Shown here piece by piece: positions 1 to 64,000 of a stretch of 64,000 bases of DNA. The stretch covers positions 1-64,000 of the forward strand of contig JAJFGG010000103.1 of NCBI GenBank assembly GCA_021776235.1, read 5' to 3'. Within the stretch, counting starts at the first letter, position 1, and each line of letters opens with the position of its first letter. The notes below the pieces were generated by a model. That model saw nothing but the letters and a program-made list of their open reading frames with translations, had not been told where the DNA came from and did no database searches. Origin of the DNA: Alphaproteobacteria bacterium (GTDB lineage Bacteria > Pseudomonadota > Alphaproteobacteria > GCA-2731375). The position numbers and the translations under genes are program-made.

Positions 1-31
1 TATTTTCGATATTCATCGAGTCGCCGTGCCA

Positions 32-94
32 CCCGCTCCCCCTCCCGACCACCCACAGGATTATGATCAATGGGTGGTCGGGAGGGGGAGCGGG
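32..94. repeat. Perfect 24-bp inverted repeat (hairpin)
   Basis: Positions 32-55 and 71-94 are exact reverse complements (24 of 24) around a 15-nt loop, giving a very stable GC-rich stem. It lies 25 bp beyond the stop codon of the minus-strand sulfatase-fold gene. No T-tract follows either arm, so it is not a textbook intrinsic terminator. It could be a processed 3' end, a bidirectional terminator aided by a factor, or a dispersed palindromic element. Confidence 0.85.
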
Positions 95-119
95 CGGGTA
101 AGTCAATCTCGAAAATGGT

Positions 120-1619
120 CTAGTATGTTCGCAGCAGCGTCGGCGGATTCCGCTGATAATACCAAATGGCGTAGGATTGATCTGGAAGAAGATCCGGCGG
201 CCGCCGTTCGAGGCAAGCAAAAACGATACGAAATGTGTTCACCGACGTTGCGCTGTCTTTGGCCATTGTTCGGCATCTCTCCGGCAATCGAATGGCATAA
301 AGGTTGCCATAGCGGCGATTGATCTCGGTCTCCGTCCATTCGCCAAACGGCTTTTGCCTGTTGACGACAAAGCCATGGTCACTCTGGAAAATGACAACCG
401 CCGTCGGATCGGCCGCGAGAAGTCGCGGCAGCATTGTTCGCACCTGCCGGTTGACGCAACGAATTGTATCCAGATAAGGGCCCGGATTTCCTTCCAGGGA
501 TGCCTCCGCCCCCTTGGTCATCCTCGGCCTTATGCGGCAATCGGGATATCGGTCTGCATCATGCGGCATGAATATATGTGCGTATACGAATTTCGGCGCG
601 GCCGGAAAGCTTGGCAGTGCCTGAATTGTCTGGTCGAATTCGATCGGTTCGAAACGCACAGCCTCGGCGTAATAGGCTCTAACCAAGCGAAGGGCCGGCG
701 TCATCCCAAGCAACAAAACGAGTCTGTTATCGAGAAGGCCAAGGCTTTTGCCACGTATACAACGATCCTCGATACCGCCGCAGCGGCTTGCGAGATAATT
801 GCCTTCGGCGTGAACGTATTTGTAACCCATGGAACGAAATTTTCTTACGACCGGCCCATTACCTTTCAGTACTGCTGATTTCCAAAGTCCAAGTTGCCAC
901 GGCCAGGGCTGGCGAAAGCGATCATATTCGGTGTGATATTGCATGCTGAGAACAGACACGAACGAGGTACCGGTGGTAGGATAGTTAGTGTTGCTAGCCT
1001 CATGCACCTCGAAATCCTGTCGTTCCAGGAAACGCACGAAGGGGCCATTATCAAAACCCAAAGCGTCTTGCAGTTGATCGGCGCGGCCATAGGCGTCGAA
1101 GACAAAGAAGTAGACATTTGGCCGATCTGCATGTGCAACCGCCGCCTCGCCGGCGCTGCCTGTTCCGGTCCACGGGGATTGCAACAACAGGTTGCGAACA
1201 AGCGTGGCAAGGGGAATAAGCAGCAGGACAATCGCCAACCCCGCAAGCGCCCGCATGAATATGGGTCTGTCGCCAAACCGGTAGGCCAGTACTGTCCCTC
1301 CCAGGAACAGCACCAGCCAAATGCCAAACATGTAGCGCAAGGGCAGCCAATAATTCAGATAGTGAAGAAGGGTGGCTTCCAGAAAGCCATAGCAAAACAA
1401 CAGAGCCGCAGCCACGGCCAGAAACGCCGCGACCCGCGATCGTAGCGCCAACGGGAATTTGCGCTCCACAAGCGCTGCCATTGCCAGCAGGGAGGCGATC
1501 CAAACAAATCCAATGATGAAAACCAGACCGATTTCAGCCCATTCCGCCGGGTCAATGGTCATCCGGTACAGAAACGGCCAGAGCCCAAGGAGCACCGCAG
1601 GTGACCAACGGATTAACAT
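120..1619 (-). CDS. Membrane-anchored sulfatase / alkaline-phosphatase-superfamily protein
   Basis: A 499-residue protein with about five hydrophobic segments in the first 150 residues, followed by a soluble domain of the sulfatase/phosphoethanolamine-transferase fold. Metal-site-like motifs are visible: FFVFDAYGR after the membrane region, NTNYPTTGTS where the catalytic Thr/Ser is expected, and FQSDHGF near the C-terminus. The likely role is periplasmic hydrolysis or transfer of a phosphate, sulfate or phospho-alcohol group on a glycan or lipid; the substrate cannot be read from the sequence. I chose ATG 1619 over GTG 1631 because a GGTGAGG ribosome-binding site sits six bases upstream of the ATG. 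It is transcribed away from the CotH operon. Confidence 0.75.
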   Translation of the reverse strand: MLIRWSPAVLLGLWPFLYRMTIDPAEWAEIGLVFIIGFVWIASLLAMAALVERKFPLALRSRVAAFLAVAAALLFCYGFLEATLLHYLNYWLPLRYMFGIWLVLFLGGTVLAYRFGDRPIFMRALAGLAIVLLLIPLATLVRNLLLQSPWTGTGSAGEAAVAHADRPNVYFFVFDAYGRADQLQDALGFDNGPFVRFLERQDFEVHEASNTNYPTTGTSFVSVLSMQYHTEYDRFRQPWPWQLGLWKSAVLKGNGPVVRKFRSMGYKYVHAEGNYLASRCGGIEDRCIRGKSLGLLDNRLVLLLGMTPALRLVRAYYAEAVRFEPIEFDQTIQALPSFPAAPKFVYAHIFMPHDADRYPDCRIRPRMTKGAEASLEGNPGPYLDTIRCVNRQVRTMLPRLLAADPTAVVIFQSDHGFVVNRQKPFGEWTETEINRRYGNLYAIRLPERCRTMAKDSATSVNTFRIVFACLERRPPDLLPDQSYAIWYYQRNPPTLLRTY

Positions 1620-1930
1620 TTCTTGCCTCACCTACGGAACCAATTTGGTTGCACCTGACATTGTATCGCCGTTGATAGGCCAATTTCAACGGTGGCGCTG
1701 ATACAGCCCCACAGGGCAGCGCTAAACAGTCCTTTCGTGTGGCGAGGAGCGGCATTTTCAAGTTACCCTGCCGGTTCTTTCAATGTTGCCCTGTTTCGCC
1801 CAGCTCTTTTGCATTGGACAAAGCAACGCAGCGCGAGACCCGGTTCGGGAACGTATTAATTTCCATTGACTGCGGACCGGTGATACCTAATATTTTCGCC
1901 CGAGGTCAATAATGGACGGGCATTCCTTTC
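1620..1930. other. Divergent intergenic region
   Basis: About 310 bp between the divergent sulfatase-fold gene and the CotH/VTC operon. It must hold promoters for both directions, but I see no convincing sigma-70 boxes, operator palindrome or small gene. Confidence 0.5.
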
Positions 1931-2941
1931 ATGCGAAATTTCTTGCTCGGCATCATGACCGCGGTCTTCTTGCCCATATTATTGGCTGTGGCGCTTTTTC
2001 TATTTCTGCCTAAGCTTGAGGCCTGGCGCGACGCTTATGCGTCCATACCAGCATTCGTTGTCAGCTACGCGCTGGTATATGCCGCCCAAGATGGCGATTT
2101 CGAGCGCGCGGCGGCAACCTTGGACCGCCAGGCCAATCTGGCCGAACGTTTGGGCATGAATGACCGGATGCGACGCAACCTGGTGGAGAATACGCGCTAT
2201 GTGATGGACCGGGCTCGATACCGCGAACACTTTATCGCAATGCGGCCTTGGCTTGATCGTTTAATAGTTATTGCCAAGCACAATTATCTCGCCAAACTGA
2301 TGGCGGCCGAAGCTGTGGGCTATATCGAACCGGCAAGAGCGGAACAAGAAATGTCGCCAATACGGGATGCAGCGCCGAGCTTCGATCGCGCATATCGTCC
2401 TGTCATTGAGGCTGATTTGAAGACAGCGGATGGCCATGTAACCACGGCATGGTGCCGACAATTCGCCGTTGACCAGTCGGCTGCATTTGGCATGTATGAA
2501 TTTCGCCAGACGACCTTCGAAGGGCAAAATGTCGGCGCTTTTTTTCTTGCGATACGCAATCCACTCGGGAAACTGACTCTGCAGCCGCATGAGGGTTTTA
2601 AGCTGAACGAGCGCCGCATTTATACCTTCGAGTTCGGTAGCATTCCGGCCCAGGAGCATATTCGCCTGCACCTTCCCAGCCTGCCCGGCGTGAAGATCGT
2701 TAATCATGGCCTGATCTTCAAAGGTCCGCATGGCGAGCGCCGCTATGAGCCGCGGGATCTTAAAATTGCCTCGCGGCACGGCTTTTTTCTGGATGCCAAG
2801 AGCTCAATTGTCACCTCGTTTCGAGGTGATATCCTTACTTACGCGGCGAAGAAGGCAAACTTTCCCGAGAGCGCGACGATCATGTTCGATCTCGAATTTG
2901 AGCGTCTCTCCTTAAGCAACCACCAAGCATGCCTATACTGA
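1931..2941 (+). CDS. Membrane-anchored protein of unknown function
   Basis: A 336-residue protein with one N-terminal membrane segment (about residues 5-27), so it is probably anchored with the rest in the periplasm. Residues 50-160 look helical and repeat-like (AAQDGDFERAAATLDRQ); the remainder looks like a beta-rich domain. I do not recognise a family. It overlaps the next gene, the CotH/beta-helix fusion, by 13 bp, so the two are translationally coupled. It may be an accessory subunit of the CotH-VTC-DUF4956 system, but that rests on position only. Confidence 0.75.
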   Translation: MRNFLLGIMTAVFLPILLAVALFLFLPKLEAWRDAYASIPAFVVSYALVYAAQDGDFERAAATLDRQANLAERLGMNDRMRRNLVENTRYVMDRARYREHFIAMRPWLDRLIVIAKHNYLAKLMAAEAVGYIEPARAEQEMSPIRDAAPSFDRAYRPVIEADLKTADGHVTTAWCRQFAVDQSAAFGMYEFRQTTFEGQNVGAFFLAIRNPLGKLTLQPHEGFKLNERRIYTFEFGSIPAQEHIRLHLPSLPGVKIVNHGLIFKGPHGERRYEPRDLKIASRHGFFLDAKSSIVTSFRGDILTYAAKKANFPESATIMFDLEFERLSLSNHQACLY

Positions 2942-5733
2942 AGCGACAATGGTTGAAAAGCCGAAGCGGGCTCGTCCTCCTACTTTCGCTTTTTCTGGGC
3001 GTCCTGCTGCTCGTTAGTCCACTTTATCAGACAACATCGTTATTTTGGCATGGGGTTTTGGCAAGCAGCGTCGACATGACCCAAGCCCCGGCTCAGCGCA
3101 TGATCGAGGATGGCGTTCAGGTTCTGGCTAAATTGAGGCAATCCGTGTTTGCGAGCCATCAGGCGGGCTTGCCGGGCGTGCGATTATACGTACCTGAACG
3201 CTCCCAACTCGCGTTGTTGGCAAACACGCCTTCGTCCATTTCCAACTGGCAAAGCGGGTCACTGGTTTATCCCGACGGTAAGCTGCGAAAGATCCAAATC
3301 AGGCATCGCGGCGATTCCAATCCTGTGAACTATTCTCTGGCGAAGAAATCATGGCGCATCAAGACCAAGCGAAAAGCCCTCTACCAAGGCCGCCGCGTCC
3401 TCAGTTTTGTGCTGCCGCAGACCGAGGACATGATACAGGAAGCGGTGGTGATCTGGATGGCACACCAGATGAAGCTGTTGGCACCCCGCGTCCGGTTGGT
3501 GGAGCTATTTATTAACGACCGAAGTCAGGGCATATACTATGAAATCGAACGCTTAGACGAAATTTTCCTTCGTTCCAACAACGTCATGCCCGTCAACATA
3601 TATAAGGGCGATCGTGACCGGGATACCCTGAAGGGATTTAGCCGCAATCTTTTTCAGTCCGCCGTCCTTTGGTCGAAAAATGCTGAAAACAACCGCTATT
3701 CAAGTGACGACCGGGCCGACCTGAAGCGCTTTTTTGCGTTGGTGCGAAATGCCGCCAGCAGTAGCGACGATTGGGCCGAGCTGCGACGACTGGCGCCATA
3801 CGAACCATGGGCGCAATTCTCTGCCTATCAGATTTTGGCACAAAGCTGGCACAACGACGCCAGTCACAATATGCGGTTATTGCTGGACGATCAAAGCGGC
3901 ACCGTACGCCCCATTCCCTGGGATGTGGGAGGCTATTGGGGCAGGGATGGCTTCCGAATGGATGTCGCCAGCCATCCGCTCTTGGCGCTTTATCGGCGCA
4001 ACAGCGAGTTTCTCCTGTCCGAACTCGAGATTCTCTATCGATACACGGTTGAAGAACAGTTATTGACGCGCGCTGGCTCGTTCATCGAAGGATTGCGGGA
4101 TGACTTTTCCCACTCCCTGGAGCGCGATGTGGGCCGTCTTCAAGTGCTGCCATTGAGCCGTTCTCTTCCGCTGTTGTACGACCCAATGGCTAGTTTGGCC
4201 ACGCATGCGGCGATGCAGGAAAGTCTGGCCAATAGGCAGCGCTGGCTGGCCAAAGAATTGTCCCGGCGGCCGGAGGCAACGTGGAGCTTGCGAAATGGTG
4301 CGTTCGACCTGGTGGTCTCAAACGTGGGCCCACTGGCCAAACTGACAATCGATCTGGAAGCCGGCCAACCCCTGCCGGGGGCCATCGCATTTGATGTGAA
4401 TGGCAACGGCCGGCTTGATCCCAGCGACACGCCCCTCCCTTTCCGTGTCACGGATCGGCGATTGGAAATCGAGGCCGCCTGGCTGGCGAACCGCGCACGC
4501 CGACCGAAGGCCGGCCCGCTGCACGGTGTGGACGGCTTCATGGGTTGGACCTTCGACAGCCAGGCCACCCGCTTCACACTCGTCGCAGACCGGCCATTGG
4601 CGGCGGCGGCCGCCAATGGGGGCAACCCGTTGACCGGTGAGAAAGTCGAATTAGAGCGGCGCAAACGCAGCGCAAACGGCCCGACCAGGTATAATCAACC
4701 GGTTTTTGTTAAAGCCGAATTCCCAGCTGATATTTGGCGGGGCGATCAGCGTTTCTCCGGCAACACGGTGATAGAGCGCCCGGTCCGCATTGAGGCCGGC
4801 AGCAATATCGTCCTGGAGCCGGGTGCGAGTATTGTCTTTCGTGGCAAGCTTATCATCGCCGGCACGGCTACACAGCCGGTTCGAATTGGCGGCACTGACG
4901 GCGGGCCATGGGGTACATTCGCCCTGCAAGGCACTGGCACCCAGGGGTCGCGATTAAGGCATCTGGTCATGGAAGGCGGCAGCGGCGGCTATATCGATGG
5001 CATCGCCTATCTCGCCATGCTGTCGGTACACGCCACCAGCGACATCATGGTAAGCGATTTGAAGATGCGGCGTAACCATGTTTATGACGACATGCTGCAC
5101 GTGGTCTATGGCAAGCAAATCCACCTCAATCATCTCAACCTGACCGAGGCACGCTCGGATGCCATCGACATCGATATATCAGACGTGGTAATCCGCGACA
5201 CTAGCATTTCGAAATCCGGCAATGATTGTATCGACCTCATGACCTCGCTGGCCCTGATCGAGCGGATAGCTGTATCCGACTGCGGTGACAAGGGCATGTC
5301 CGTTGGAGAAGCTTCAACCGCCGCCTTGGTTGACTCCGTAGTCCGGGACAGCGCGACGGGAGTGGAGATCAAGGATGGCTCGAGCGTTCAGATCCTGCAC
5401 AGCGACTTTTCCGCCAACAAAGTGCAAATCAACGCCTATAGAAAGAATTGGCGATACGCGGCAGGTGGGCGCGCGGCGGTCCTTAAATCCTATTTCACTT
5501 CGCCATCGAGTCCAAACATCATGAATAGCGACAAGAAATCCCGCATCGAGATTCATGACTCGAGTCTGGTCAACGGCGCCAAAATCGACAAGAAGGTGAT
5601 GCTCGCACGGAATACGGACCAGCGAGGCGATCGTGATGTGCGTGCGCAAGAGTATGCCGTTGAACTGCTGCCCGTAATCAAGAACGTCGATCTTGATCAT
5701 CTTCGGAACCGACGCGGAGCAGCACTGCGATGA
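2929..5733 (+). CDS. CotH-kinase-domain protein fused to a right-handed beta-helix
   Basis: A 934-residue protein. An N-terminal membrane segment (about residues 14-32) precedes a CotH-type atypical kinase domain (about 95-430). CotH signatures include IRHRGDSNPVNYSLAKKSWR, where the RG and KKS residues match the nucleotide-binding region, and NDASHNMRLL followed by IPWDVGGYWG, matching the D-x4-N and PWD metal motifs. Residues about 600-900 carry repeated short strands typical of a parallel beta-helix (LRHLVMEGGSGGY, SDAIDIDISDVVIRDTSIS), a fold used for carbohydrate binding or cleavage. CotH kinases phosphorylate proteins in Bacillus spores; here the target is unknown. It overlaps the VTC gene by four bases (ATGA). 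The CotH plus beta-helix fusion is unusual. Confidence 0.85.
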   Translation: MPILKRQWLKSRSGLVLLLSLFLGVLLLVSPLYQTTSLFWHGVLASSVDMTQAPAQRMIEDGVQVLAKLRQSVFASHQAGLPGVRLYVPERSQLALLANTPSSISNWQSGSLVYPDGKLRKIQIRHRGDSNPVNYSLAKKSWRIKTKRKALYQGRRVLSFVLPQTEDMIQEAVVIWMAHQMKLLAPRVRLVELFINDRSQGIYYEIERLDEIFLRSNNVMPVNIYKGDRDRDTLKGFSRNLFQSAVLWSKNAENNRYSSDDRADLKRFFALVRNAASSSDDWAELRRLAPYEPWAQFSAYQILAQSWHNDASHNMRLLLDDQSGTVRPIPWDVGGYWGRDGFRMDVASHPLLALYRRNSEFLLSELEILYRYTVEEQLLTRAGSFIEGLRDDFSHSLERDVGRLQVLPLSRSLPLLYDPMASLATHAAMQESLANRQRWLAKELSRRPEATWSLRNGAFDLVVSNVGPLAKLTIDLEAGQPLPGAIAFDVNGNGRLDPSDTPLPFRVTDRRLEIEAAWLANRARRPKAGPLHGVDGFMGWTFDSQATRFTLVADRPLAAAAANGGNPLTGEKVELERRKRSANGPTRYNQPVFVKAEFPADIWRGDQRFSGNTVIERPVRIEAGSNIVLEPGASIVFRGKLIIAGTATQPVRIGGTDGGPWGTFALQGTGTQGSRLRHLVMEGGSGGYIDGIAYLAMLSVHATSDIMVSDLKMRRNHVYDDMLHVVYGKQIHLNHLNLTEARSDAIDIDISDVVIRDTSISKSGNDCIDLMTSLALIERIAVSDCGDKGMSVGEASTAALVDSVVRDSATGVEIKDGSSVQILHSDFSANKVQINAYRKNWRYAAGGRAAVLKSYFTSPSSPNIMNSDKKSRIEIHDSSLVNGAKIDKKVMLARNTDQRGDRDVRAQEYAVELLPVIKNVDLDHLRNRRGAALR

Positions 5734-6482
5734 ATGCGCCAATCGCCAACCAGGTGCAGGATTTTAGCCGCTACGAGTTCAAGTACCTTTTGCCCCTGCG
5801 CCTGCGCGAAATGATCGAGGCCGAGGTTCAACAGTTCATGCGCTATGATGGTTTTGTAGATCCTGATTTGGAGAACCAGTATCTTGTACGCTCACTGTAT
5901 TTCGATACGGACGATGCGGCCAATTTCTATGAGAAGGTTGATGGCCTGAAGACCCGCCGCAAGTACCGCGTGCGAACCTACACCACGGACAGTACTGCAG
6001 CTGCACCAATGTTTCTCGAGATGAAGGGGCGGCACAACCAACGCACCTACAAACACCGCCTTCAACTCGACCCTGATGACTTGTCGCCAATATTGCGGCT
6101 CGACGGGCAGTATTCGCTGTTGAAGCGGTATCCGGATTTCCCGCTCATGGAAACCTTTGTTTACGACGTCACCCGCAAACGGCTACGTCCCCGGGTACTG
6201 GTGGACTATCAGCGTCGTCCCTACACCAGCCACTTCGATTTGAATTTCAGGGTCACCTTCGATCAGGCGATCACTGCCTTGGCCACCGACCGTTTGTTTC
6301 CTTCGGAATCTGGTCAAATTCGCAGCTGTGTAGCCGGCTGGACAATCCTTGAGATCAAGTTCCATCGGCGCATCCCGGCATGGTTCCATCGAATCCTGCA
6401 GGCACACGAGTTGCGCAGCCTATCGATTTCCAAGTTCGTTGTCGGCATGAAGACATGCGGCTTGGCGACAGATCTCTCATAA
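5730..6482 (+). CDS. VTC-domain polyphosphate-polymerase-like protein
   Basis: A 250-residue soluble protein that is essentially one VTC domain, the triphosphate-tunnel fold that makes polyphosphate from ATP in yeast Vtc4. Diagnostic segments are RYEFKYLLP at the N-terminus, VRSLYFDTDD, the basic strand KTRRKYRVRTY, and MFLEMKGRHNQRTYKHR, whose alternating K/R/E residues line the tunnel. ILEIKFHRRIPAW near the end supplies the late E and K. Fused SPX and membrane domains seen in yeast are absent. It lies between CotH and DUF4956 genes, a grouping I know from other bacteria. Polymerase activity is inferred from the family; the real product may differ. Confidence 0.9.
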   Translation: MNAPIANQVQDFSRYEFKYLLPLRLREMIEAEVQQFMRYDGFVDPDLENQYLVRSLYFDTDDAANFYEKVDGLKTRRKYRVRTYTTDSTAAAPMFLEMKGRHNQRTYKHRLQLDPDDLSPILRLDGQYSLLKRYPDFPLMETFVYDVTRKRLRPRVLVDYQRRPYTSHFDLNFRVTFDQAITALATDRLFPSESGQIRSCVAGWTILEIKFHRRIPAWFHRILQAHELRSLSISKFVVGMKTCGLATDLS

Positions 6483-6502
6483 AGTCCATTGGAGGGCGAT
6501 GA

Positions 6503-7192
6503 ATGCCATTTGATAACAAGAACCTGCCAGCGGATATGATGACATTCATCTATCAACCCACGGATATTCTGATCAATCTGGTGATCGCCTGTATCCTCGG
6601 CCTGGTCATTAGTTTCATCTACAAGAACACCCACAAGGGCCTCAGCTATTCACAGTCATTTATGCTGACGACGGTTTTCGTGACGGTCATCGTCGCCATG
6701 GTAATGATGGTAATCGGCAATAACCTTGCCCGCGCTTTCGCGCTGGTCGGCGCCTTGTCGATTATACGCTTTCGCACCGTTATCAAGGACACAAAGGACA
6801 CAGCCTATGTCTTTCTTTCCTTGGCAGCGGGCATGGCGGCGGGTACGTCGAGCTATTTCCTGGCCCTGGCAGGCGTGGTGGTGGTCGGCGCATTGGCGTA
6901 TCTGCTGCATCTAACAAATTATGGTTCTCTATACAAAAGCGAGTTCTTGCTACGCTTTCGGGCCCGAAACGGAACCTCGGAACTATACGATCCGGTCATT
7001 CGCGAGTTTACCCGCAGCGCCAACCTGCTGCACGTTGAGCCATCGGGCGATGAGCACCAAACGGTGTCCATGACTTTTGACATCATTCTGAACAAGAATG
7101 CGGACCCCGAAGCATTGAGCCGGCGGGTCGCTGATTTAGAGGGGCTTAGTGAGGTCACGCTCATCGCTTCGAAAAGCGACGTGGATTATTAA
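6503..7192 (+). CDS. DUF4956 membrane protein
   Basis: A 229-residue protein with about four membrane segments in residues 20-140 and a soluble C-terminal domain of about 85 residues. The conserved region ALVGALSIIRFRTVIKDTKD is the hallmark of DUF4956. The family is often found beside VTC-domain proteins, which suggests a membrane partner or channel for the polyphosphate-polymerase-like protein upstream. A strong GGAGGG ribosome-binding site lies at about 6490, 20 bp after the VTC stop codon, so this is probably the last gene of the 1931-7192 operon. Confidence 0.9.
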   Translation: MPFDNKNLPADMMTFIYQPTDILINLVIACILGLVISFIYKNTHKGLSYSQSFMLTTVFVTVIVAMVMMVIGNNLARAFALVGALSIIRFRTVIKDTKDTAYVFLSLAAGMAAGTSSYFLALAGVVVVGALAYLLHLTNYGSLYKSEFLLRFRARNGTSELYDPVIREFTRSANLLHVEPSGDEHQTVSMTFDIILNKNADPEALSRRVADLEGLSEVTLIASKSDVDY

Positions 7193-7268
7193 TGGCAGAC
7201 GCAGAGTATACAGAACATTCTGGCGGATAGCCGATCGGGCCACATTTAGAGCATGTCGCGGTTATTCT

Positions 7269-7285
7269 GAGCCATTTGATGGCTC
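7269..7285. terminator. Short hairpin between convergent genes
   Basis: A perfect 7-bp stem (7269-7275 with 7279-7285) closes a TTG loop between the convergent DUF4956 and DUF4910 genes. There is no T-tract, so terminator function is only suggested by location. Confidence 0.3.
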
Positions 7286-7288
7286 CAT

Positions 7289-8590
7289 TCAGGCAGGGTT
7301 GGAACGGCCGCTTTCGACCAGTTCAGCATCACTCAAAATCCTGTATTCATCAATAATGACGTCAAGCGGCCGGTCAGTAATTTCCGATATTTCAAAAATG
7401 GACGTCGCTCCGTCGGCATAGGAGAGAAAATCCATTCTTGCCTCGACACTGGCTGTAGAACCCCTTCTAGAGACTGTCGGATAGAGGCCGCGTTTGCCCA
7501 ATTGTGGCTCACACAATACGCGGACTTTGGGATATTCACCCATTTCAAAGGCGTCGATGATGTTTTTCATGACCTCGAAAGATCCCGCCAGTCCTTTTGC
7601 CGTTACCACGTCAAAATTGTCTGCGTCAGTGTGATATTCCGGATATTCTCCGAATTTCGAGCGGCTAAATGTACAAACGGGCAAATCAATTCCGGGCGCG
7701 CAATATCGAGTTTCATCGGAGCCGCGACCCAAAAAAGTATAGGTTTTGACATTTTCCCGGCCCCGCAATGCGGCCTGAAGCGCCTTGTCTACGAGGCTGT
7801 TGCCAAACCGGGATTGCACTTGACTATAAGCCCGTTCGTCGCCGACGCAACTTAGATTGAAGCCGCAATAAACTTTGCTCTTCAGGATCTGATGGTATCG
7901 CGACAAATAGGCAATCGATCCAATCGTTTCAGGTAGTAGGACAAACCTGTAGCTGAAATTCGGTTCAGGATATTGCTGTTTTACATACCGCATCAAGGCC
8001 GACAGCAGCACCGGGCCCGAGAGTTCATTATTGGCCATCGAAGGATGGCAGACATTCGAGGAGAAAAAAATCTCCTGTGACGAGGCGCCCTTTAGCACGG
8101 CGTGGGTGAGGTTAAGTGTTCCATCTGCGAGGGTGGAGTCAATGAATGCGCGATAATTACCCTCCGGTAGATTGCATTTTTCTTCGTGGGACATGCAAAA
8201 TCCCCAACGCTCGCTATAATAACTTGTGACATATGGAACTACGCCTGGCTGTTCCGGAATTGTATATATATTGTCGCTAAGATCTTCCAATTTGAAAACT
8301 TGATCGATCGGTGATGCATAATTTAGAACATGTAGATTGTTTTTTCCAAATTCCGCAAATCTTTTTCCCGATTCGTGCTCTAAATAGGCATCGTTTATAT
8401 TCCATTCTTTCGGAATATCCCAGTCGAAGACTGTCTCCCCCGTCTTAAAGGTGATAAATTCGAATTCAGGATTGATATTTTGAAAATATTCTAATGTTCT
8501 GCGCGTCCCGCCGCCAGTTATTGATCGGCAATATGGGAACAATTCTTTCGCCCATTGCAGCATTTCCTCACCAAGTTCAGCATTATCCAT
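7289..8590 (-). CDS. DUF4910 aminopeptidase-fold protein
   Basis: A 433-residue protein of the DUF4910 family (M28-like zinc peptidase fold with an inserted DUF2172 region). Zinc-site segments are visible: SNVCHPSMANNELSGPVLL, the acidic LLPETIGSIAYL, and EYPEYHTDADNFDVV near the C-terminus. Members are repeatedly found in surface-polysaccharide clusters, where they may act on an amide bond of a modified sugar rather than on peptides; this is unproven. It is the last gene of a four-gene minus-strand block, 14 bp after the O-methyltransferase, which suggests a shared transcript. There is no signal peptide, so it is cytoplasmic. Confidence 0.88.
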   Translation of the reverse strand: MDNAELGEEMLQWAKELFPYCRSITGGGTRRTLEYFQNINPEFEFITFKTGETVFDWDIPKEWNINDAYLEHESGKRFAEFGKNNLHVLNYASPIDQVFKLEDLSDNIYTIPEQPGVVPYVTSYYSERWGFCMSHEEKCNLPEGNYRAFIDSTLADGTLNLTHAVLKGASSQEIFFSSNVCHPSMANNELSGPVLLSALMRYVKQQYPEPNFSYRFVLLPETIGSIAYLSRYHQILKSKVYCGFNLSCVGDERAYSQVQSRFGNSLVDKALQAALRGRENVKTYTFLGRGSDETRYCAPGIDLPVCTFSRSKFGEYPEYHTDADNFDVVTAKGLAGSFEVMKNIIDAFEMGEYPKVRVLCEPQLGKRGLYPTVSRRGSTASVEARMDFLSYADGATSIFEISEITDRPLDVIIDEYRILSDAELVESGRSNPA

Positions 8591-8604
8591 AAGACAGATT
8601 TTCC

Positions 8605-9321
8605 CTAGTATTTTATTTTTTGAATGTACATTGTCGGTTGTCGGGCACCCAAAACGTGATGAACTTCATAGTTTTTGCCATACTGACCCAGGAATTCATT
8701 GACGGCAAGGCCTTCGCCGGGATACCCGGCGTCATTCCATTCATCGAATACAAACAGCCCGCCTTTACTTAATCTTGGGTGCAATTGCTCAAGTATCAGG
8801 CGCGTGGATTCGTACAAATCCGTATCGCAATAAACGAATGAAAAGCTCAAGGCCGCCTGCTGCTCCATTAGTTCGGGGAGGGTATCCTCGATAAGGCCTA
8901 CATGGAACTCAACATCATCGCCAATTTCATACAATTCAAGCATTTTTTGCAGCTCTTCATAGGATCCCCGGTAGCGGCCCATATTTTCTTTAGCGACGTC
9001 GTCTTGCGCGACAAAAGCTCCCAATCCCTCGAAACTATCGAAGCCATGAATGACCTTGCTGCCATGTGGATCGAATATTCGAAGCGTTTTCGCCATTAAG
9101 GATGTTGTCGCGCCCCGCCATAGGCCAAATTCGGCAACATGCCCGGGAACGTCCAGGGTTGAGCGAAGCAAATCGGTAATGGCGAAGACGCGTCCCAGGT
9201 TGCCCATGCCGCAGTAAAGCGGCCAATGATCCATGACGGACCATAATTCGCGAGGGCCTGTTTCGTCGGAAAACGCCTGGCGCTGTTCTTTGTAACGTTC
9301 ATCTAAGTTCTTGAATTTCAT
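8605..9321 (-). CDS. TylF/MycF-type O-methyltransferase
   Basis: A 238-residue SAM-dependent methyltransferase. The glycine-poor SAM motif VAEFGLWRGATTSLMA lies around residue 62, and the metal-dependent TylF/MycF features follow: FVYCDTDLYESTR and GGLFVFDEWNDAGYPGE, whose Asp residues bind Mg2+. TylF and MycF methylate hydroxyls of deoxysugars in macrolides. Relatives in glycan loci methylate sugar hydroxyls or acyl substituents such as glyceryl groups. The position directly downstream of the FkbH and ACP fusion genes fits methylation of the acyl group they make, but the target is inferred. Confidence 0.88.
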   Translation of the reverse strand: MKFKNLDERYKEQRQAFSDETGPRELWSVMDHWPLYCGMGNLGRVFAITDLLRSTLDVPGHVAEFGLWRGATTSLMAKTLRIFDPHGSKVIHGFDSFEGLGAFVAQDDVAKENMGRYRGSYEELQKMLELYEIGDDVEFHVGLIEDTLPELMEQQAALSFSFVYCDTDLYESTRLILEQLHPRLSKGGLFVFDEWNDAGYPGEGLAVNEFLGQYGKNYEVHHVLGARQPTMYIQKIKY

Positions 9322-9355
9322 GCTATTAGTCCAAACATTTCCTGCGTGATCACAT

Positions 9356-10843
9356 TCATTGTTTCTTCTGCAGCCACAAACTTCTTAGGCCAGCATAGCT
9401 GTAGGTGACGGAAATCTCTTCCGACGTAAAGGAAATGCCCAAGGTACGCTCTATTTCCAGCATCAGTGCGATATGGCTGAGGGAATCCCAGGTGCTGACC
9501 CGGCCCAACTCGGCAGTGCCCAAACCTTCCCCTACCGGAATTCTCAGAACCCGTCTAACGACTTCATCCAGTTCGGTGGTGGCGTTTTCGCCAGACGCAC
9601 CGCCGGAACCGTCCGCCACCGCGGCGGGCGCCAAACCCTCCGGATTTGCCGATGTTTCGAATGATTTGCGATCATCTCTGGCTGTCATCGGATGAAAGCC
9701 ATAGACTCCTTCGATTTTTCGCCCGACCTCAAGGATCAAATAGGGGGATGCCGTCGAAGGGCTCATTGACTGTTCGATGATGGCGTTGGCGACTTCCTCC
9801 GGCGCGAGGGCCACGATGTCTGGATCTCGATAGGGCTTGGAGAATCCGCCCTGGACGAACCCAGGCGAAACCGTCATACCCCGCACCCCGAACCTGGCAT
9901 ATGACCGCTCCAGCGTCGAAACAGCGTTCTGCCCCATTGCCTTGGCGGCGGCGTACTGCTCCCAGCCCGGAAGGCTCCGGTCCATTGCGGTTGAACCAAC
10001 GAACACAGCGGCGCCGGACTGTCGGCGCAACATTCCCGGCAATCCCGCCTTGATGACCGCCTCGAACGCAACGAAATTTACCGCGGCCAGGGCCGCCAAT
10101 TTTGCCGAAACCGGTGGGCAGGCGGTATGAACAATCGCTGCCAGATCCGCGATTTTTTTTGTCGCCGACGCTAGGCTTTCCACATCGGCTGCTTTCTCGA
10201 GGTCCGCCTTGAAGATCTTCGCCGCGACACCTTTCGCATTGCATTCCGACGCCAGTTTTCTGGCGGCATTTTCATCTCGGCGGTATTGCAGTAAAAGCTG
10301 CCAGCCCTCGGCGGCGAATTTTCGTGCCACTGAGGCGCCGATTGCGCCCGTTGCCCCGGTTACCAAGGCGGTCCTGTTTCGACCCGCGTTGCGACGCGTG
10401 GCGGTCCCATTGCTTTGCCACTCGGCCACGCGGGCCATAACAGTCATTTCGGCCTCCAGAACGACCCCTGTCTCCGTGAAGGCGATAACCGATAATGTCA
10501 ACGCTCTCTGCGCCAGCGCGATGGCGGCAATGCGCGCGGAATAGGTGACCTTTTGTCCATAAAAGACCGGCCTTAGTGCCCGCAGGCTGTGTTCGGCATA
10601 CAGCGAAGGATCGCCGGGCAGCATCATGCCGGCAATGGCGGACAATGGCGATGCGTATAGATGCAAGGGAACAATGGGCGCACCGAACTCGGTATTGCGG
10701 CTATACGACTTGTCGTGATGCAGCGGGTTTTCGTCGCCGCTCAATTTCGAAAATGCCGCGAAATCCCTAGCGTTGAAACGGCGGTCGAAATAAACATAGT
10801 CGCCGACACTAAAATTATCGAACGCCATCGTGAGATTTTTCAT
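9356..10843 (-). CDS. MaoC-like hydratase / SDR reductase / acyl carrier protein fusion
   Basis: A 495-residue three-domain protein. Residues 1-145 are a MaoC-type hot-dog fold with the catalytic Asp/His motif SGDENPLHHD. Residues about 155-370 are a short-chain dehydrogenase with the NAD(P) motif TGATGAIGAS, a catalytic Ser in VGSTAMD and Tyr-Lys in YAAAK. After a low-complexity linker, residues about 415-495 form an acyl carrier protein with the phosphopantetheine serine in TWDSLSHIAL. The domains suggest reduction and (de)hydration of an acyl group held on the protein's own ACP. It starts at ATG 10843 with a GGAGA ribosome-binding site and overlaps the upstream FkbH fusion by four bases, so the pair is tightly coupled. 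Confidence 0.9.
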   Translation of the reverse strand: MKNLTMAFDNFSVGDYVYFDRRFNARDFAAFSKLSGDENPLHHDKSYSRNTEFGAPIVPLHLYASPLSAIAGMMLPGDPSLYAEHSLRALRPVFYGQKVTYSARIAAIALAQRALTLSVIAFTETGVVLEAEMTVMARVAEWQSNGTATRRNAGRNRTALVTGATGAIGASVARKFAAEGWQLLLQYRRDENAARKLASECNAKGVAAKIFKADLEKAADVESLASATKKIADLAAIVHTACPPVSAKLAALAAVNFVAFEAVIKAGLPGMLRRQSGAAVFVGSTAMDRSLPGWEQYAAAKAMGQNAVSTLERSYARFGVRGMTVSPGFVQGGFSKPYRDPDIVALAPEEVANAIIEQSMSPSTASPYLILEVGRKIEGVYGFHPMTARDDRKSFETSANPEGLAPAAVADGSGGASGENATTELDEVVRRVLRIPVGEGLGTAELGRVSTWDSLSHIALMLEIERTLGISFTSEEISVTYSYAGLRSLWLQKKQ

Positions 10844-13338
10844 ATCTCTCCAATTTCCCCGCCATGAAAATCAATAGTCAGCCAGGATGGTATGCGTGAA
10901 CTATGTTTTGCCAGGGCGTAGCGCCATGCGCCCGGTGCTGGAGCGCGCTTGAACCCGGCGGACTCGAAGACTTCGCGGCAGGGGGTATTGCGTTCCGTTT
11001 CAATGACCTGGCCAAACAGTTCGGCAAGGCCGCGACGATATGCTTCATCAAGGGCCCAAAACAATACACCCGTCTCAATCCCCTTGCCCAGGATGCGGCA
11101 GGACAACAGATAACTGTCAACAAGCGCCTTGCCCGGCCCAGGATGATTCCAGCGGATAACTATCAATCCGATATTCTCGAAATCCGAAAACTTGTCCTCT
11201 GCGCCTATGATGAGGACATCGCCACCGGCGCGAATGATTTCATCGAGATCGGCACGTCCATAGCGCCGGGTTGTGGTGTTGAATTGATTGGTTTTCGCCA
11301 GCAGCTGAAGGCCTCGCGAGACGTTGTTCTCTGATAGTGTAGCGATGGTCAGACGGGTTCCAAGTGAGGCAAAAAAATCGTCGAGATTGGCGACCGATGA
11401 GCGTAGAGAACTGACTTTCTCCATTGCCTTGTAACTCTTGGTCCTATTCAGATCCTCATTCGTCAAGCTCAAGGCATCAATCCAGGGACTGGCGAGAAGG
11501 CTTGAAGCGTAGAGCGCCGGATCATCGGGCAGATCTAGGACCTTGACCATGGGAAGCTCGAATCGCATCTGTTCCCGCTCTATAGGATTATCATCGACAA
11601 AAAGCAGATGTTCGAGGGACAACCCAAGCGTTGCCGCGATATCCTCAACGTTCTTCCACTTTGGCGTCCAGTTGATCCGCCAGGCCGCGAAATCCTGTTG
11701 GCCGAGCGCCATTGCTCTCAGGCTCTCCATGGCCCGAAGGGCGTGCGTTTCGTCATTTTTGCTGCAAAGCGCCAGCGCGATGCCGCGTTGCGAAAGCTGT
11801 TTCAGCACGGCCTGAAAATCGGCAAAGGCATTTCCGGGATAATCGCCGCCCACAGCAATACCTTCGACGCCGACCTCACCCAAAACGCCGCCCCACAGGG
11901 TGTTGTCCAAGTCCATAACGATCAGGCGGACAGACCGGCCCGTCGCGGCCAGCGCATGGGCCGAGAAACGATGGGCCAGCTCTGTCGTGAATGCGTCTGA
12001 GAACGGAAAGCGGCCAAGGTACCAAAGTCTGGGGTCAAATATATCGCCATTGCCAAGCCGCCGCCCGACCTTATCAATGTCGAATAAAACCGTGTCGGAT
12101 AAATCTTTCAATGCGTCCCCAAGTTCGTTGTTGAATTTGGCAACAAGCTTGTCCGGGGAAGTCGAGATGGATAGTCCGGCACTGCCGAGTGCCGTATCGG
12201 CGGGCAGTGCAAATCGATTTACAATAATCCAGCCACGATGGCATAGACGGTAGTTTTTTATGAGCGATATGTACTGCTGAACGATGTCTTCAAGTGTCTC
12301 CTCCAAAACACCATCAAGGCTGGAAACGCCCAGCAAATCTTCTAAGCGGTCGACAAAAAAGACCAGATCAGGTTCGAAGGCATGGAGGGGCGACTTGCGG
12401 TTGATGATGGTCTGCGGAAACTGGCCAAACGGCGGCGTATATATCTGGTGGTTCTGATCGGTGATTTGTTCGGAAAGAGCCGAAGCCAAGGCGTCTTTCA
12501 TAAATTCCAGGTTGCTGCTGCCCAGCAGCGCAATTTTCAGCTTTGGTCGCGCCCGTGCTTTATTAAACTGATCCCATAGATAGCCGGCTTTTTTCCCGTT
12601 CTGTACATATGCCCATGGGTTCTCTTTCAATGCCTGCCGGCAAAGAGCCGCAATGTCCTTGCAAGAGGCCGCCTCCGCCAGACCGCCCCAAAGGGGGGAC
12701 GATATGACATAGCCTTTGTCGTGGAGGTCGTCGATCACCGTTGAAAAATCATTCTCGGCGGGCGTGTCCATGGTCCGCACCAACATGGTCGCGCTGGTCT
12801 CTCGCGGGCCGCGGCCATAATCGGCCGATCCCTTGAAATCCTTGAAGTACCGGTAGGGGACTTTGGCTTCTTCTTCGTAGCGGTGAAATTGGGTGCAAAA
12901 GCTCCAATCGCACCCAAGCATGATTAAGCGGGCATTCAGTTTCTCGAACAGAGCCAAGGCTGAATCGGGGCCAAATGTTGTGGTGTTTTCGCACCTGGCG
13001 ATTTCTTCAGCCAGAGGTCCGGTCACAGCGTATGAATATATCGGATGTGACGTGCGGATCGCCTCGGGCAGATCGCGGATCCAGTCCCCGAAAAGCCCCG
13101 TTTCCGATGCTGTACGCGCCGCGTCATAGGGCGCCCCACCGCAAAAACTAAACGTAAATGTCGGAAATGCCAACGTCATGCCGTCGGCGACCAGTTCCCG
13201 AACCCCATAAATGAAATCCCACCTATCGAACCCACAGGGTGGCTTCAGATGCGGCAATGACGAATGGATCACGGCCAACCTGTCTTTGGCCGAAATGCAG
13301 ATCCGCAATGATTTCAGGAGGGTTGCTCTAGTCGACAT
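10840..13338 (-). CDS. AAC(3)-like N-acyltransferase fused to FkbH-like acyl-loading enzyme
   Basis: An 832-residue fusion. Residues 1 to about 255 belong to the aminoglycoside 3-N-acetyltransferase family (SETGLFGDWIRDLPEA, RTSHPIYSYAVTGP, LGCDWSFCTQFHRYEE). Residues 270-460 resemble the SGNH-like N-terminal region of FkbH proteins (IALLGSSNLEFMKDAL). A HAD phosphatase domain follows with the nucleophile motif MDLDNTLWGG near residue 478 and FVDDNPIER, then a GNAT-like C-terminal domain. FkbH enzymes dephosphorylate 1,3-bisphosphoglycerate and load the glyceryl group on an ACP; AAC(3) enzymes acylate amines. The fusion therefore suggests loading of glyceryl or a related acyl on the ACP encoded next door, and transfer to an amino sugar. 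I use ATG 13338; GTG 13341 is the alternative. Confidence 0.9.
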   Translation of the reverse strand: MSTRATLLKSLRICISAKDRLAVIHSSLPHLKPPCGFDRWDFIYGVRELVADGMTLAFPTFTFSFCGGAPYDAARTASETGLFGDWIRDLPEAIRTSHPIYSYAVTGPLAEEIARCENTTTFGPDSALALFEKLNARLIMLGCDWSFCTQFHRYEEEAKVPYRYFKDFKGSADYGRGPRETSATMLVRTMDTPAENDFSTVIDDLHDKGYVISSPLWGGLAEAASCKDIAALCRQALKENPWAYVQNGKKAGYLWDQFNKARARPKLKIALLGSSNLEFMKDALASALSEQITDQNHQIYTPPFGQFPQTIINRKSPLHAFEPDLVFFVDRLEDLLGVSSLDGVLEETLEDIVQQYISLIKNYRLCHRGWIIVNRFALPADTALGSAGLSISTSPDKLVAKFNNELGDALKDLSDTVLFDIDKVGRRLGNGDIFDPRLWYLGRFPFSDAFTTELAHRFSAHALAATGRSVRLIVMDLDNTLWGGVLGEVGVEGIAVGGDYPGNAFADFQAVLKQLSQRGIALALCSKNDETHALRAMESLRAMALGQQDFAAWRINWTPKWKNVEDIAATLGLSLEHLLFVDDNPIEREQMRFELPMVKVLDLPDDPALYASSLLASPWIDALSLTNEDLNRTKSYKAMEKVSSLRSSVANLDDFFASLGTRLTIATLSENNVSRGLQLLAKTNQFNTTTRRYGRADLDEIIRAGGDVLIIGAEDKFSDFENIGLIVIRWNHPGPGKALVDSYLLSCRILGKGIETGVLFWALDEAYRRGLAELFGQVIETERNTPCREVFESAGFKRAPAPGAWRYALAKHSSRIPSWLTIDFHGGEIGEI

Positions 13339-14023
13339 CACATTGAAAAGTCATTAAGTCGATGTTTCCCAGATAACTGGCATATTCATGACCATGCTAC
13401 CCAATTTGCGCCGCCGAAGGAACGGATTTCCTCCGCAGGCTGATGGATAGCCCGATTTTTACTGGCTGTCGATGTTCAAAAATCCCTTTGTTCATATTTC
13501 TGACCATCCAAACGCACCCCTCCCATCGCTATACTTGGCTGCGAATTTCCGCGGCCTTCGCCGGGGCGGGTCTTCGTTGGCGATCATCAATCCAGCTCAG
13601 AATTTTCTCGAACAAGGTCCCCGGCATCAATGAAAAACTCGATTCCCGATAAGCAGATAGTCCTCGGCCAATATCGCCATGCCGTTTCCGGTGCCGTTAC
13701 TGTCGTCTATCGAGTTTACTAATCTCTTGACGGCTATTGCCTTTTACAGGATGATCAATTTAGTTTGTTGTCTGATGAAAAATGGCCAGGGTGGCGAAAA
13801 TGCCATCACCCTGATGGCGGAGCTTGGGCACATTTGCCGACAAGCACTTCCGCAAATTCCTAACCTAATCGCGACCCGAAAATTCTCGTCCCAAGCCTTT
13901 GGCCCTCGACCGTCACCCTATGACGCGGAATGCAGGCTATAGGAATGACCCGCCAATCAGGTGCCGGCATCTAGGGCATTTCCGGGCTATTCTTGGCGCT
14001 CAACAAGAGTTTCTACAAATAAG
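13339..14023. other. 685-bp divergent intergenic region
   Basis: This gap separates the minus-strand acyl cassette from the plus-strand asparagine-synthetase operon. Short open frames occur (for example 13679-13942) but show no family resemblance, no good ribosome-binding site and no coupling to a neighbour, so I do not call them. Promoters for both operons should lie here; none can be assigned with confidence. Confidence 0.55.
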
Positions 14024-15895
14024 ATGTGTGGCATAGCAGGATCCTTTGGGCCCATTGAGCCTGACCGCGAATCTATTGCGCGGACACTTAAGCTCATGAG
14101 CAACCGAGGACCGGATGCGCATGGCTGCCGCAAATTAACCGTGCGTGGACAACCCTTGGCGCTATTGCATTCACGGCTCTCGATTATCGATCTTGACGAG
14201 CGCGCCAATCAGCCATTTGCGGCGGATGGATGTGTCCTTTCATTCAACGGCGAAATATTTAACTTCGTGGAATTACGGCGCGAGCTCGAAGCGCTCGGCC
14301 ATAAATTTGCCACACAATCGGACACCGAGGTCATCATCAAGGCCTATCGGCACTTTGGCGACGGCTTTGTTGACCGCATGGAGGGCATGTGGGCCTTTGC
14401 GCTAGTCGATGAGCGCAAGCAAGTCCTTATTCTCAGCAGAGACAGGTTTGGCGAAAAGCCGTTGTATTACGCGGAATGGGGCGGCGTACTTTATTTCGCG
14501 TCCGAGGCCAAGGCGCTTGCAGCCCTGGCAAACCGGATACCAAGCCCTGACCACGAACAGGTTCGGCGATACCTGGTGAACGGTTACAAGGCGCTATACA
14601 AAAGCCCACGTACCTATTTTACCGATATTCATGAATTTCCCGCAGCTTCTTATGCCATTATCAGTACGCCACAGATGGCAACGCCCATACGTTATTGGCG
14701 GCTTGAGTATGCCCCCCAAGCCATATCACGCAGCGATGCGCTGGCGGAAGTGCGTGAACGGCTTATGCGCGCAGTTGAAATACGCATGCGGGCCGATGTG
14801 CCAATCGCATTTTGTTTGTCAGGAGGCGTCGATTCCACCGCGCTTGCCTTGATCGCCAACAAGCAATTCGGTCGCGACATAAGCACGTTTTCGATCATCG
14901 ATCAGGACCAACGCTACGACGAATCGGAAAACCTCGAAGTCACGGTTTCCGAGCTCGGCTGTTCCCATGAGTTTATTGAAACCAGCACAGACCATTTCCT
15001 TGACGGCATGCGCGATCTGGTCGCCTATCATGACGCGCCGGTTGCAACAATTTCATACTATGTTCATGCGTTTCTCTCGGAGGCGATAAGCAAGGCTGGC
15101 TTCAAGGTGGCGATATCAGGGACCGGCGCTGACGAGCTCTTCACCGGCTACTACGATCACTACGGTTATTGGCTGGCAAGCCAGAGTGCGCGGCCCGATT
15201 TTGATGACTTGATTATGGATTGGCGGGAGAGCCTGGGCGCCTTCGTGCAGAACCCGTTGTTACAGGATCCCCGCGCCTTCGCCAAGAACCCAGGGCAACG
15301 CGGCCATATTTATCTGAATAGCGAGCATTTTAGCGCGTTGTTGCGCGATCCGTTCGAAGAGGTCTTTGCGGAAACGCGTTATTCGGGTGATTTGCTGCGC
15401 AATCGTATGTTGAACGAAATTCATCACGAAGCGATCCCGGTATTGTTGCGTGAGGATGATTTGAACTCCATGAGATGGTCAGTGGAAAACCGCTCTCCAT
15501 TTCTCGACAGGTCACTTTCGGAGTTCTTATTCACGGTTCCGAACGAGCATCTAATCGATCGCGGTTACACAAAGTCATTGCTGCGCGACGCTGTTGCGGA
15601 TCTGACGCAGACCGATGTCATTTGGGACAAACGCAAACGTGGCTTTAATGCTTCCATCGATTCAGTCCTTGATCGCAACGATCCCGATACAATTGAATGT
15701 TTGCTGGCGCCGGGCCCCATATTCGATATTGTCGATCGAAATGCCATGGAAGGCCTTCTAACCAAGGATATGACGGACAATAGCTACTCGAAATTTCTTT
15801 TCAGCTTCGTCTCGTCGAAAATGTTCTTGGAAAGCGACCTGTTCAAATTCAGCCAACCCCATGGCGACCTGGCACCAGAGGCCCAGACGTCATGA
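14024..15895 (+). CDS. asnB: Asparagine synthetase-type glutamine amidotransferase (copy 1)
   Basis: A 623-residue class II glutamine amidotransferase plus asparagine-synthase domain. The start is fixed at 14024 because the catalytic cysteine must be residue 2 (MCGIAGSFG) after removal of Met1; an upstream in-frame start would bury it. The glutaminase region has RGPDAHG, SFNGEIFNF and the DTEVI motif. The synthetase PP-loop is CLSGGVDST, followed by SGTGADELFTGY. Such enzymes in glycan loci amidate carboxyl groups of uronic or nonulosonic acids or of peptide-like substituents, rather than making free asparagine. It overlaps hisH by four bases, so it leads the first amidination operon. Confidence 0.9.
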   Translation: MCGIAGSFGPIEPDRESIARTLKLMSNRGPDAHGCRKLTVRGQPLALLHSRLSIIDLDERANQPFAADGCVLSFNGEIFNFVELRRELEALGHKFATQSDTEVIIKAYRHFGDGFVDRMEGMWAFALVDERKQVLILSRDRFGEKPLYYAEWGGVLYFASEAKALAALANRIPSPDHEQVRRYLVNGYKALYKSPRTYFTDIHEFPAASYAIISTPQMATPIRYWRLEYAPQAISRSDALAEVRERLMRAVEIRMRADVPIAFCLSGGVDSTALALIANKQFGRDISTFSIIDQDQRYDESENLEVTVSELGCSHEFIETSTDHFLDGMRDLVAYHDAPVATISYYVHAFLSEAISKAGFKVAISGTGADELFTGYYDHYGYWLASQSARPDFDDLIMDWRESLGAFVQNPLLQDPRAFAKNPGQRGHIYLNSEHFSALLRDPFEEVFAETRYSGDLLRNRMLNEIHHEAIPVLLREDDLNSMRWSVENRSPFLDRSLSEFLFTVPNEHLIDRGYTKSLLRDAVADLTQTDVIWDKRKRGFNASIDSVLDRNDPDTIECLLAPGPIFDIVDRNAMEGLLTKDMTDNSYSKFLFSFVSSKMFLESDLFKFSQPHGDLAPEAQTS

Positions 15896-16506
15896 TCGGT
15901 ATAATCGATTACGGACTGGGCAATATAAAGTCCGTTGCCGGCGCCGTGACACGATTGGGCGAAAAATGCGAGATAACGAGCGATCCTGTAAAGCTTGAAG
16001 CAACAGACAAGATTATTCTCCCCGGGGTTGGCGCATTTGGCGACGGCATGCAGAAGCTCCATCAACGGAAGTTGATCGCCCCCCTTTCGCGCATGGTCAT
16101 GGAGCAGGCGAAGCCGATTTTAGGAATCTGTCTTGGTTTTCAATTGATTGCCGACGGCGGAGAGGAGTTTGGCGAGCATACGGGACTGGGCTGGATCCGG
16201 GGTCAGGTACGCAAGCTTTCGCCGAATGACCCTGAACTGCGGCTGCCGCATGTTGGTTGGAACGGCCTGTTTCAAAAGCGCACCAGTCCGATCCTTCAAG
16301 ATGTGCCGGAAGACGCACTTTTTTACTATGTGCATAACTATTACTTGGATACCACTGACGATGAAATCATCGTCGGCGAATGCGAGTACGGCGGCCGTTT
16401 TACCGCAGCGATACAGTGGCGCAATATCTGGGCAACTCAATTCCACCCGGAGAAGAGTCAGCGGCACGGGCTTACGGTACTCAAGAATTTTATTACGCAT
16501 GCCTAG
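15892..16506 (+). CDS. hisH: HisH-like glutamine amidotransferase subunit (copy 1)
   Basis: A 204-residue class I glutaminase with the nucleophile cysteine in GICLGFQ (about residue 82) and the His/Glu pair in QFHPEKS. The oxyanion and interface segments are LPGVGAFGDGM and LPHVGWNGL. In histidine synthesis HisH feeds ammonia through HisF. Here no other his genes are present, and the neighbours are a NeuB synthase, a HisF homologue and an N-acetyl-sugar amidotransferase. The likely role is ammonia supply for converting an acetamido to an acetamidino group, as in the WbpG/HisH2/HisF2 system of Pseudomonas O-antigen. Confidence 0.92.
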   Translation: MIGIIDYGLGNIKSVAGAVTRLGEKCEITSDPVKLEATDKIILPGVGAFGDGMQKLHQRKLIAPLSRMVMEQAKPILGICLGFQLIADGGEEFGEHTGLGWIRGQVRKLSPNDPELRLPHVGWNGLFQKRTSPILQDVPEDALFYYVHNYYLDTTDDEIIVGECEYGGRFTAAIQWRNIWATQFHPEKSQRHGLTVLKNFITHA

Positions 16507-16636
16507 CACTCCCTTTGCTGCGCTGCGCAGTTTCTAATCACCTACGGAGAGCCTCCAGGCGATTAACAGTACGGCGCCCTTCCGGTTTCGGAAATGATCA
16601 TCCGATGGATACCATCCTAACTTTCTGCAGGACTGA

Positions 16637-17650
16637 ATGATGAAATTATTTGGAAAAGACTTGGACACGGATGTCGCGGTGGTGGCCGAGATTGGCGTCA
16701 ATCATGAAGGTGACCCTGAAAAAGCATCGGAGTTGTTGCGGCTGGCCGCAGGGGCCGGGGCTGATGCTGTCAAATTCCAAAGCTATACGCCGTCCCGCTT
16801 CGCATCCGCCAATGATCTGGAAAGATTGGAGCGCGTTACCCGTTTCGGTTTAAGCGAGGCCGACCATCGACGATTGGCGGCGGAAGCCAAAACTCTAGGC
16901 GTTGTCTTCTTCTCCACGGCGGTGACGGAAGACTGGGTGCCGCTCATTGCCGAACTATCGCCGACCATCAAAATTGCCAGCGGGGATCTGACATTTGAGC
17001 CGGTGATCCGCGCTGCCGCGCGCACTGGCAAGTCGGTCATTATGTCCACAGGCACAGGCACCATTGAAGAAGTGGACCGTGCCGTTGACTGGTTTAAGGA
17101 GGAAGTCGGCGCGGCGAACCTGGCGGACCGATTGCTCCTGATGCACTGCGTTTCCGCCTACCCAGTGCCAATTGAGGATGCCAATGTACGAACCGTTCCT
17201 TTTTTCGTTGAGCGTTATGGTATACCAATCGGCTATTCAAATCATGTCCTGGGGCAAGAAGCCGTACTGGCGGCAGTTGCCCTCGGCGCCTGCGCCATTG
17301 AGGTCCATTTTACAGACTGCAAAACTGGCCGCACATTTAGAGATCACGAGTTGTCGTTTGAGCCCGATGAACTGAAGGCATTAATCAAATCAATTGGCCA
17401 TGTGCGCTCGAGTTTGGGCGCCTATGACAAGCAACGCCAAGCCAGCGAGGAGCCATTGGTTGCCATCACCCGTAAAGGACTTGTCGCCGCCCATGATCTT
17501 GAAGCCGGTGTCGTGCTTGGCCGGGACGATATCATGTTCGCAAGGCCGGCGACGGAGTTTACCTCTAATGAACTGGACCTTGCCGTCGGTCGCCGCCTGG
17601 CACAGGCGCTGAAAAAGGGTCAACTGATTCCTCGGACAGGCGTGGAGTGA
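16637..17650 (+). CDS. neuB: NeuB-family nonulosonic acid synthase (copy 1)
   Basis: A 337-residue protein with a NeuB TIM barrel (EIGVNHEGDPEKA, GADAVKFQSYTPSRF, KIASGDL, MSTGTGTIEEVD, HCVSAYPVP) and a C-terminal SAF antifreeze-like domain (about residues 275-337). The family condenses phosphoenolpyruvate with a six-carbon amino sugar to form sialic, legionaminic or pseudaminic-type acids. The motif that usually reads EKHFT with a following GPDH is altered here to EVHFTDCKTGRTFRDHE, so its substrate may differ from that of the second copy at 30884. An AGGA ribosome-binding site precedes the double ATG. Which acid is made cannot be decided from the sequence. Confidence 0.9.
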   Translation: MMKLFGKDLDTDVAVVAEIGVNHEGDPEKASELLRLAAGAGADAVKFQSYTPSRFASANDLERLERVTRFGLSEADHRRLAAEAKTLGVVFFSTAVTEDWVPLIAELSPTIKIASGDLTFEPVIRAAARTGKSVIMSTGTGTIEEVDRAVDWFKEEVGAANLADRLLLMHCVSAYPVPIEDANVRTVPFFVERYGIPIGYSNHVLGQEAVLAAVALGACAIEVHFTDCKTGRTFRDHELSFEPDELKALIKSIGHVRSSLGAYDKQRQASEEPLVAITRKGLVAAHDLEAGVVLGRDDIMFARPATEFTSNELDLAVGRRLAQALKKGQLIPRTGVE

Positions 17651-17689
17651 ATGCAATTTTGACTTTAATCAAAAAGCTCAGATAAGCGA

Positions 17690-18436
17690 ATGCTGCGAAA
17701 ACGCGTCATAACTGTTCTGACCTTCTGCGACGGAGTCCTATTCCGCACAAAGAAGTTCACGCCGGATTACCGATACACACTCAATTTCGTTGATGCCTGG
17801 TCAATAGATGAAATTGTGGTGTTGGATGTCACCCGGCCCGGACAGGGACAACGGTCAAATTTCTACGACGTCATAGAGGGATTGGCGAGCCGCTGTTTCG
17901 TTCCTCTGGCTGCCGGTGGAGGCATACGAACATTTGAAGATGTCCAGAAATTTATGGGTCTTGGTGCCGACAAAGTAATTATCAATTCGCAGGCCATTGC
18001 CCGGCCGGATTTCATCACGGAAATCGCCAAACAATATGGCTCGCAATGTGTAGTGGTTTCAATGGATGCAAAAAAGACAGACGACGGAAAATATGAGATT
18101 TATTCCGATTTCGCGACTAAATCGGCTGGTTATAATCCTGCTGAGTGGGCCCAAAAATGCGAGGCGCTGGGTGCCGGTGAAATCTTAATCACATCGGTGG
18201 AGAAAGACGGTTCGGTCGAAGGATATGATCTGGAGCTTTGTCGGATGGTCGCCGACAGTGTGCGCATTCCCGTCCTAGTTTGCGGCGGTGCCGGAAACTG
18301 GAGCCACTTCGAGGAAGCCTTTATCGAGGCGAACGCATCCGCGGTGTGCACCGCAAGTATTTATCACTTCACAGAAACCAGCATCAAAAGCGCCAAGGCG
18401 TATCTCAATAAGGCGGGTATCAATGTCCGAACTTGA
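17690..18436 (+). CDS. hisF: HisF-like ammonia-channel subunit (copy 1)
   Basis: A 248-residue (beta-alpha)8 barrel of the HisF family (PLAAGGGIRTFEDVQ, GADKVIINSQA, GAGEILITSVEKDGS, VLVCGGAGNWSHFEE). Residue 11, the catalytic Asp of true imidazole-glycerol-phosphate synthase, is Thr here (VLTFCDG), while the second Asp region (VVSMDAK) is retained. Loss of the cyclase residue fits a role as conduit that passes ammonia from HisH to the sugar amidotransferase, whose gene starts 14 bp before this one ends. This is the accessory HisF2 type, not histidine biosynthesis. Confidence 0.9.
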   Translation: MLRKRVITVLTFCDGVLFRTKKFTPDYRYTLNFVDAWSIDEIVVLDVTRPGQGQRSNFYDVIEGLASRCFVPLAAGGGIRTFEDVQKFMGLGADKVIINSQAIARPDFITEIAKQYGSQCVVVSMDAKKTDDGKYEIYSDFATKSAGYNPAEWAQKCEALGAGEILITSVEKDGSVEGYDLELCRMVADSVRIPVLVCGGAGNWSHFEEAFIEANASAVCTASIYHFTETSIKSAKAYLNKAGINVRT

Positions 18437-19586
18437 AAACACCGAATTCGGGACAGCTGGCATGGGCGAAGCCGCAGGTATCCGCTATTGCAAACGCTGC
18501 CTCATGCCGAATTCACGCCCACGGATCCAGTTCGACGAAAATGACATTTGCAATGCCTGCCATACCGCGAAACGCAAAAACGACATCGACTGGGAAGCGC
18601 GCCGGGCCGAATTCCTGGATTATGTCGAACGATACCGCCCCAAGAGCGGACCCTATGATTGCATTGTCCCTTGGTCTGGCGGCAAGGATTCCAGTTCCAT
18701 CGCCCATCGCCTCAAGTTTGAATTTGGCCTAAATCCTTTATTGGTCACTTTTTCACCACTGCTGCCCACGGAAATTGGCGAGCATAATTGTGTTGAAATG
18801 TTGAAAGTGGGCTTTGACCAGATTTTGGTGCGCCCCAATCAGGCGGTCTCCCGTCACCTTGCACGGCGCTTCTTCGTCGAGCGCGGCAACCCGAAGGTCC
18901 ACTGGGACGCCGGCGTCGCAGCCGCTCCTATGCAGATCGCCGTAAAATTTGGCATCCCGTTGGTCTTTTATGCTGAGCATGGCCCTAGCGAATATGGCGG
19001 ATATGTTCTCAGCGAAGAGAACATGAAGGTTCAGGACTATACTGAAGTTCTGGAAAATCAAATTGGCGACCACCCGCAAAACTGGCTCGACGAGTATATC
19101 CAGGAAAAGGATCTGGCGCCTTATGTATTGCCAAGCTTTGAGGATATTCAGAAGGCTGAAGTGACGGCCCTTTACTTCGGCTATTTCTTTCGCTGGAGCA
19201 TGTATGAAAACTACGACTACATAAAGGATAAATTCGACTTTCGGACAGATCCAAGAGGGCGTACCGACGGTACATTCACCAATTTTGATAGCCTCGACGA
19301 CAAGATTGACAATCTGTACTACCACATGCAGTTCGTGAAATTCGGCTTCGGAAGAACCGTGCGGGATGCCTGCCGCATGATCCAGAACGACCAGATGACA
19401 AGAACGGAAGCGTTGGCATTGGCCGAGAAGTACGATGATGAGTTTCCACAACAGTACTTATCTGAAAACCTTGAATTCCTCGGCATGACTGAGCCCGAAT
19501 GCATGGAAACCATTGATCTTCACCGCAATTCCGAAATTTGGAATTTCGATGGCAATCATTGGAAACTTCGCAACCCACCAAAATGA
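18423..19586 (+). CDS. N-acetyl sugar amidotransferase, PseA/WbpG type (copy 1)
   Basis: A 387-residue PP-loop enzyme. A putative zinc site is formed by YCKRCLMP and CNAC near the N-terminus, and the ATP-pyrophosphatase motif is VPWSGGKDSSS (about residue 80). The family adenylates an N-acetyl group and replaces oxygen with HisF-delivered ammonia, giving an acetamidino sugar (known in pseudaminic and legionaminic acid derivatives and in Pseudomonas WbpG). The start at ATG 18423 lies inside the end of hisF and gives the normal family N-terminus. HisH, HisF and this enzyme together form a complete amidination unit. The second copy (26739) shares the layout but is clearly divergent. Confidence 0.92.
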   Translation: MSELENTEFGTAGMGEAAGIRYCKRCLMPNSRPRIQFDENDICNACHTAKRKNDIDWEARRAEFLDYVERYRPKSGPYDCIVPWSGGKDSSSIAHRLKFEFGLNPLLVTFSPLLPTEIGEHNCVEMLKVGFDQILVRPNQAVSRHLARRFFVERGNPKVHWDAGVAAAPMQIAVKFGIPLVFYAEHGPSEYGGYVLSEENMKVQDYTEVLENQIGDHPQNWLDEYIQEKDLAPYVLPSFEDIQKAEVTALYFGYFFRWSMYENYDYIKDKFDFRTDPRGRTDGTFTNFDSLDDKIDNLYYHMQFVKFGFGRTVRDACRMIQNDQMTRTEALALAEKYDDEFPQQYLSENLEFLGMTEPECMETIDLHRNSEIWNFDGNHWKLRNPPK

Positions 19587-19642
19587 TGCACCTGTTCAGT
19601 CTGCAATAGTGCAACTGTTTGCCAAATTGAGAAAGCCCAGCG

Positions 19643-20389
19643 GTGGTGGCGATTTCTGATCATTCCTATCAGCAGCTCCTTTTCGAGACGGAGGCTCTGG
19701 GACAACCGGTTGCCAGACTGAAATTGGGCCGGGGCGCGTCAGCGTCTACTCATGGCGCAATTATCGGTGATCTCGTACAGGATTGGCGGTCGCAACATCT
19801 GTGGCTGGTTTCCTGCCGGGTTGACGATCACGACGCCGCCGCCAAAGCGGCGCTTAGCGCCAATGATTTTCGTTGTATCGAAACCCTCGTGACGTTGGAG
19901 CGAACCATCGACGGCAATCAAGCTATGCCGGACGGTATCTCGCAGGCAACAGATGATGATTGTGATGCCTGCATCCAGATTGGGCGTCGGGCATTCGGGC
20001 ACGACCGCTTTCACATGGACGATAGAATAGATAATGATCTGGCGGACCGGGTGAAGGCAAACTGGGTGCGTAATTCACTGCAAGGGCGGGCAGATGCCGC
20101 GTTGGTATCTCATGAGGCGGGGCAGACACGTGGTTTCGTGTTGTGTTTGCACAACGGCGACAACGCGATTATCGACCTGATTGCTGTTGCAAATGATGGC
20201 CAAGGTCGAGGCATTGGCGGCAAGCTGGTCGCCGGGGCGCTATCACATTATCGAGGACGCGCCAAACGCATGCTGGTCGGCACCCAGCACGACAACTTAG
20301 CATCTCGCGCCCTTTACGAACGCATGGGCTTTGTCAGAGTAAAGACCGAGGTGACCTATCATTGGGTCAACCCAGAGATATTGTCATGA
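19643..20389 (+). CDS. GNAT N-acetyltransferase, WecD/RffC-like
   Basis: A 248-residue protein with a C-terminal GNAT domain: the acetyl-CoA motif is NDGQGRGIGGKLV and the late motif is NLASRALYERMGF. The segment FGHDRFHMDDRI resembles the substrate region of WecD, which acetylates the 4-amino group of dTDP-4-amino-4,6-dideoxygalactose. A likely role is acylation of the amino group placed by the DegT aminotransferase two genes downstream, the step PseH or LegH performs in nonulosonic-acid synthesis. Translation probably starts at a GTG (19643 or 19646). It overlaps the next gene by four bases. Confidence 0.82.
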   Translation: MVAISDHSYQQLLFETEALGQPVARLKLGRGASASTHGAIIGDLVQDWRSQHLWLVSCRVDDHDAAAKAALSANDFRCIETLVTLERTIDGNQAMPDGISQATDDDCDACIQIGRRAFGHDRFHMDDRIDNDLADRVKANWVRNSLQGRADAALVSHEAGQTRGFVLCLHNGDNAIIDLIAVANDGQGRGIGGKLVAGALSHYRGRAKRMLVGTQHDNLASRALYERMGFVRVKTEVTYHWVNPEILS

Positions 20390-21387
20390 ACACCTTGCGC
20401 GTTGGCATCATCGGACTTGGGGTCGGGGAACAACATCTCAAAACCTACCAAGGCCTGCCAGATGTGGAGGTGACCGCGATCTGCGACATTGATAGCGAGA
20501 AACTGGAGACGGTTGCGCAGCGATATGGCGTGCCGGGGCGCCACGCGGATTTTCGCAAAATCACGGAAAATGCCGAGATCGATATTGTCTCCATTTGCTC
20601 ATATGACGATAGCCATGCTGAACAAGCCGTTTCCGCCTTTGACAATGGCAAACACGTCATGGTCGAGAAGCCGGTTGCACTCTATCGCTCTGACGCCGAA
20701 GCGGTGTTGCGTGCGCAGCAGGATTCAGGTTGCCGCATATCATCGAATTTGATTCTACGGGAGAGCCCTCGCTTCATCGAACTTAAGCAGCAGATAGAGT
20801 CCGGCGATTTTGGCGAGATCTTTTGTATCGAAGGTGACTATTTGCACGAAATTCTGTGGAAAATCACTGAGGGTTGGCGCGGTGCCATGGATTTCTACTG
20901 TACCGTCTATGGTGGCGGCATCCATTTGATCGACCTTATGCGCTGGCTGATTGGCCAGGAAGTTACGGAGGTCAGTGGCATGGGAAACAAAATTCTGACC
21001 CGCGATAGCAGCTACCGCTTTGATGACACCTTCATAAACCTATTGCGCTTTGATAATGGTACGATCGGTAAATGTTTGACGACGCTGGGCCCGCAACGCA
21101 CCAAGTTTCACTCTTTGAACGTCTATGGCACGCGCAAGACCTTCGTCAATGACGTGCCCAACGCCAAACTGTTCGACGGTGACGGCCCGGAGAATGAAAG
21201 CGTCATCGAAACCCCTTACCCCGGCATGAAGAAAGGCGATCTGATTCCGGAGTTTGTCCAAGCTATTCGGGACGACATTGAACCGAATGTCGGCGTGCGG
21301 GACGTCTTCCGCGTCATGGATATTTGTTTCGCCGCCTGGGAATCGATTCAGTCCGGGCGAACACAGAAAGTTTCTTACCAAATATGA
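20386..21387 (+). CDS. Gfo/Idh/MocA-family oxidoreductase (first)
   Basis: A 333-residue NAD(P)-dependent oxidoreductase. The Rossmann motif GIIGLGVGEQH is at the N-terminus, EKPVALYRSDAEAVL carries the catalytic Lys-Pro, and GGGIHLIDLMRWL is the conserved His/Asp helix of the C-terminal domain. Members oxidise or reduce sugar hydroxyls. ATG 20386 is chosen because it gives the family N-terminus and an ATGA overlap with the GNAT gene. It in turn overlaps the DegT aminotransferase by four bases. Oxidoreductase plus aminotransferase plus GNAT is the usual set for keto formation, amination and acylation of a nucleotide sugar, probably in that order. Confidence 0.88.
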   Translation: MNTLRVGIIGLGVGEQHLKTYQGLPDVEVTAICDIDSEKLETVAQRYGVPGRHADFRKITENAEIDIVSICSYDDSHAEQAVSAFDNGKHVMVEKPVALYRSDAEAVLRAQQDSGCRISSNLILRESPRFIELKQQIESGDFGEIFCIEGDYLHEILWKITEGWRGAMDFYCTVYGGGIHLIDLMRWLIGQEVTEVSGMGNKILTRDSSYRFDDTFINLLRFDNGTIGKCLTTLGPQRTKFHSLNVYGTRKTFVNDVPNAKLFDGDGPENESVIETPYPGMKKGDLIPEFVQAIRDDIEPNVGVRDVFRVMDICFAAWESIQSGRTQKVSYQI

Positions 21388-22535
21388 ACATACGAAATAT
21401 TCCGTTCGGCCGGCCAATGGTCGATGAGGCCGAACGCGATGCCGTGATGGCCGTGCTATCGGGCACGCAATTTGTCCACGGCCCTGTCAGCAAGGAATTC
21501 GAGGCCCAATTCGCGGCCCGCGCCGGGACGGCATACGCAGTTTCGGTTTCATCATGCACCGCAGGCCTGCACCTCTCCCTTCTCGTCAACGGCATCGGCA
21601 AAGGTGATAGTGTGATCGTGCCCGCGATGACCCATGTCGCGACCGCGCACGCAGTGGGATTTTGCGGCGCCCGCCCGATCTTTGCCGACGTCGATCCGGT
21701 GTCAGGTAACATGGACCCCACTGCCCTGGCGGACGCCATCGATGGCGACACCCGCGCCATCATGGTCGTACATTATTTGGGGCTTCCCTGTGACATGGAT
21801 CGTATCGACCCCATAGCGGCAAGCGCAAAAGCCTTTGTCGTCGAAGACTGCGCGCTGGCTGTCGATGCCTATTATGGCGACCGCAAAGCCGGGACGCTTG
21901 GCCTGACTGGTTGCTATTCATTTTATCCGGTCAAGCATTTGACAAGCGTTGAAGGCGGAATGGTAACGACAAATGACGAGGCCGTAGCGCAGGCAATAGC
22001 CAAACACAAAGCCTTTGGCTACGACCAGATGCTGGGTCAGCGAGCCAAGCCGGGTATCTATGACGTCGATGCGTTGGGCTACAATTATCGCATGTCAGAA
22101 GTACATGCGGCTGTCGGGCTGGCGCAGCTTGACAAGCTGGACGCCTTTCAAGCGGCCCGCAAAGAAAACTTCAAGCGCCTGAAACTGGCGCTTTCAGAGA
22201 TTGCGGAAGTTACGGTTTTCGAACCTGTCATTGGCAAGGCACGATCCAGCCACTACTGCCTGAATGCTGTTTTACCGCGCGACGGCTCAATTTCGCGAGA
22301 CTTGGTTGTCAGTCACCTGAAGGAAGCTGGCATCGGAACGTCGGTACACTATCCGCGCGCTGTTCCCCTGATGGCCTACTATCGGGAGAAGTTCGGCTGT
22401 CAGATCGGACAATTTCCGATTGCTGAATGGCTGGCCGAACAAACCATTTCACTTCCCGTTGGTCCACACCTCGTGGATGACGACCCGGAGTACATTGGCG
22501 CCACAGTGAAAGAGGCAATCGCCCGTGCAAAATAG
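21384..22535 (+). CDS. DegT/DnrJ/EryC1/StrS PLP aminotransferase (first)
   Basis: A 383-residue sugar aminotransferase. Features include FVHGPVSKEFEAQFA, the PLP-ring-stacking region VVEDCALAVDAYY and the Schiff-base lysine in SFYPVKHLTSVEGG, then YNYRMSEVHAAVGLAQL. The family transfers an amino group from glutamate to a keto-sugar nucleotide (PseC, LegC, WbpE and others). Start ATG 21384 overlaps the preceding stop. Placed after a Gfo/Idh oxidoreductase, it probably aminates the ketone made by that enzyme. The precise carbon and sugar are not determinable. Confidence 0.9.
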   Translation: MNIRNIPFGRPMVDEAERDAVMAVLSGTQFVHGPVSKEFEAQFAARAGTAYAVSVSSCTAGLHLSLLVNGIGKGDSVIVPAMTHVATAHAVGFCGARPIFADVDPVSGNMDPTALADAIDGDTRAIMVVHYLGLPCDMDRIDPIAASAKAFVVEDCALAVDAYYGDRKAGTLGLTGCYSFYPVKHLTSVEGGMVTTNDEAVAQAIAKHKAFGYDQMLGQRAKPGIYDVDALGYNYRMSEVHAAVGLAQLDKLDAFQAARKENFKRLKLALSEIAEVTVFEPVIGKARSSHYCLNAVLPRDGSISRDLVVSHLKEAGIGTSVHYPRAVPLMAYYREKFGCQIGQFPIAEWLAEQTISLPVGPHLVDDDPEYIGATVKEAIARAK

Positions 22536-22562
22536 ACCTGTAGATAATTCGAAGGATGCTGC

Positions 22563-23639
22563 GTGATGACCCACATCCCCTATGAAGATGTGATAGCGAA
22601 GCTTGCTGGCGAAAGGGTAATGTTGGTTGGCGGCGCCGGTTTCATCGGCCACAATCTGGCCCTCGAACTGGCGCGAAACGACATCACCACGACCGTCGTC
22701 GATAACTTGATGGTTAACAGTGTCATCGACAATGTATTCGTATCAGGGAAAGACCCGGTTCAGCGCCAGATGTATCTCAATTTCCTGTTGTCGCGGTTTC
22801 AGCTTATGCGTGAGAACGGCATTGAACTTCGAAATTTGGACGCCCGAAGTTACATGGACCTTTCCCATGCCTTCGGTGATTTCAAACCAACCAAAGTGAT
22901 CCATCTCTCGGCCATTGCCTCTGCCGTGGATGCCCGAAATGATCCCGGACTGTGTTTCGACCTGCAGCTCATCACCCTGCGAAATGTGCTTGAGCTTTGC
23001 CGCCAGGCGCATAGCGATGTCAATCAGGTTATGTTCATGAGCTCCAGCACGGTATATGGCGACTTTGAAGGCGATGAGGTGGACGAAAGCACCCGTCCGC
23101 GGCCCCGTGGAATCTATGCCAACACCAAATTCATGGCGGAACGCCTGCTGCGCACCTATTGCCATCAACATGGCCTGGGTGTGACCGTAATTCGGCCAAG
23201 TGCGCTATATGGGGTACGATGCATCAGCCGCCGGGTCAGCCAGGTATTTATCGAGAACGCCTTAACCGGCAAGCCTCTTATGTTGGAAGGTGGCGGCGAT
23301 GGCCGTCTTGACTTCACGTCTATCGAGGATCTCGTCGACGGCCAGGTTCGCGCACTTGCACTGCATGAAGGCCGAGGAACCTCGAATACCTTCAACCTTA
23401 CTTTCGGCAATGCACGCACCATTGCCGAACTGGCAGACGTCGTTAAATCGGTGATCCCGAATGTCATATTGGAAGACCGGCCGCGGGCAGAGGACAAGCC
23501 TGTGCGTGGCACTCTGTCTACCGAACGGGCGGAGCGCATTCTGGGTTTCAAGGCCAGCCGGCCGCTTGAGGATGGCTATAAGCGCTATTGCGAATGGTAC
23601 GTCGAACAATGGGAACGGGCTGCTTCTCAAAACGTTTGA
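22563..23639 (+). CDS. NAD-dependent sugar epimerase/dehydratase
   Basis: A 358-residue extended short-chain dehydrogenase with an N-terminal GGAGFIGHNLALELA cofactor motif (about residue 23), the catalytic Ser/Thr region FMSSSTVYGD and the YANTK Tyr-Lys pair. DFTSIEDLVDGQVRAL is the usual substrate-domain signature. It could be a 4-epimerase, a 4,6-dehydratase or a decarboxylase; the triad does not decide. GTG 22563 or ATG 22566 may be used, with AGGA about 10 bases upstream. It follows the aminotransferase by 27 bp and precedes an SpsF-like cytidylyltransferase, so it is part of the first nonulosonic-acid block. Confidence 0.87.
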   Translation: MMTHIPYEDVIAKLAGERVMLVGGAGFIGHNLALELARNDITTTVVDNLMVNSVIDNVFVSGKDPVQRQMYLNFLLSRFQLMRENGIELRNLDARSYMDLSHAFGDFKPTKVIHLSAIASAVDARNDPGLCFDLQLITLRNVLELCRQAHSDVNQVMFMSSSTVYGDFEGDEVDESTRPRPRGIYANTKFMAERLLRTYCHQHGLGVTVIRPSALYGVRCISRRVSQVFIENALTGKPLMLEGGGDGRLDFTSIEDLVDGQVRALALHEGRGTSNTFNLTFGNARTIAELADVVKSVIPNVILEDRPRAEDKPVRGTLSTERAERILGFKASRPLEDGYKRYCEWYVEQWERAASQNV

Positions 23640-23664
23640 GCCCGCGGTGCCTTCTGGTTAAGCG

Positions 23665-24384
23665 ATGAAATGCGGTCTTTATATTTTCTCGCGTTTTGAT
23701 TCCCGGCGTCTCCCAGGCAAGGCTCTGCGCCCGATCGCGGGACGCCCCATGCTGGGCCGTGTCATCGATCGTGCCCGCCTGGTCGATCAGATTGATGAAA
23801 TCGTCGTTGCAACATCGGAACGAACCATCGATGACCCTGTTTCCGAATTCGCCGAGCGCGAGGGTATCAGTGTTTTTCGCGGCGCCCTTGACGATGTGGC
23901 GGGACGCGCCCTGGCCTGTGCCAACGCCCACGACCACGAGTTGTTTGTGCGCATTTCCGGCGATAGCCCATTCTTTGATCATGCGCTGGCGGGCCGCCTG
24001 ATACAGCGGGCGCAACTTGGCGAGGCGGATATCGTGACGAACGTTCATCCCAGGACATTCCCGTCTGGCAACAGTATTGAAGTGCTTGCCGTCGCGGCCC
24101 TGCGACGCGTTATCTCCGCCACTAGTGATCCCGGAGACCGGGAACATGTAACGCAATATATCTATGCTGGCGCTGATCGGTTCCGTATCGAAAACATTAT
24201 AAATTCTCACGTGGTCGATGCTGATATAAGCCTAGTGGTCGATACACCTGACGATCTCGAACGGGCAGAATGGATTGCAGCCGGGTTTAGTGAAGCGCTG
24301 CTGGCGACGACCGACCCTGGCGATATTATTGAACGTGCGAAGTCTTGGACGAAGCCTGAAAGGGAGCGGTACGCGCGGTGCTGA
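23665..24384 (+). CDS. SpsF-like acylneuraminate cytidylyltransferase (first)
   Basis: A 239-residue nucleotidyltransferase of the CMP-KDO/CMP-sialate synthetase superfamily. The nucleotide-binding motif is SRFDSRRLPGKALRPIAG, followed by EIVVATSERTIDDP and VRISGDSPFFDH, which carries the metal-binding Asp. DTPDDLERAEWI closes the domain. Such proteins replace NeuA or PseF in several nonulosonic-acid loci, activating the NeuB product as its CMP-sugar. The gene ends two bases from the stop of a convergent phosphatidyltransferase gene, so transcription of the two strands meets here. CMP as nucleotide is inferred from the family. Confidence 0.85.
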   Translation: MKCGLYIFSRFDSRRLPGKALRPIAGRPMLGRVIDRARLVDQIDEIVVATSERTIDDPVSEFAEREGISVFRGALDDVAGRALACANAHDHELFVRISGDSPFFDHALAGRLIQRAQLGEADIVTNVHPRTFPSGNSIEVLAVAALRRVISATSDPGDREHVTQYIYAGADRFRIENIINSHVVDADISLVVDTPDDLERAEWIAAGFSEALLATTDPGDIIERAKSWTKPERERYARC

Positions 24385-24386
24385 CG

Positions 24387-25175
24387 TCAGCTCGCACTTC
24401 CACTGCGCCGGTGAATATCTGTCTCGGCATACATGCGGAAAATTCGCGATGGCAATAACAGCACCAATTGCAACAGATGCCATGCCGCGTAGATATACAA
24501 ATAGGCTTCGATACCATCGGACAGCAACGCTATCGCGAAGCCACCATAGCGTACGTCCCATGCCAACGCCGGAATGGTATTGTCGATGACACTCAAAATC
24601 CCGGACCAACGATCCATGCGGCGCGACAAGACCGGATGCGGCACCGGTGTCGCGATGGCATCCCTAGCATTCGCCTGGTCAGTATCCTTACGCGTCAAGC
24701 CCACGCGCAAAAATAGAATTTGGCTCAATGCAATGGCAAGCGCACCGACGGCGGCAACCACAAGGATGTTCGGCCCCGCACCTTGCTGCCAAACCGCCAT
24801 ACCGAGAATGAACGGAAACGGCACCTCGGCCAATGAGTCGATGAGACCATCAAAGAATTTGCCAAAATATGAAGCCCGGTCCTGCAGCCTGGCGAGTTGT
24901 CCGTCCACATGATCAAGCACCAGCGCGAAATAGAACAGGCCGCAGCCGACCCAGAAACTTATGGGATTTGGAACCAGAAATGCGGCGAAAGCCAACAGCG
25001 TTACCAGGATTCGAAACGCCGTGGCGCCATTGGGCCCAAAACCCAGCCGCGCGAAGGCGACTGTGAAGGGCCAGGCCGTGGGTCGCGTGATATAGTTAAA
25101 AATCAAAGGCAAGGTAACTCCATCAAGGCGTTGGGAACGCCTGACATCGGAAATTCTAACGTTTTGCCTCTGCAC
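24387..25175 (-). CDS. CDP-alcohol phosphatidyltransferase-family membrane protein
   Basis: A 262-residue membrane protein carrying a complete CDP-alcohol phosphotransferase motif: DG-x2-AR-x8-G-x3-D-x3-D, seen as DGQLAR, then G, FFD and GLID. Several membrane segments follow (TLLAFAAFLVPNP, ILVVAAVGALAIALSQILF). The family joins a CMP-activated alcohol to a second alcohol, releasing CMP. In a glycan locus it could make an unusual lipid or add a phospho-alcohol to a glycan. I choose GTG 25175 because GGAGG lies eight bases upstream; longer forms would start at ATG 25208 or TTG 25322. It is the only minus-strand gene between 14 and 60 kb and separates the two amidination blocks. Confidence 0.88.
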   Translation of the reverse strand: MQRQNVRISDVRRSQRLDGVTLPLIFNYITRPTAWPFTVAFARLGFGPNGATAFRILVTLLAFAAFLVPNPISFWVGCGLFYFALVLDHVDGQLARLQDRASYFGKFFDGLIDSLAEVPFPFILGMAVWQQGAGPNILVVAAVGALAIALSQILFLRVGLTRKDTDQANARDAIATPVPHPVLSRRMDRWSGILSVIDNTIPALAWDVRYGGFAIALLSDGIEAYLYIYAAWHLLQLVLLLPSRIFRMYAETDIHRRSGSAS

Positions 25176-25315
25176 GGTGTCTTCCTCCAATCCTTGAGCC
25201 GACAGCATCAGCCCGATTTGAGAGTGAGACCGCAATTGCCAGCTGACAGGTACCGCAGCCTTCCCGATTTCGTCAAGGGCGCAAGGGTTTTCACCGCCCA
25301 CCATCGAGGGCCGGC

Positions 25316-25933
25316 ATGACAAGGGTCGCGGTCATAGAATATGGCATCGGAAATCTTGGCTCCGTGGTCAACGGCTGTCGGCGATCCGGCGTCGAACCCA
25401 ATGTCGTTCGTGACGGAGACGAACTGCGCCGTGCCGAATGCGATCGAATCGTCCTACCTGGCGTCGGTGCGATCGGCGCCGCCCTTGAGCATATTCGTGA
25501 ACGCGGCCTGGATACTGAGCTACATGAAATAGTTGTCCGACAAGGCCGGCCCTTTCTGGGAATATGCGTCGGCATGCAAATCCTGGCAGAGCATTGTGAA
25601 GAATACGGTCGCCATGACGGACTGGGTTGGATTCCAGGAACGGTTAGGCCGTTAGCAGAAAAAGGATCCGGGCTTCGGCTACCGCACGTGGGTTGGAACG
25701 ATATTGAGCCTGATGCCGATGAACCGCTATTTCGCGATGTCGTGGATCGGCATTTTTATTTTGTACATAGCTGTGCGCTTTATTGCCCGGACGATCTGGT
25801 TGTCGGGCGATGCACATATGGCGAGAGATTTGTTTGTGCAATTCGCAAAGACAATATTTGCGCCGTGCAATTTCATCCGGAAAAAAGCTCGTCCAGCGGT
25901 ATTTCCGTGCTGCGCGCGTTCTTTCAGTCCTAG
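25316..25933 (+). CDS. hisH: HisH-like glutamine amidotransferase subunit (copy 2)
   Basis: A 205-residue glutaminase with Cys in GICVGMQ and His/Glu in QFHPEKS, plus LPGVGAIGAAL and LPHVGWNDI. It begins the second HisH-HisF-amidotransferase trio and is clearly diverged from copy 1 at 15892, so this is not a recent duplication. The divergent phosphatidyltransferase start lies 140 bp upstream, leaving room for a promoter. Expected role: release of ammonia from glutamine for the second sugar amidotransferase, in complex with the HisF-like protein encoded 12 bp downstream. Confidence 0.92.
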   Translation: MTRVAVIEYGIGNLGSVVNGCRRSGVEPNVVRDGDELRRAECDRIVLPGVGAIGAALEHIRERGLDTELHEIVVRQGRPFLGICVGMQILAEHCEEYGRHDGLGWIPGTVRPLAEKGSGLRLPHVGWNDIEPDADEPLFRDVVDRHFYFVHSCALYCPDDLVVGRCTYGERFVCAIRKDNICAVQFHPEKSSSSGISVLRAFFQS

Positions 25934-25945
25934 CGCGGCACGATC

Positions 25946-26734
25946 ATGTTGAAGCGGCGCCTCACACCTGTTCTTTATCTGCGCGAAGGCGTTATGGTTC
26001 GCAGTGAATTGTTCAAGATACATCAGATTATCGGCAGTCCGGTGAGCCATATTAACCGCTTGGTTGAATGGGACGTCGACGAATTAATCTTGCTTGATAT
26101 TAGCCCAGGTCTGGAAACATACGATTTGGGCCGTGATGATCATGGCGAGAAGGGCGCAGGCAGTCTTTTGGAATTCACGGAAACCATCGCCAGAACCAGC
26201 GCGATCCCATTATGTTTTGGTGGCCGTATTCGAACTATCGACGACATTCACGTTCGAATTCGCCATGGTGCGGACAAGGTCGCCATAAATAGCGCATTTG
26301 CCCAGACGCCCGAACTGGTATCCGAGGCGGCCAAGGAGTTCGGCGCGCAGGCCATCGTCATCAGCATCGATTACCGGGTTATTGATGCTTCGGCCCGGGT
26401 GTTTATCCGGCATGGCGCGTTCGATACCGGCGTAGACGCAGTGACTTGGGCGAGGCGTGCTGAAGATGCAGGTGCCGGTGAAATCCTACTCAATGCCATC
26501 GACCGCGATGGCACTGCGCGGGGCTATGATACAGAGACGATTGAGGCGGTTTCACAATCGGTTGAGATCCCTGTCATTGCGTGCGGGGGCGCGGGCCACC
26601 AGTCGCATTTCAATGAATGTTTCGAACTGACGTCGGCGAGCGCCGTGGCCGCCGGCAACATCTTCCACTTCACGGAAAACGCCTATCCCCGCGCGAAGAA
26701 TTACCTACGCCGCAAACGCACTGACATTCGGTAA
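25946..26734 (+). CDS. hisF: HisF-like ammonia-channel subunit (copy 2)
   Basis: A 262-residue barrel of the HisF family (PLCFGGRIRTIDDIH, GADKVAINSAFAQ, GAGEILLNAIDRDGT, VIACGGAGHQSHFNE). Position 11 is Tyr instead of the catalytic Asp (PVLYLREG), whereas the second Asp survives in VISIDYRV. As in copy 1, the cyclase chemistry should be lost while the barrel and channel remain. It also carries an insertion after the first strand (LETYDLGRDDHGEKGAG region). It lies between HisH copy 2 and amidotransferase copy 2, four bases before the latter. Confidence 0.9.
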   Translation: MLKRRLTPVLYLREGVMVRSELFKIHQIIGSPVSHINRLVEWDVDELILLDISPGLETYDLGRDDHGEKGAGSLLEFTETIARTSAIPLCFGGRIRTIDDIHVRIRHGADKVAINSAFAQTPELVSEAAKEFGAQAIVISIDYRVIDASARVFIRHGAFDTGVDAVTWARRAEDAGAGEILLNAIDRDGTARGYDTETIEAVSQSVEIPVIACGGAGHQSHFNECFELTSASAVAAGNIFHFTENAYPRAKNYLRRKRTDIR

Positions 26735-26738
26735 CGCC

Positions 26739-27893
26739 ATGATCGACTTTGAAGACCTGCCGGACATTACCTGGTGCTCCAACTGTGTTGTGCCTTCAAG
26801 TTCCGCCGCGCCTATGTCCTTCGATGAACACGGCCTGTGTAACGCCTGCCGCGTGCAGGGGCAGAAGGCTGAAATCGACTGGGAGCAGCGCCTGGAGATG
26901 CTTCTGGATGACATTGAGCCCTATCGCAACCCATCAGGATACGACTGCATCGTACCTGTTTCGGGCGGCAAGGATAGCTATTACCAGGTGCATTTCGTCA
27001 AAGAAAAACTCGGCCTTAAACCTCTGCTCGTAACCTACAACGGTAATAATTATATTGATGTCGGTTGGGATAACATGATGCGGATGAAGGAGGTCTTCAA
27101 CACTGATCATATGATCATTTCACCCGGTGTTGATTTCCTGGTCCGCATGAACCGGCTGTGTTTTCGCAAGCATGGTGACATGAACTGGCATAACCATGCG
27201 GGCATTTATACAGCACCGATGATTATCGCGGTGCGAATGAATATTCCGCTGGTGTTCTGGGGCGAACACGGTTTTACCGATCTTAGCGGCATGTATTCTA
27301 TGCATGATTTTGTTGAATACACCAAGCGCTATCGGATCGATCAGGCCCAGCACGGATACGACTGGCAAGATTGGCTTGGCGACGACGAGGATCCGGTCTA
27401 CGAACATGAGCTGGAAATGTTCAAATATCCCAGCGACGCGGATGTTGAACGGGTTGGATTGCGCGGTCTTTATATTGGCAATTTCGATCCATGGGATGCC
27501 ACGCAGCACACCAAGCTGGTCATCGAAAAATACGGCTGGGAACCATCACCCGTACCATTCGAACGCACATACAGACGCAGCTCAAATCTGGATGACCGGT
27601 ATGAAAACGGCGCCCACGACTATCTCAAATGGATCAAGTTTGGTTACGGTCGCGCCACTGATCATGCCTGCAAGGATATCCGCCGCGGTTATATGACCCG
27701 CGAGGAAGGCATCGAAATGGTGCGCCAGTATGATCACGTCAAATCATCCGACATCCACTACTGGCTCGATTACGTGGACCGGGACGAAGCATGGTTCGAC
27801 CGCATAGCTGACACCTTCCGAGACCGTCGGGTCTGGAAGCAAGATGATGACGGCAAGTGGTGGAAGCGCAATATTTGGGATCAAAAGAATTAG
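26739..27893 (+). CDS. N-acetyl sugar amidotransferase, PseA/WbpG type (copy 2)
   Basis: A 384-residue PP-loop enzyme with WCSNCVVP and CNACRVQG cysteines at the N-terminus and VPVSGGKDSYY as the ATP-pyrophosphatase loop. WGEHGFTDLSG and KWIKFGYGRATDHAC match the family core. It should convert an N-acetyl to an acetamidino group using ammonia from HisH/HisF copy 2. It differs from copy 1 in most non-motif positions, suggesting a different sugar or a different position on one sugar. A 133-bp gap follows before the next gene. Confidence 0.92.
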   Translation: MIDFEDLPDITWCSNCVVPSSSAAPMSFDEHGLCNACRVQGQKAEIDWEQRLEMLLDDIEPYRNPSGYDCIVPVSGGKDSYYQVHFVKEKLGLKPLLVTYNGNNYIDVGWDNMMRMKEVFNTDHMIISPGVDFLVRMNRLCFRKHGDMNWHNHAGIYTAPMIIAVRMNIPLVFWGEHGFTDLSGMYSMHDFVEYTKRYRIDQAQHGYDWQDWLGDDEDPVYEHELEMFKYPSDADVERVGLRGLYIGNFDPWDATQHTKLVIEKYGWEPSPVPFERTYRRSSNLDDRYENGAHDYLKWIKFGYGRATDHACKDIRRGYMTREEGIEMVRQYDHVKSSDIHYWLDYVDRDEAWFDRIADTFRDRRVWKQDDDGKWWKRNIWDQKN

Positions 27894-28026
27894 CCCCCGC
27901 CATTCAGGCCCGCGCCTCGAAATACCGGCCGAACCGTGAAATTTGATACAAACCGATAGGTCGACCGGGACCAATTGAGCAGACGCAAACTACCACCGGT
28001 TAGAAAAATGTATTGCTAGCGAGACT

Positions 28027-29661
28027 ATGATGACGAACGTCAATGAAACGACAAGTGACACCGAGGTGATGGCTCCGGCACAACCTGATAGATACGTTTT
28101 CGTCTGGCGCACAAATTCTTGGGCCGGATTTCAAACGCAGCTAGCCCGGACCCTCAAGGAACGATTTGGAATCAAGTCGGTTTTGTTTCGCTACAATGCG
28201 ACGGGCGGACCATCGACCAAGCTGTTCGAATTCGATCCAGATGATTTTACCGAGATTATTGATCTGGATCAGGAGATGACGCCACGACCGGTTGCTGAAT
28301 TACCAGCAGGCCAGGAAATCTATGACCGGGCAATTGCCTTGGAGCGCCAATTGGGACGGCCACTCAACGATATCCTGCGAACGGATCGGCATTTTGGCAT
28401 TGGTTTCGTAAGCGGCGCCTCTTTCATGCGGTCGAAACTTGGCCACAATACAAACCATGCCCAATGCCTGGATATGATGGTCCGGATCAATGCCCGCGTA
28501 CAGCCGTTGTTGGAAAAGTATCAGCCAATAACGATTTTGGGCTCGCCTGGCACGCTCGCGCAATCGATGCTGATCGCCTCCGCCGAGAGTATGGATATTC
28601 CAATGCGAAGGCTGGTATCGGCCCGGCAGGGCAAGAAATGCTATTGGTCTGAAGATTGGGCCTCAACACCTTTGGGCCTTCATCAAGCATATGAAAAACA
28701 CTTCAATCGTCTAAAAGCCGAGCTGCCGGTTGACGGAGCAGATTTAGACTCTGAAGAGAATGCCGCCATGCCACCCAAGCCTTACACGGCCGAACTAACA
28801 CTACGCGCCTTTCGCGGCCGTTCGACGCTAAAGTTTCTCGCGAAATGGTTCTATCAAATTTCCCGAACGGAATTTGGAAAACGTGTACGCGGGCAGTCTT
28901 TCAGATATGGCAACTATCTTTTCAGAGACCGGCTGAAACATGGCCTCCAGCGTTGGATGTGGCGTCGGCAAACTCTGCGCGAACCCCGCGTTTTCTCCGA
29001 ACTTCCGACCGACCTGCCGTTCGTATTCTACCCTTTGCATATAGAGCCAGAGTCTACTCTGTTCACCGAGGCGCAATCGGCGGACCACCAGCTGGCGCAT
29101 ATTGATATGATGGTTAAGACACTCCCCGCCGGCTGGCACCTTATCGTCAAGGAACACTTTGCAGCCACCGCCAATCGGCCGCCAGGTTTTTGGGAGCGGA
29201 TAAACGGATACCCAAATGTTATCGTCGCCGCGACCCTGGAAAACGCGGAGGCGATTGCCCAGAGATCGAAGGCTGTTGCGACGGTCAACGGCACGCTGGG
29301 CCTGCAGGCAGCGATGGTCGGTCATCCGACAATCACCTTTTTTCCTGAATTCCAGGCATTGTGTGCGCCGCACGTGCAATTGGCGACGTCCTATAGGGAA
29401 ACCCGCGAGGCCTTTGTGCGCATTCGCGACAATGAATTACCCGCCAGATCAATTGGCCTCATCGCCGGAAGGGCATTCGCCGCCGCGACCGAAGACGCCA
29501 CATTTTTTGTCAATGATGCCGGCATGCTCAGTGGTGTCGCGGCAAACAGTCCTGCAGCGGAAAAAGCCGAAGTGGAGAACCTGGCGCAAACGCTTATGGA
29601 CAGTCTGCACGTCGGCGTTCTGTCCGACCAGGATCAGGGCGCCGTTAGGCAACCGGCCTGA
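28027..29661 (+). CDS. KpsS/KpsC-like capsule polysaccharide transferase-type protein
   Basis: A 544-residue soluble protein. The C-terminal half has features of capsule-synthesis (KpsC/KpsS-like) or surface-carbohydrate transferases: FVFYPLHIEPESTLF, HLIVKEHFAA and a conserved Thr/Gly-rich loop VATVNGTLGLQAAMVGHP. KpsS and KpsC are Kdo transferases that build the lipid linker of capsules, but other members transfer different sugars. The N-terminal half (FVWRTNSWAGFQTQLARTL) is not recognised. The location among nonulosonic-acid genes suggests transfer of such a sugar. Function is tentative. Confidence 0.65.
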   Translation: MMTNVNETTSDTEVMAPAQPDRYVFVWRTNSWAGFQTQLARTLKERFGIKSVLFRYNATGGPSTKLFEFDPDDFTEIIDLDQEMTPRPVAELPAGQEIYDRAIALERQLGRPLNDILRTDRHFGIGFVSGASFMRSKLGHNTNHAQCLDMMVRINARVQPLLEKYQPITILGSPGTLAQSMLIASAESMDIPMRRLVSARQGKKCYWSEDWASTPLGLHQAYEKHFNRLKAELPVDGADLDSEENAAMPPKPYTAELTLRAFRGRSTLKFLAKWFYQISRTEFGKRVRGQSFRYGNYLFRDRLKHGLQRWMWRRQTLREPRVFSELPTDLPFVFYPLHIEPESTLFTEAQSADHQLAHIDMMVKTLPAGWHLIVKEHFAATANRPPGFWERINGYPNVIVAATLENAEAIAQRSKAVATVNGTLGLQAAMVGHPTITFFPEFQALCAPHVQLATSYRETREAFVRIRDNELPARSIGLIAGRAFAAATEDATFFVNDAGMLSGVAANSPAAEKAEVENLAQTLMDSLHVGVLSDQDQGAVRQPA

Positions 29662-29689
29662 ATAAAGCCGTCCGGCGGCGGTCGAGAAA

Positions 29690-29974
29690 TTGGCTGAAAC
29701 CATAGCACCTAGCATACCTCACAAGACCGTCGACATTCGGCCTGGTGAAAAACTTCATGAAGATATGATAACCGAGGCTGATGCAAGAACGGTGCTGGAG
29801 CTGCCCGACCGGTACGTCATCCGGCACGGTGCCCACCTATCAACCGGTTATCATCCTGAGGAAAAACCCGTGGCTGAAGATTTTCGCTATTCCAGAGACA
29901 TCAACGAAGATTGTCTGGAAGCAGAAGGAATTAGGGCCATGTTTCCAGAATTGGAAGCGAAGCAGGCTGGATGA
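29690..29974 (+). pseudogene. C-terminal remnant of a PseB/LegB-type UDP-GlcNAc 4,6-dehydratase
   Basis: The 94-residue frame matches only the last part of the PseB/LegB (FlaA1-like) dehydratases. IRPGEKLHEDMITEADAR is their conserved late motif, followed by TVLELPDRYVI and the terminal tail. The Rossmann fold, cofactor motif and catalytic residues are missing. In-frame codons upstream reach a stop at 29663 without restoring the missing part. The first codon would be a TTG that aligns with an internal Leu of the family. It is best read as a deletion remnant; a reused small protein is possible but unsupported. Confidence 0.75.
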
Positions 29975-30032
29975 TCGACGGCACGCAGTGGCGGCCGCTT
30001 CCGGTGTATGCTGATATGATCGCAGACCGACA

Positions 30033-30887
30033 TTGAACACCTTGGAAAACCAAAGGATCTTGATCACGGGCGCAACTGGTTTGTTTGGACCGCACTTGGT
30101 CAAATCGCTCAGCCCATATGGCAACATTACGGCGCTGGGACGTTCAGGCGGAACGGTGATTTGTGACCTGACGGATCGGGAGAAGACCGCTGAAGTCGTT
30201 GCGGCGCATTCCCCTTCGGTTACCATCCACGCCGCGGCACTGACAAACGTCGACGATTGCGAGAATTTTCCGGATAACGCCGATCTTCAAAATCGCGCCG
30301 CCACGGCAAACTTGGTGGCGGCCTTGCCGAAAGGATCACGGCTGCTATTTATTTCGACGGATCAGGTGTACCCGGACGAGGTTGGTCTCCATAAAGAGGG
30401 AACGGAAGCGCCGGTAAATCAATACGGCAAAAGCAAGCTGGAAGGTGAGCTTGAGGCTCTGGGACATGGCAACGCGATCGCGGTCCGGACCAATTTATTT
30501 GGCCCTTCCCTAACAGAAGGCCGTCAGAGTCTTTCGGATTTCATCATTCAGAACCTGTCTTCCGCCGCACCGACGACGCTTTTTCGTGACGTACTTTTCT
30601 CCCCTCTTCATTTTGACACTCTTGCAGCATGTCTTTGGAAGCTGGCAATGTCGGATTATACTGGTGTCTGCAATCTCGGCTCACGAGAGGGCCTCACCAA
30701 AGCCGAATTCGGACTGGCCGTAGCAGCGCATAAAAGGCTGTCGCTCCAGAATGTAAGAATAGGCAATTCCACCGATCAGCCAGGTCGGGCCCGCAGGCCG
30801 CTGGATCTTAGGATGGACGTCACGCGAGCCGAAGAAATCCTTGAGTTGCAACTGCCATCGGCACTCGAAGAGATAGGAAAATTATGA
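30033..30887 (+). CDS. RmlD-like sugar-nucleotide reductase (SDR)
   Basis: A 284-residue short-chain dehydrogenase with the cofactor motif ILITGATGLFGPHL, the catalytic segment FISTDQVYPDE and the YGKSK Tyr-Lys pair. RmlD enzymes reduce a 4-keto deoxysugar nucleotide, and the family also includes other reductases. Translation probably begins at TTG 30033, as no ATG fits. It overlaps neuB copy 2 by four bases and follows the dehydratase remnant, so it may act on a keto-sugar made by a dehydratase encoded elsewhere. Confidence 0.82.
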   Translation: MNTLENQRILITGATGLFGPHLVKSLSPYGNITALGRSGGTVICDLTDREKTAEVVAAHSPSVTIHAAALTNVDDCENFPDNADLQNRAATANLVAALPKGSRLLFISTDQVYPDEVGLHKEGTEAPVNQYGKSKLEGELEALGHGNAIAVRTNLFGPSLTEGRQSLSDFIIQNLSSAAPTTLFRDVLFSPLHFDTLAACLWKLAMSDYTGVCNLGSREGLTKAEFGLAVAAHKRLSLQNVRIGNSTDQPGRARRPLDLRMDVTRAEEILELQLPSALEEIGKL

Positions 30888-31954
30888 CGACAAAATTTCA
30901 AATCGGCAGGCATACCCTGGGACCCGAGGAGCCAACGTATTTCATCGCTGATATCGCGGCCAATCATGACGGCAGTCTGGATAAGGCGATCGACCTTATT
31001 CGTCTATGCGCCGAGGCCGGCGCAAATGCGGCAAAATTTCAAAATTTTTCCGCGCGGACAATTGTATCCGATTACGGTTTCTCGGCCATGGGCGATCAAC
31101 AGTCCCATCAATCGACATGGTCAAAAAGTGTTTCGGAAGTATACGATGACGCATCTTTGCCGCTGGCCTGGACGGAAACGCTGAAGAATGCCTGCGACGA
31201 AGCCGGCATCGACTATTTCACTTCGCCCTATGATCTGGGCTTTATCGAACCGCTTTCGAAATATGTCTGCGCCTGGAAACTGGGCTCCGGCGACATCACC
31301 TGGCACGATATGATCGAGCGGATCGCCAGCGACGATAAACCGTTGTTGATGGCGACGGGCGCGTCAAACATAGCGGAAGTCCGGGCCGCCGTTGCTGTCG
31401 CACAAAAACACACCGACAAGATTGTTTTGATGCAGTGCAATACGAACTACACGGCCTCTGTGGAAAATTTCCATCATATCGCGCTAAATGTTCTCAAAAC
31501 CTATGCTCGTGAATTCCCCGATCTGATTTTGGGGTTGTCTGATCACACGCCTGGCCACGCGACAGTACTCGGCGCCGTTGCCCTTGGCGCCCGTGCCGTC
31601 GAGAAACATTTTACCGATGACGTTACGTCGGAAGGCCCTGACCATGCCTTCGCCATGGATCCGACGACGTGGCGGGACATGGTTGATCGCACGCGGGAAC
31701 TTGAAGCGGCATTGGGCATTTCTGAAAAAAGGGTCATGGAAAACGAGCTTGAGACCGTCGTCATTCAACGTCGGTCCATACGGGCCACGCGGAACATGGT
31801 TTCGGGTGACATTGTCGAAGCCAAGGATATTGAGTTTTTGCGGCCCTGCCCCATTGATGCCTTGGCGCCATGCGACAAGGATCAATTGCTGGGCAAAAGG
31901 CTTACAGGAAACATCGAAAAAGGCGATTGCTTCCGCCTTTTGGATTTGCAGTGA
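30884..31954 (+). CDS. neuB: NeuB-family nonulosonic acid synthase (copy 2)
   Basis: A 356-residue synthase with canonical motifs: DIAANHDGSLDKA, GANAAKFQNFSARTI, WKLGSGDITW, MATGASNIAEV, GLSDHTPG, and EKHFTDD followed by GPDHAFAMDP. The C-terminal SAF domain (RRSIRATRNMVSGDIV onward) is present. It should condense phosphoenolpyruvate with a six-carbon amino sugar. It retains the EKHFT/GPDH segment that copy 1 lacks, so it is the more typical of the two. It overlaps rmlD-like and glycosyltransferase genes at both ends (ATGA, GTGA). Confidence 0.92.
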   Translation: MTTKFQIGRHTLGPEEPTYFIADIAANHDGSLDKAIDLIRLCAEAGANAAKFQNFSARTIVSDYGFSAMGDQQSHQSTWSKSVSEVYDDASLPLAWTETLKNACDEAGIDYFTSPYDLGFIEPLSKYVCAWKLGSGDITWHDMIERIASDDKPLLMATGASNIAEVRAAVAVAQKHTDKIVLMQCNTNYTASVENFHHIALNVLKTYAREFPDLILGLSDHTPGHATVLGAVALGARAVEKHFTDDVTSEGPDHAFAMDPTTWRDMVDRTRELEAALGISEKRVMENELETVVIQRRSIRATRNMVSGDIVEAKDIEFLRPCPIDALAPCDKDQLLGKRLTGNIEKGDCFRLLDLQ

Positions 31955-32616
31955 AGACAATCGTCGTCCTGCCGGCATTCAATGAAGCTGCGACGATAAC
32001 CGATGCGCTCGCTTCCATACAGGATTTGGGAACACTGGTCGTTGTTGATGACTGTTCGACCGATGATACGGCCAAGAAAGCCGAAGCACTTGGCGCGGTC
32101 GTGGTCAGACACGCAGAGAACAGAGGCTACGACGCGGCGATAAACAGCGGTTTCATCAAGGCCGCCGAACTGGGCGCCGAAGCGGTTTTCACCTTCGATG
32201 CAGATGGCCAGCATGGTGTGGATGCCCTGCGCAACGCCATTAAGTTGTTGGAAAACAATATTGATTTGGAACTGGTTGTTGGAAAAAGGTCACACGCCGC
32301 TCGTTTCAGCGAGGCCATGTATTCGGCATATACAAATTGGCGATACGGTATCCAAGACATCCTTTGCGGACTGAAGGGTTACCGCATTTCGCTCTATCAT
32401 CGGCATGGCGCCTTCGACACCCGCAATATGATCGGCACTGAACTGACCTTAGCGAGCATCGGCCTTGGCGCCCGTTGGGCAGCGTTTGATGTTGCCATCG
32501 CACCACGTCTGGGCGCAGCCAGATTCGGCTCCACCTTTCGTGCCAATAAGAAAATTCTCCGTGCCATGGTGTTGGCCATTTGGGCCGACTTCACTGGTGG
32601 TTGGAAACGCCCATGA
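31951..32616 (+). CDS. Family 2 glycosyltransferase (short, DPM-like)
   Basis: A 221-residue GT-A enzyme: VVLPAFNEAATITDAL, the nucleotide-binding VVVDDCSTDDTA and the metal motif FTFDADGQHGV. There is no membrane segment, so it resembles the soluble catalytic domain of dolichyl-phosphate-mannose-synthase-type enzymes. GTG 31951 is the start, overlapping the neuB stop; the upstream extension does not match the family. It probably transfers a sugar in assembly of this glycan; donor and acceptor are unknown. Confidence 0.85.
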   Translation: MKTIVVLPAFNEAATITDALASIQDLGTLVVVDDCSTDDTAKKAEALGAVVVRHAENRGYDAAINSGFIKAAELGAEAVFTFDADGQHGVDALRNAIKLLENNIDLELVVGKRSHAARFSEAMYSAYTNWRYGIQDILCGLKGYRISLYHRHGAFDTRNMIGTELTLASIGLGARWAAFDVAIAPRLGAARFGSTFRANKKILRAMVLAIWADFTGGWKRP

Positions 32617-32700
32617 TGACGGAGACGATTGCTCAATGCATATATTTTTCTCCCCCCGTAGGAACACCAACATTCAGCGAAGCGTCATACTAGAGGTCAG

Positions 32701-33600
32701 ATGAGACTGGCACTCGGCACTGCACAGTTCGGTTTGAACTATGGCATTTCCAACCAAACCGGCCGCGTTGGCGCCTCGGAAGCCGGGGACATTCTGGCGG
32801 AGGCGGCGATGCGTGGCATTACCCTGCTCGATACGGCGCCGGCGTATGGCCGTAGCGAATCGATACTGGCTGAATTGACGGCAGACCGCGGCAATTTCAA
32901 CATTGTCAGCAAGACGCTGGTCACCGGTGGGAGCAAAGTCGATGCCGCTGCGCGGGATCGTCTAAAGCGGTCACTGGATCAAACTCTCAGATTTTTTGGG
33001 GGCCGGCCCTTGTATGGCATGTTGGTCCATCATGGGATGGACACGCTAAAAGCGGGCGGCGAGAAAATCCTGCAGTTGTTAGCTGACTATCGGTCTGCGG
33101 GATGGATTGAACGCATAGGTATCTCTGTGGACCGGGTCGAAGAACTCGACGATCTGCTTGGTCATTTCGATTTTGATATTGTTCAAGCGCCACTGAGTAT
33201 CTTTAATCAGAAGCTGATAACAGGTGGCTATGTTGATCGGTTGCAAACGCGGAACGTGGAAATTCATGCCCGGTCGCTGTTCTTGCAAGGATTGGTATTT
33301 ATGGATCCTGAAAATCTGCCGAATTCCCTCGGGGCCGCTGCCGAACCTCTTCGTCGGCTGCGCAAGTTGTCCGCCGACAGTGGCATCGACATTTGCACCC
33401 TGTCGCTCAGTTATGTCACAAATCACACCGCTATCGACTATGGCATAGTCGGTGTCACGACAAGGGCCGAGCTGACCGAGATCGATCGAGCCTGGCGGCG
33501 TGCGCGGACCGACCCCCAAATCCTTGCATTGGATCTGTCCCAAATGGCGGTCACTGATGCCATCGTCACCACGCCGTCGAGATGGAACGAAATGGCATGA
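32701..33600 (+). CDS. Aldo/keto reductase
   Basis: A 299-residue AKR barrel. All four catalytic residues are visible: Asp and Tyr in LLDTAPAYGRSE, Lys in IVSKTL and His in MLVHHGMD. The N-terminal LGTAQFGLNYGISN and the late GIVGVTTRAEL are typical of AKRs found in nonulosonic-acid and LPS loci, where they often stand next to SpsF-like transferases as here. It may reduce a keto group of the sugar before or after activation. The substrate is unknown. Confidence 0.9.
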   Translation: MRLALGTAQFGLNYGISNQTGRVGASEAGDILAEAAMRGITLLDTAPAYGRSESILAELTADRGNFNIVSKTLVTGGSKVDAAARDRLKRSLDQTLRFFGGRPLYGMLVHHGMDTLKAGGEKILQLLADYRSAGWIERIGISVDRVEELDDLLGHFDFDIVQAPLSIFNQKLITGGYVDRLQTRNVEIHARSLFLQGLVFMDPENLPNSLGAAAEPLRRLRKLSADSGIDICTLSLSYVTNHTAIDYGIVGVTTRAELTEIDRAWRRARTDPQILALDLSQMAVTDAIVTTPSRWNEMA

Positions 33601-33682
33601 ATTGCGTCCAACCAAATGTCGGAAGCCCCCCGGGGCCGGCCTGTCCGGCAGATTTGCATGCCGTGGTTCGGGACTATTTGAG

Positions 33683-34414
33683 TTGATTTTGGCACTGTTA
33701 CAGGCGCGCATGTCTTCGAGGCGCCTGCCAGGTAAGGTTCTGAAACCGATCCTTGGCAAACCCATGATCCTGCATCAGATTGACCGGATCCGCCGCGCCA
33801 GATTGATTGAAGAATTGGTATTGGTGACCAGCACCGATGCCTCCGATGACGAACTGGCGACAGCTTGTCAAGATTACGGGGTTTCCGTGTTTCGTGGAAA
33901 CCTTGACGATGTGCTGGATCGGTTCTATCAGGCAGCGGTGGGGGCAGATGCCGATCATATCGTGCGGTTGACTGGCGATTGTCCGCTTGCTGACCCGGCT
34001 GTCATCGATCAGGTGATCCGACTCCATCTTGACGGTAATTTCGATTATACAAGCAATGCGCACCCGCCAACCATGCCCGATGGCCTGGATGTCGAGATCT
34101 TCCGCTTTCAGGAATTAGCAAACGCCTGGCGCGCTACAAATGAAAAATACGATCGTGAACACGTGACCGCCTGGATCTATCATCGGGCTGAATGTTCTTT
34201 GGGCAACTTAGAGAACATTCCAGACCTGTCCGCATTGCGCTGGACCGTGGATGAGCCGGAAGATTTTGAATTCGTCAGAAACGTATACGAAGCAATATAC
34301 ATGCAAAACAACTCGTTTGGCATGGACGATATATTGCGCTTCGTGAGCGAAAATCCCGCCATTACGGAATTAAACCAGCATTTTGTTCGAAATGCTGGCA
34401 GTTTGAAGCAATAA
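33683..34414 (+). CDS. SpsF-like cytidylyltransferase (second)
   Basis: A 243-residue nucleotidyltransferase with QARMSSRRLPGKVLKPILGK, VLVTSTDASDDELA and VRLTGDCPLADPAVID, the last carrying the metal-binding Asp. YDREHVTAWIYH and RWTVDEPEDFEFV complete the SpsF pattern. The start is a TTG at 33683, which yields the family's normal beginning (MILALLQARMSS); no ATG lies closer without deleting the first strand. It probably makes the CMP-sugar of the second NeuB product. It is related to, but distinct from, the copy at 23665. Confidence 0.85.
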   Translation: MILALLQARMSSRRLPGKVLKPILGKPMILHQIDRIRRARLIEELVLVTSTDASDDELATACQDYGVSVFRGNLDDVLDRFYQAAVGADADHIVRLTGDCPLADPAVIDQVIRLHLDGNFDYTSNAHPPTMPDGLDVEIFRFQELANAWRATNEKYDREHVTAWIYHRAECSLGNLENIPDLSALRWTVDEPEDFEFVRNVYEAIYMQNNSFGMDDILRFVSENPAITELNQHFVRNAGSLKQ

Positions 34415-34629
34415 TACTGCGCCTTCCGTCGCGACGACAATTCCGCGCATGACCTTGCGTCTGGCGCAGGTTCGATAGCATCCTCGGGTTACCTGGCAAT
34501 ATTCGGCGGGGATTTTTCTCTTCGAACGACCGTGCCTGCAACCGATGTACGATGCCTCGAATAATTCTAAACACTTTCACTAGATCGTCTTAACGACGGC
34601 GAAAATTTGAGTATTAGGACGAGGCTGAA

Positions 34630-36189
34630 TTGACTGTTCCTTACGATCTTGAAGTCGCGCTAAAATATCGAAACTGGCAAGATAGCGTATCGTGGCCCAA
34701 TTCACTGGATGCGCTGACATCGTCAGGAACCGGTATGCTAAAGAAACTGATCGATCTTATTAGGAATATGGAAGACCCGGAACTTGGTGATATACTAATG
34801 CTTGCGGGCGTAAGATCGTTTTCTGACTCATTGCAACTTGTCGACATGGCGCTGGCGCTGGATGCCAAAACGACGACATTTGAGAGCAGTTATCCTGAAC
34901 ACGATTATTTACTCGGCAGAACCACGCTCGACGAACTTCCGCAACGCACCTTAATCCCAGCAGTACCAAGAGTACCAAAGATATTCCTCCGCCGGCTGAA
35001 ACGAACCGCGATATGGAATTCGTACCACAAAATCGTCAAAGGCATGTTTCTCCCCGATGTAACCATCATTTCCGAAAACAGCCTTATGAAAAGCCATGCT
35101 GCTTACAACCGTCAGGTATTCGGTGTCCATCACGTCGAGGCATTGTACAGTGATATTTCAGAATACAGACGCCCGCTCACATCTACAGACCTTGCCGATA
35201 CGGCCGCCGAATTGCTTACCGGTGAGCTCTCGGTCTCGACGACGAATGACCCGGCCATTGGCGCGCGATTGCGCCAGCTAATATTTTCGACCGCAAGAAA
35301 AATTTGCCGGCGGGCCTGTTCTGAAATTGAGGCGTCGCGGCAAATACCAAAACTACCGGACAATATTTGGGCGGGGTCCGGCAGTCGGTGGCCTCAACGG
35401 GTCATCTCACTGGAAGTAATTCGCAGAGGTGGCAAAATTCGCCGCTTTGATCATGGCGGCCCCACCGGCTTAAATGCCTATCCAGCCATGGCTGCGCTGA
35501 ATGACCTTATGGTGGCGACAACGTTCACCATGGCATCTCCGGCCTTAGCCGAGCAACTGAAAAGCCAAAATGTCCAGGGCATGTTACCTGCGCGGCGCAG
35601 GGTCGAAATAGATGGCACAAACGGCGATTCGGAACACAAGCAGTTAGTAAGAAATACCGTTCGCCGCCGCAATACAAGCCACAAGCCAAGAGTACTTTAT
35701 GTATCGGGTTTATGTAGAGGCTTTCGACAAATCATCCCCGCGCAACTATTGGACACTTTATATCTTGACTGGAATATTCGACTGATCAAGGCACTGCGGA
35801 CAATGGATATCGAACTTGTCTGCCGTCCCCATCCGGAAGGCATCTTTCAGGGTAAAGAGCATCCACTGGCAAAAATCACACCATTGTCAGACAGGAACTT
35901 TGAAGAACTCATTCCGGAAATAGATGTGTTTATTATGGATCAAGCCCGTTCGACCACATTCTTTAACGGGATGATGACGGACCGGAAGCTTATATTCCTG
36001 GATTTCGGCGCGCCCTATTTCAGTCCTTTCGCGCTGTCATTGGTCGGGCAGCGCTGCCACATCATAAAGACGGGATTTGACGACAGGAACCGGCCGACTA
36101 TTGATGAAAAAGAACTAGAAGAAGCTATATTCTCGTATTCAAGCCCCGTTGATCCAACGGAAATCCGAAAACTGTTTCTGGCCGCATGA
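34630..36189 (+). CDS. Unrecognised protein, possibly a surface-carbohydrate transferase
   Basis: A 519-residue soluble protein I cannot place firmly. GKIRRFDHGGPTG and VCRPHPEGIFQG, followed by FIMDQARSTTFF, recall the donor-binding half of GT-B enzymes of the capsule/teichoic-acid type, where a HGG loop and an RPHP motif occur. The N-terminal 150 residues match nothing I know. It stands alone between 215-bp and 141-bp gaps, ahead of the acyl-adenylate ligase operon. A transferase role is a guess from these motifs and the context. Confidence 0.6.
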   Translation: MTVPYDLEVALKYRNWQDSVSWPNSLDALTSSGTGMLKKLIDLIRNMEDPELGDILMLAGVRSFSDSLQLVDMALALDAKTTTFESSYPEHDYLLGRTTLDELPQRTLIPAVPRVPKIFLRRLKRTAIWNSYHKIVKGMFLPDVTIISENSLMKSHAAYNRQVFGVHHVEALYSDISEYRRPLTSTDLADTAAELLTGELSVSTTNDPAIGARLRQLIFSTARKICRRACSEIEASRQIPKLPDNIWAGSGSRWPQRVISLEVIRRGGKIRRFDHGGPTGLNAYPAMAALNDLMVATTFTMASPALAEQLKSQNVQGMLPARRRVEIDGTNGDSEHKQLVRNTVRRRNTSHKPRVLYVSGLCRGFRQIIPAQLLDTLYLDWNIRLIKALRTMDIELVCRPHPEGIFQGKEHPLAKITPLSDRNFEELIPEIDVFIMDQARSTTFFNGMMTDRKLIFLDFGAPYFSPFALSLVGQRCHIIKTGFDDRNRPTIDEKELEEAIFSYSSPVDPTEIRKLFLAA

Positions 36190-36330
36190 AGCCAATGGCA
36201 TGTAACTCTTCCGGAATGCGGGCGCATCAAGACAGCCAGCACCGAAGTCCATTTGTCCTATCGCCCTACTAACGTGAGATTTTGTTTTCGCTCGGGGTGC
36301 CTTGCTGATGGTGCTCCACGGTAGGATTTT

Positions 36331-37839
36331 GTGCGTTCTTGCGGCGCTGCCTACCTACTTGTTTCAAGACCCGGTTTTTGGAGAAGTTCGATTTTCTTTT
36401 CGCTTAACAACGCTCTGCAAATCACTGATCTGAAAACGTCAGAGACCTGGTCCGGCGATGAACTACAGGCCGAAGCCTTCCGGCGCGGACGTTTCTTGGC
36501 GGGTTTAGGTATCGGCGTAGGAGACCGCGTTGTCATCCGTCACGGCGGCTCGCTCTCTTTCTTTGCCGACTTGTTTGCCGCATGGCAAGCTGGCGCCTGC
36601 GCCGTCTGTCTGAACGCCGGCTCCACGAACAGTGAAGTCGAGAACATCATCGCATTCACGGATGCCAAACTGGTTTTGATATCCCCGGAGATGTCAGACA
36701 ATGTCGGGTTGTCCGCACCTGTCGCATGCGCCGAGACGTACGACGGAAGCGGAGCGGAGCCATCCGGCGCCGATCTTGATTGCGATGCGTTGATGCTGTT
36801 CACCTCAGGCACGACCGGGACGCCCAAGGGCGTGCTGCATACCTTCCGCTCGCTGTTGTCACGGCTCAGCCTGAACAGAGCGTTTATCGGTGATGACCTG
36901 TTGGAAAATACTCTGTGCATGTTGCCCACACATTTTGGCCATGGATTGATTGGCAATTGCCTAACCCCCATCATGGCCGGCACGCATCTGTTTCTCGGAC
37001 CGACCACAAGCGTTCAAACGGCCGCCAGGTTGGGAAATTTGATCGACGACAACGCGATTACCTTCATGAGTTCAGTTCCTTCGTTCTGGAAACTGGTGCT
37101 GAAAGTCGCGAAAGCCCCGACTAAGACCTCGTTGCGCCGCGTGCAAGTTGGCTCCGCTCCTCTTTCTGCCGATTTGTGGCATCAGATTATGGATTGGGCA
37201 GGTACCGACGACGTCGTCAACATGTATGGCATCACCGAAACGGCCAATTGGCTGGGTGGTGCTTCCGCGGCAGATGGTGGCCCGGGCGATGGACGCATCG
37301 GGCATATGTGGGGCGGCAGCGCTGCCGTGTTGCAGGAAGACGGATCCATAGTCCCCTTCGGCGCGGGCGAGATATTGGTGCAAAGCCCATCGCTGATGAA
37401 GGAATATTTCAAGCGGCCGGATTTGACCGAACCGGTTCTTCGAAAGGGCTGGTTTCATACGGGGGACATCGGCCGGATCGAACAGGGTGGCGAAATGTGG
37501 CTTACCGGAAGAGCGAAGTATGAGATCAACCGGGGCGGCATGAAGGTCCACCCCGAAGACATTGATATCCTGCTGGAGGGCCACAATGACGTTCAGGAGG
37601 CTTGCGCTTTCGCTATTCCAGATGCGGCAAGCGGCGAAATTGTCGGCGTCGCTGTCTGCCTGGTTGATGACGCCAAAGCCAAAATTACAGATCTTAAGGC
37701 GTGGTGCCGGGAACGACTGGTGAAAGAAAAGAATCCGGACCGTTGGTATTTGGTCGACGAGATTCCCAAAACTGATCGGGGCAAGATCAACCGCGATACA
37801 GTGGCTGGTGTTTGTCTGCAACTGAAAGCCCGGGTATGA
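36331..37839 (+). CDS. Acyl-adenylate-forming ligase (AMP-binding)
   Basis: A 502-residue ANL-superfamily enzyme. The phosphate loop is LMLFTSGTTGTPKGVLH, the substrate/AMP motif is VNMYGITETANW, GWFHTGDIGRIEQGG holds the ribose-binding Asp, and the catalytic lysine lies in PKTDRGKINRD near the end. The first 30 residues look atypical, so the start at GTG 36331 is uncertain. It activates a carboxylic acid with ATP and probably loads it on the ACP encoded two genes later (ATGA overlap with the intervening GNAT). The acid is unknown. Confidence 0.88.
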   Translation: MRSCGAAYLLVSRPGFWRSSIFFSLNNALQITDLKTSETWSGDELQAEAFRRGRFLAGLGIGVGDRVVIRHGGSLSFFADLFAAWQAGACAVCLNAGSTNSEVENIIAFTDAKLVLISPEMSDNVGLSAPVACAETYDGSGAEPSGADLDCDALMLFTSGTTGTPKGVLHTFRSLLSRLSLNRAFIGDDLLENTLCMLPTHFGHGLIGNCLTPIMAGTHLFLGPTTSVQTAARLGNLIDDNAITFMSSVPSFWKLVLKVAKAPTKTSLRRVQVGSAPLSADLWHQIMDWAGTDDVVNMYGITETANWLGGASAADGGPGDGRIGHMWGGSAAVLQEDGSIVPFGAGEILVQSPSLMKEYFKRPDLTEPVLRKGWFHTGDIGRIEQGGEMWLTGRAKYEINRGGMKVHPEDIDILLEGHNDVQEACAFAIPDAASGEIVGVAVCLVDDAKAKITDLKAWCRERLVKEKNPDRWYLVDEIPKTDRGKINRDTVAGVCLQLKARV

Positions 37840-38402
37840 GTACCGAATTCGTGCCGGGCGGGGCCGTACAGTTGTCCGCCAGTCAGTACCAGTTACGCAC
37901 TCTGGGTGAAAACGACGTCTCTCAAGCTTATGTCGATTGGCTGAATGACCCAGAAGTGAATGCCTATCTGGCAGTCCGTTTCTCGACGCAAACGATGGAA
38001 AGCACAAAATCCTATGTGCGCGGCCATGATAATCGAACTGCTTTCCTGTTTGGCATCTTTGCCGAACAGGGGACACGGCATATAGGAAATTTCTCGCTGA
38101 TGGTGAAGCCGAATCATGAGGTTGGAATATTGGGCGTGATGGTCGGCGATAAGGCTTATTGGGGGGAAAGTGTCGTGCAGGAGGGGCGTACGGCCATCCT
38201 CAATTACTGCTTTGGTCCGCTGGCGCTGGCAAAGGTGCACGGCGCCTGTTATTCCGATAATCGTCCTGCCATCTACAATTATCGCCGCCAGGGCTGGCAG
38301 TTGGACGGCATTCAGAAGAAACATGTACTGAGCAAGGGCCGATATGTGGACATGGTCAATTTTGCAATGTTCAAAGAGGAATGGTTGAGCCGAAATGACT
38401 GA
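37836..38402 (+). CDS. GNAT acyltransferase, RimJ/RimL-like
   Basis: A 188-residue GNAT protein: YVDWLNDPEVNAYL at the N-terminus, GVMVGDKAYWGESVVQEG as the cofactor-binding region and ALAKVHGACYSDNRPA in the acceptor half. It sits between an acyl-adenylate ligase and an ACP, overlapping both (4 bp and 8 bp). This suggests it takes the acyl group from that ACP, or from CoA, and places it on an amino sugar. Start ATG 37836 overlaps the ligase stop. Confidence 0.85.
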   Translation: MSTEFVPGGAVQLSASQYQLRTLGENDVSQAYVDWLNDPEVNAYLAVRFSTQTMESTKSYVRGHDNRTAFLFGIFAEQGTRHIGNFSLMVKPNHEVGILGVMVGDKAYWGESVVQEGRTAILNYCFGPLALAKVHGACYSDNRPAIYNYRRQGWQLDGIQKKHVLSKGRYVDMVNFAMFKEEWLSRND

Positions 38403-38622
38403 AATCGAACTGTCGGCCGCAAAAGAGGTGCTGGCCAAGGCTTTTGATTTGAGCCAATTGGATATCCCGGAAGACGCCGCCCTCGATAATTTTGAGCCCT
38501 GGGACAGCCTCGGCCATGTTCAGGTCCTCTTTCTCGTCGAGGCGTTCTTAGAACGGGAACTGGAAACGGAAGAGGCAATTTCCATAGTCGACTTGAAAAC
38601 TCTTCAGGAAGCCTTGCAGTGA
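38395..38622 (+). CDS. Acyl carrier protein
   Basis: A 75-residue discrete acyl carrier protein. The phosphopantetheine-attachment serine is in EPWDSLGHVQVLFLVE (about residue 38). The charged helices flanking it and the short length match the family. It overlaps the GNAT gene by 8 bp and follows the acyl-adenylate ligase, giving a complete activate-carry-transfer set. It is distinct from the ACP domain fused in the 9356-10843 protein. Confidence 0.9.
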   Translation: MTEIELSAAKEVLAKAFDLSQLDIPEDAALDNFEPWDSLGHVQVLFLVEAFLERELETEEAISIVDLKTLQEALQ

Positions 38623-38747
38623 ACCGGCGGGAATATTTGGTCAGCAAGTGAATTTGCATCGCTCAACAATTGCAGTTTACCAAGGCCTCAAACGCGAAAT
38701 GATCATCTCGTTTGAGGCGACAGGCATTAAGAGGGAAACCGCTAGCC

Positions 38748-40076
38748 ATGGCAGATAAGCCGTATCCGGCTTCAAAAGAGCTTTATCATCGGGCGTTACA
38801 GACCATACCTACGGCGTCGCAGACTTTCTCAAAATCGGCGATGATGTACGTTGAGGGAACCGCCCCGCTGTTCGCGGAACGTGGTGAAGGATGCTATCTG
38901 TGGGACGCCGACGGCAATCGTTTCACTGATTATGTGTTGGGCCTGTTGCCAGTCGTGCTTGGCTATCAGGACCCCGATGTCGACCTTGCTATCAAGAACC
39001 AGCTGGCGCGGGGCATCACTTTTTCCTTGGCAACCGCACTGGAAGCCGAGCTTGCGGAAATACTGGTTGAGATCGTTCCCTGCGCCGAAAAAGTCAGGTT
39101 TGGGAAAAACGGCACGGACGCGACTTCGGCCGCCATTCGGCTGGCCCGCGCCTACACAGGGCGGGACCGGGTTGCTGTTTGCGGTTATCACGGCTGGCAG
39201 GATTGGTATATTGGCTCCACCGCCCGTCACCTCGGCGTGCCGAAAGCCGTGCGCGAACTGACATCCACATTCACCTACAACGACGCCAACTCACTGGCCG
39301 AGGTTCTCGCAGGACGGCAAGGCGAATTTGCCGCCGTCATTTTGGAACCAATGACAGCCGAGTTGCCAAAGGACGGGTTCTTGCAGGCAGTCAAGGCGCT
39401 TACTCATGAACATGGCGCGTTGTTGATATTTGACGAAATCATCACTGGCTTTCGGATGTCCCTGGGTGGCGCGCAAGAGGCCTTTGGCGTGACGCCTGAT
39501 CTTGCGACTTTCGGCAAGGCAATGGGCAATGGCATGCCCATTTCCGCTGTCGTGGGGCGGGCGGAAGTCATGGACCTTATGGCCGATATATTTTTCTCAG
39601 GAACATTTGGCGGCGAAACCCTGTCGTTGGCCGCCAGCATCGCGACAATCATGAAACTGATGGCAACCAATGCGATTAGCCGCATACAAGGCGTCGGCGA
39701 CCAATATATGACAGCGATAAAGGCACAGATTTCCGACCACGGTCTGAACGAGTACTTCCAGGTCGTCGGCCAAAATTGGTGGCCTAGCCTTCAGCCAAAG
39801 GAAAATGTCCGTTTTGATAACAACTTTACCACCTCTTTGCTGCGCCAGGAACTCGTGGCGCAGGGCTTGCTCTATCTCAATACATTCAATTTATGTCTGG
39901 CCCATGACGATGAAGAGATCACCCGTCAAACCCTTCAATCGACTGATCGGGCGCTGGCCAGAATTGCCGGCGCGTTGAGCAGCAATCGGCCGGAAGATAG
40001 TCTGATGGGGCCGCCGATCGAGCCGGTTTTTCAGGTCAGGCAAAATCCTGGAAGCGCGAACAAGTCGAACGGATGA
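38748..40076 (+). CDS. Class III PLP aminotransferase / glutamate-1-semialdehyde aminomutase-like
   Basis: A 442-residue class III aminotransferase. LIFDEIITGFRM is the PLP-binding Asp region, TFGKAMGNGMPISAV holds the Schiff-base lysine, and VRFGKNGTDATSAAIRLAR binds phosphate. It resembles glutamate-1-semialdehyde 2,1-aminomutase, but its place after an ACP and before an ABC exporter makes tetrapyrrole synthesis unlikely. It may aminate or transaminate a sugar or an acyl group. ATG 38748 has a GAGGG site upstream. It overlaps the ABC transporter gene by four bases. Confidence 0.87.
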   Translation: MADKPYPASKELYHRALQTIPTASQTFSKSAMMYVEGTAPLFAERGEGCYLWDADGNRFTDYVLGLLPVVLGYQDPDVDLAIKNQLARGITFSLATALEAELAEILVEIVPCAEKVRFGKNGTDATSAAIRLARAYTGRDRVAVCGYHGWQDWYIGSTARHLGVPKAVRELTSTFTYNDANSLAEVLAGRQGEFAAVILEPMTAELPKDGFLQAVKALTHEHGALLIFDEIITGFRMSLGGAQEAFGVTPDLATFGKAMGNGMPISAVVGRAEVMDLMADIFFSGTFGGETLSLAASIATIMKLMATNAISRIQGVGDQYMTAIKAQISDHGLNEYFQVVGQNWWPSLQPKENVRFDNNFTTSLLRQELVAQGLLYLNTFNLCLAHDDEEITRQTLQSTDRALARIAGALSSNRPEDSLMGPPIEPVFQVRQNPGSANKSNG

Positions 40077-41827
40077 AAATTACCGAGAAAATGGTTCCGG
40101 GCTACGATCTGCTGATTGAAGCCTTTTCGGCCTATCCGGGCCGTAGTGTAACCATAATAGCCTGCGTTTTGTTGGCTGGTCTGGCGGAAGGCATTGGCAT
40201 CGCGGCCGTTCTTCCGGTTCTCGGCATCGCCATTGGCGATGGCAGCGCCGATCAGACCGAGCTGGGCCGGCTGATCACGGGAACATTGGACTTCTTGGGG
40301 ATACCAAATGAACTTCCCGTCCTTCTGCTGTTGATCGTGGGCGGCCTGAGCATAAAGGCCGGGGCCGTATTGCTAGCCATGCAACAGGTTGGTTTCGCAG
40401 CGGCCCGCATAACAACAGACCTTCGCATCAATTTGATTAGGGCGATCATGAAGGCGAAATGGTCGCACTACACCAGTCAGCCCACTGGCATCTACGCCAA
40501 TGCAATGACGATCGAGGCTGGTACCGGCGGCGCAACCTTTACCGGCATCTATCAAATTTCCGCCGTGGGCCTGCAGGTCATTATCTATCTGAGCCTGGCT
40601 TTTCTTGTTTCCTGGGAAGTCACCACTGCATCAATTGTTGCAGGCGCGTTTATCGTTCTGGTTCTCGGCCGTTTTATCGAGATGACCAGACGGGCCGCGA
40701 GCAAGGCGACGGCGGCCTACAACACCCTGTTGGCCCGTATGACAGATGCGTTGATTGGCATCAAACCCTTGAAGGCCATGGGCGCGGAGGAACGCGTTGG
40801 ACCGCTGATGGAAAAAGAGGCCGATTCCATCAACCAGGCACAAAGAGCCATGGTCACGGCAAAAGAAAGCATCGAGAACCTCAGGGAGCCCATTCTCGCC
40901 GTCTTTCTTGCATTTGGCCTGTACGCTGTGATCGAGCTACGCCCGACACCCTTCGAGTCCATGTTGGTGATGGCCATGCTCTTCCATCGCACGGTCAATC
41001 ACATTGCCAAACTGCAAACTTCTTATCAAACCTTGGTGACGGCCGAGGTCTATTACAGGAGTATTCGGAGAAAAATTGCTGAAGCGGAAAAAAACCGTGA
41101 AACCTTCGACGGCAAGCTCAGTCCGCGGTTCAACAAGGCGGTCAGCGTCGAAAACCTTTCCATGTCATTTGCGGATAATCTGGTTCTGAAGAATGCTGAC
41201 CTGACCATACCGTTTGGTCAAATCGTGGCGCTACATGGCCCGTCTGGTTCAGGAAAAACGACGCTCACTGATATTTTGCTGGGGTTCCATACGCCCACCG
41301 AAGGCCGGGTGCTGGTTGACGGCATCCCCTTGTCAGATATCGACATGCGCCGGTGGCGGGAAGAAATCGGCTATGTGCCGCAGGAAATGTTTCTGTTCCA
41401 TGATACCGTTCTCAACAACATTACTTTGGGTGACCCGGCAATAGATCACGCCGCTGTGGAAATGGCGTTGAAAAGGGTAGAGGCATGGCAGTTTGTCCAG
41501 GCCATGCCTGAAGGTGTGAACACGACCGTTGGGGAAAGAGGAGCCAAAATTTCTGGCGGTCAGCGTCAGCGCATTGCCATCGCCCGGGCCCTCGTCCGCA
41601 ACCCGAAACTACTAATCCTGGACGAGCCGACCACAGCATTGGACCCACCGACCGAGCGCGCCATTTGCGACACATTGCAAAGAATGAAGGGCGACGTGAC
41701 CATTTTCGTAATCTCGCACCAATCCGCGCTGGTTGAAATCGCCGATACTGTCTACCACATGCTGGAGGGCAGTATCTCGCGAGGTATGCCCAACACCCTC
41801 GCTGTCGAGAGATCGGCATCAACTTAA
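40073..41827 (+). CDS. ABC transporter, fused membrane and ATPase domains (flippase/exporter)
   Basis: A 584-residue half-transporter. Residues about 25-310 contain membrane segments of the exporter fold. The ATPase domain has Walker A GPSGSGKTT, a Q-loop at EIGYVPQEMF, the signature ISGGQRQRIA, Walker B LLILDEPTTALD and the switch His in VISHQSA. The architecture is that of MsbA or PglK, which flip lipid-linked sugars across the inner membrane. As no Wzx-type flippase was recognised in this window, this may be the flippase for the glycan or for its lipid-linked unit. Confidence 0.9.
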   Translation: MKITEKMVPGYDLLIEAFSAYPGRSVTIIACVLLAGLAEGIGIAAVLPVLGIAIGDGSADQTELGRLITGTLDFLGIPNELPVLLLLIVGGLSIKAGAVLLAMQQVGFAAARITTDLRINLIRAIMKAKWSHYTSQPTGIYANAMTIEAGTGGATFTGIYQISAVGLQVIIYLSLAFLVSWEVTTASIVAGAFIVLVLGRFIEMTRRAASKATAAYNTLLARMTDALIGIKPLKAMGAEERVGPLMEKEADSINQAQRAMVTAKESIENLREPILAVFLAFGLYAVIELRPTPFESMLVMAMLFHRTVNHIAKLQTSYQTLVTAEVYYRSIRRKIAEAEKNRETFDGKLSPRFNKAVSVENLSMSFADNLVLKNADLTIPFGQIVALHGPSGSGKTTLTDILLGFHTPTEGRVLVDGIPLSDIDMRRWREEIGYVPQEMFLFHDTVLNNITLGDPAIDHAAVEMALKRVEAWQFVQAMPEGVNTTVGERGAKISGGQRQRIAIARALVRNPKLLILDEPTTALDPPTERAICDTLQRMKGDVTIFVISHQSALVEIADTVYHMLEGSISRGMPNTLAVERSAST

Positions 41828-41956
41828 TTTCATTCAATGCATCCCGGCTAGAACCGTGCTTTGACCATCGCGTGACGTTGGTGCAGGCATCCTTTGAACT
41901 GGCGATGCATAGCCGACCATCAGCTCCCAGCCAATGATTGTCATCCGATAGCTTAC

Positions 41957-43039
41957 ATGAGTGAACTTCACCTAAATCGTCAGCAGTACCTTGAATTGGA
42001 AAAGTTGGGTCTCGGCGCGTTCCTGCCCCTACGAGGCTTCATGAACGAGGATGATGTTCGCTCGGTCGCAGATGATATGCGCTTGCCTGGCGGAGATGTT
42101 TACCCAATTCCGGTAGTCCTGGATCTCTCTTTGGAGGAGGCGAAACGACTTAGAGGCGCACCACGGATTTCTCTGGTTTTCGAGGGTGTAGAGGTTGGAG
42201 AACTGTCGCCAGAAAGCTTTTTTCAACTGGACAAAGCTGCTTTGTCGAAGAAAGTTTACCGCACTGATGACAAGGATCACCCCGGTGTTGCCCATTTGAT
42301 GACACAGGGCGAAGTCTTCGTCGGCGGACCCATCCTGTTGAAGCAGCGGGTCGAGCTGAACATTTCCGCCTACGAAATGACGCCAGAGCAGACCAAAGCC
42401 AAATTCGCGGAACTGGGCTGGACATCCGTGATCGGCTTTCAGACGCGCAACGTTCCACATCGGGCTCACGAATATCTTCACCGCGTCGGCCTTGAGACTT
42501 CCGACGGTATCTTTATCCAGCCGTTGGTGGGCCGCAAAAAGAAAGGCGATTATACGCCAGAGGCCATCATGCGCGGCTATCAAGCCCTCGTGGCAGAATT
42601 CTTTCCTGCCAATCGTGTCGTTTTGGGAATTCTCTCGACCGCTATGCGCTATGCGGGGCCCCGGGAGGCCGTCTTTCACGCCATAATCCGCCGCAACTAT
42701 GGTTGCACCCGTTTCATTGTCGGACGCGATCACGCTGGCGTCGGAGACTATTACGGAAAATACGATGCACACGACTTGACCCGGCGCTTTGATGGCGAAC
42801 TGGGAATTGAGATCGTTCGTCTTCATGGCCCGTACTATTGCGGCCGTTGCGACGGCATCGTCACGGAGCAGACCTGCCCCCATGGGCTAACGGACCCCTC
42901 CGTGGTTCGGGAAATTTCCGGCACTGACATGCGCGCGCTGCTCGTCGATGGAAAAGCACCAGAACCGCATATTATGCGCCCCGAAATCGTCGCGAGCCTG
43001 CAAGGGGTTCAATTGTTTGTTGAGGAGAACGACGAGTGA
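41957..43039 (+). CDS. sat: Sulfate adenylyltransferase (ATP sulfurylase)
   Basis: A 360-residue single-subunit ATP sulfurylase. The HXXH-bearing motif FQTRNVPHRAHEYLHR and the second ATP motif FIVGRDHAGVGDYYG are intact, and GILSTAMRYAGPREAVFH supports the assignment. It forms adenosine 5'-phosphosulfate from ATP and sulfate. ATG 41957 gives the family N-terminus. It overlaps the pyruvate-kinase-like gene by four bases (GTGA), and an APS kinase follows, so the operon makes PAPS. The sulfotransferase at 56566 is the probable consumer. Confidence 0.93.
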   Translation: MSELHLNRQQYLELEKLGLGAFLPLRGFMNEDDVRSVADDMRLPGGDVYPIPVVLDLSLEEAKRLRGAPRISLVFEGVEVGELSPESFFQLDKAALSKKVYRTDDKDHPGVAHLMTQGEVFVGGPILLKQRVELNISAYEMTPEQTKAKFAELGWTSVIGFQTRNVPHRAHEYLHRVGLETSDGIFIQPLVGRKKKGDYTPEAIMRGYQALVAEFFPANRVVLGILSTAMRYAGPREAVFHAIIRRNYGCTRFIVGRDHAGVGDYYGKYDAHDLTRRFDGELGIEIVRLHGPYYCGRCDGIVTEQTCPHGLTDPSVVREISGTDMRALLVDGKAPEPHIMRPEIVASLQGVQLFVEENDE

Positions 43040-44460
43040 ATCAGACTCGAATAGTTTGCACCATTGGACCGGCGACGGAAGACAGGGAATCGCTGCTGCG
43101 TTTGCATGCCGCCGGAATGTCCGTCGCCAGACTGAACGGTTCGCACAACGACCTCGACTGGCATGCCGCGACCATCGCAAGAATTCAGGAGCTGCTCCCC
43201 AATGTACCAATTTTGCTCGATATCCCAGGGCGAAAAATTCGCACCGGCCAGCTTGAACATGAGCCCGAATTTGCCAATGGCGGCGTCATCATATTGACCA
43301 CCGATCAAACCCACGACGGCAGCGAAAAAGTGCCAGTTGGGCATCCGACCCTGCACGAGCAGCTTCATGTCGGCGCGACCATTCTGGCCGACGATGGCAC
43401 ATTGCGGTTCACCGTACAAAAAATTGATGGACCCGATATTCACTGCCGGGCGGAAGTCGCCGGGGTTCTGAAGAGCCGGAAAGGAATCAACGTTCCCAAA
43501 GTGAAACTGGTTTCAGAGATGGTCACGGACCGCGATCGCGTCATGGTGCAGTTTGCCAAGGACAATGGCGTAGATTTTGTCGGCGTCAGTTTTGTTGAAT
43601 CGGCCGAGCAGATCGAAGCCATCCGCGCCCTTGCAGGCGGCGCATCACCCCGCATCGTCTCCAAGGTTGAGAACCAAGGTGGGCTCGATAATCTGCAGGA
43701 AATCGTCAATGCCACAGATGCCTTGATGATTGACCGGGGGGACTTGTCGGCGGAAACAAATTATGAAATGACCGCCCTCTTCCAAAAGGAAATTCTGATC
43801 GCGGCCCGTGAAACCGGCGTCCCGGTAATTGTGGCGACCGAGATGTTGCACACGATGGTGGAAAACCCGTTCCCAACCAAAGCGGAAATCAGCGACATCA
43901 CAAACTCCGTCATAGACGGTGGCTCGGCAACCATGCTGTCGGGTGAAACCGCGGTCGGTGCCAACCCAATAAAAGCAGTCGAAGTCATGCACCAGGTTTC
44001 TGCTGCAGCGGAAGCGCATGTTCAAGCCGGGCTTGACGCCATTGATCCGCCAACGCCGTTGAAGGCAACCCAGGCCATGGAGCGCGCCGTAGCCCTGCTA
44101 TGCCGTTCTCTGCCAATTACCAAGATTGTTGCCGTAACGCTGTCTGGCTATGCGGCCAGGATGATTTCTTCACATCGGCCCAGCCAACCTATCCTTGCGG
44201 TGAGCAACGACCCAAGCGCAGTGCGTAGCTTTAATCTCTATGCCGGCGTTGAAGGGGTGCACATCGATATCGAATTCTCCAAAACCAGCGCTGATCACAT
44301 TGTTGCCTGCCTTGAAGAACTATGGCGCCGGGGCAAATTGGAGGACAATGATATGATCGTTGTTGTGTCGGTCAGTTACCCAAAGTCCGGCAATCGTATG
44401 AACTTTCTGCAGACCCACACCGTTGCCGATCTGGTTGACACTCTATCCTGGACAAAGTAG
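43036..44460 (+). CDS. Divergent pyruvate kinase-like protein
   Basis: A 474-residue protein of normal pyruvate-kinase length, starting at a GTG that overlaps the sat stop. The catalytic Lys and metal-binding Glu are kept in SKVENQGG, and the metal Asp in DRGDLS. SGETAVGANPIKAVEVM and ARLNGSHN are recognisable. Changes from the usual sequence include LLDIPGRKIRT where LLDTKGPEIRT is normal, and IDRGDLSAET in place of VARGDLGVE. It therefore could bind phosphoenolpyruvate yet is unlikely to be the housekeeping enzyme. Its place between ATP sulfurylase and APS kinase genes is unexplained: ATP regeneration or a pyruvyl-related reaction are guesses. Confidence 0.85.
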   Translation: MNQTRIVCTIGPATEDRESLLRLHAAGMSVARLNGSHNDLDWHAATIARIQELLPNVPILLDIPGRKIRTGQLEHEPEFANGGVIILTTDQTHDGSEKVPVGHPTLHEQLHVGATILADDGTLRFTVQKIDGPDIHCRAEVAGVLKSRKGINVPKVKLVSEMVTDRDRVMVQFAKDNGVDFVGVSFVESAEQIEAIRALAGGASPRIVSKVENQGGLDNLQEIVNATDALMIDRGDLSAETNYEMTALFQKEILIAARETGVPVIVATEMLHTMVENPFPTKAEISDITNSVIDGGSATMLSGETAVGANPIKAVEVMHQVSAAAEAHVQAGLDAIDPPTPLKATQAMERAVALLCRSLPITKIVAVTLSGYAARMISSHRPSQPILAVSNDPSAVRSFNLYAGVEGVHIDIEFSKTSADHIVACLEELWRRGKLEDNDMIVVVSVSYPKSGNRMNFLQTHTVADLVDTLSWTK

Positions 44461-44523
44461 TTGCGATTTGATGATGGTATCCAGGCCCTAGGATTGGCAT
44501 ATTCTGCCGTCTGGGCCGGACGT

Positions 44524-44554
44524 AGCGGCCAGAATCCGCTCAGCCACTTTTTTT
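44524..44554 (+). terminator. Weak terminator-like hairpin and T-tract
   Basis: A 5-bp stem (44524-44528 with 44536-44540) is followed seven bases later by seven T residues (44548-44554), between the pyruvate-kinase-like gene and cysC. The stem is short and the spacing poor, so partial attenuation is the most that could be claimed. Confidence 0.25.
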
Positions 44555-44678
44555 GACCCCAGTCCCTAACGGCCGGTCCCCCAAAAGGGATGCAACCCCT
44601 TCGCCTTTTGCAACGCTTCCATGGTTGGCAAACCATATGGACATTCAGCAAACTCGAGCCTCAGGATATTGTACCGTA

Positions 44679-45200
44679 ATGGTTATCTGGATTACCGGCA
44701 TGTCCGGTTCAGGCAAAACAGCGCTCGCTACGGCGCTGCACAATGTACTTAAGCCTCAATTTCAGCACACCGTCATGTTGGATGGTGACGTCATTCGCGC
44801 TGCCTTTGGCGCCGGATTGGGCTATTCGGAGCCTGAGCGGGTAATGCAAATTACGCGCATCCAGAACCTGGCCAAGGTCCTGGCGGATCAAGAACTTATT
44901 GTCATCGTCGCTGCCTTGTATGCGCAGAAAGACCTGCTTGAGTGGAATCGCAAGAATTTGCCGGGATATTACGAAGTCTACCTGGAGGCCTCCATGCAGT
45001 TGCTGCAGAAACGGGATCAAAAGAATTTGTACTCCAGGGCGAAATCTGGAGAGACCAGCAATGTCGTTGGCATCGATATTCCCTGGCATACGCCAAAGAA
45101 TTCGGATGTGCGTTTCGATGCGGATGCCGAGATCCCTCCAGAAGAAATGGTGCGGCAATTGATCGCGCAAATTCCCACTCTTTCCACTTTACTGGCCTGA
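44679..45200 (+). CDS. cysC: Adenylylsulfate (APS) kinase
   Basis: A 173-residue P-loop kinase. VIWITGMSGSGKTALA is the ATP site, VMLDGDVIRAAFG is the APS-binding motif, and NLYSRAKSGETSNVVGID matches the lid region of CysC, although the usual FISP segment reads IVAALYAQ here. It converts APS to PAPS, the donor for sulfotransferases. ATG 44679 is preferred because it gives the family start; ATG 44637 would add 14 residues. Together with sat it supplies PAPS for glycan sulfation. Confidence 0.88.
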   Translation: MVIWITGMSGSGKTALATALHNVLKPQFQHTVMLDGDVIRAAFGAGLGYSEPERVMQITRIQNLAKVLADQELIVIVAALYAQKDLLEWNRKNLPGYYEVYLEASMQLLQKRDQKNLYSRAKSGETSNVVGIDIPWHTPKNSDVRFDADAEIPPEEMVRQLIAQIPTLSTLLA

Positions 45201-45242
45201 CCACGGCAAGTGCCTTAACGCGGACTATTTGGCAACACACCG

Positions 45243-47066
45243 ATGTGCGGAATATTTTCCCTTTTTCTGAACCGGCCCCTAGCAGAGGCTGACCTTGCGC
45301 TGGCACGGGCGGGCCGACAGCTGTTGCGCCATCGCGGACCAGACGCCGAGGGTGAATGGTATGATCTGGAGGCGGGCGTCTACCTCGGCCACCGGCGGCT
45401 TTCCATCATCGACCCCACACCAGCCAGTAATCAACCCATGGCGCGTGACGGAAGCGTGCTTTGCCAAAACGGCGAAATATACAACTACCCCAATTTGAAG
45501 CAGCAACTGCGCCAGAGGGGCATCAACTTCACCACCAATGGCGACACGGAAGTATTGTTGCGCGCCTGGCAGACCTGGGGTGAAGAAACCCTGGACCGTC
45601 TTGACGCCATGTTTGCATTCGCACTTTGGGATCGAGAGCGCGGTTATCTGGCAGTCGATCCATTTGGCGAAAAACCGCTCTACACTGCAGAAACTCCAGA
45701 CGGCCTGTACGTCAGCTCCGAGATCGAACCGCTCGCCACTTTGTTGCAACTCGACCCTTACCTCCAAGGCCGTGACCTGGCCGCCTATCTCAGCTTTGGC
45801 TACGTTTCTCCCCCCGCCACGGCATACAAGGAAATCCACCGGGTCGAAGCCGGCACCCTATTGACCGTTGAACGGGGCACCGTTGTCCGGCGCAAGAAAT
45901 ACTGGTCCGTGCCGGAATTCCGTCATACGGCGGGACCCGCACGAGTGTTATCGGAACGCGACCTGGACCGATTGCATGAGATTTTGGTCGAGAGTGTCAG
46001 AGGCAGGTTGCTTGCGGACGTGCCGCTCTGCCTGTTTTTATCGAGCGGCGTGGATTCGTCACTCGTGGCGGCTATCGCGTCCCAAGACCTGGGAGTAAAG
46101 CCAGATTGTATTACGGTTTCCTATCCGAACAGTTCAGTCCCTGACGAAGGCGGCGAAGCCGCCGAAGTGGCTGCCTACCTTGGTCTCGGCCACCGGATCA
46201 TTGAAACCGAGAGTGATCCCAGCCAAGTGTCGCCGGACAATGTCCTGGATCTGTTCGGTCAGCCTTGCGAAAGTCTGACATCCCTCTCCGTATACCAAAT
46301 GTGTCGAGCAGCTGCGTCGAACCACAAAGTAGCGCTGACGGGAACGGGTGGTGATGAGATATTTTTTGGTTACCAGAAGCATAGTGATATCTATCGGCAC
46401 CGCCACTTCTATGGCCTGCCAGAGTGGCTTCGCCGTGGGCTTGGTGCATGCGCCCGGCCGATTGCCGCGAGGAGCGCGCGGCTGGCGCAACTGACATATG
46501 CCTTCGGTGTCCCCGATCATCAGCTTTATGTGGCGCATAAATGCTACCCGACGATCGATTGGCTGCAGCGACTGGAGGGCTTCGATGAGTGGACAGAGGC
46601 GGCATTTGGCGGCCCCCGGCGGCCGCTGGACGAGCAAACGGCACAAAACGAAATCTCCTTGGCGCTGGCAGGCCTACGCCTTGTTGTCATGGATGCGGCC
46701 AGTATGCGCGCCAGCCTCGAAATTCGAACACCGTTTCTGAATAGGGGCTTGGTTGAGACCATCGCAGAGATGGATCCGAGGTCGTTTTTTGCGTTCGGTC
46801 AGAAGGACGCGCTCAGACGATTGTTACGGCGTTACCTGCCGGAACATCTGGTCGACCGGCCAAAGCGTGGCTTCGTATTTCCGCAAGATCTGTATCTCGA
46901 TATGCATGGCCGTAAAGGGATCCAGATCCCTGGGCTGGCCCAAGACCTGGTGGACGAGGTCTGGCAGCGCAGGAACACCAGCCCAGGATGGCGGCGGCAG
47001 GCGGTACGGCTGATCGCCCTGGAGCGTTTCTTCACCCGACATCAGGAACTGCGGCAGGTCGCATGA
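45243..47066 (+). CDS. asnB: Asparagine synthetase-type glutamine amidotransferase (copy 2)
   Basis: A 607-residue enzyme with the catalytic cysteine at residue 2 (MCGIFSLF), RGPDAEG, CQNGEIYNY and DTEVL in the glutaminase domain, and the PP-loop FLSSGVDSS plus TGTGGDEIFFGY in the synthetase domain. It is clearly diverged from copy 1 at 14024. Its gene overlaps a polysaccharide-deacetylase-like gene by four bases, so it belongs to the assembly operon. It may amidate a uronic acid carboxyl, giving for example a uronamide; the acceptor is inferred. Confidence 0.9.
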   Translation: MCGIFSLFLNRPLAEADLALARAGRQLLRHRGPDAEGEWYDLEAGVYLGHRRLSIIDPTPASNQPMARDGSVLCQNGEIYNYPNLKQQLRQRGINFTTNGDTEVLLRAWQTWGEETLDRLDAMFAFALWDRERGYLAVDPFGEKPLYTAETPDGLYVSSEIEPLATLLQLDPYLQGRDLAAYLSFGYVSPPATAYKEIHRVEAGTLLTVERGTVVRRKKYWSVPEFRHTAGPARVLSERDLDRLHEILVESVRGRLLADVPLCLFLSSGVDSSLVAAIASQDLGVKPDCITVSYPNSSVPDEGGEAAEVAAYLGLGHRIIETESDPSQVSPDNVLDLFGQPCESLTSLSVYQMCRAAASNHKVALTGTGGDEIFFGYQKHSDIYRHRHFYGLPEWLRRGLGACARPIAARSARLAQLTYAFGVPDHQLYVAHKCYPTIDWLQRLEGFDEWTEAAFGGPRRPLDEQTAQNEISLALAGLRLVVMDAASMRASLEIRTPFLNRGLVETIAEMDPRSFFAFGQKDALRRLLRRYLPEHLVDRPKRGFVFPQDLYLDMHGRKGIQIPGLAQDLVDEVWQRRNTSPGWRRQAVRLIALERFFTRHQELRQVA

Positions 47067-48421
47067 AAACGGCTTGTGCAAAAGAACCGGCGGCTGATGC
47101 CAATGTCCGCAGCTATAGACTCTCCCTGGATCCGGCGCTGGAAGCATTCCGTCCGGAGCTGGAATTCGCTTGCCGGTTTCTGGATCGATGCCACTACCTC
47201 GCGCGTCACGATGAAGCGGATCTGCTGCTCCACTATGGCGCTCATCCACCAAAAGGCGCGGTGCATGTGCCCGCTGCGCTATTTCCAAACGGTGTGAGCA
47301 TAAAAGCCGATGGTATTCATCCGGATTTCGATGGACTGAATGGTATTGAGGCCGGCGCAACCGGTCCGGCGTTACTGCCTCCGGCTGATCCTGCTCCGGG
47401 TCCCACCAGCCGGCTCGGCTATGACGCACTCGGAACAATATTTCTTATGCTATCCCGATTGGAAGAACGGGACAGCCCGGCAAAAACCCAGGATCGCTAT
47501 GGGCGCTATCCGGCCGAAGCATCGATCAGTTCACGCTGCCGTGACCTGTCCACGCCTTTGGCGGATATTGCGGCAAAGGATCTGGCGCAGGCGCTGACTG
47601 GTGTATCTGATCCGCCATCTCGGACAGAGTACAAAGTATGGCTGACCCACGATGTCGACCGGATCCGCGGATACCACACGCTCGAACATCTGTTCAAGAA
47701 TGCGGTGGGAGATGTCATCTTTCGGCATAACCCCAAATCAGCGGTGACCTCATTGTGGCGGGCCGCAACGTCTGGCGAGCCATGGCGCGCCTGTCGACAC
47801 ATCATGAATCTGGCTGAGCGATATGGTCATACCAGCCGTTTCTATTTCATGGGACCGACCGAACATTCCATGGACAACAACTATCTTTTGCGGTCGCCCC
47901 GGCTGGTCCGCCAACTGGTGGACGAGATGGTTTCCCGCGGGCATATCATTGGCTTCCACCCAGGTGCGGAGACACGGCGTGATGCCACGGAATGGCAGCG
48001 CCAGAAGGCGGGTCTGGAAAGCGTGATCGGACGCACGGTCCATGAAGGACGGCAGCATGGCCTGTTGTTCGATGCCGAATTCACATTGGATATGTGGAAC
48101 GACGGCGGCATGACGCATGAATTGTCGCTTGGATTTCCCGCGCCTTCGGGATTTCGATCCGGCACTTGCCGTTCGCATCCAGTCTACAGCCTAAGCCGCC
48201 GGCGAACGCTGGAGATTACGGCTGTACCAACGGCCATCATGGATTTTGGCCTATTTGGCGGCCGTTATCGTGAACTGACGGTCGACCAGGCAATTTCCGA
48301 GGCACAGAGAATTGTTGATACTTGCCGCACCTATGGTGGCGACTTGGTGGTGCTATATCACCCGGCGGAGATGCGCCCACCCCGTACGACGTTTTTTGAA
48401 CGCCTGGTGCCAATATTGTGA
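47063..48421 (+). CDS. Polysaccharide deacetylase-like protein (DUF7033-type)
   Basis: A 452-residue protein. The metal-binding motif LTHDVDRIRGY (about residue 195) and GHIIGFHPGAET match the NodB-like deacetylase fold; the first 180 residues are an extra domain seen in polysaccharide-deacetylase-like proteins of glycan loci. There is no signal peptide, suggesting action on a cytoplasmic nucleotide sugar or lipid-linked intermediate. ATG 47063 overlaps the upstream stop, and the downstream deacetylase gene overlaps this one by four bases. Confidence 0.75.
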   Translation: MKTACAKEPAADANVRSYRLSLDPALEAFRPELEFACRFLDRCHYLARHDEADLLLHYGAHPPKGAVHVPAALFPNGVSIKADGIHPDFDGLNGIEAGATGPALLPPADPAPGPTSRLGYDALGTIFLMLSRLEERDSPAKTQDRYGRYPAEASISSRCRDLSTPLADIAAKDLAQALTGVSDPPSRTEYKVWLTHDVDRIRGYHTLEHLFKNAVGDVIFRHNPKSAVTSLWRAATSGEPWRACRHIMNLAERYGHTSRFYFMGPTEHSMDNNYLLRSPRLVRQLVDEMVSRGHIIGFHPGAETRRDATEWQRQKAGLESVIGRTVHEGRQHGLLFDAEFTLDMWNDGGMTHELSLGFPAPSGFRSGTCRSHPVYSLSRRRTLEITAVPTAIMDFGLFGGRYRELTVDQAISEAQRIVDTCRTYGGDLVVLYHPAEMRPPRTTFFERLVPIL

Positions 48422-49182
48422 CGCATGAGATACCAGTGCCACTAAATCCGATGACAGCAGGCTCCTTTTCACTTGACCGCTATGGCGACCTGATCGCGGC
48501 ATTCAGCGACAAAGGATACACAATCGTAGAGTTCGCGGATCTACGCCCAGACAGCCAGCATCTGGTATTGCGGCACGACATAGATTTTGATCTAGAGGCG
48601 GCCGCAAAGATGGCGGAGTTCGAGACAAAGAGGGGCATTCGCGCCACCTATTGCATCCTTCTCCGTACTGAATTTTACAATATTTTCTCCGCTGGCGCGC
48701 AGATGGCAATTAGGCGAATTGCAGATGCCGGACATGAAATTGGTCTGCATTTTGATGCCGCTCTATATTCTGGCGACATGAGAGCATTGACCGGGGCGGC
48801 CCAAGCGGAATGCCAGATTCTCGGTCAGGCTATTCAGGGCAAAATCAAAGTCCTTAGTTTTCACCGGCCCCAGCCTGACTTGTTTGGTGCCGATATGTTG
48901 ATTGATGGTGTGCTGAACGCATACGGCCGCCGGTTCTTCGAGGAAATTGGGTACTGTTCTGATTCACGCGGCGCCTGGCACCATGGACACCCGCTTGAAC
49001 ACCCATCCGTTTCGGAGGGCGGCGCCTTGCAATTACTGACGCATCCGATTTGGTGGGCCGGGGGAGAGGGCCGGAACGCTCAGGATACAATTGCGCATTT
49101 ACTAGCCACACGGCAAACCTTCATGGCGTCAGAGGCCAGCCGTCATTGTAGTGCCTACCGTTCGATGGACGCTGATGAGTAA
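48418..49182 (+). CDS. Polysaccharide deacetylase-like protein
   Basis: A 254-residue NodB-fold protein with VLRHDIDFDLEAAAKMAE (catalytic Asp and metal Asp) and the second motif HEIGLHFDAA, followed by VLSFHRPQPD. It starts at GTG 48418, overlapping the stop of the first deacetylase-like gene. Small proteins of this type occur near amidotransferase and epimerase genes in O-antigen loci. It could remove an N-acetyl group so that another acyl can be added. Its end overlaps the epimerase gene by 8 bp. Confidence 0.8.
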   Translation: MTHEIPVPLNPMTAGSFSLDRYGDLIAAFSDKGYTIVEFADLRPDSQHLVLRHDIDFDLEAAAKMAEFETKRGIRATYCILLRTEFYNIFSAGAQMAIRRIADAGHEIGLHFDAALYSGDMRALTGAAQAECQILGQAIQGKIKVLSFHRPQPDLFGADMLIDGVLNAYGRRFFEEIGYCSDSRGAWHHGHPLEHPSVSEGGALQLLTHPIWWAGGEGRNAQDTIAHLLATRQTFMASEASRHCSAYRSMDADE

Positions 49183-50095
49183 GAGAGTACTCGTTGCGGG
49201 CGGTGCCGGCTTCCTTGGCTCGTGGTGTGTCGACCGCATGGTCCAGGCCGGCTTTGAAGTTGTCGCGTTTGACAACTTTCTGTCCGGTCGCGCGGAAAAT
49301 CTTGACAATGTACGACATCACGCCGCCCTACATCGTGGAGACATCAGGCAAATCGGCGACCTACGGTCGGTTCCAGGTAACTTCGATATTATCGTTCATT
49401 TCGCCTTTCCAACCCCCCTGTGCACCCGCGATCATGACCTGCAGTTTCATGATATCGCCTCTCAAGGCACAGCCAATCTTTTGCAATTCGCTTTGGAAAA
49501 GTCTGCATACTTTCTTTATGGATCCTCGATTTCCGTATACGGATTTCAGGATACCATTCCAATAACTGAAGATCATGACTGCAAACCTGCCCTTGTATAC
49601 GGGGCCAATAAACTGCACGGCGAAAACCTTTGCCATGCCTTCGGTCAAATTCATGGTCTGAAATATGAGATACTCAGGTACTCTGATTTGTACGGACCAC
49701 GAGACCAGCGCCAGAACGCCATAAACAATTTCCTAAGCGCAGCCATGAATAACCAGTCGTTGGAAATTCGTGGTGGTGGTGACCAGCGCCGCAGCTATAC
49801 TTACGTGTCTGACGCGGCGGATGCCACGGTCATGGCGCTTGGGAAGCAAAATGAAGGCGCCACGATTAATCTAGCCTCAGACCGGTCCATAAGCATTGCA
49901 GAATTGGCAAAATTGATTGTCGATAGGTTTGCCCCGGACCTGCGGGTTTTGAACGTGGATGGTCTCACCGATCCACGGCACTATGTTTTCAGCAACGACA
50001 AATTTGCCCGCCTGGTTGGGGACATGACATGGACGCAACTAGATGCCGGTTTGGCGCATACCTTTCAGGCCATTGAAAACAGTTTACAAGCCTAA
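49175..50095 (+). CDS. NAD-dependent sugar epimerase/dehydratase
   Basis: A 306-residue extended SDR: VLVAGGAGFLGSWCVDRM at the N-terminus, YGSSISVYGFQD with the catalytic Ser region, and the YGANK Tyr-Lys pair. LRYSDLYGPRDQRQNAINNF and RRSYTYVSDAADATV fit UDP-sugar 4-epimerases and related decarboxylases. ATG 49175 overlaps the deacetylase stop. It likely modifies a UDP-sugar; the exact reaction cannot be read from the sequence. Confidence 0.88.
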   Translation: MSKRVLVAGGAGFLGSWCVDRMVQAGFEVVAFDNFLSGRAENLDNVRHHAALHRGDIRQIGDLRSVPGNFDIIVHFAFPTPLCTRDHDLQFHDIASQGTANLLQFALEKSAYFLYGSSISVYGFQDTIPITEDHDCKPALVYGANKLHGENLCHAFGQIHGLKYEILRYSDLYGPRDQRQNAINNFLSAAMNNQSLEIRGGGDQRRSYTYVSDAADATVMALGKQNEGATINLASDRSISIAELAKLIVDRFAPDLRVLNVDGLTDPRHYVFSNDKFARLVGDMTWTQLDAGLAHTFQAIENSLQA

Positions 50096-50116
50096 ATTGG
50101 GGCGCGGATATCCGTC

Positions 50117-50611
50117 TTGGTAAAGCCACCGCTTAAGATATTAAATTTGACCCGCGATCGCTGCCTTATGTTGATGGATCAACTTATCGCCGTCGGGCAG
50201 GACTATAGCGATTGGGCTGAGGATCAATTCCTTGCCGAACTGCCTGACAAATTTTCTCTCAGCTTTGCCATTCAGGCGAATGAGGAGGTTGGTCATGGCC
50301 CGGACTGCAGCAAGCCTCGAACCACCATTCAGAATGCCGGAACGCTGAATGATGGGATTGTGGGCTATTGCATCATGTCGCGGAAATGGCCGGATAAAGT
50401 CCATATCCACCATTTTATGATTCATCATGAAAGGCGCAGTTTGGGATTGGGCCCGATCATGCTTGATGAAGCTGGCAAACGCGCTGCTGATTTACCATTG
50501 AGCTTGAAAGTACCCAACTTCAACGTCGGTGCCATAAAATTTTATGAAAGGCACGGCTTTACCATCGACAGGGAAGTGCGCCAGATTTCCTGGATGCTAA
50601 AGAATAAATAG
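50117..50611 (+). CDS. GNAT acetyltransferase
   Basis: A 164-residue GNAT domain: IHHFMIHHERRSLGLGPIML is the cofactor-binding strand and turn, and NFNVGAIKFYERHGF the late motif. Translation may begin at TTG 50117 since no ATG lies near the expected start. It resembles acetyltransferases acting on amino sugars, and it follows an epimerase by 22 bp. The acceptor is unknown. Confidence 0.78.
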   Translation: MVKPPLKILNLTRDRCLMLMDQLIAVGQDYSDWAEDQFLAELPDKFSLSFAIQANEEVGHGPDCSKPRTTIQNAGTLNDGIVGYCIMSRKWPDKVHIHHFMIHHERRSLGLGPIMLDEAGKRAADLPLSLKVPNFNVGAIKFYERHGFTIDREVRQISWMLKNK

Positions 50612-50613
50612 GC

Positions 50614-50835
50614 GTGCGAACATCAGGTGCCCAATTGCGGGATGCGAACAAGGTTATGTCTCCGGCACACAGTGCCTTTAGCGAAAACGGGCCCTTGGCG
50701 GAAATTGGCCCTTGGCGGAACTTGGCTTCATACTGGCGCTCGGTCCGGTTCCAAGAATGGTGCTGGCGGCGCCGATGCGTTGTTGGACCAACACCAGAAT
50801 TCGACATGTCCAACCCGAATAGCGAGACGCAATGA
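50614..50835 (+). CDS. Possible small gene, unknown function
   Basis: A 73-codon frame that starts (GTG) two bases after the GNAT stop and ends in an ATGA overlap with wbqC, exactly the spacing used by real genes in this locus. The peptide is rich in Trp and Arg and matches no family I know. The region also contains a 17-bp tandem duplication (50690-50723). Coding potential is plausible from position only; it may be noncoding or a gene remnant. Confidence 0.3.
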   Translation: MRTSGAQLRDANKVMSPAHSAFSENGPLAEIGPWRNLASYWRSVRFQEWCWRRRCVVGPTPEFDMSNPNSETQ

Positions 50836-51521
50836 AAATTGGCATTCACCAACCAAATTATATTCCATGGTTGGGTTATTTCAAAAAAATCACTGCGTCC
50901 GACGTCTTTGTGTTTTTTGACAATGTCCAGATGCCCGGTGGAAAAAGCCTGGTTTCCCGAAATGCAATCAAGACCGACCGAGGTCGACAGTGGCTGACGG
51001 TGCCGGTTCGCGACAAACTTACAAGCCAAATTTCAGATGTACGTATTTCAGATGATCGATGGAAGCGCAAGCATTTGGGGTCTCTAAAGGGCGCCTATGC
51101 CAAGGCAGAGTGGAAATCGATTATTGCAGACCTGCTCGAGCCAACGTTGTCCGAGCCCCATGACTGCCTGGCGGACATGAATATCGCGCTCATCAAGCGC
51201 ATTGCGTTAATACTTGAAATGAACGCAACGACTTTTCTCCGCGCTTCGGAGATGCAATTGTCGGAAGACGGTGCCGACAGCATCGCGGAAATTCTGTTGA
51301 AAACCGAAGCCCGCGTTTACGTCACGGGGTCGGGCGCCGGAACACGGCGGCACCTAGATGTCGAAGGTCTGCGACAGCGCGGAATTGAGACTGAGTTCGT
51401 CTCTGATGACTTTCCCGAGTATCCGCAACTACATGGAACTTTTGAGTCACGGCTATCCATTGTTGACGCTCTTTTGAACATAGGGCCACAAGCCACACGC
51501 AAGATGATTGACGGCGTCTGA
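50832..51521 (+). CDS. wbqC: WbqC family protein
   Basis: A 229-residue WbqC-like protein. The N-terminal signature is IGIHQPNYIPWLGYFKKI, and VFFDNVQMPGGKSLVSRN and WLTVPVRDK are conserved. WbqC proteins are common in O-antigen loci with formyl- or acyl-amino sugars; the biochemical role is not settled. It lies between a GNAT and a GT4 gene in one operon. Confidence 0.93.
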   Translation: MKIGIHQPNYIPWLGYFKKITASDVFVFFDNVQMPGGKSLVSRNAIKTDRGRQWLTVPVRDKLTSQISDVRISDDRWKRKHLGSLKGAYAKAEWKSIIADLLEPTLSEPHDCLADMNIALIKRIALILEMNATTFLRASEMQLSEDGADSIAEILLKTEARVYVTGSGAGTRRHLDVEGLRQRGIETEFVSDDFPEYPQLHGTFESRLSIVDALLNIGPQATRKMIDGV

Positions 51522-51523
51522 AT

Positions 51524-52723
51524 ATGGCGGCAGTGACAAGAGTATTATGCCTTGATCACGAGGGCGGTCATGGCGGTTCATCAATCAGCCTTTTCCATTT
51601 ACTCCGGCACATGGACCGGAGCAGCGTTCGAGTTAAGGTCATCTGCCGGAAACAGAGCGACATACAGAAAAAATACAACGCCCTGGGTATCGAAACCGCT
51701 GTGGAGCCTGAGCTGCTGTTGTTTTCGCCCTCCGAGAAAGGCTGGAAACAGAACCTGAGCCTGGTGAAGAATGCATTTCCGGATCTGATCCGAGGACATC
51801 AAGACTCGAACCAGCTTGCCAGGGAAATTGAAAACGACTTTGACGTCGTCCACTTCAATCACGCAAGCCTGTTCGTCCTTGCCGCCAGGCTGCGCAAAAA
51901 GACCGGCAAGCCGTTTTCCATGCATATCCGGACCCGACCTGAAGACACCGTCCTAACCAGGCTTCAATCACGCTCGATACTGAAAAACTGCGACAAGCTG
52001 GTTTACATTACTGAAAACGAGCAAGAACACTTCAAGGCCTTGGCCGGCAAAGCACCTGGGACCGTCATATTCAACCCGACAACGTCGCCTGCGCAAAACT
52101 CGTCGACCCATCCCCGCATTCCAGATGACAGGCGTCTTAAGATAGCGTCATTGAAAAGCTTCCGCCCCTCTCTGGGCCATTCCCGTTTGGTCGAAATTGC
52201 CCAAAAACTCTCCGATAGGGGCGAAACGGATAAAGTGCTGTTTGTCATGGCGGGCGATATGCGTCTTTGGCCATCATTGCCTGGCGCATTGGGCGCCGTC
52301 GCGGCCCGGGGCGGGGATTTTGAAGCGTACGTAAATGACCTCGGTCTTGCGGAATTTTTTCATTTCCTGGGCTGGGTACCGGATCCGGAACAGGTGCTAT
52401 CCGCCTGCGACCTGCTGGCCGTGCCGAGTATGGAGAACAACCCATGGGGACGGGACGTCATTGAAGCCTTGTCTCTCGGCAAACCGGTGCTGGCCACCGG
52501 AGAATGGGACGGTTTTATCAAGGACGGAGAAACAGGGTTGCTGGCCGCGAACTTTGAGGCAGAAAATTTTGCCGACGAGCTCCTCAATCTATTTGATGAT
52601 CGTGCAAAGTTGGACTATTGGGGCGAGACGGGACGCAGGCATATCGCCTCAATCTGTTCACCGCCTGATAGGGCCCATGATCTGCAGGAACTCTGGCACT
52701 CAGTCGCGCACCGCCAGGCTTAG
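51524..52723 (+). CDS. GT4-family glycosyltransferase
   Basis: A 399-residue GT-B enzyme: the N-terminal acceptor domain begins VLCLDHEGGHGGSSISLFH, and the donor domain contains FHFLGWVPDPEQVL, the EX7E region AVPSMENNPWGRDVIEALS and GKPVLATGEWDGFI. It begins two bases after the wbqC stop. Likely a cytoplasmic sugar transferase for one unit of the repeat. Donor and linkage are unknown. Confidence 0.88.
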   Translation: MAAVTRVLCLDHEGGHGGSSISLFHLLRHMDRSSVRVKVICRKQSDIQKKYNALGIETAVEPELLLFSPSEKGWKQNLSLVKNAFPDLIRGHQDSNQLAREIENDFDVVHFNHASLFVLAARLRKKTGKPFSMHIRTRPEDTVLTRLQSRSILKNCDKLVYITENEQEHFKALAGKAPGTVIFNPTTSPAQNSSTHPRIPDDRRLKIASLKSFRPSLGHSRLVEIAQKLSDRGETDKVLFVMAGDMRLWPSLPGALGAVAARGGDFEAYVNDLGLAEFFHFLGWVPDPEQVLSACDLLAVPSMENNPWGRDVIEALSLGKPVLATGEWDGFIKDGETGLLAANFEAENFADELLNLFDDRAKLDYWGETGRRHIASICSPPDRAHDLQELWHSVAHRQA

Positions 52724-52785
52724 GCCGCATCACTCCATTTGATCTGATATTGCCATGAAGAAAAATTGTGAAACTGGATTATTGA

Positions 52786-53775
52786 ATGCTGAATAAGCTA
52801 AATGTCGCAGTCGTAGGGACCGGCTATTGGGGAAAAAACCTACTTCGAAATTTTAACGATTTAGGCGTTCTGTACGCATTCTGTGAAGCGGAGGATGCCA
52901 AGCGTACCGCGCACCAGGAAAATTATCGTTCGGCCCTATCATATAAATCCTTTAGCGATGTTCTCGCCAATAAGGAAATTGACGCCGTTGTCATAGCCAC
53001 GCCGGCGGCCACGCACGGCGGATTGGTACGCCAAGCTCTTGAGGCCAAGAAATCCGTATTTGTTGAAAAACCGCTTTGTCTGGATGTGGATGAGGCAGAA
53101 TCGTTGCGTGATCTCGCGCTATCCCTTGGCGTGACGCTGATGGTCGGACACTTGTTGCTCTATCATCCAGCCTTTCGCGCGGTCAAAGCGTATGTTGACT
53201 CCGGCAAACTCGGACGCCTGCGGTATATTTACAGTAACAGACTCAGCTTGGGTAAGATCCGGAAGGAAGAAAATGCGCTTTGGTCGTTCGCCCCGCATGA
53301 CATCTCGATGATTCTGTCATTAGCGGGCCGCATGCCGGAAAAAATCACCGCCACCGGCGCGCAATATCTCTATACTGGCGTGGCGGATACGACCTTGTCC
53401 CACTTAAGCTTCAGCAACAATTTGCAGGCTCACATTTTTGTTTCGTGGCTGCATCCTTTCAAAGACCATCGCATGGTTGTCATTGGCGAAGATGGCATGG
53501 TCGCTTTCGACGATGCCGCACTGGGCGGCGAAAAAGTTCTTTCCTATCCGCACACACTCGAATGGAACGGCGACATCCCGAATATTTCAAAGGCAGACGC
53601 AGTGCCGGTTCATTACGCCGCCGACGAACCATTGAGGGTGGAATGTCAGGCTTTTATTGACGCCGTAACCGAAAACGTCGAGCCGCCGTCAAATGCCGAT
53701 GAAGGGGTGCGCGTGTTAAAGGTCCTGGACGCCTGCCAGAAAGCCATTACCGAAGGTAGAGTCGTAGAGCTTTGA
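52786..53775 (+). CDS. wbpB: Gfo/Idh/MocA oxidoreductase, WbpB/WlbA-like
   Basis: A 329-residue oxidoreductase whose GTGYWGKNLLRNF start, FVEKPLCLDVDEAESLRDLA and MVGHLLLYHPAF closely follow WbpB/WlbA, the enzymes that oxidise the 3-hydroxyl of UDP-GlcNAc-uronic acid. SFAPHDISMIL holds the catalytic-region His. WbpD-like and WbpE-like genes lie at 57473 and 58083, completing amination and acetylation to a UDP-2,3-diacetamido-uronic acid. The intervening genes split the set, which is usually contiguous. The 6-dehydrogenase WbpA is not in the window. Confidence 0.85.
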   Translation: MLNKLNVAVVGTGYWGKNLLRNFNDLGVLYAFCEAEDAKRTAHQENYRSALSYKSFSDVLANKEIDAVVIATPAATHGGLVRQALEAKKSVFVEKPLCLDVDEAESLRDLALSLGVTLMVGHLLLYHPAFRAVKAYVDSGKLGRLRYIYSNRLSLGKIRKEENALWSFAPHDISMILSLAGRMPEKITATGAQYLYTGVADTTLSHLSFSNNLQAHIFVSWLHPFKDHRMVVIGEDGMVAFDDAALGGEKVLSYPHTLEWNGDIPNISKADAVPVHYAADEPLRVECQAFIDAVTENVEPPSNADEGVRVLKVLDACQKAITEGRVVEL

Positions 53776-53882
53776 TGTTTGGTTTTATTATTCATTCCAA
53801 GATGGTTGGGTTAGACGGTAAAGCTTTTGCGTGCCGAACAATAGTGCTCAGTTGTTTTACTATTTATTACTTGAATAAAGAT

Positions 53883-53897
53883 TAACAGTAACTGTTA
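53883..53897 (+). promoter_or_regulatory. Palindrome covering the translation start of the MBOAT gene
   Basis: Positions 53883-53889 and 53891-53897 are perfect 7-bp inverted repeats around one A. The right arm ends on the A of the ATG start codon. No purine-rich ribosome-binding site is present, and the surrounding 120 bp is AT-rich compared with neighbours. It may be an operator or a translation-control hairpin, or chance. Confidence 0.35.
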
Positions 53898-55426
53898 TGC
53901 TTTTCAATTCTATCGAGTTCTTTTCGTTTCTGGCTTTTGTAGTTCTATTTTATCACTTTTCTCCATTTTCGAGACAGGCAAACAATTCATTCCTGATTCT
54001 TTTTTCGATTTTCTTCTATGGTTGGTGGAACATAATATATGTTCCCCTGATTTTGCTATCTATATGCATTAATTATTTCTGCTATTTGCGAATTCGCAAC
54101 TCGGAGACGCGAAAATCTCATTGGATGAGTACTGGCGTCATCGCCAACCTTTCCTTAATCGCATACTTCAAATACGGCGGTTTTTTATCCGAAGCTATCT
54201 ATGATTCAGTTGGCTATGATCTCGGTATCTCCGGCGTTGTACTCCCCCTGGCGATTTCATTTTTTACATTTCAGCAAATAGCATTTTTAGTGGATGCAAA
54301 TCGGGGCGAGGTCTCGGAGGTGGGATTCCGTTCATATGCGTTGTTTGTCCTGTTCTTCCCACAGTTAATTGCCGGTCCGATCGTTCACCATAAGGAAATG
54401 ATGCCTCAATTTGAGCGCAAACTCATTTCTGGAATTCGCAATCATCTGTTTGTTGGCGTCAACTTGTTCGCTCTTGGCTTGTTCAAGAAAGCGGTTCTGG
54501 CCGATGGCATTGCCCCCTATGCGACGGACGTGTTCGACGCCGCGGCATTGGGTGCCAACCTGACGCTCATAGAGGCCTGGGCCGGCACCATGGCCTACAC
54601 CCTTCAGATCTATTTCGATTTTTCCGGTTATTCCGATATGGCCTGCGGTCTGGGTCGGATGTTTGGCATTATTCTGCCAATCAATTTTAACTCGCCATAT
54701 AGGTCGACCAGTATCATTGAGTTTTGGCGCCGTTGGCATATGACGCTCTCGCGCTTCTTGAAGGATTATCTGTATATCACTCTTGGCGGCAATCGACGTG
54801 GATATCAGCGTCAATTGGTCAATGTCATGATTGTCATGCTTCTTGGCGGGTTATGGCATGGTGCGGGCTGGACATTTGTGGTTTGGGGTGGCTTGCATGG
54901 CATCTTTCTGGTGATCAACCATCTCTGGCGCGAGTTGACCGGTAGGCTCCATTGGAAGCCATCTGGTGCTCATTGGACAGTGGTGAGCTGGGGCCTCACA
55001 ATTCTTGTCGTGATGATTGCGTGGGTCCCGTTTCGGGCGGATACTTTCGAGGCCGCCTTTACGATGTACCGCGGGATGTTCGGCCTAAATGGTGTTGTTT
55101 TACCCCCGGAATTAGCTGCGCTAAACCAGATTTTTGCCGCGTTCGGGTTCGAACTCCCCGCTTCGACGAAGGAGTTTGTCTTCAAAGGCCGAATGCAAAT
55201 ATTCTGGACAGCTGCGCTCTTTGCGATCGCCATATTTCTGCCAAACAATTTTGTGCTGCTTAGCAGATTTAGGCCATTCAAAATGCGTTTTGGCCCCGCC
55301 TCCATGTTTTCCCGTTTCTTATTCGTCCCAGGATTAGCTAATGCTCTTTTCATAGGCATCGTAGCGTCTTTGGCGGCACTGTTTGTCTGGCAGGGAAAAA
55401 GCGAATTCCTATATTTTCAGTTCTAG
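53897..55426 (+). CDS. MBOAT-family O-acyltransferase
   Basis: A 509-residue multi-pass membrane protein of the AlgI/DltB-like MBOAT family. QIYFDFSGYSDMACGLGRM, EFWRRWHMTLSRFLKDYL and the catalytic-histidine segment GGLWHGAGWTFVVWGGLHG are all present. It moves acyl groups, usually acetyl, across the membrane to an extracytoplasmic acceptor. The next gene, nine bases downstream, encodes a GDS(L)-like protein, the usual partner. The N-terminal 80 residues are rich in Phe and the DNA is AT-rich, unlike most of the locus. Confidence 0.93.
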   Translation: MLFNSIEFFSFLAFVVLFYHFSPFSRQANNSFLILFSIFFYGWWNIIYVPLILLSICINYFCYLRIRNSETRKSHWMSTGVIANLSLIAYFKYGGFLSEAIYDSVGYDLGISGVVLPLAISFFTFQQIAFLVDANRGEVSEVGFRSYALFVLFFPQLIAGPIVHHKEMMPQFERKLISGIRNHLFVGVNLFALGLFKKAVLADGIAPYATDVFDAAALGANLTLIEAWAGTMAYTLQIYFDFSGYSDMACGLGRMFGIILPINFNSPYRSTSIIEFWRRWHMTLSRFLKDYLYITLGGNRRGYQRQLVNVMIVMLLGGLWHGAGWTFVVWGGLHGIFLVINHLWRELTGRLHWKPSGAHWTVVSWGLTILVVMIAWVPFRADTFEAAFTMYRGMFGLNGVVLPPELAALNQIFAAFGFELPASTKEFVFKGRMQIFWTAALFAIAIFLPNNFVLLSRFRPFKMRFGPASMFSRFLFVPGLANALFIGIVASLAALFVWQGKSEFLYFQF

Positions 55427-55434
55427 GTTAGACG

Positions 55435-56358
55435 ATGTACGGAACTTGGGCCAAGGTAGTGATCATCACATTCATGCTGCTAACGACCACTCTCGTCGTT
55501 GCGAGCGAATGGATGTTAAGGACACAAGTTGCGCCTGCTGACGTTCAAAAACAACATGCGGCGTTCTTTCGCGCCAGCACCTCTCGTGACGCGGCTTTTG
55601 GCGATTCATTGATGACCTACGGATTTACGGGGGGAGCGCAGATTGCCAATTATGCGAATTTCGGGGAATCCTACATCATTACCGCCGAAAAAATCCGATA
55701 CCATTACAAAAACATATCGCCGGGCCTCGTAGTACTTCAGGCCGATCCTATGCAGTTCTCCATTGCGCGCTATGATTCAGACGCGAACAATGAAGACCGC
55801 CGAAAGCTTGCGTTCGCGCGTGATGAACCCAAACTCCTAATAACGATCGAGGAAAATCGCGGAAGTCTCAGCAGCCTTTGGTGGACGTTTATACGAAAAG
55901 GCAAGATTGAAAGTCTGGTCCGGCTCAACAAAGATGGATCGCGGACTCGAGAAGATCGATTTGACGATTATTCCCCCGCAACACGGACCAGGCAAACCCA
56001 TGATTTTATCAATACCCTGCGGCCTGCGACGGACTCGCTTGAAACCAATCGAAACTGGAACGCTTTCAGCGAAGTTGTTGAGTATCTTATCGACCAGGGG
56101 GCCAAGGTCTGTTTGTTGCATTTCCCGGTTTCAATCGAGTTTCAAGCCATGGCTGAGGAAGAGTCGTTTTATACGCAAACCAAGATGGCTATCCAAAAGT
56201 TCGCTGATGAGAAGTCTTTGCCCTATATCGACGCAAGCAAATGGATAGAAGGTGCGCAAATGTACGCCGACCCATATCACCTAAGCTATCTGGGCGCGCC
56301 CATATTCTCTGCCCGCATTATTCCTCAATGTCTTGAAGCGACGGGCATTGTCAGGTGA
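55435..56358 (+). CDS. Periplasmic SGNH/AlgX-like O-acetylation partner
   Basis: A 307-residue protein with a signal or anchor segment at residues 8-25. The GDS motif FGDSLMTYGF and the late DPYHLSYLG (Asp-x-x-His) give a plausible Ser-Asp-His catalytic set of the AlgJ/AlgX-like SGNH family. With the MBOAT protein upstream it should complete O-acetylation of the exported glycan in the periplasm. The middle of the protein is not conserved with any enzyme I recognise. Confidence 0.72.
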   Translation: MYGTWAKVVIITFMLLTTTLVVASEWMLRTQVAPADVQKQHAAFFRASTSRDAAFGDSLMTYGFTGGAQIANYANFGESYIITAEKIRYHYKNISPGLVVLQADPMQFSIARYDSDANNEDRRKLAFARDEPKLLITIEENRGSLSSLWWTFIRKGKIESLVRLNKDGSRTREDRFDDYSPATRTRQTHDFINTLRPATDSLETNRNWNAFSEVVEYLIDQGAKVCLLHFPVSIEFQAMAEEESFYTQTKMAIQKFADEKSLPYIDASKWIEGAQMYADPYHLSYLGAPIFSARIIPQCLEATGIVR

Positions 56359-56565
56359 TTCCAGGCATTTTGGACTTTTCCAGAGAGCCGCGTTGAACGA
56401 TAAATGGTAATTTGGCGGATTATTGACTTTCTGCACTGGCAAATGGTCAGTGGCGCGATTATTAAGCTGTTGTGTCTTGCGATTAGTGTTATACGGCCGG
56501 CAGAAATGTCGCTCTCGGCAGCAGCGACTAAAGCTGCAAGAAATATTCCAATTCAGGCATCTTAG

Positions 56566-57417
56566 ATGAAAAAGAGATTTGTTTTCGCCGTCTACGCTGG
56601 CAGGAGTGGCGGGCTGCAAACAACCCATTTTTTTAATAGAAATGTCGAAGGTTGCCTCGCGGTAAATGAATTTCCGCGCTACGAGGCATCCCTGCCAGGA
56701 CGCCTGGGAAACTGGCAGCATAGATTTCATCGAAAGTTCATCGAAACTCACGAGCTTCTGGGCCGTGGCAAAATGTTGGAGGCTTTTGCAAGGGGGGACG
56801 ACGAATACCTCGCCCGCGTTACCAGGCGTCGATTGAAGATGATCAGTAATGAATTGGATAAGAATGGCTGCAGTATCTATATCGATATGAACAAATTATT
56901 TGGCCGAAGCATTTTTCGAGGCGTCGATCAGGTTCTTCCAAATTACTCATTAATCTATATGCCACGCGACCCCCTAAAGAACATGAAGAGCTATATAAAT
57001 CGAAATAAGAATTTTTATCTTGATAACAATCGCCCTGATGACGATTGTAATGAGCTCCAGTTGGACAGTTCGAATATGAAAAAGGAGGAATTGTACCTCT
57101 GGATGTGGGCTGAGCTTCATCTTCGATTTCAAACAATGTGCAAGTCTCCGAGAGTGGACAGTTTCTCGACAATTCGCACTGAGGACATGAATAGCTCTGA
57201 CATCTGGGCCAAGACCCTTGATGAACTTGAGCTGCCTTACAAACAAGTCAGCATCGAACCACAATCAAATTCGAACACCAAACTTGGCTTTGCGGCAACC
57301 AGGATTACAGAAGACGACGTCGCATTATTCGAGGGTTTCTTAAAGCGAATTCCGTCCAAAATTCGGGACCGTATTGATTATTTTGATTCCTATGATCCGA
57401 AACAGTCCATTGGTTAG
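56566..57417 (+). CDS. Sulfotransferase-like protein
   Basis: A 283-residue P-loop sulfotransferase candidate. VYAGRSGGLQTTHFF is the 5'-phosphosulfate loop and YMPRDPLKNMKSYINR the 3'-phosphate motif. It should transfer sulfate from PAPS to a sugar hydroxyl; PAPS is made by the sat/cysC genes upstream. The gene stands alone between 207-bp and 55-bp gaps, has no coupled neighbour and is relatively AT-rich, so it may have been acquired separately. Confidence 0.72.
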   Translation: MKKRFVFAVYAGRSGGLQTTHFFNRNVEGCLAVNEFPRYEASLPGRLGNWQHRFHRKFIETHELLGRGKMLEAFARGDDEYLARVTRRRLKMISNELDKNGCSIYIDMNKLFGRSIFRGVDQVLPNYSLIYMPRDPLKNMKSYINRNKNFYLDNNRPDDDCNELQLDSSNMKKEELYLWMWAELHLRFQTMCKSPRVDSFSTIRTEDMNSSDIWAKTLDELELPYKQVSIEPQSNSNTKLGFAATRITEDDVALFEGFLKRIPSKIRDRIDYFDSYDPKQSIG

Positions 57418-57472
57418 CGGCTAACCGTCATCGCAGTAGCGGCAACATCCCAGTAAAATATAAGGCGACGGA

Positions 57473-58045
57473 ATGGCAGCGTTCTACATTCATCCCTCGG
57501 CATTGATCGATGCTGGCGTGGAAATCGGCGAGGGGACTAAGATCTGGCATTTTTGCCACGTCCTCGGCGGCAGCCGTATCGGCAAGAACTGCGTTTTGGG
57601 CCAAAACGTCATGGTTGGACCCGACGTCAGCCTGGGCACTGGCGTCAAGGTGCAAAACAACGTTGCCATCTATGCCGGGGTGACCGTCGAGGACGAGGTT
57701 TTTCTGGGCCCCTCCATGGTATTCACCAACGTCCTCACCCCGCGCGCCTTCGTCGAGCGCAAGAACGAGTTCGCGCCTACGCTGGTTCGTCGCGGAGCGA
57801 CTATCGGCGCAAATGCGACCATTGTTTGTGGCAACACGATCGGTCGCTATGCCATGGTCGGTGCCGGTGCGGTTGTGACCCATGACGTATCTGACTATGC
57901 ACTGGTGCTTGGTAATCCGGCTCGCCAAATAGGCTGGGTCAGCCGCAGCGGCGAACGGCTAGGCTCGGATCTTACCTGCCCCCGTACGGGCGAAAAGTAT
58001 CGTGAAAGCAATGGCGGCCAGCTTGAAGCCGTCGCACCGCAGTAA
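57473..58045 (+). CDS. wbpD: Left-handed beta-helix N-acetyltransferase, WbpD/WlbB-like
   Basis: A 190-residue hexapeptide-repeat acetyltransferase. Repeats run from [17 protein letters not shown] through [20 protein letters not shown], with [20 protein letters not shown] as the characteristic insertion and [11 protein letters not shown] at the end. WbpD acetylates the 3-amino group of UDP-2-acetamido-3-amino-uronic acid. The aminotransferase WbpE-like gene follows, so this is the last step of that pathway. Confidence 0.92.
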
Positions 58046-58082
58046 TCGCCCCGGCAATATATTTAGTGACAGAGGCAAGTTT

Positions 58083-59207
58083 ATGCAGATCCCATTCGTC
58101 GACCTAAAGGCTCAATACGCACGTCTCAAGCCGGAGATTAACGCCCGCATTCAACAGGTGCTGGACCATGGGCAATACATCATGGGACCGGAAGTGGCGG
58201 AGCTGGAGGCGGCGCTGGCGAACTATTCCGGCGCCCGCCATGCAGTTGGCCTATCCAGCGGGTCGGACGCACTGTTAGTGCCCTTGATAGCCGCCGGAAT
58301 TGGCACGGGACATGCTGTGTTTCTGCCGTCATTTACTTTCACCGCAACCGCCGAAATGGTTCTGCTGGCGGGCGCGACGCCGGTATTCGTCGATGTGGAT
58401 GCCCATAACTTCAACATGGACCCGGTCGACCTTGAAGAGAAAATTGGCGAAGTGACAACAGCCGGCCGTCTGGTTCCCAGGGCGGTTATGGCCGTTGATT
58501 TGTTTGGCCTGCCGGCGGATCTGGAGAAAATAAATGCCATCGCCAAGAGACAGGATCTCCTAGTAATCGCCGACGCGGCCCAAAGTTTTGGCGCCGAAGC
58601 TGCTGGCGGCAAAGTTGGCACCCTGGCGGACGTGACGGCGACCAGCTTTTTTCCAGCCAAACCGCTTGGTGGTTACGGCGACGGGGGCGCCTTGTTGACC
58701 GATAGCGATGAATTGGCGGGCCTGTATCGATCAGTGCGGTCCCATGGTACCGGTGACAATAAGTACGATATTGTACGCCTTGGCCTGAACGCCCGTCTCG
58801 ACACCTTGCAGGCTGCCATTCTGCTGGCGAAAATCGAGATCTTCTCTGACGAGGTCGATGCCCGCCGCAAGTTGGCTGATTATTACGATACCCGTCTGAC
58901 CCAGTATGTCGCGACGCCGCCCCGCATAGAAGGCGCCGAAAGTGCCTGGGCGCAATATACCATTCAATGCGATGATCGAGAGCGATTGCGCGCCGACTTG
59001 GGGGAACAGGGCATTCCCACGGCCATCTATTATCCGCGCCCCATGCATCTGCAGCCGGCCTACGCCGCCTATGGTCCGGGCGAAGGCGGCCTGCCTATCA
59101 GCGAAACACTATCGGGCCGGGTTCTCAGTCTGCCCATGCACCCCTACATGCCGGAGGAAACGGCGGAGCGCATATGCCAGGCCGTGATTAATTCGGTCGC
59201 AGGATAG
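58083..59207 (+). CDS. wbpE: DegT-family aminotransferase, WbpE/WlbC-like
   Basis: A 374-residue PLP aminotransferase: IPFVDLKAQYARLKPEINA at the start, VIADAAQSFGAEAAGG, and the Schiff-base lysine in SFFPAKPLGGYGDGG. It best fits WbpE, which aminates the 3-keto intermediate produced by WbpB. ATG 58083 has GAGG about eight bases upstream; an upstream in-frame Met would overlap wbpD without a homologous extension. GT4 follows eight bases later. Confidence 0.92.
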   Translation: MQIPFVDLKAQYARLKPEINARIQQVLDHGQYIMGPEVAELEAALANYSGARHAVGLSSGSDALLVPLIAAGIGTGHAVFLPSFTFTATAEMVLLAGATPVFVDVDAHNFNMDPVDLEEKIGEVTTAGRLVPRAVMAVDLFGLPADLEKINAIAKRQDLLVIADAAQSFGAEAAGGKVGTLADVTATSFFPAKPLGGYGDGGALLTDSDELAGLYRSVRSHGTGDNKYDIVRLGLNARLDTLQAAILLAKIEIFSDEVDARRKLADYYDTRLTQYVATPPRIEGAESAWAQYTIQCDDRERLRADLGEQGIPTAIYYPRPMHLQPAYAAYGPGEGGLPISETLSGRVLSLPMHPYMPEETAERICQAVINSVAG

Positions 59208-59214
59208 CCCCATC

Positions 59215-60348
59215 ATGAATGATATTGTACTGGTCATCGGCGACCTGGGTAACGGTGGCACGCAACGAGTGTTCGCCACGTTAGCCAATTTCTGGGCGAA
59301 GCAAGGCCGCAAGGTATGCGTAATTACGCAGTCAGGCCCGGAGACTGATTTTCATCGCCTCGAGCCTGAGATCCAACGTTTTGTGTTCGGCAATCTTGCG
59401 GATTCAAACGGCGTATTCACGGGTATGTTCAGCAATATTGTACGGATTTTTAGCCTGCGCCGCGCATTGCGCCTGGCCAATGCAGAGGTTGCTATCGCCG
59501 CCGTGCCGCCCACCGCCGTGCTGACGGTGCTCGCCGGTATCGGTTTGAAAACCCGCATCGTGGTTTCGGAACGCAACGACCCGGCACGGCAATCCTACGG
59601 CCGGTACTGGGATTTCCTGCGCCGATACCTTTATCCGCGCGCCGCGCTTGTCACCGCCAACAGTCTGGGCGCGTTGGAAAGCCTGCGGGCGTTCGTACCG
59701 GCGGATCGTCTGGCGCATTTACCCAATCCCGTAGTATCCGCCGGCAACAATGACAGCGGCGTGCCCCGGCGATCAGTGCTTTTGAATGTTGGTCGTCTGC
59801 AACGGCAGAAGGGTCAAGACATTCTGATCAGGGCCTTCGCAATGATCGCGGCGGAGTTCCCGGAATGGCGGCTGGCCATTGCTGGGCGGGGTAAATCGGA
59901 ACAATCGTTACGGTCGCTGGCGAAATCCTGCGGCATAGTTGAACGCATTGATTGGCTCGGAGAGAGCACCGAGATTTGGCGGCATTACGCCGCCGCTTCG
60001 ATCTTTGTTTTGCCGTCTCGCCATGAAGGTATGCCCAACGCCCTTTTGGAAGCAATGAGCGCTGGCCTACCCGCGATTGTCACCCGGGCATCGCCGGGGC
60101 CACTCGAACTGATCGAGGATGAGGTCAATGGCTTGGTGGTCCCGGTTGATGATCCGGCAGCCCTGGCCAACGCCATGCGGACCCTGATCAGCGATGCCGC
60201 CCTGCGCGCCAGGCAGGGAAAGGCGGCCCGTGAGCGCATCAAAGGCTTTGATCTAGATGCCGTTTCCGAGCGCTGGGCAGAGGTCCTCGGCTTGGCGCCA
60301 ACGGCGCGCGAGGCAACTACGACGTTGGACCATATATCAGCGCATTAG
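59215..60348 (+). CDS. GT4-family glycosyltransferase
   Basis: A 377-residue GT-B enzyme: LVIGDLGNGGTQRVFATLA at the N-terminus, RIVVSERNDPARQ, LLNVGRLQRQKGQDILIRAF and the donor-site FVLPSRHEGMPNALLEAMSA. This subgroup typically adds N-acetyl-galactosamine or related sugars (PglA/PglH style). It ends 32 bp inside the convergent methyltransferase gene, so the 3' ends of the two genes overlap. Confidence 0.9.
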   Translation: MNDIVLVIGDLGNGGTQRVFATLANFWAKQGRKVCVITQSGPETDFHRLEPEIQRFVFGNLADSNGVFTGMFSNIVRIFSLRRALRLANAEVAIAAVPPTAVLTVLAGIGLKTRIVVSERNDPARQSYGRYWDFLRRYLYPRAALVTANSLGALESLRAFVPADRLAHLPNPVVSAGNNDSGVPRRSVLLNVGRLQRQKGQDILIRAFAMIAAEFPEWRLAIAGRGKSEQSLRSLAKSCGIVERIDWLGESTEIWRHYAAASIFVLPSRHEGMPNALLEAMSAGLPAIVTRASPGPLELIEDEVNGLVVPVDDPAALANAMRTLISDAALRARQGKAARERIKGFDLDAVSERWAEVLGLAPTAREATTTLDHISAH

Positions 60349-61228
60349 CAAGAAACAGGTCGTCTTCGTCGTAGCGGTCCGTCCAGTATTTATGGATCGG
60401 CCCCTCATGAAAATCACCTTGATAGGAATAAGGCACAAGCCCCGCATCGAAACCGGCCTCGCCTAAGGCGGCCATGACGTCCGGCGGCCGCAGCAGATTT
60501 ATCGCATCATCGAAACGCTCCAAATAGCGTTCCGGTTCCATGGCATAGAGGTCGGCAAACAGGCTTTTTGTCGCCCGGTGATTGCTGAAATCCACCAAGT
60601 GCAGAAAGCGGCAATCCTGCCTGCAAAGGCTACGCAGCTTGATCATGGACTCCTTGAAATCAAAAATGTGCTCCAGACAGGAATTGGAAATAACAACGTC
60701 AAAGGGGCCCTTAAGCTCTGTATTCAACAAAGGTTCCCGGTCCCACCGCGATCGCGTTTTCAACAGATCCATAAATTCAGGAAACGTGTGGCGCTCGCCA
60801 TAAATCGCAGAAAGATCCTTGAAGACATTGAGATAGTACGCGTCGACGATTTCCGGCTCTTCGAATACGCAGGGGTCGAACCAGGGTTCGATCACCGTAT
60901 AAGACGCCGCGCCGCGATAAAGTGCGATGGGACCAAAGCCAAGCAAAGAGCCACACCCGATCTCAAGGACGTGACGTCCCTCAAATTCCAGTGGTTGCCA
61001 TCCCACATTCCGGGCCAGGATGGCCTCGTAACGGCTCAAGAAATCGTAGAACCTTTGGGAGCGCATAATGCGCGGCGAGCGGGTTATCTCTCGGATATCG
61101 AAGGTATTGCCGCGGCCACTCAATCGGCGGCTGATTTTGTATGCCACCTCGGATGGCGGAAGTTCCCATAAACGTTTGATTATTCTTAACAATTCAACTA
61201 TACCCTCGCCTCGAATGGATTGGGGCAT
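60317..61228 (-). CDS. SAM-dependent methyltransferase-like protein
   Basis: A 303-residue protein with the class I SAM motif VLEIGCGSLLGFGPIAL (about residue 85) and VVISNSCLEHIFDFKESM as the post-motif-III segment. The N-terminal 70 residues (IIKRLWELPPSEVAYKI) resemble a segment found in several glycan-locus proteins, including heparinase-like and methyltransferase proteins. It could methylate a terminal sugar to cap chain length. It is convergent with the upstream GT4 gene and divergent from the radical SAM gene, 238 bp away. Confidence 0.8.
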   Translation of the reverse strand: MPQSIRGEGIVELLRIIKRLWELPPSEVAYKISRRLSGRGNTFDIREITRSPRIMRSQRFYDFLSRYEAILARNVGWQPLEFEGRHVLEIGCGSLLGFGPIALYRGAASYTVIEPWFDPCVFEEPEIVDAYYLNVFKDLSAIYGERHTFPEFMDLLKTRSRWDREPLLNTELKGPFDVVISNSCLEHIFDFKESMIKLRSLCRQDCRFLHLVDFSNHRATKSLFADLYAMEPERYLERFDDAINLLRPPDVMAALGEAGFDAGLVPYSYQGDFHEGPIHKYWTDRYDEDDLFLANALIYGPTS

Positions 61229-61466
61229 CTACGCAAGACGACGCGCCTAGCGACTCGCCTACTGCATGTTGGAAATCTGTGCCCCGGTTCAATTACCTAG
61301 TGCGTTCTATACGCGCCAGGGCCTATTGACCAGCCCGAAGGTTGCCAGAGGAACCATTGCTGCCCACAATTGCGATTGATTCGCAATAAATCTCTGGTAT
61401 ACATTTCTATGGGTGTATATTCTGTTCCCGTTGGGGAAGCTATTTAATGAGGAAATGTAGAATATC

Positions 61467-63128
61467 ATGAATATCCAGCATTCCGTTGAAATAGAGCCGC
61501 GCCAGACCGGTGTCGAGGCGACCAAGGGTATCGATATACTGCTAATAAACCCGCCTTATGAGCGGTTGAAAGGCTTCACCATCGCCAGCATCCCGAATGG
61601 AATTTTGGGACTGGGAACCTATCTCAACTCTTTGGGATATGACGCCGCCGTCTGGGACGCGGACACCAGCTACGACGAAGGTGTGCTGGCCTACGATAAT
61701 GAGAATCGAGCCAGCGCGCAAAACAACTACGCCGCCAGTCTGGAAAACGATTCGCTTTACGTTTGGCAGGAAATCCGGGAAACTATTGAACGGTTGAACC
61801 CGAAGTTCGTCGGCATAACGCTGATGACTCCCACGCTACATTCGGGACTGAAAATCGCGCAGATTGCCAAGGACCTCGGCAAGACGGTTCTGGTGGGCGG
61901 TCCGCATGTGAATATCGTCCAGAAAAAAGTTCTGAAGTATGACTTGATCGATTTCGCCTTTTTTGGCGAAGGCGAAAATCCTTTGCCAAAATTCATGGCG
62001 GCCTATCCAGACTTGGATGAAATCAAGAAAATCCCCGGCCTTGGCTATCGGCGGGACGAGGAAATTGTCTTCAATGGGTTTGCCGAACGCATCAAAGACC
62101 TCGATGAGTTCCCGCATCCGGACCGCGACATATTGCTTTTCAAAGAGCGGTATATGCCCAGCGAACTTGCGACAATCATGGCAAGTCGGGGCTGCCCTTT
62201 CAAATGTACGTTCTGTGCCTCGGTCCCAATCTGGGGGCGCAATACCATCTACCGCTCGCCGGAGCACATCGTAGCGGAAATTGAAGAGCTCTATAAGCGT
62301 TACAACACACGCCAATTCCGCTTCTTTGATGACACGTTTACGGTCAATAGGAAAAAGATGATCGGCGTGTGCAAATTGCTGGTCGAAAAGTTCGGTGACC
62401 GGTTTTTCTCGTGGTGGTGCCTCAGCACTGTAAGCTCCATCGACGATGAAGTGCTTTACTGGCTCAAGCGAGCAGGCGCGGATCAGGTCCATCTTGGCAT
62501 TGAAACAGGCAGCGAAAAGGTGATGGCAACCATCCAGAAAGGCTGCACCAAGGATCAGGCACGGGATGCGATACTGCTGGCGAAAAAGTATGGCTTCTGG
62601 GTCAATACATTTTTCATCACAGGATTTCCGTTTGAAGAAGAAGCGGATATCCGGGAAACCATGGAATTCATCAAGGAAGTGCAGCCTGACTCCGTCAATC
62701 TTTGCACGTTTACGCCTTATCCTGGCACCGCACTTTTCGACACCTGTGTTGAGAAAGGCTTGATGGTCGAGGATGACGATTACGAACAGTTCAAATATAT
62801 TGGCCATCACAGTGCGTCGAACTTTTTCATGTATACCATGACAAAGGAACGATACGGGGAATTGCGCGACGAGTTGTTGAAACTTACCACTGAAATCAGT
62901 GAAAAGATGACGCTCCGGAAATTCCATTACAGGCTAAAAAACCTGACCTTCGCGAAGCTTGTGAGGAAAATCAGGCTACTTATACGCAGGCAATCTGTAA
63001 TGTGGAAAGGACCAGGCCATATGCTGGTCGAGAGAGTGCAGGCAGCGGAGACCCGCCGGCGTCACGTTTCCGACGGCATAGGCGGACTATCGGTTGAACA
63101 ACCCAACACGCCCTCCAACAACACATAA
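61467..63128 (+). CDS. B12-binding-domain radical SAM enzyme
   Basis: A 553-residue protein. Residues 20-180 form a cobalamin-binding-like Rossmann domain (NPPYERLKGF, VGGPHVNIVQ). The radical SAM cluster motif is SRGCPFKCTFCAS (CxxxCxxC, about residue 240), followed by the barrel signatures FRFFDDTFTVNRK, VHLGIETGSEKV and FFITGFPFEEEADI. Class B relatives methylate or rearrange unreactive carbons. In a glycan locus it could methylate a sugar carbon or epimerise. The substrate is unknown. GAGGAA lies about 12 bases before the start. Confidence 0.9.
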   Translation: MNIQHSVEIEPRQTGVEATKGIDILLINPPYERLKGFTIASIPNGILGLGTYLNSLGYDAAVWDADTSYDEGVLAYDNENRASAQNNYAASLENDSLYVWQEIRETIERLNPKFVGITLMTPTLHSGLKIAQIAKDLGKTVLVGGPHVNIVQKKVLKYDLIDFAFFGEGENPLPKFMAAYPDLDEIKKIPGLGYRRDEEIVFNGFAERIKDLDEFPHPDRDILLFKERYMPSELATIMASRGCPFKCTFCASVPIWGRNTIYRSPEHIVAEIEELYKRYNTRQFRFFDDTFTVNRKKMIGVCKLLVEKFGDRFFSWWCLSTVSSIDDEVLYWLKRAGADQVHLGIETGSEKVMATIQKGCTKDQARDAILLAKKYGFWVNTFFITGFPFEEEADIRETMEFIKEVQPDSVNLCTFTPYPGTALFDTCVEKGLMVEDDDYEQFKYIGHHSASNFFMYTMTKERYGELRDELLKLTTEISEKMTLRKFHYRLKNLTFAKLVRKIRLLIRRQSVMWKGPGHMLVERVQAAETRRRHVSDGIGGLSVEQPNTPSNNT

Positions 63129-63323
63129 CGAAACGCATAACAAATAGCGGCCGGGCTACGCCCGGCGCTCATGAGTTGCCCCACGTCAGCGCGTGTTTTT
63201 CTATGCGCCGTTTCGTATAGAAAAGACGGTTCGCATTTTATTTGCGTCATCCCAACAAAACGTATTCCCGTTTCTTGTACCGGCATGCCGTCAGTCAGAT
63301 CGGGATCCATAGGCACTAACTAG
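63129..63323. repeat. Intergenic region with two hairpins
   Basis: A 7-bp stem (63150-63156 with 63160-63166) around a TAC loop lies 21 bp after the radical SAM stop, and an 8-bp stem (63197-63204 with 63217-63224) follows. Neither has a following T-tract. They could form a termination or RNA-processing region between the radical SAM and GT4 genes. Confidence 0.4.
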
Positions 63324-64000
63324 ATGTCGGCACGGATATCGGTCGTCTTCCTCACCCGTTCATTGGAAGCCGGCGGCGCGGAGGTACAATTGGTCAGTCT
63401 CGCTACTGCCTTGCCGCGGGACCAATTCGCAGTAACAGTCCTATGCTTCTACGAAATTGGGCCTTTGCTCGATACTTTGAGAGAAGCCGGCATACCTGTC
63501 GTCTCACTTCAAAAAAGCGGCCGCTGGGACATCCCTCGTTTCTTTGCAAGACTAGTCAAGGAATTGCGCGTGCTGCGGCCTGATGTCGTCCATACATTTC
63601 TTGGCCCGCCCAATATTCTCGCCACACTGAGCAAGTTTTTTCTGCCCTCGATGCGCGTTGTCTGGGGCGTTCGCGCATCAAACATGGATCTTAGCCAGTA
63701 CGACTTCACATGGCGCCTTGGTTTCGCGTTTGAGCGGCTGCTGTCGTCCCGTGCCGATTTGATCGTCGCCAACTCCTCCGCCGGCCGCGATCACGTGCGT
63801 CAGAACGGCTTTGCCGACAGCCGGCTGACAGTCGTGCCGAATGGGATCGATACTGAGAACTTCGATGTGGCGCCGCAGTATCGAGATGAAATCCGGCGAG
63901 AGTGGGGGGTGGCCGATGATGAATGCTTGATCGGTATTGCCGCTCGTCTTGATCCCATGAAGGATCATGAAAACTTCCTGCAGGCCGCGGCGCTGCTTGC
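63324..64000 (+). CDS. GT4-family glycosyltransferase (partial, runs off the window)
   Basis: The first 225 codons of a GT-B glycosyltransferase are present and the frame is still open at the window end. FLTRSLEAGGAEVQLVSLA is the typical N-terminal glycine-rich start of GT4 enzymes. VVHTFLGPPNILA, ANSSAGRDHV, VPNGIDTENF and IGIAARLDPMKDHENFLQAA lead into the donor-binding domain. It starts at ATG 63324; no strong ribosome-binding site is visible. It probably continues the assembly genes of this locus. Confidence 0.93.
   Translation, partial: MSARISVVFLTRSLEAGGAEVQLVSLATALPRDQFAVTVLCFYEIGPLLDTLREAGIPVVSLQKSGRWDIPRFFARLVKELRVLRPDVVHTFLGPPNILATLSKFFLPSMRVVWGVRASNMDLSQYDFTWRLGFAFERLLSSRADLIVANSSAGRDHVRQNGFADSRLTVVPNGIDTENFDVAPQYRDEIRREWGVADDECLIGIAARLDPMKDHENFLQAAALL

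Follow-up and report, generated by a model that had tools for sequence, protein, structure and literature searches.

Two recurrent fusion proteins, AAC(3)-FkbH and MaoC-SDR-ACP, as a candidate machine for acylating nonulosonic-acid type amino sugars

Two overlapping genes on an alphaproteobacterial contig (JAJFGG010000103.1) encode an amine acyltransferase joined to an FkbH-type loading enzyme, and a hydratase joined to a ketoreductase and an acyl carrier protein (ACP). The question raised by this locus is which acyl group such a pair would build, and where it would be placed. The first-pass annotation had guessed at a short acyl group attached to an amino sugar, a guess supported by the adjoining nonulosonic-acid type cluster; it named no specific acyl product. 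The window, meaning the whole 64,000-nucleotide stretch that was analysed, contains the following features, the first four genes (7289-13341) forming one operon:

7289..8590 (-), DUF4910-DUF2172-HTH_47 protein, 433 aa, fourth gene of the operon, in the family of C. jejuni Cj1295 and PDB 3k9t
8605..9321 (-), TylF-family O-methyltransferase (PF05711, 5e-20), candidate methylator of the acyl hydroxyl
9356..10843 (-), protein 2, a single ORF of 495 aa: MaoC (R)-hydratase (residues 6-135), SDR ketoreductase (155-345) and ACP (425-490, phosphopantetheine Ser454)
10840..13341 (-), protein 1, a single ORF of 833 aa: AAC(3)-type N-acyltransferase (1-262) and a complete FkbH, made up of SGNH-like N-domain (269-452), HAD-IIIC (471-605) and GNAT-like part (615-800)
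10840..10843 (-), ATGA, the four-base overlap of the protein 1 stop and the protein 2 start
13961..34414 (+), nonulosonic-acid type cluster, divergent from the operon
16637-17650 and 30884-31954, two NeuB genes of this cluster
23665-24384 and 33500-34414, its two cytidylyltransferases
18288-19586 and 26739-27893, its two WbuX amidotransferases, with two HisH/HisF pairs
21324-22535, its PseC/LegC-like aminotransferase
19643-20389, its WecD-like acetyltransferase
36331-37839, AMP-binding enzyme

Protein 1 starts with GTG; an in-frame ATG at 13338 is an alternative, and was the end used earlier. In profile searches, residues 25-236 match Antibiotic_NAT (PF02522, 3e-24), residues 471-798 score 265 bits against the FkbH model TIGR01686, above its curated cut-off of 146.65, and FkbH_N is found at 269-452 with a sub-threshold score. 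The AlphaFold model is confident (mean pLDDT 84.9) and matches AAC(3)/FrbF enzymes and the FkbH-like structure 3slr. The AAC(3) domain has the AAC(3) fold (Foldseek TMt 0.71-0.80 among the matches listed), with identities of just 14-23% in the structure matches, and its His153 aligns with the catalytic His154 of AAC(3)-IVa. In the alignment, His153 and Glu156 are kept in all 18 loci, as are the DLDxT motif of the HAD domain and the LLSC motif of the GNAT-like part, the cysteine of which is presumably the glyceryl-carrying residue. Homology supports FkbH as a predicted loader of glyceryl from 1,3-bisphosphoglycerate onto an ACP, and the AAC(3) domain as a predicted N-acylating enzyme acting on an amine, probably with acyl-ACP as its donor. 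A role as an antibiotic resistance enzyme is ruled out by curated cut-offs (NF033082, 44 bits vs 270; the others also fall below). The GNAT region, previously counted as an extra fused enzyme, belongs instead to FkbH itself, as the C-terminal part that this enzyme normally has.

Protein 2 is also modelled with confidence (mean pLDDT 86.2). Its profile matches are to MaoC (25-103) and SDR (158-338), followed by a C-terminal ACP with W-D-S-L. The SDR part of the model resembles FabG/actKR-type SDRs, and the MaoC part finds its best PDB match in 1iq6, an (R)-specific enoyl-CoA hydratase (1.4e-18), and has the catalytic Asp-x4-His pair within an SGDxNPLH motif. Among the 16 loci with MaoC, Asp37 is kept in all and His42 in 15, the exception (L055) retaining the domain though the histidine is lost; SDR Tyr297/Lys301 and ACP Ser454 are kept in 16/16. 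Judged by the family searches, 3-hydroxyacyl/3-oxoacyl substrates would suit MaoC and SDR no less well than the C3 substrates proposed below. The initial assignments of two fusions, an amine acyltransferase, an FkbH loader with a cassette-encoded ACP, overlapping genes and an adjoining TylF-type methyltransferase all stand.

In all, 22 loci (the window, 17 further distinct named-genome loci and 4 plasmids) from Pseudomonadota, Planctomycetota, Riflebacteria and Cyanobacteriota carry the AAC(3)-FkbH fusion, complete plasmids included. Maritalea myrionectae, Stenotrophobium rhamnosiphilum and Bradyrhizobium are environmental carriers available in culture. The search for other genomes with both fusions adjacent, suggested earlier, found MaoC-SDR-ACP alongside in 20 of the 22. 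Because of this recurrence, chance and an assembly or annotation fusion are rejected. In the tree, the 18 AAC(3) domains that are fused fall into one clade with 100/100 support, which rejects repeated independent fusion events. In two unrelated lineages (L048, L053) the MaoC-SDR unit is missing whereas the ACP persists as a fusion with FkbH; grouping these two lineages in a single clade is rejected (p-AU 1.6e-5). Elsewhere in their genomes, which may be incomplete, only generic SDRs were found. The cassette is probably a mobile enzyme kit. It gave no PADLOC match that would suggest phage defence, and it does not appear to be phage-borne, protein 2 having no match in any phage record; among the AAC(3) hits on viral contigs, the AAC(3) of L104 is identical to that of a Spartobacteria contig.

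The DUF4910 protein, a neighbour that had gone unnoticed, matches 3k9t at 5.9e-84. Its gene adjoins the fusion in 17 of 18 genome loci, the remaining genome having it at another site, and DUF4910, AAC(3), ACP and FkbH stand together at one locus in the window, in 16/17 relatives and in Campylobacter. The description of the cassette as self-contained holds for loading and transfer, but DUF4910 is its usual companion. TylF is near only part of the loci: close homologues adjoin the cassette in L044, L046 and L047 and lie a few genes off in L045, and a weaker one adjoins it in L048. NeuB matches were found in 17/18 cassette genomes, though PF03102 also matches 9/14 control genomes; NeuB or CMP-sugar genes lie close to the cassette in the window, L042, L044, L045, L049, Maritalea and Sinorhizobium RAC02. 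The cluster at 13961..34414 is the likely source of the acceptor sugar. On plasmids of Erwinia rhapontici and Rahnella sikkimica the pair sits in a non-glycan cluster and has neither DUF4910 nor NeuB next to it, so that a nonulosonic-acid sugar cannot be the acceptor in every case.

A bryostatin-type D-lactate loading module comprises FkbH, ketoreductase, dehydratase and ACP; in FkbH loading modules, glyceryl is expected to become lactyl through a hydratase paired with a ketoreductase. These four domain types are split over the two adjacent window proteins, with no polyketide synthase present. With a probability of roughly 55%, we read the operon as an N-acyl-exchange operon, in which glyceryl is converted to lactyl on the ACP, transferred as an amide to a cell-surface amino sugar of the sialic-acid-like nonulosonic-acid type, and then O-methylated. 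FkbH would take glycerate from 1,3-bisphosphoglycerate and place D-glyceryl on the ACP of protein 2; MaoC would dehydrate this at the 3-OH, leaving pyruvyl-ACP in its enol form; the SDR would reduce the 2-keto group to give lactyl-ACP; and the AAC(3) domain would hand the acyl group to the sugar amine. DUF4910 may expose that amine by removing an existing N-acetyl group, a published hypothesis, but since the protein has no standard metallopeptidase active site a deacylase role is doubtful. The TylF-type enzyme might then methylate the acyl hydroxyl, the product being an N-(2-methoxypropionyl) or N-lactyl sugar. We infer lactyl as the acyl product; the action of MaoC on a 2,3-dihydroxy C3 thioester and of the SDR on a 2-ketoacyl-ACP is proposed by analogy with polyketide loading modules. 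Literature searches on bryostatin with FkbH, and on N-lactyl nonulosonates, gave no direct paper. Where MaoC-SDR is absent the same machinery should yield glyceryl, as in Campylobacter, which suggests that presence or absence of this unit sets lactyl against glyceryl. The odds are about even that the cassette is, more broadly, a horizontally moving two-protein machine that converts a glycolytic intermediate to lactyl-ACP and places lactyl, later O-methylated, on the nitrogen of nonulosonic acids or other amines, and in which MaoC-SDR serves as an optional glyceryl-to-lactyl switch.

The acyl group could still be glyceryl or a stereoisomer, MaoC and SDR acting as a C2-epimerising pair or proofreader and the product, like that of Campylobacter, being a (methylated) glyceroyl amide. 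The sole characterised relative does make di-O-methylglyceroyl, and the window has a methyltransferase; yet Campylobacter yields glyceroyl without MaoC or SDR at the locus, the MaoC catalytic residues are kept in 15/16 loci, and the hydratase and ketoreductase are the expected lactyl-forming set. A published table (PMC7901079) has an FkbH loading module leading from 1,3-BPG to D-lactate-ACP. A glyceryl product is considered unlikely. A 3-hydroxybutyryl product is rather doubtful: here the ACP would carry a different acyl, be it acetoacetyl, crotonyl or a group that the AMP-binding enzyme encoded within the window activates, with FkbH as a minor route. The best MaoC and SDR matches are indeed 3-hydroxyacyl/3-oxoacyl enzymes, and flagella such as those of Pseudomonas syringae bear 3-hydroxybutanamido sugars. 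FkbH, however, is fused and intact at every locus, with invariant HAD and LSC motifs, and no ketosynthase Pfam match was found among the window ORFs scanned, nor a ketosynthase in the annotated Maritalea cluster; from the former the chain probably stays C3.

That the product is a small secreted amide, a natural product lying near a sugar cluster by coincidence, is very unlikely, given NeuB or CMP-sugar genes near the cassette in the window and many relatives, and DUF4910 in all 18 genomes. It draws on the neighbours of the Erwinia and Rahnella plasmid pairs (an NTP-transferase/aminotransferase fusion, CDP-alcohol transferase, ATP-grasp and MFS exporter) and on FrbF, an enzyme of AAC(3) fold that works in phosphonate antibiotic synthesis. 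On the N-acyl-exchange reading, the cassette connects FkbH chemistry known from polyketides with the decoration of surface sugars, and offers a predicted chemistry for the poorly understood DUF4910-AAC(3) pairs present in many phyla. It suggests that the gene cluster alone might foretell glyceryl or lactyl on a surface sugar; with its own loader, carrier and transferase, each cassette is amenable to two-protein in vitro work.

Known systems share parts of this design. With AAC(3) and FrbF amine acyltransferases the window domain has fold and catalytic His in common; unlike them, it is joined to FkbH, and its acyl donor is probably acyl-ACP. FkbH glyceryl-ACP chemistry is known from published work on polyketide systems; as in polyketide and tetronate loading (methoxymalonyl-ACP, tetronate, D-lactate), FkbH has a dedicated ACP and 1,3-bisphosphoglycerate as its likely source, and as in lactate loading modules it is accompanied by hydratase and ketoreductase, whereas the acyl group would here pass to an AAC(3) amine acyltransferase rather than a polyketide synthase. 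The first-pass annotation knew of no described system, a view that is not supported. A 2014 paper (PMC4000134) lists, around CA_C2195 of Clostridium acetobutylicum, DUF4910 with an aminosugar acyltransferase, an ACP, an "N-acetyltransferase + HAD" protein and spsE/spsF, all unfused, with MaoC-SDR unmentioned and no acyl chemistry proposed. The C. jejuni Cj1295-Cj1302 flagellin locus likewise brings together DUF4910/DUF2172, an AAC(3)-type acyltransferase, ACP, methyltransferase and FkbH beside pseB/pseC (order pseB-pseC-DUF4910-AAC(3)-ACP-MT-FkbH), and the 2,3-di-O-methylglyceroyl amide that its pseudaminic acid bears depends on Cj1295; like the product proposed here, this is an acyl amide on a nonulosonic acid. 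The methyltransferases of this locus are of another family than the TylF type, and in the tree its AAC(3) domains lie on a different branch from the fused ones. Because Campylobacter carries the parts as separate genes, without MaoC/SDR, the window cassette is a fused, extended version of this known kind of pathway.

Both fusion genes of the first-pass annotation are real and lie where it placed them. Their ORFs are:

10840–13341, minus strand: protein 1, Antibiotic_NAT/AAC(3) domain plus complete FkbH
9356–10843, minus strand: protein 2, MaoC, SDR and a C-terminal ACP

The FkbH part of protein 1 scores far above the curated FkbH cut-off. Of the described AAC(3)-FkbH-GNAT fusion, AAC(3) and FkbH are borne out; the GNAT-like segment belongs to FkbH itself, whose C-terminal part normally looks this way. 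The stop codon of protein 1 and the start codon of protein 2 share ATGA. The next two genes follow after 34 and 14 bases (from ORF coordinates), so 7289–13341 can be read as one operon of four genes: AAC(3)-FkbH, MaoC-SDR-ACP, a TylF-type methyltransferase and a DUF4910 protein, in that order. At 2929–7192 lie, in a row, genes for a CotH kinase-like protein with beta-helix, a VTC domain protein and a DUF4956 protein.

AlphaFold models, made with alignments built in the present analysis, are confident for both proteins (mean pLDDT 84.9 and 86.2, respectively). In Foldseek comparisons, protein 1 resembles both the FkbH-like phosphatase 3slr and AAC(3)/FrbF structures, and the middle part of protein 2 resembles FabG and polyketide ketoreductases. 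The nearest sequence match of the MaoC domain is 1iq6, an (R)-specific hydratase in which the D-x-N-P-L-H motif lines up, and His153 of protein 1 aligns with His154 of AAC(3)-IVa. In one relative (G404, L055:12453–13931) MaoC lacks the catalytic His motif (GGDGVFLF for SGDxNPLH); SDR and ACP are intact.

A first round of whole-genome searches gave four further full-length fusions, which were aligned. Using the AAC(3) part as query against named genomes gave 61 loci, with the fusion present in L042–L058, including the four first-found genomes (L045, L051, L055, L057). These belong to Alpha-, Gamma- and Deltaproteobacteria, Magnetococcales, Bradyrhizobium (n=2), Planctomycetes, Riflebacteria and Prochlorococcus. 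L059, apparently a duplicate of L045, is not part of this set; its contig, placed in a Nitrosopumilus bin, seems to be the sequence of the Rhodospirillaceae L045 over again and is likely mis-binned. Four plasmids also carry the cassette (Maritalea, Sinorhizobium sp. RAC02, Erwinia rhapontici and Rahnella sikkimica, the last two nearly identical), giving 22 fusion loci with the window. The search for other genomes with both fusions adjacent, proposed in the first pass, finds MaoC-SDR-ACP after the fusion in 20 of the 22, counting the Rahnella gene, which is broken inside SDR. The cassette is real, conserved and mobile, its parts and their linkage being shown. The 18 fused AAC(3) domains form a single clade (100/100), separate from every unfused one, and as this clade spans four phyla it implies transfer between distant bacteria.

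The Erwinia and Rahnella loci form a distant branch, and their cluster contains NTP-transferase/aminotransferase, CDP-alcohol transferase, HAD, ATP-grasp and MFS genes, with no DUF4910 found there; given this different setting, the pair of fusion genes can be used outside a sugar context. The cluster, about 11 kb and nearly identical on plasmids of two enterobacterial families (L136:5489–16481, E. rhapontici; L138:4489–15396, R. sikkimica), looks like a natural-product cluster employing the fusion pair. The window has a CDP-alcohol phosphatidyltransferase gene (24387–25322, minus strand, 3e-14) on the opposite strand within the nonulosonic-acid cluster, and a member of that Pfam family is encoded in the Erwinia cluster too.

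MaoC-SDR is present in 16 of the 18 genome loci. In the other two, L048 (Riflebacteria) and L053 (Prochlorococcus), the ACP is fused straight to AAC(3)-FkbH, and no MaoC-SDR equivalent was found elsewhere in either genome; the core common to all loci therefore consists of ACP, FkbH and AAC(3), with MaoC-SDR as an optional addition. Since L053 is sister (100/100) to L056, which has MaoC-SDR-ACP, its lineage most simply lost MaoC and SDR jointly and retained the ACP. A tree constrained to group L048 with L053 was rejected (p-AU 1.6e-5).

By homology, FkbH would load glyceryl, as described in the literature (PMC7489565), and the AAC(3) domain would acylate an amine. MaoC could remove water at C2–C3 of glyceryl-ACP, the resulting enol would become pyruvyl, SDR would convert this to lactyl, and the TylF-type enzyme would supply one methyl. 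Chain extension seems unlikely, since no scanned window ORF has a ketosynthase Pfam match. The bryostatin loading module comprises FkbH, KR, DH and ACP. In a table of a pathway-reconstruction paper, FkbH loading yields D-lactate-ACP (PMC7901079). The divergent neighbours encode NeuB, cytidylyltransferase, WbuX and HisH/HisF pairs, two of each, which makes a nonulosonic acid, or the precursor of one, the most likely acceptor. In the polysaccharide region, ATP-sulfurylase, a pyruvate-kinase family protein and APS kinase occur together (41894–45200), which suggests sulfation; the pyruvate-kinase paralogue is an unusual one.

In 17 of the 18 genome loci a DUF4910 gene lies beside the fusion or a few genes away; the 18th genome has one elsewhere, a few kb from NeuB. 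DUF4910 also adjoins most remaining AAC(3) loci of the scan, which have no FkbH in the fetched stretch, and NeuB is nearby in 13 of these DUF4910-adjacent loci. Stand-alone AAC(3)-DUF4910 pairs occur in many phyla (among L060–L104, e.g. L066, L068, L078, L079, L101), often with no sugar cluster next door, and are a widespread two-gene unit. Cj1295 of C. jejuni belongs to the DUF4910 family. Published work shows that pseudaminic acid depends on Cj1295 for its 2,3-di-O-methylglyceroyl amide, and the authors of that work proposed that Cj1295 first takes off the acetyl group (PMC3068675). The structure paper on the family reports that the usual catalytic residues are absent, and lists a neighbourhood of a DUF4910-family gene with an aminosugar acyltransferase, an ACP and an 'N-acetyltransferase + HAD' protein (PMC4000134).

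An unfused version occurs in Campylobacter. Of 49 genomes from the genus to which Campylobacter aviculae belongs, 14 contain FkbH, and gene order was compared in eight of the 14. In all eight, genes like pseB and pseC are followed downstream by DUF4910, AAC(3), ACP, methyltransferase (one or two genes) and FkbH, in that order, with extra genes between AAC(3) and ACP in one exception (L121); neither MaoC nor SDR was matched in these eight loci. The DUF4910 genes of one Campylobacter locus are in tandem duplicate (L126:5486–8115). Equating these loci with C. jejuni is based on gene order and on the papers naming Cj1295, Cj1296/7 and cj1302, the last being the C. jejuni FkbH gene according to papers on the locus. 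The cassette works like the Campylobacter glyceroyl system and has an additional MaoC-SDR module, which probably makes lactyl, the product remaining a prediction.
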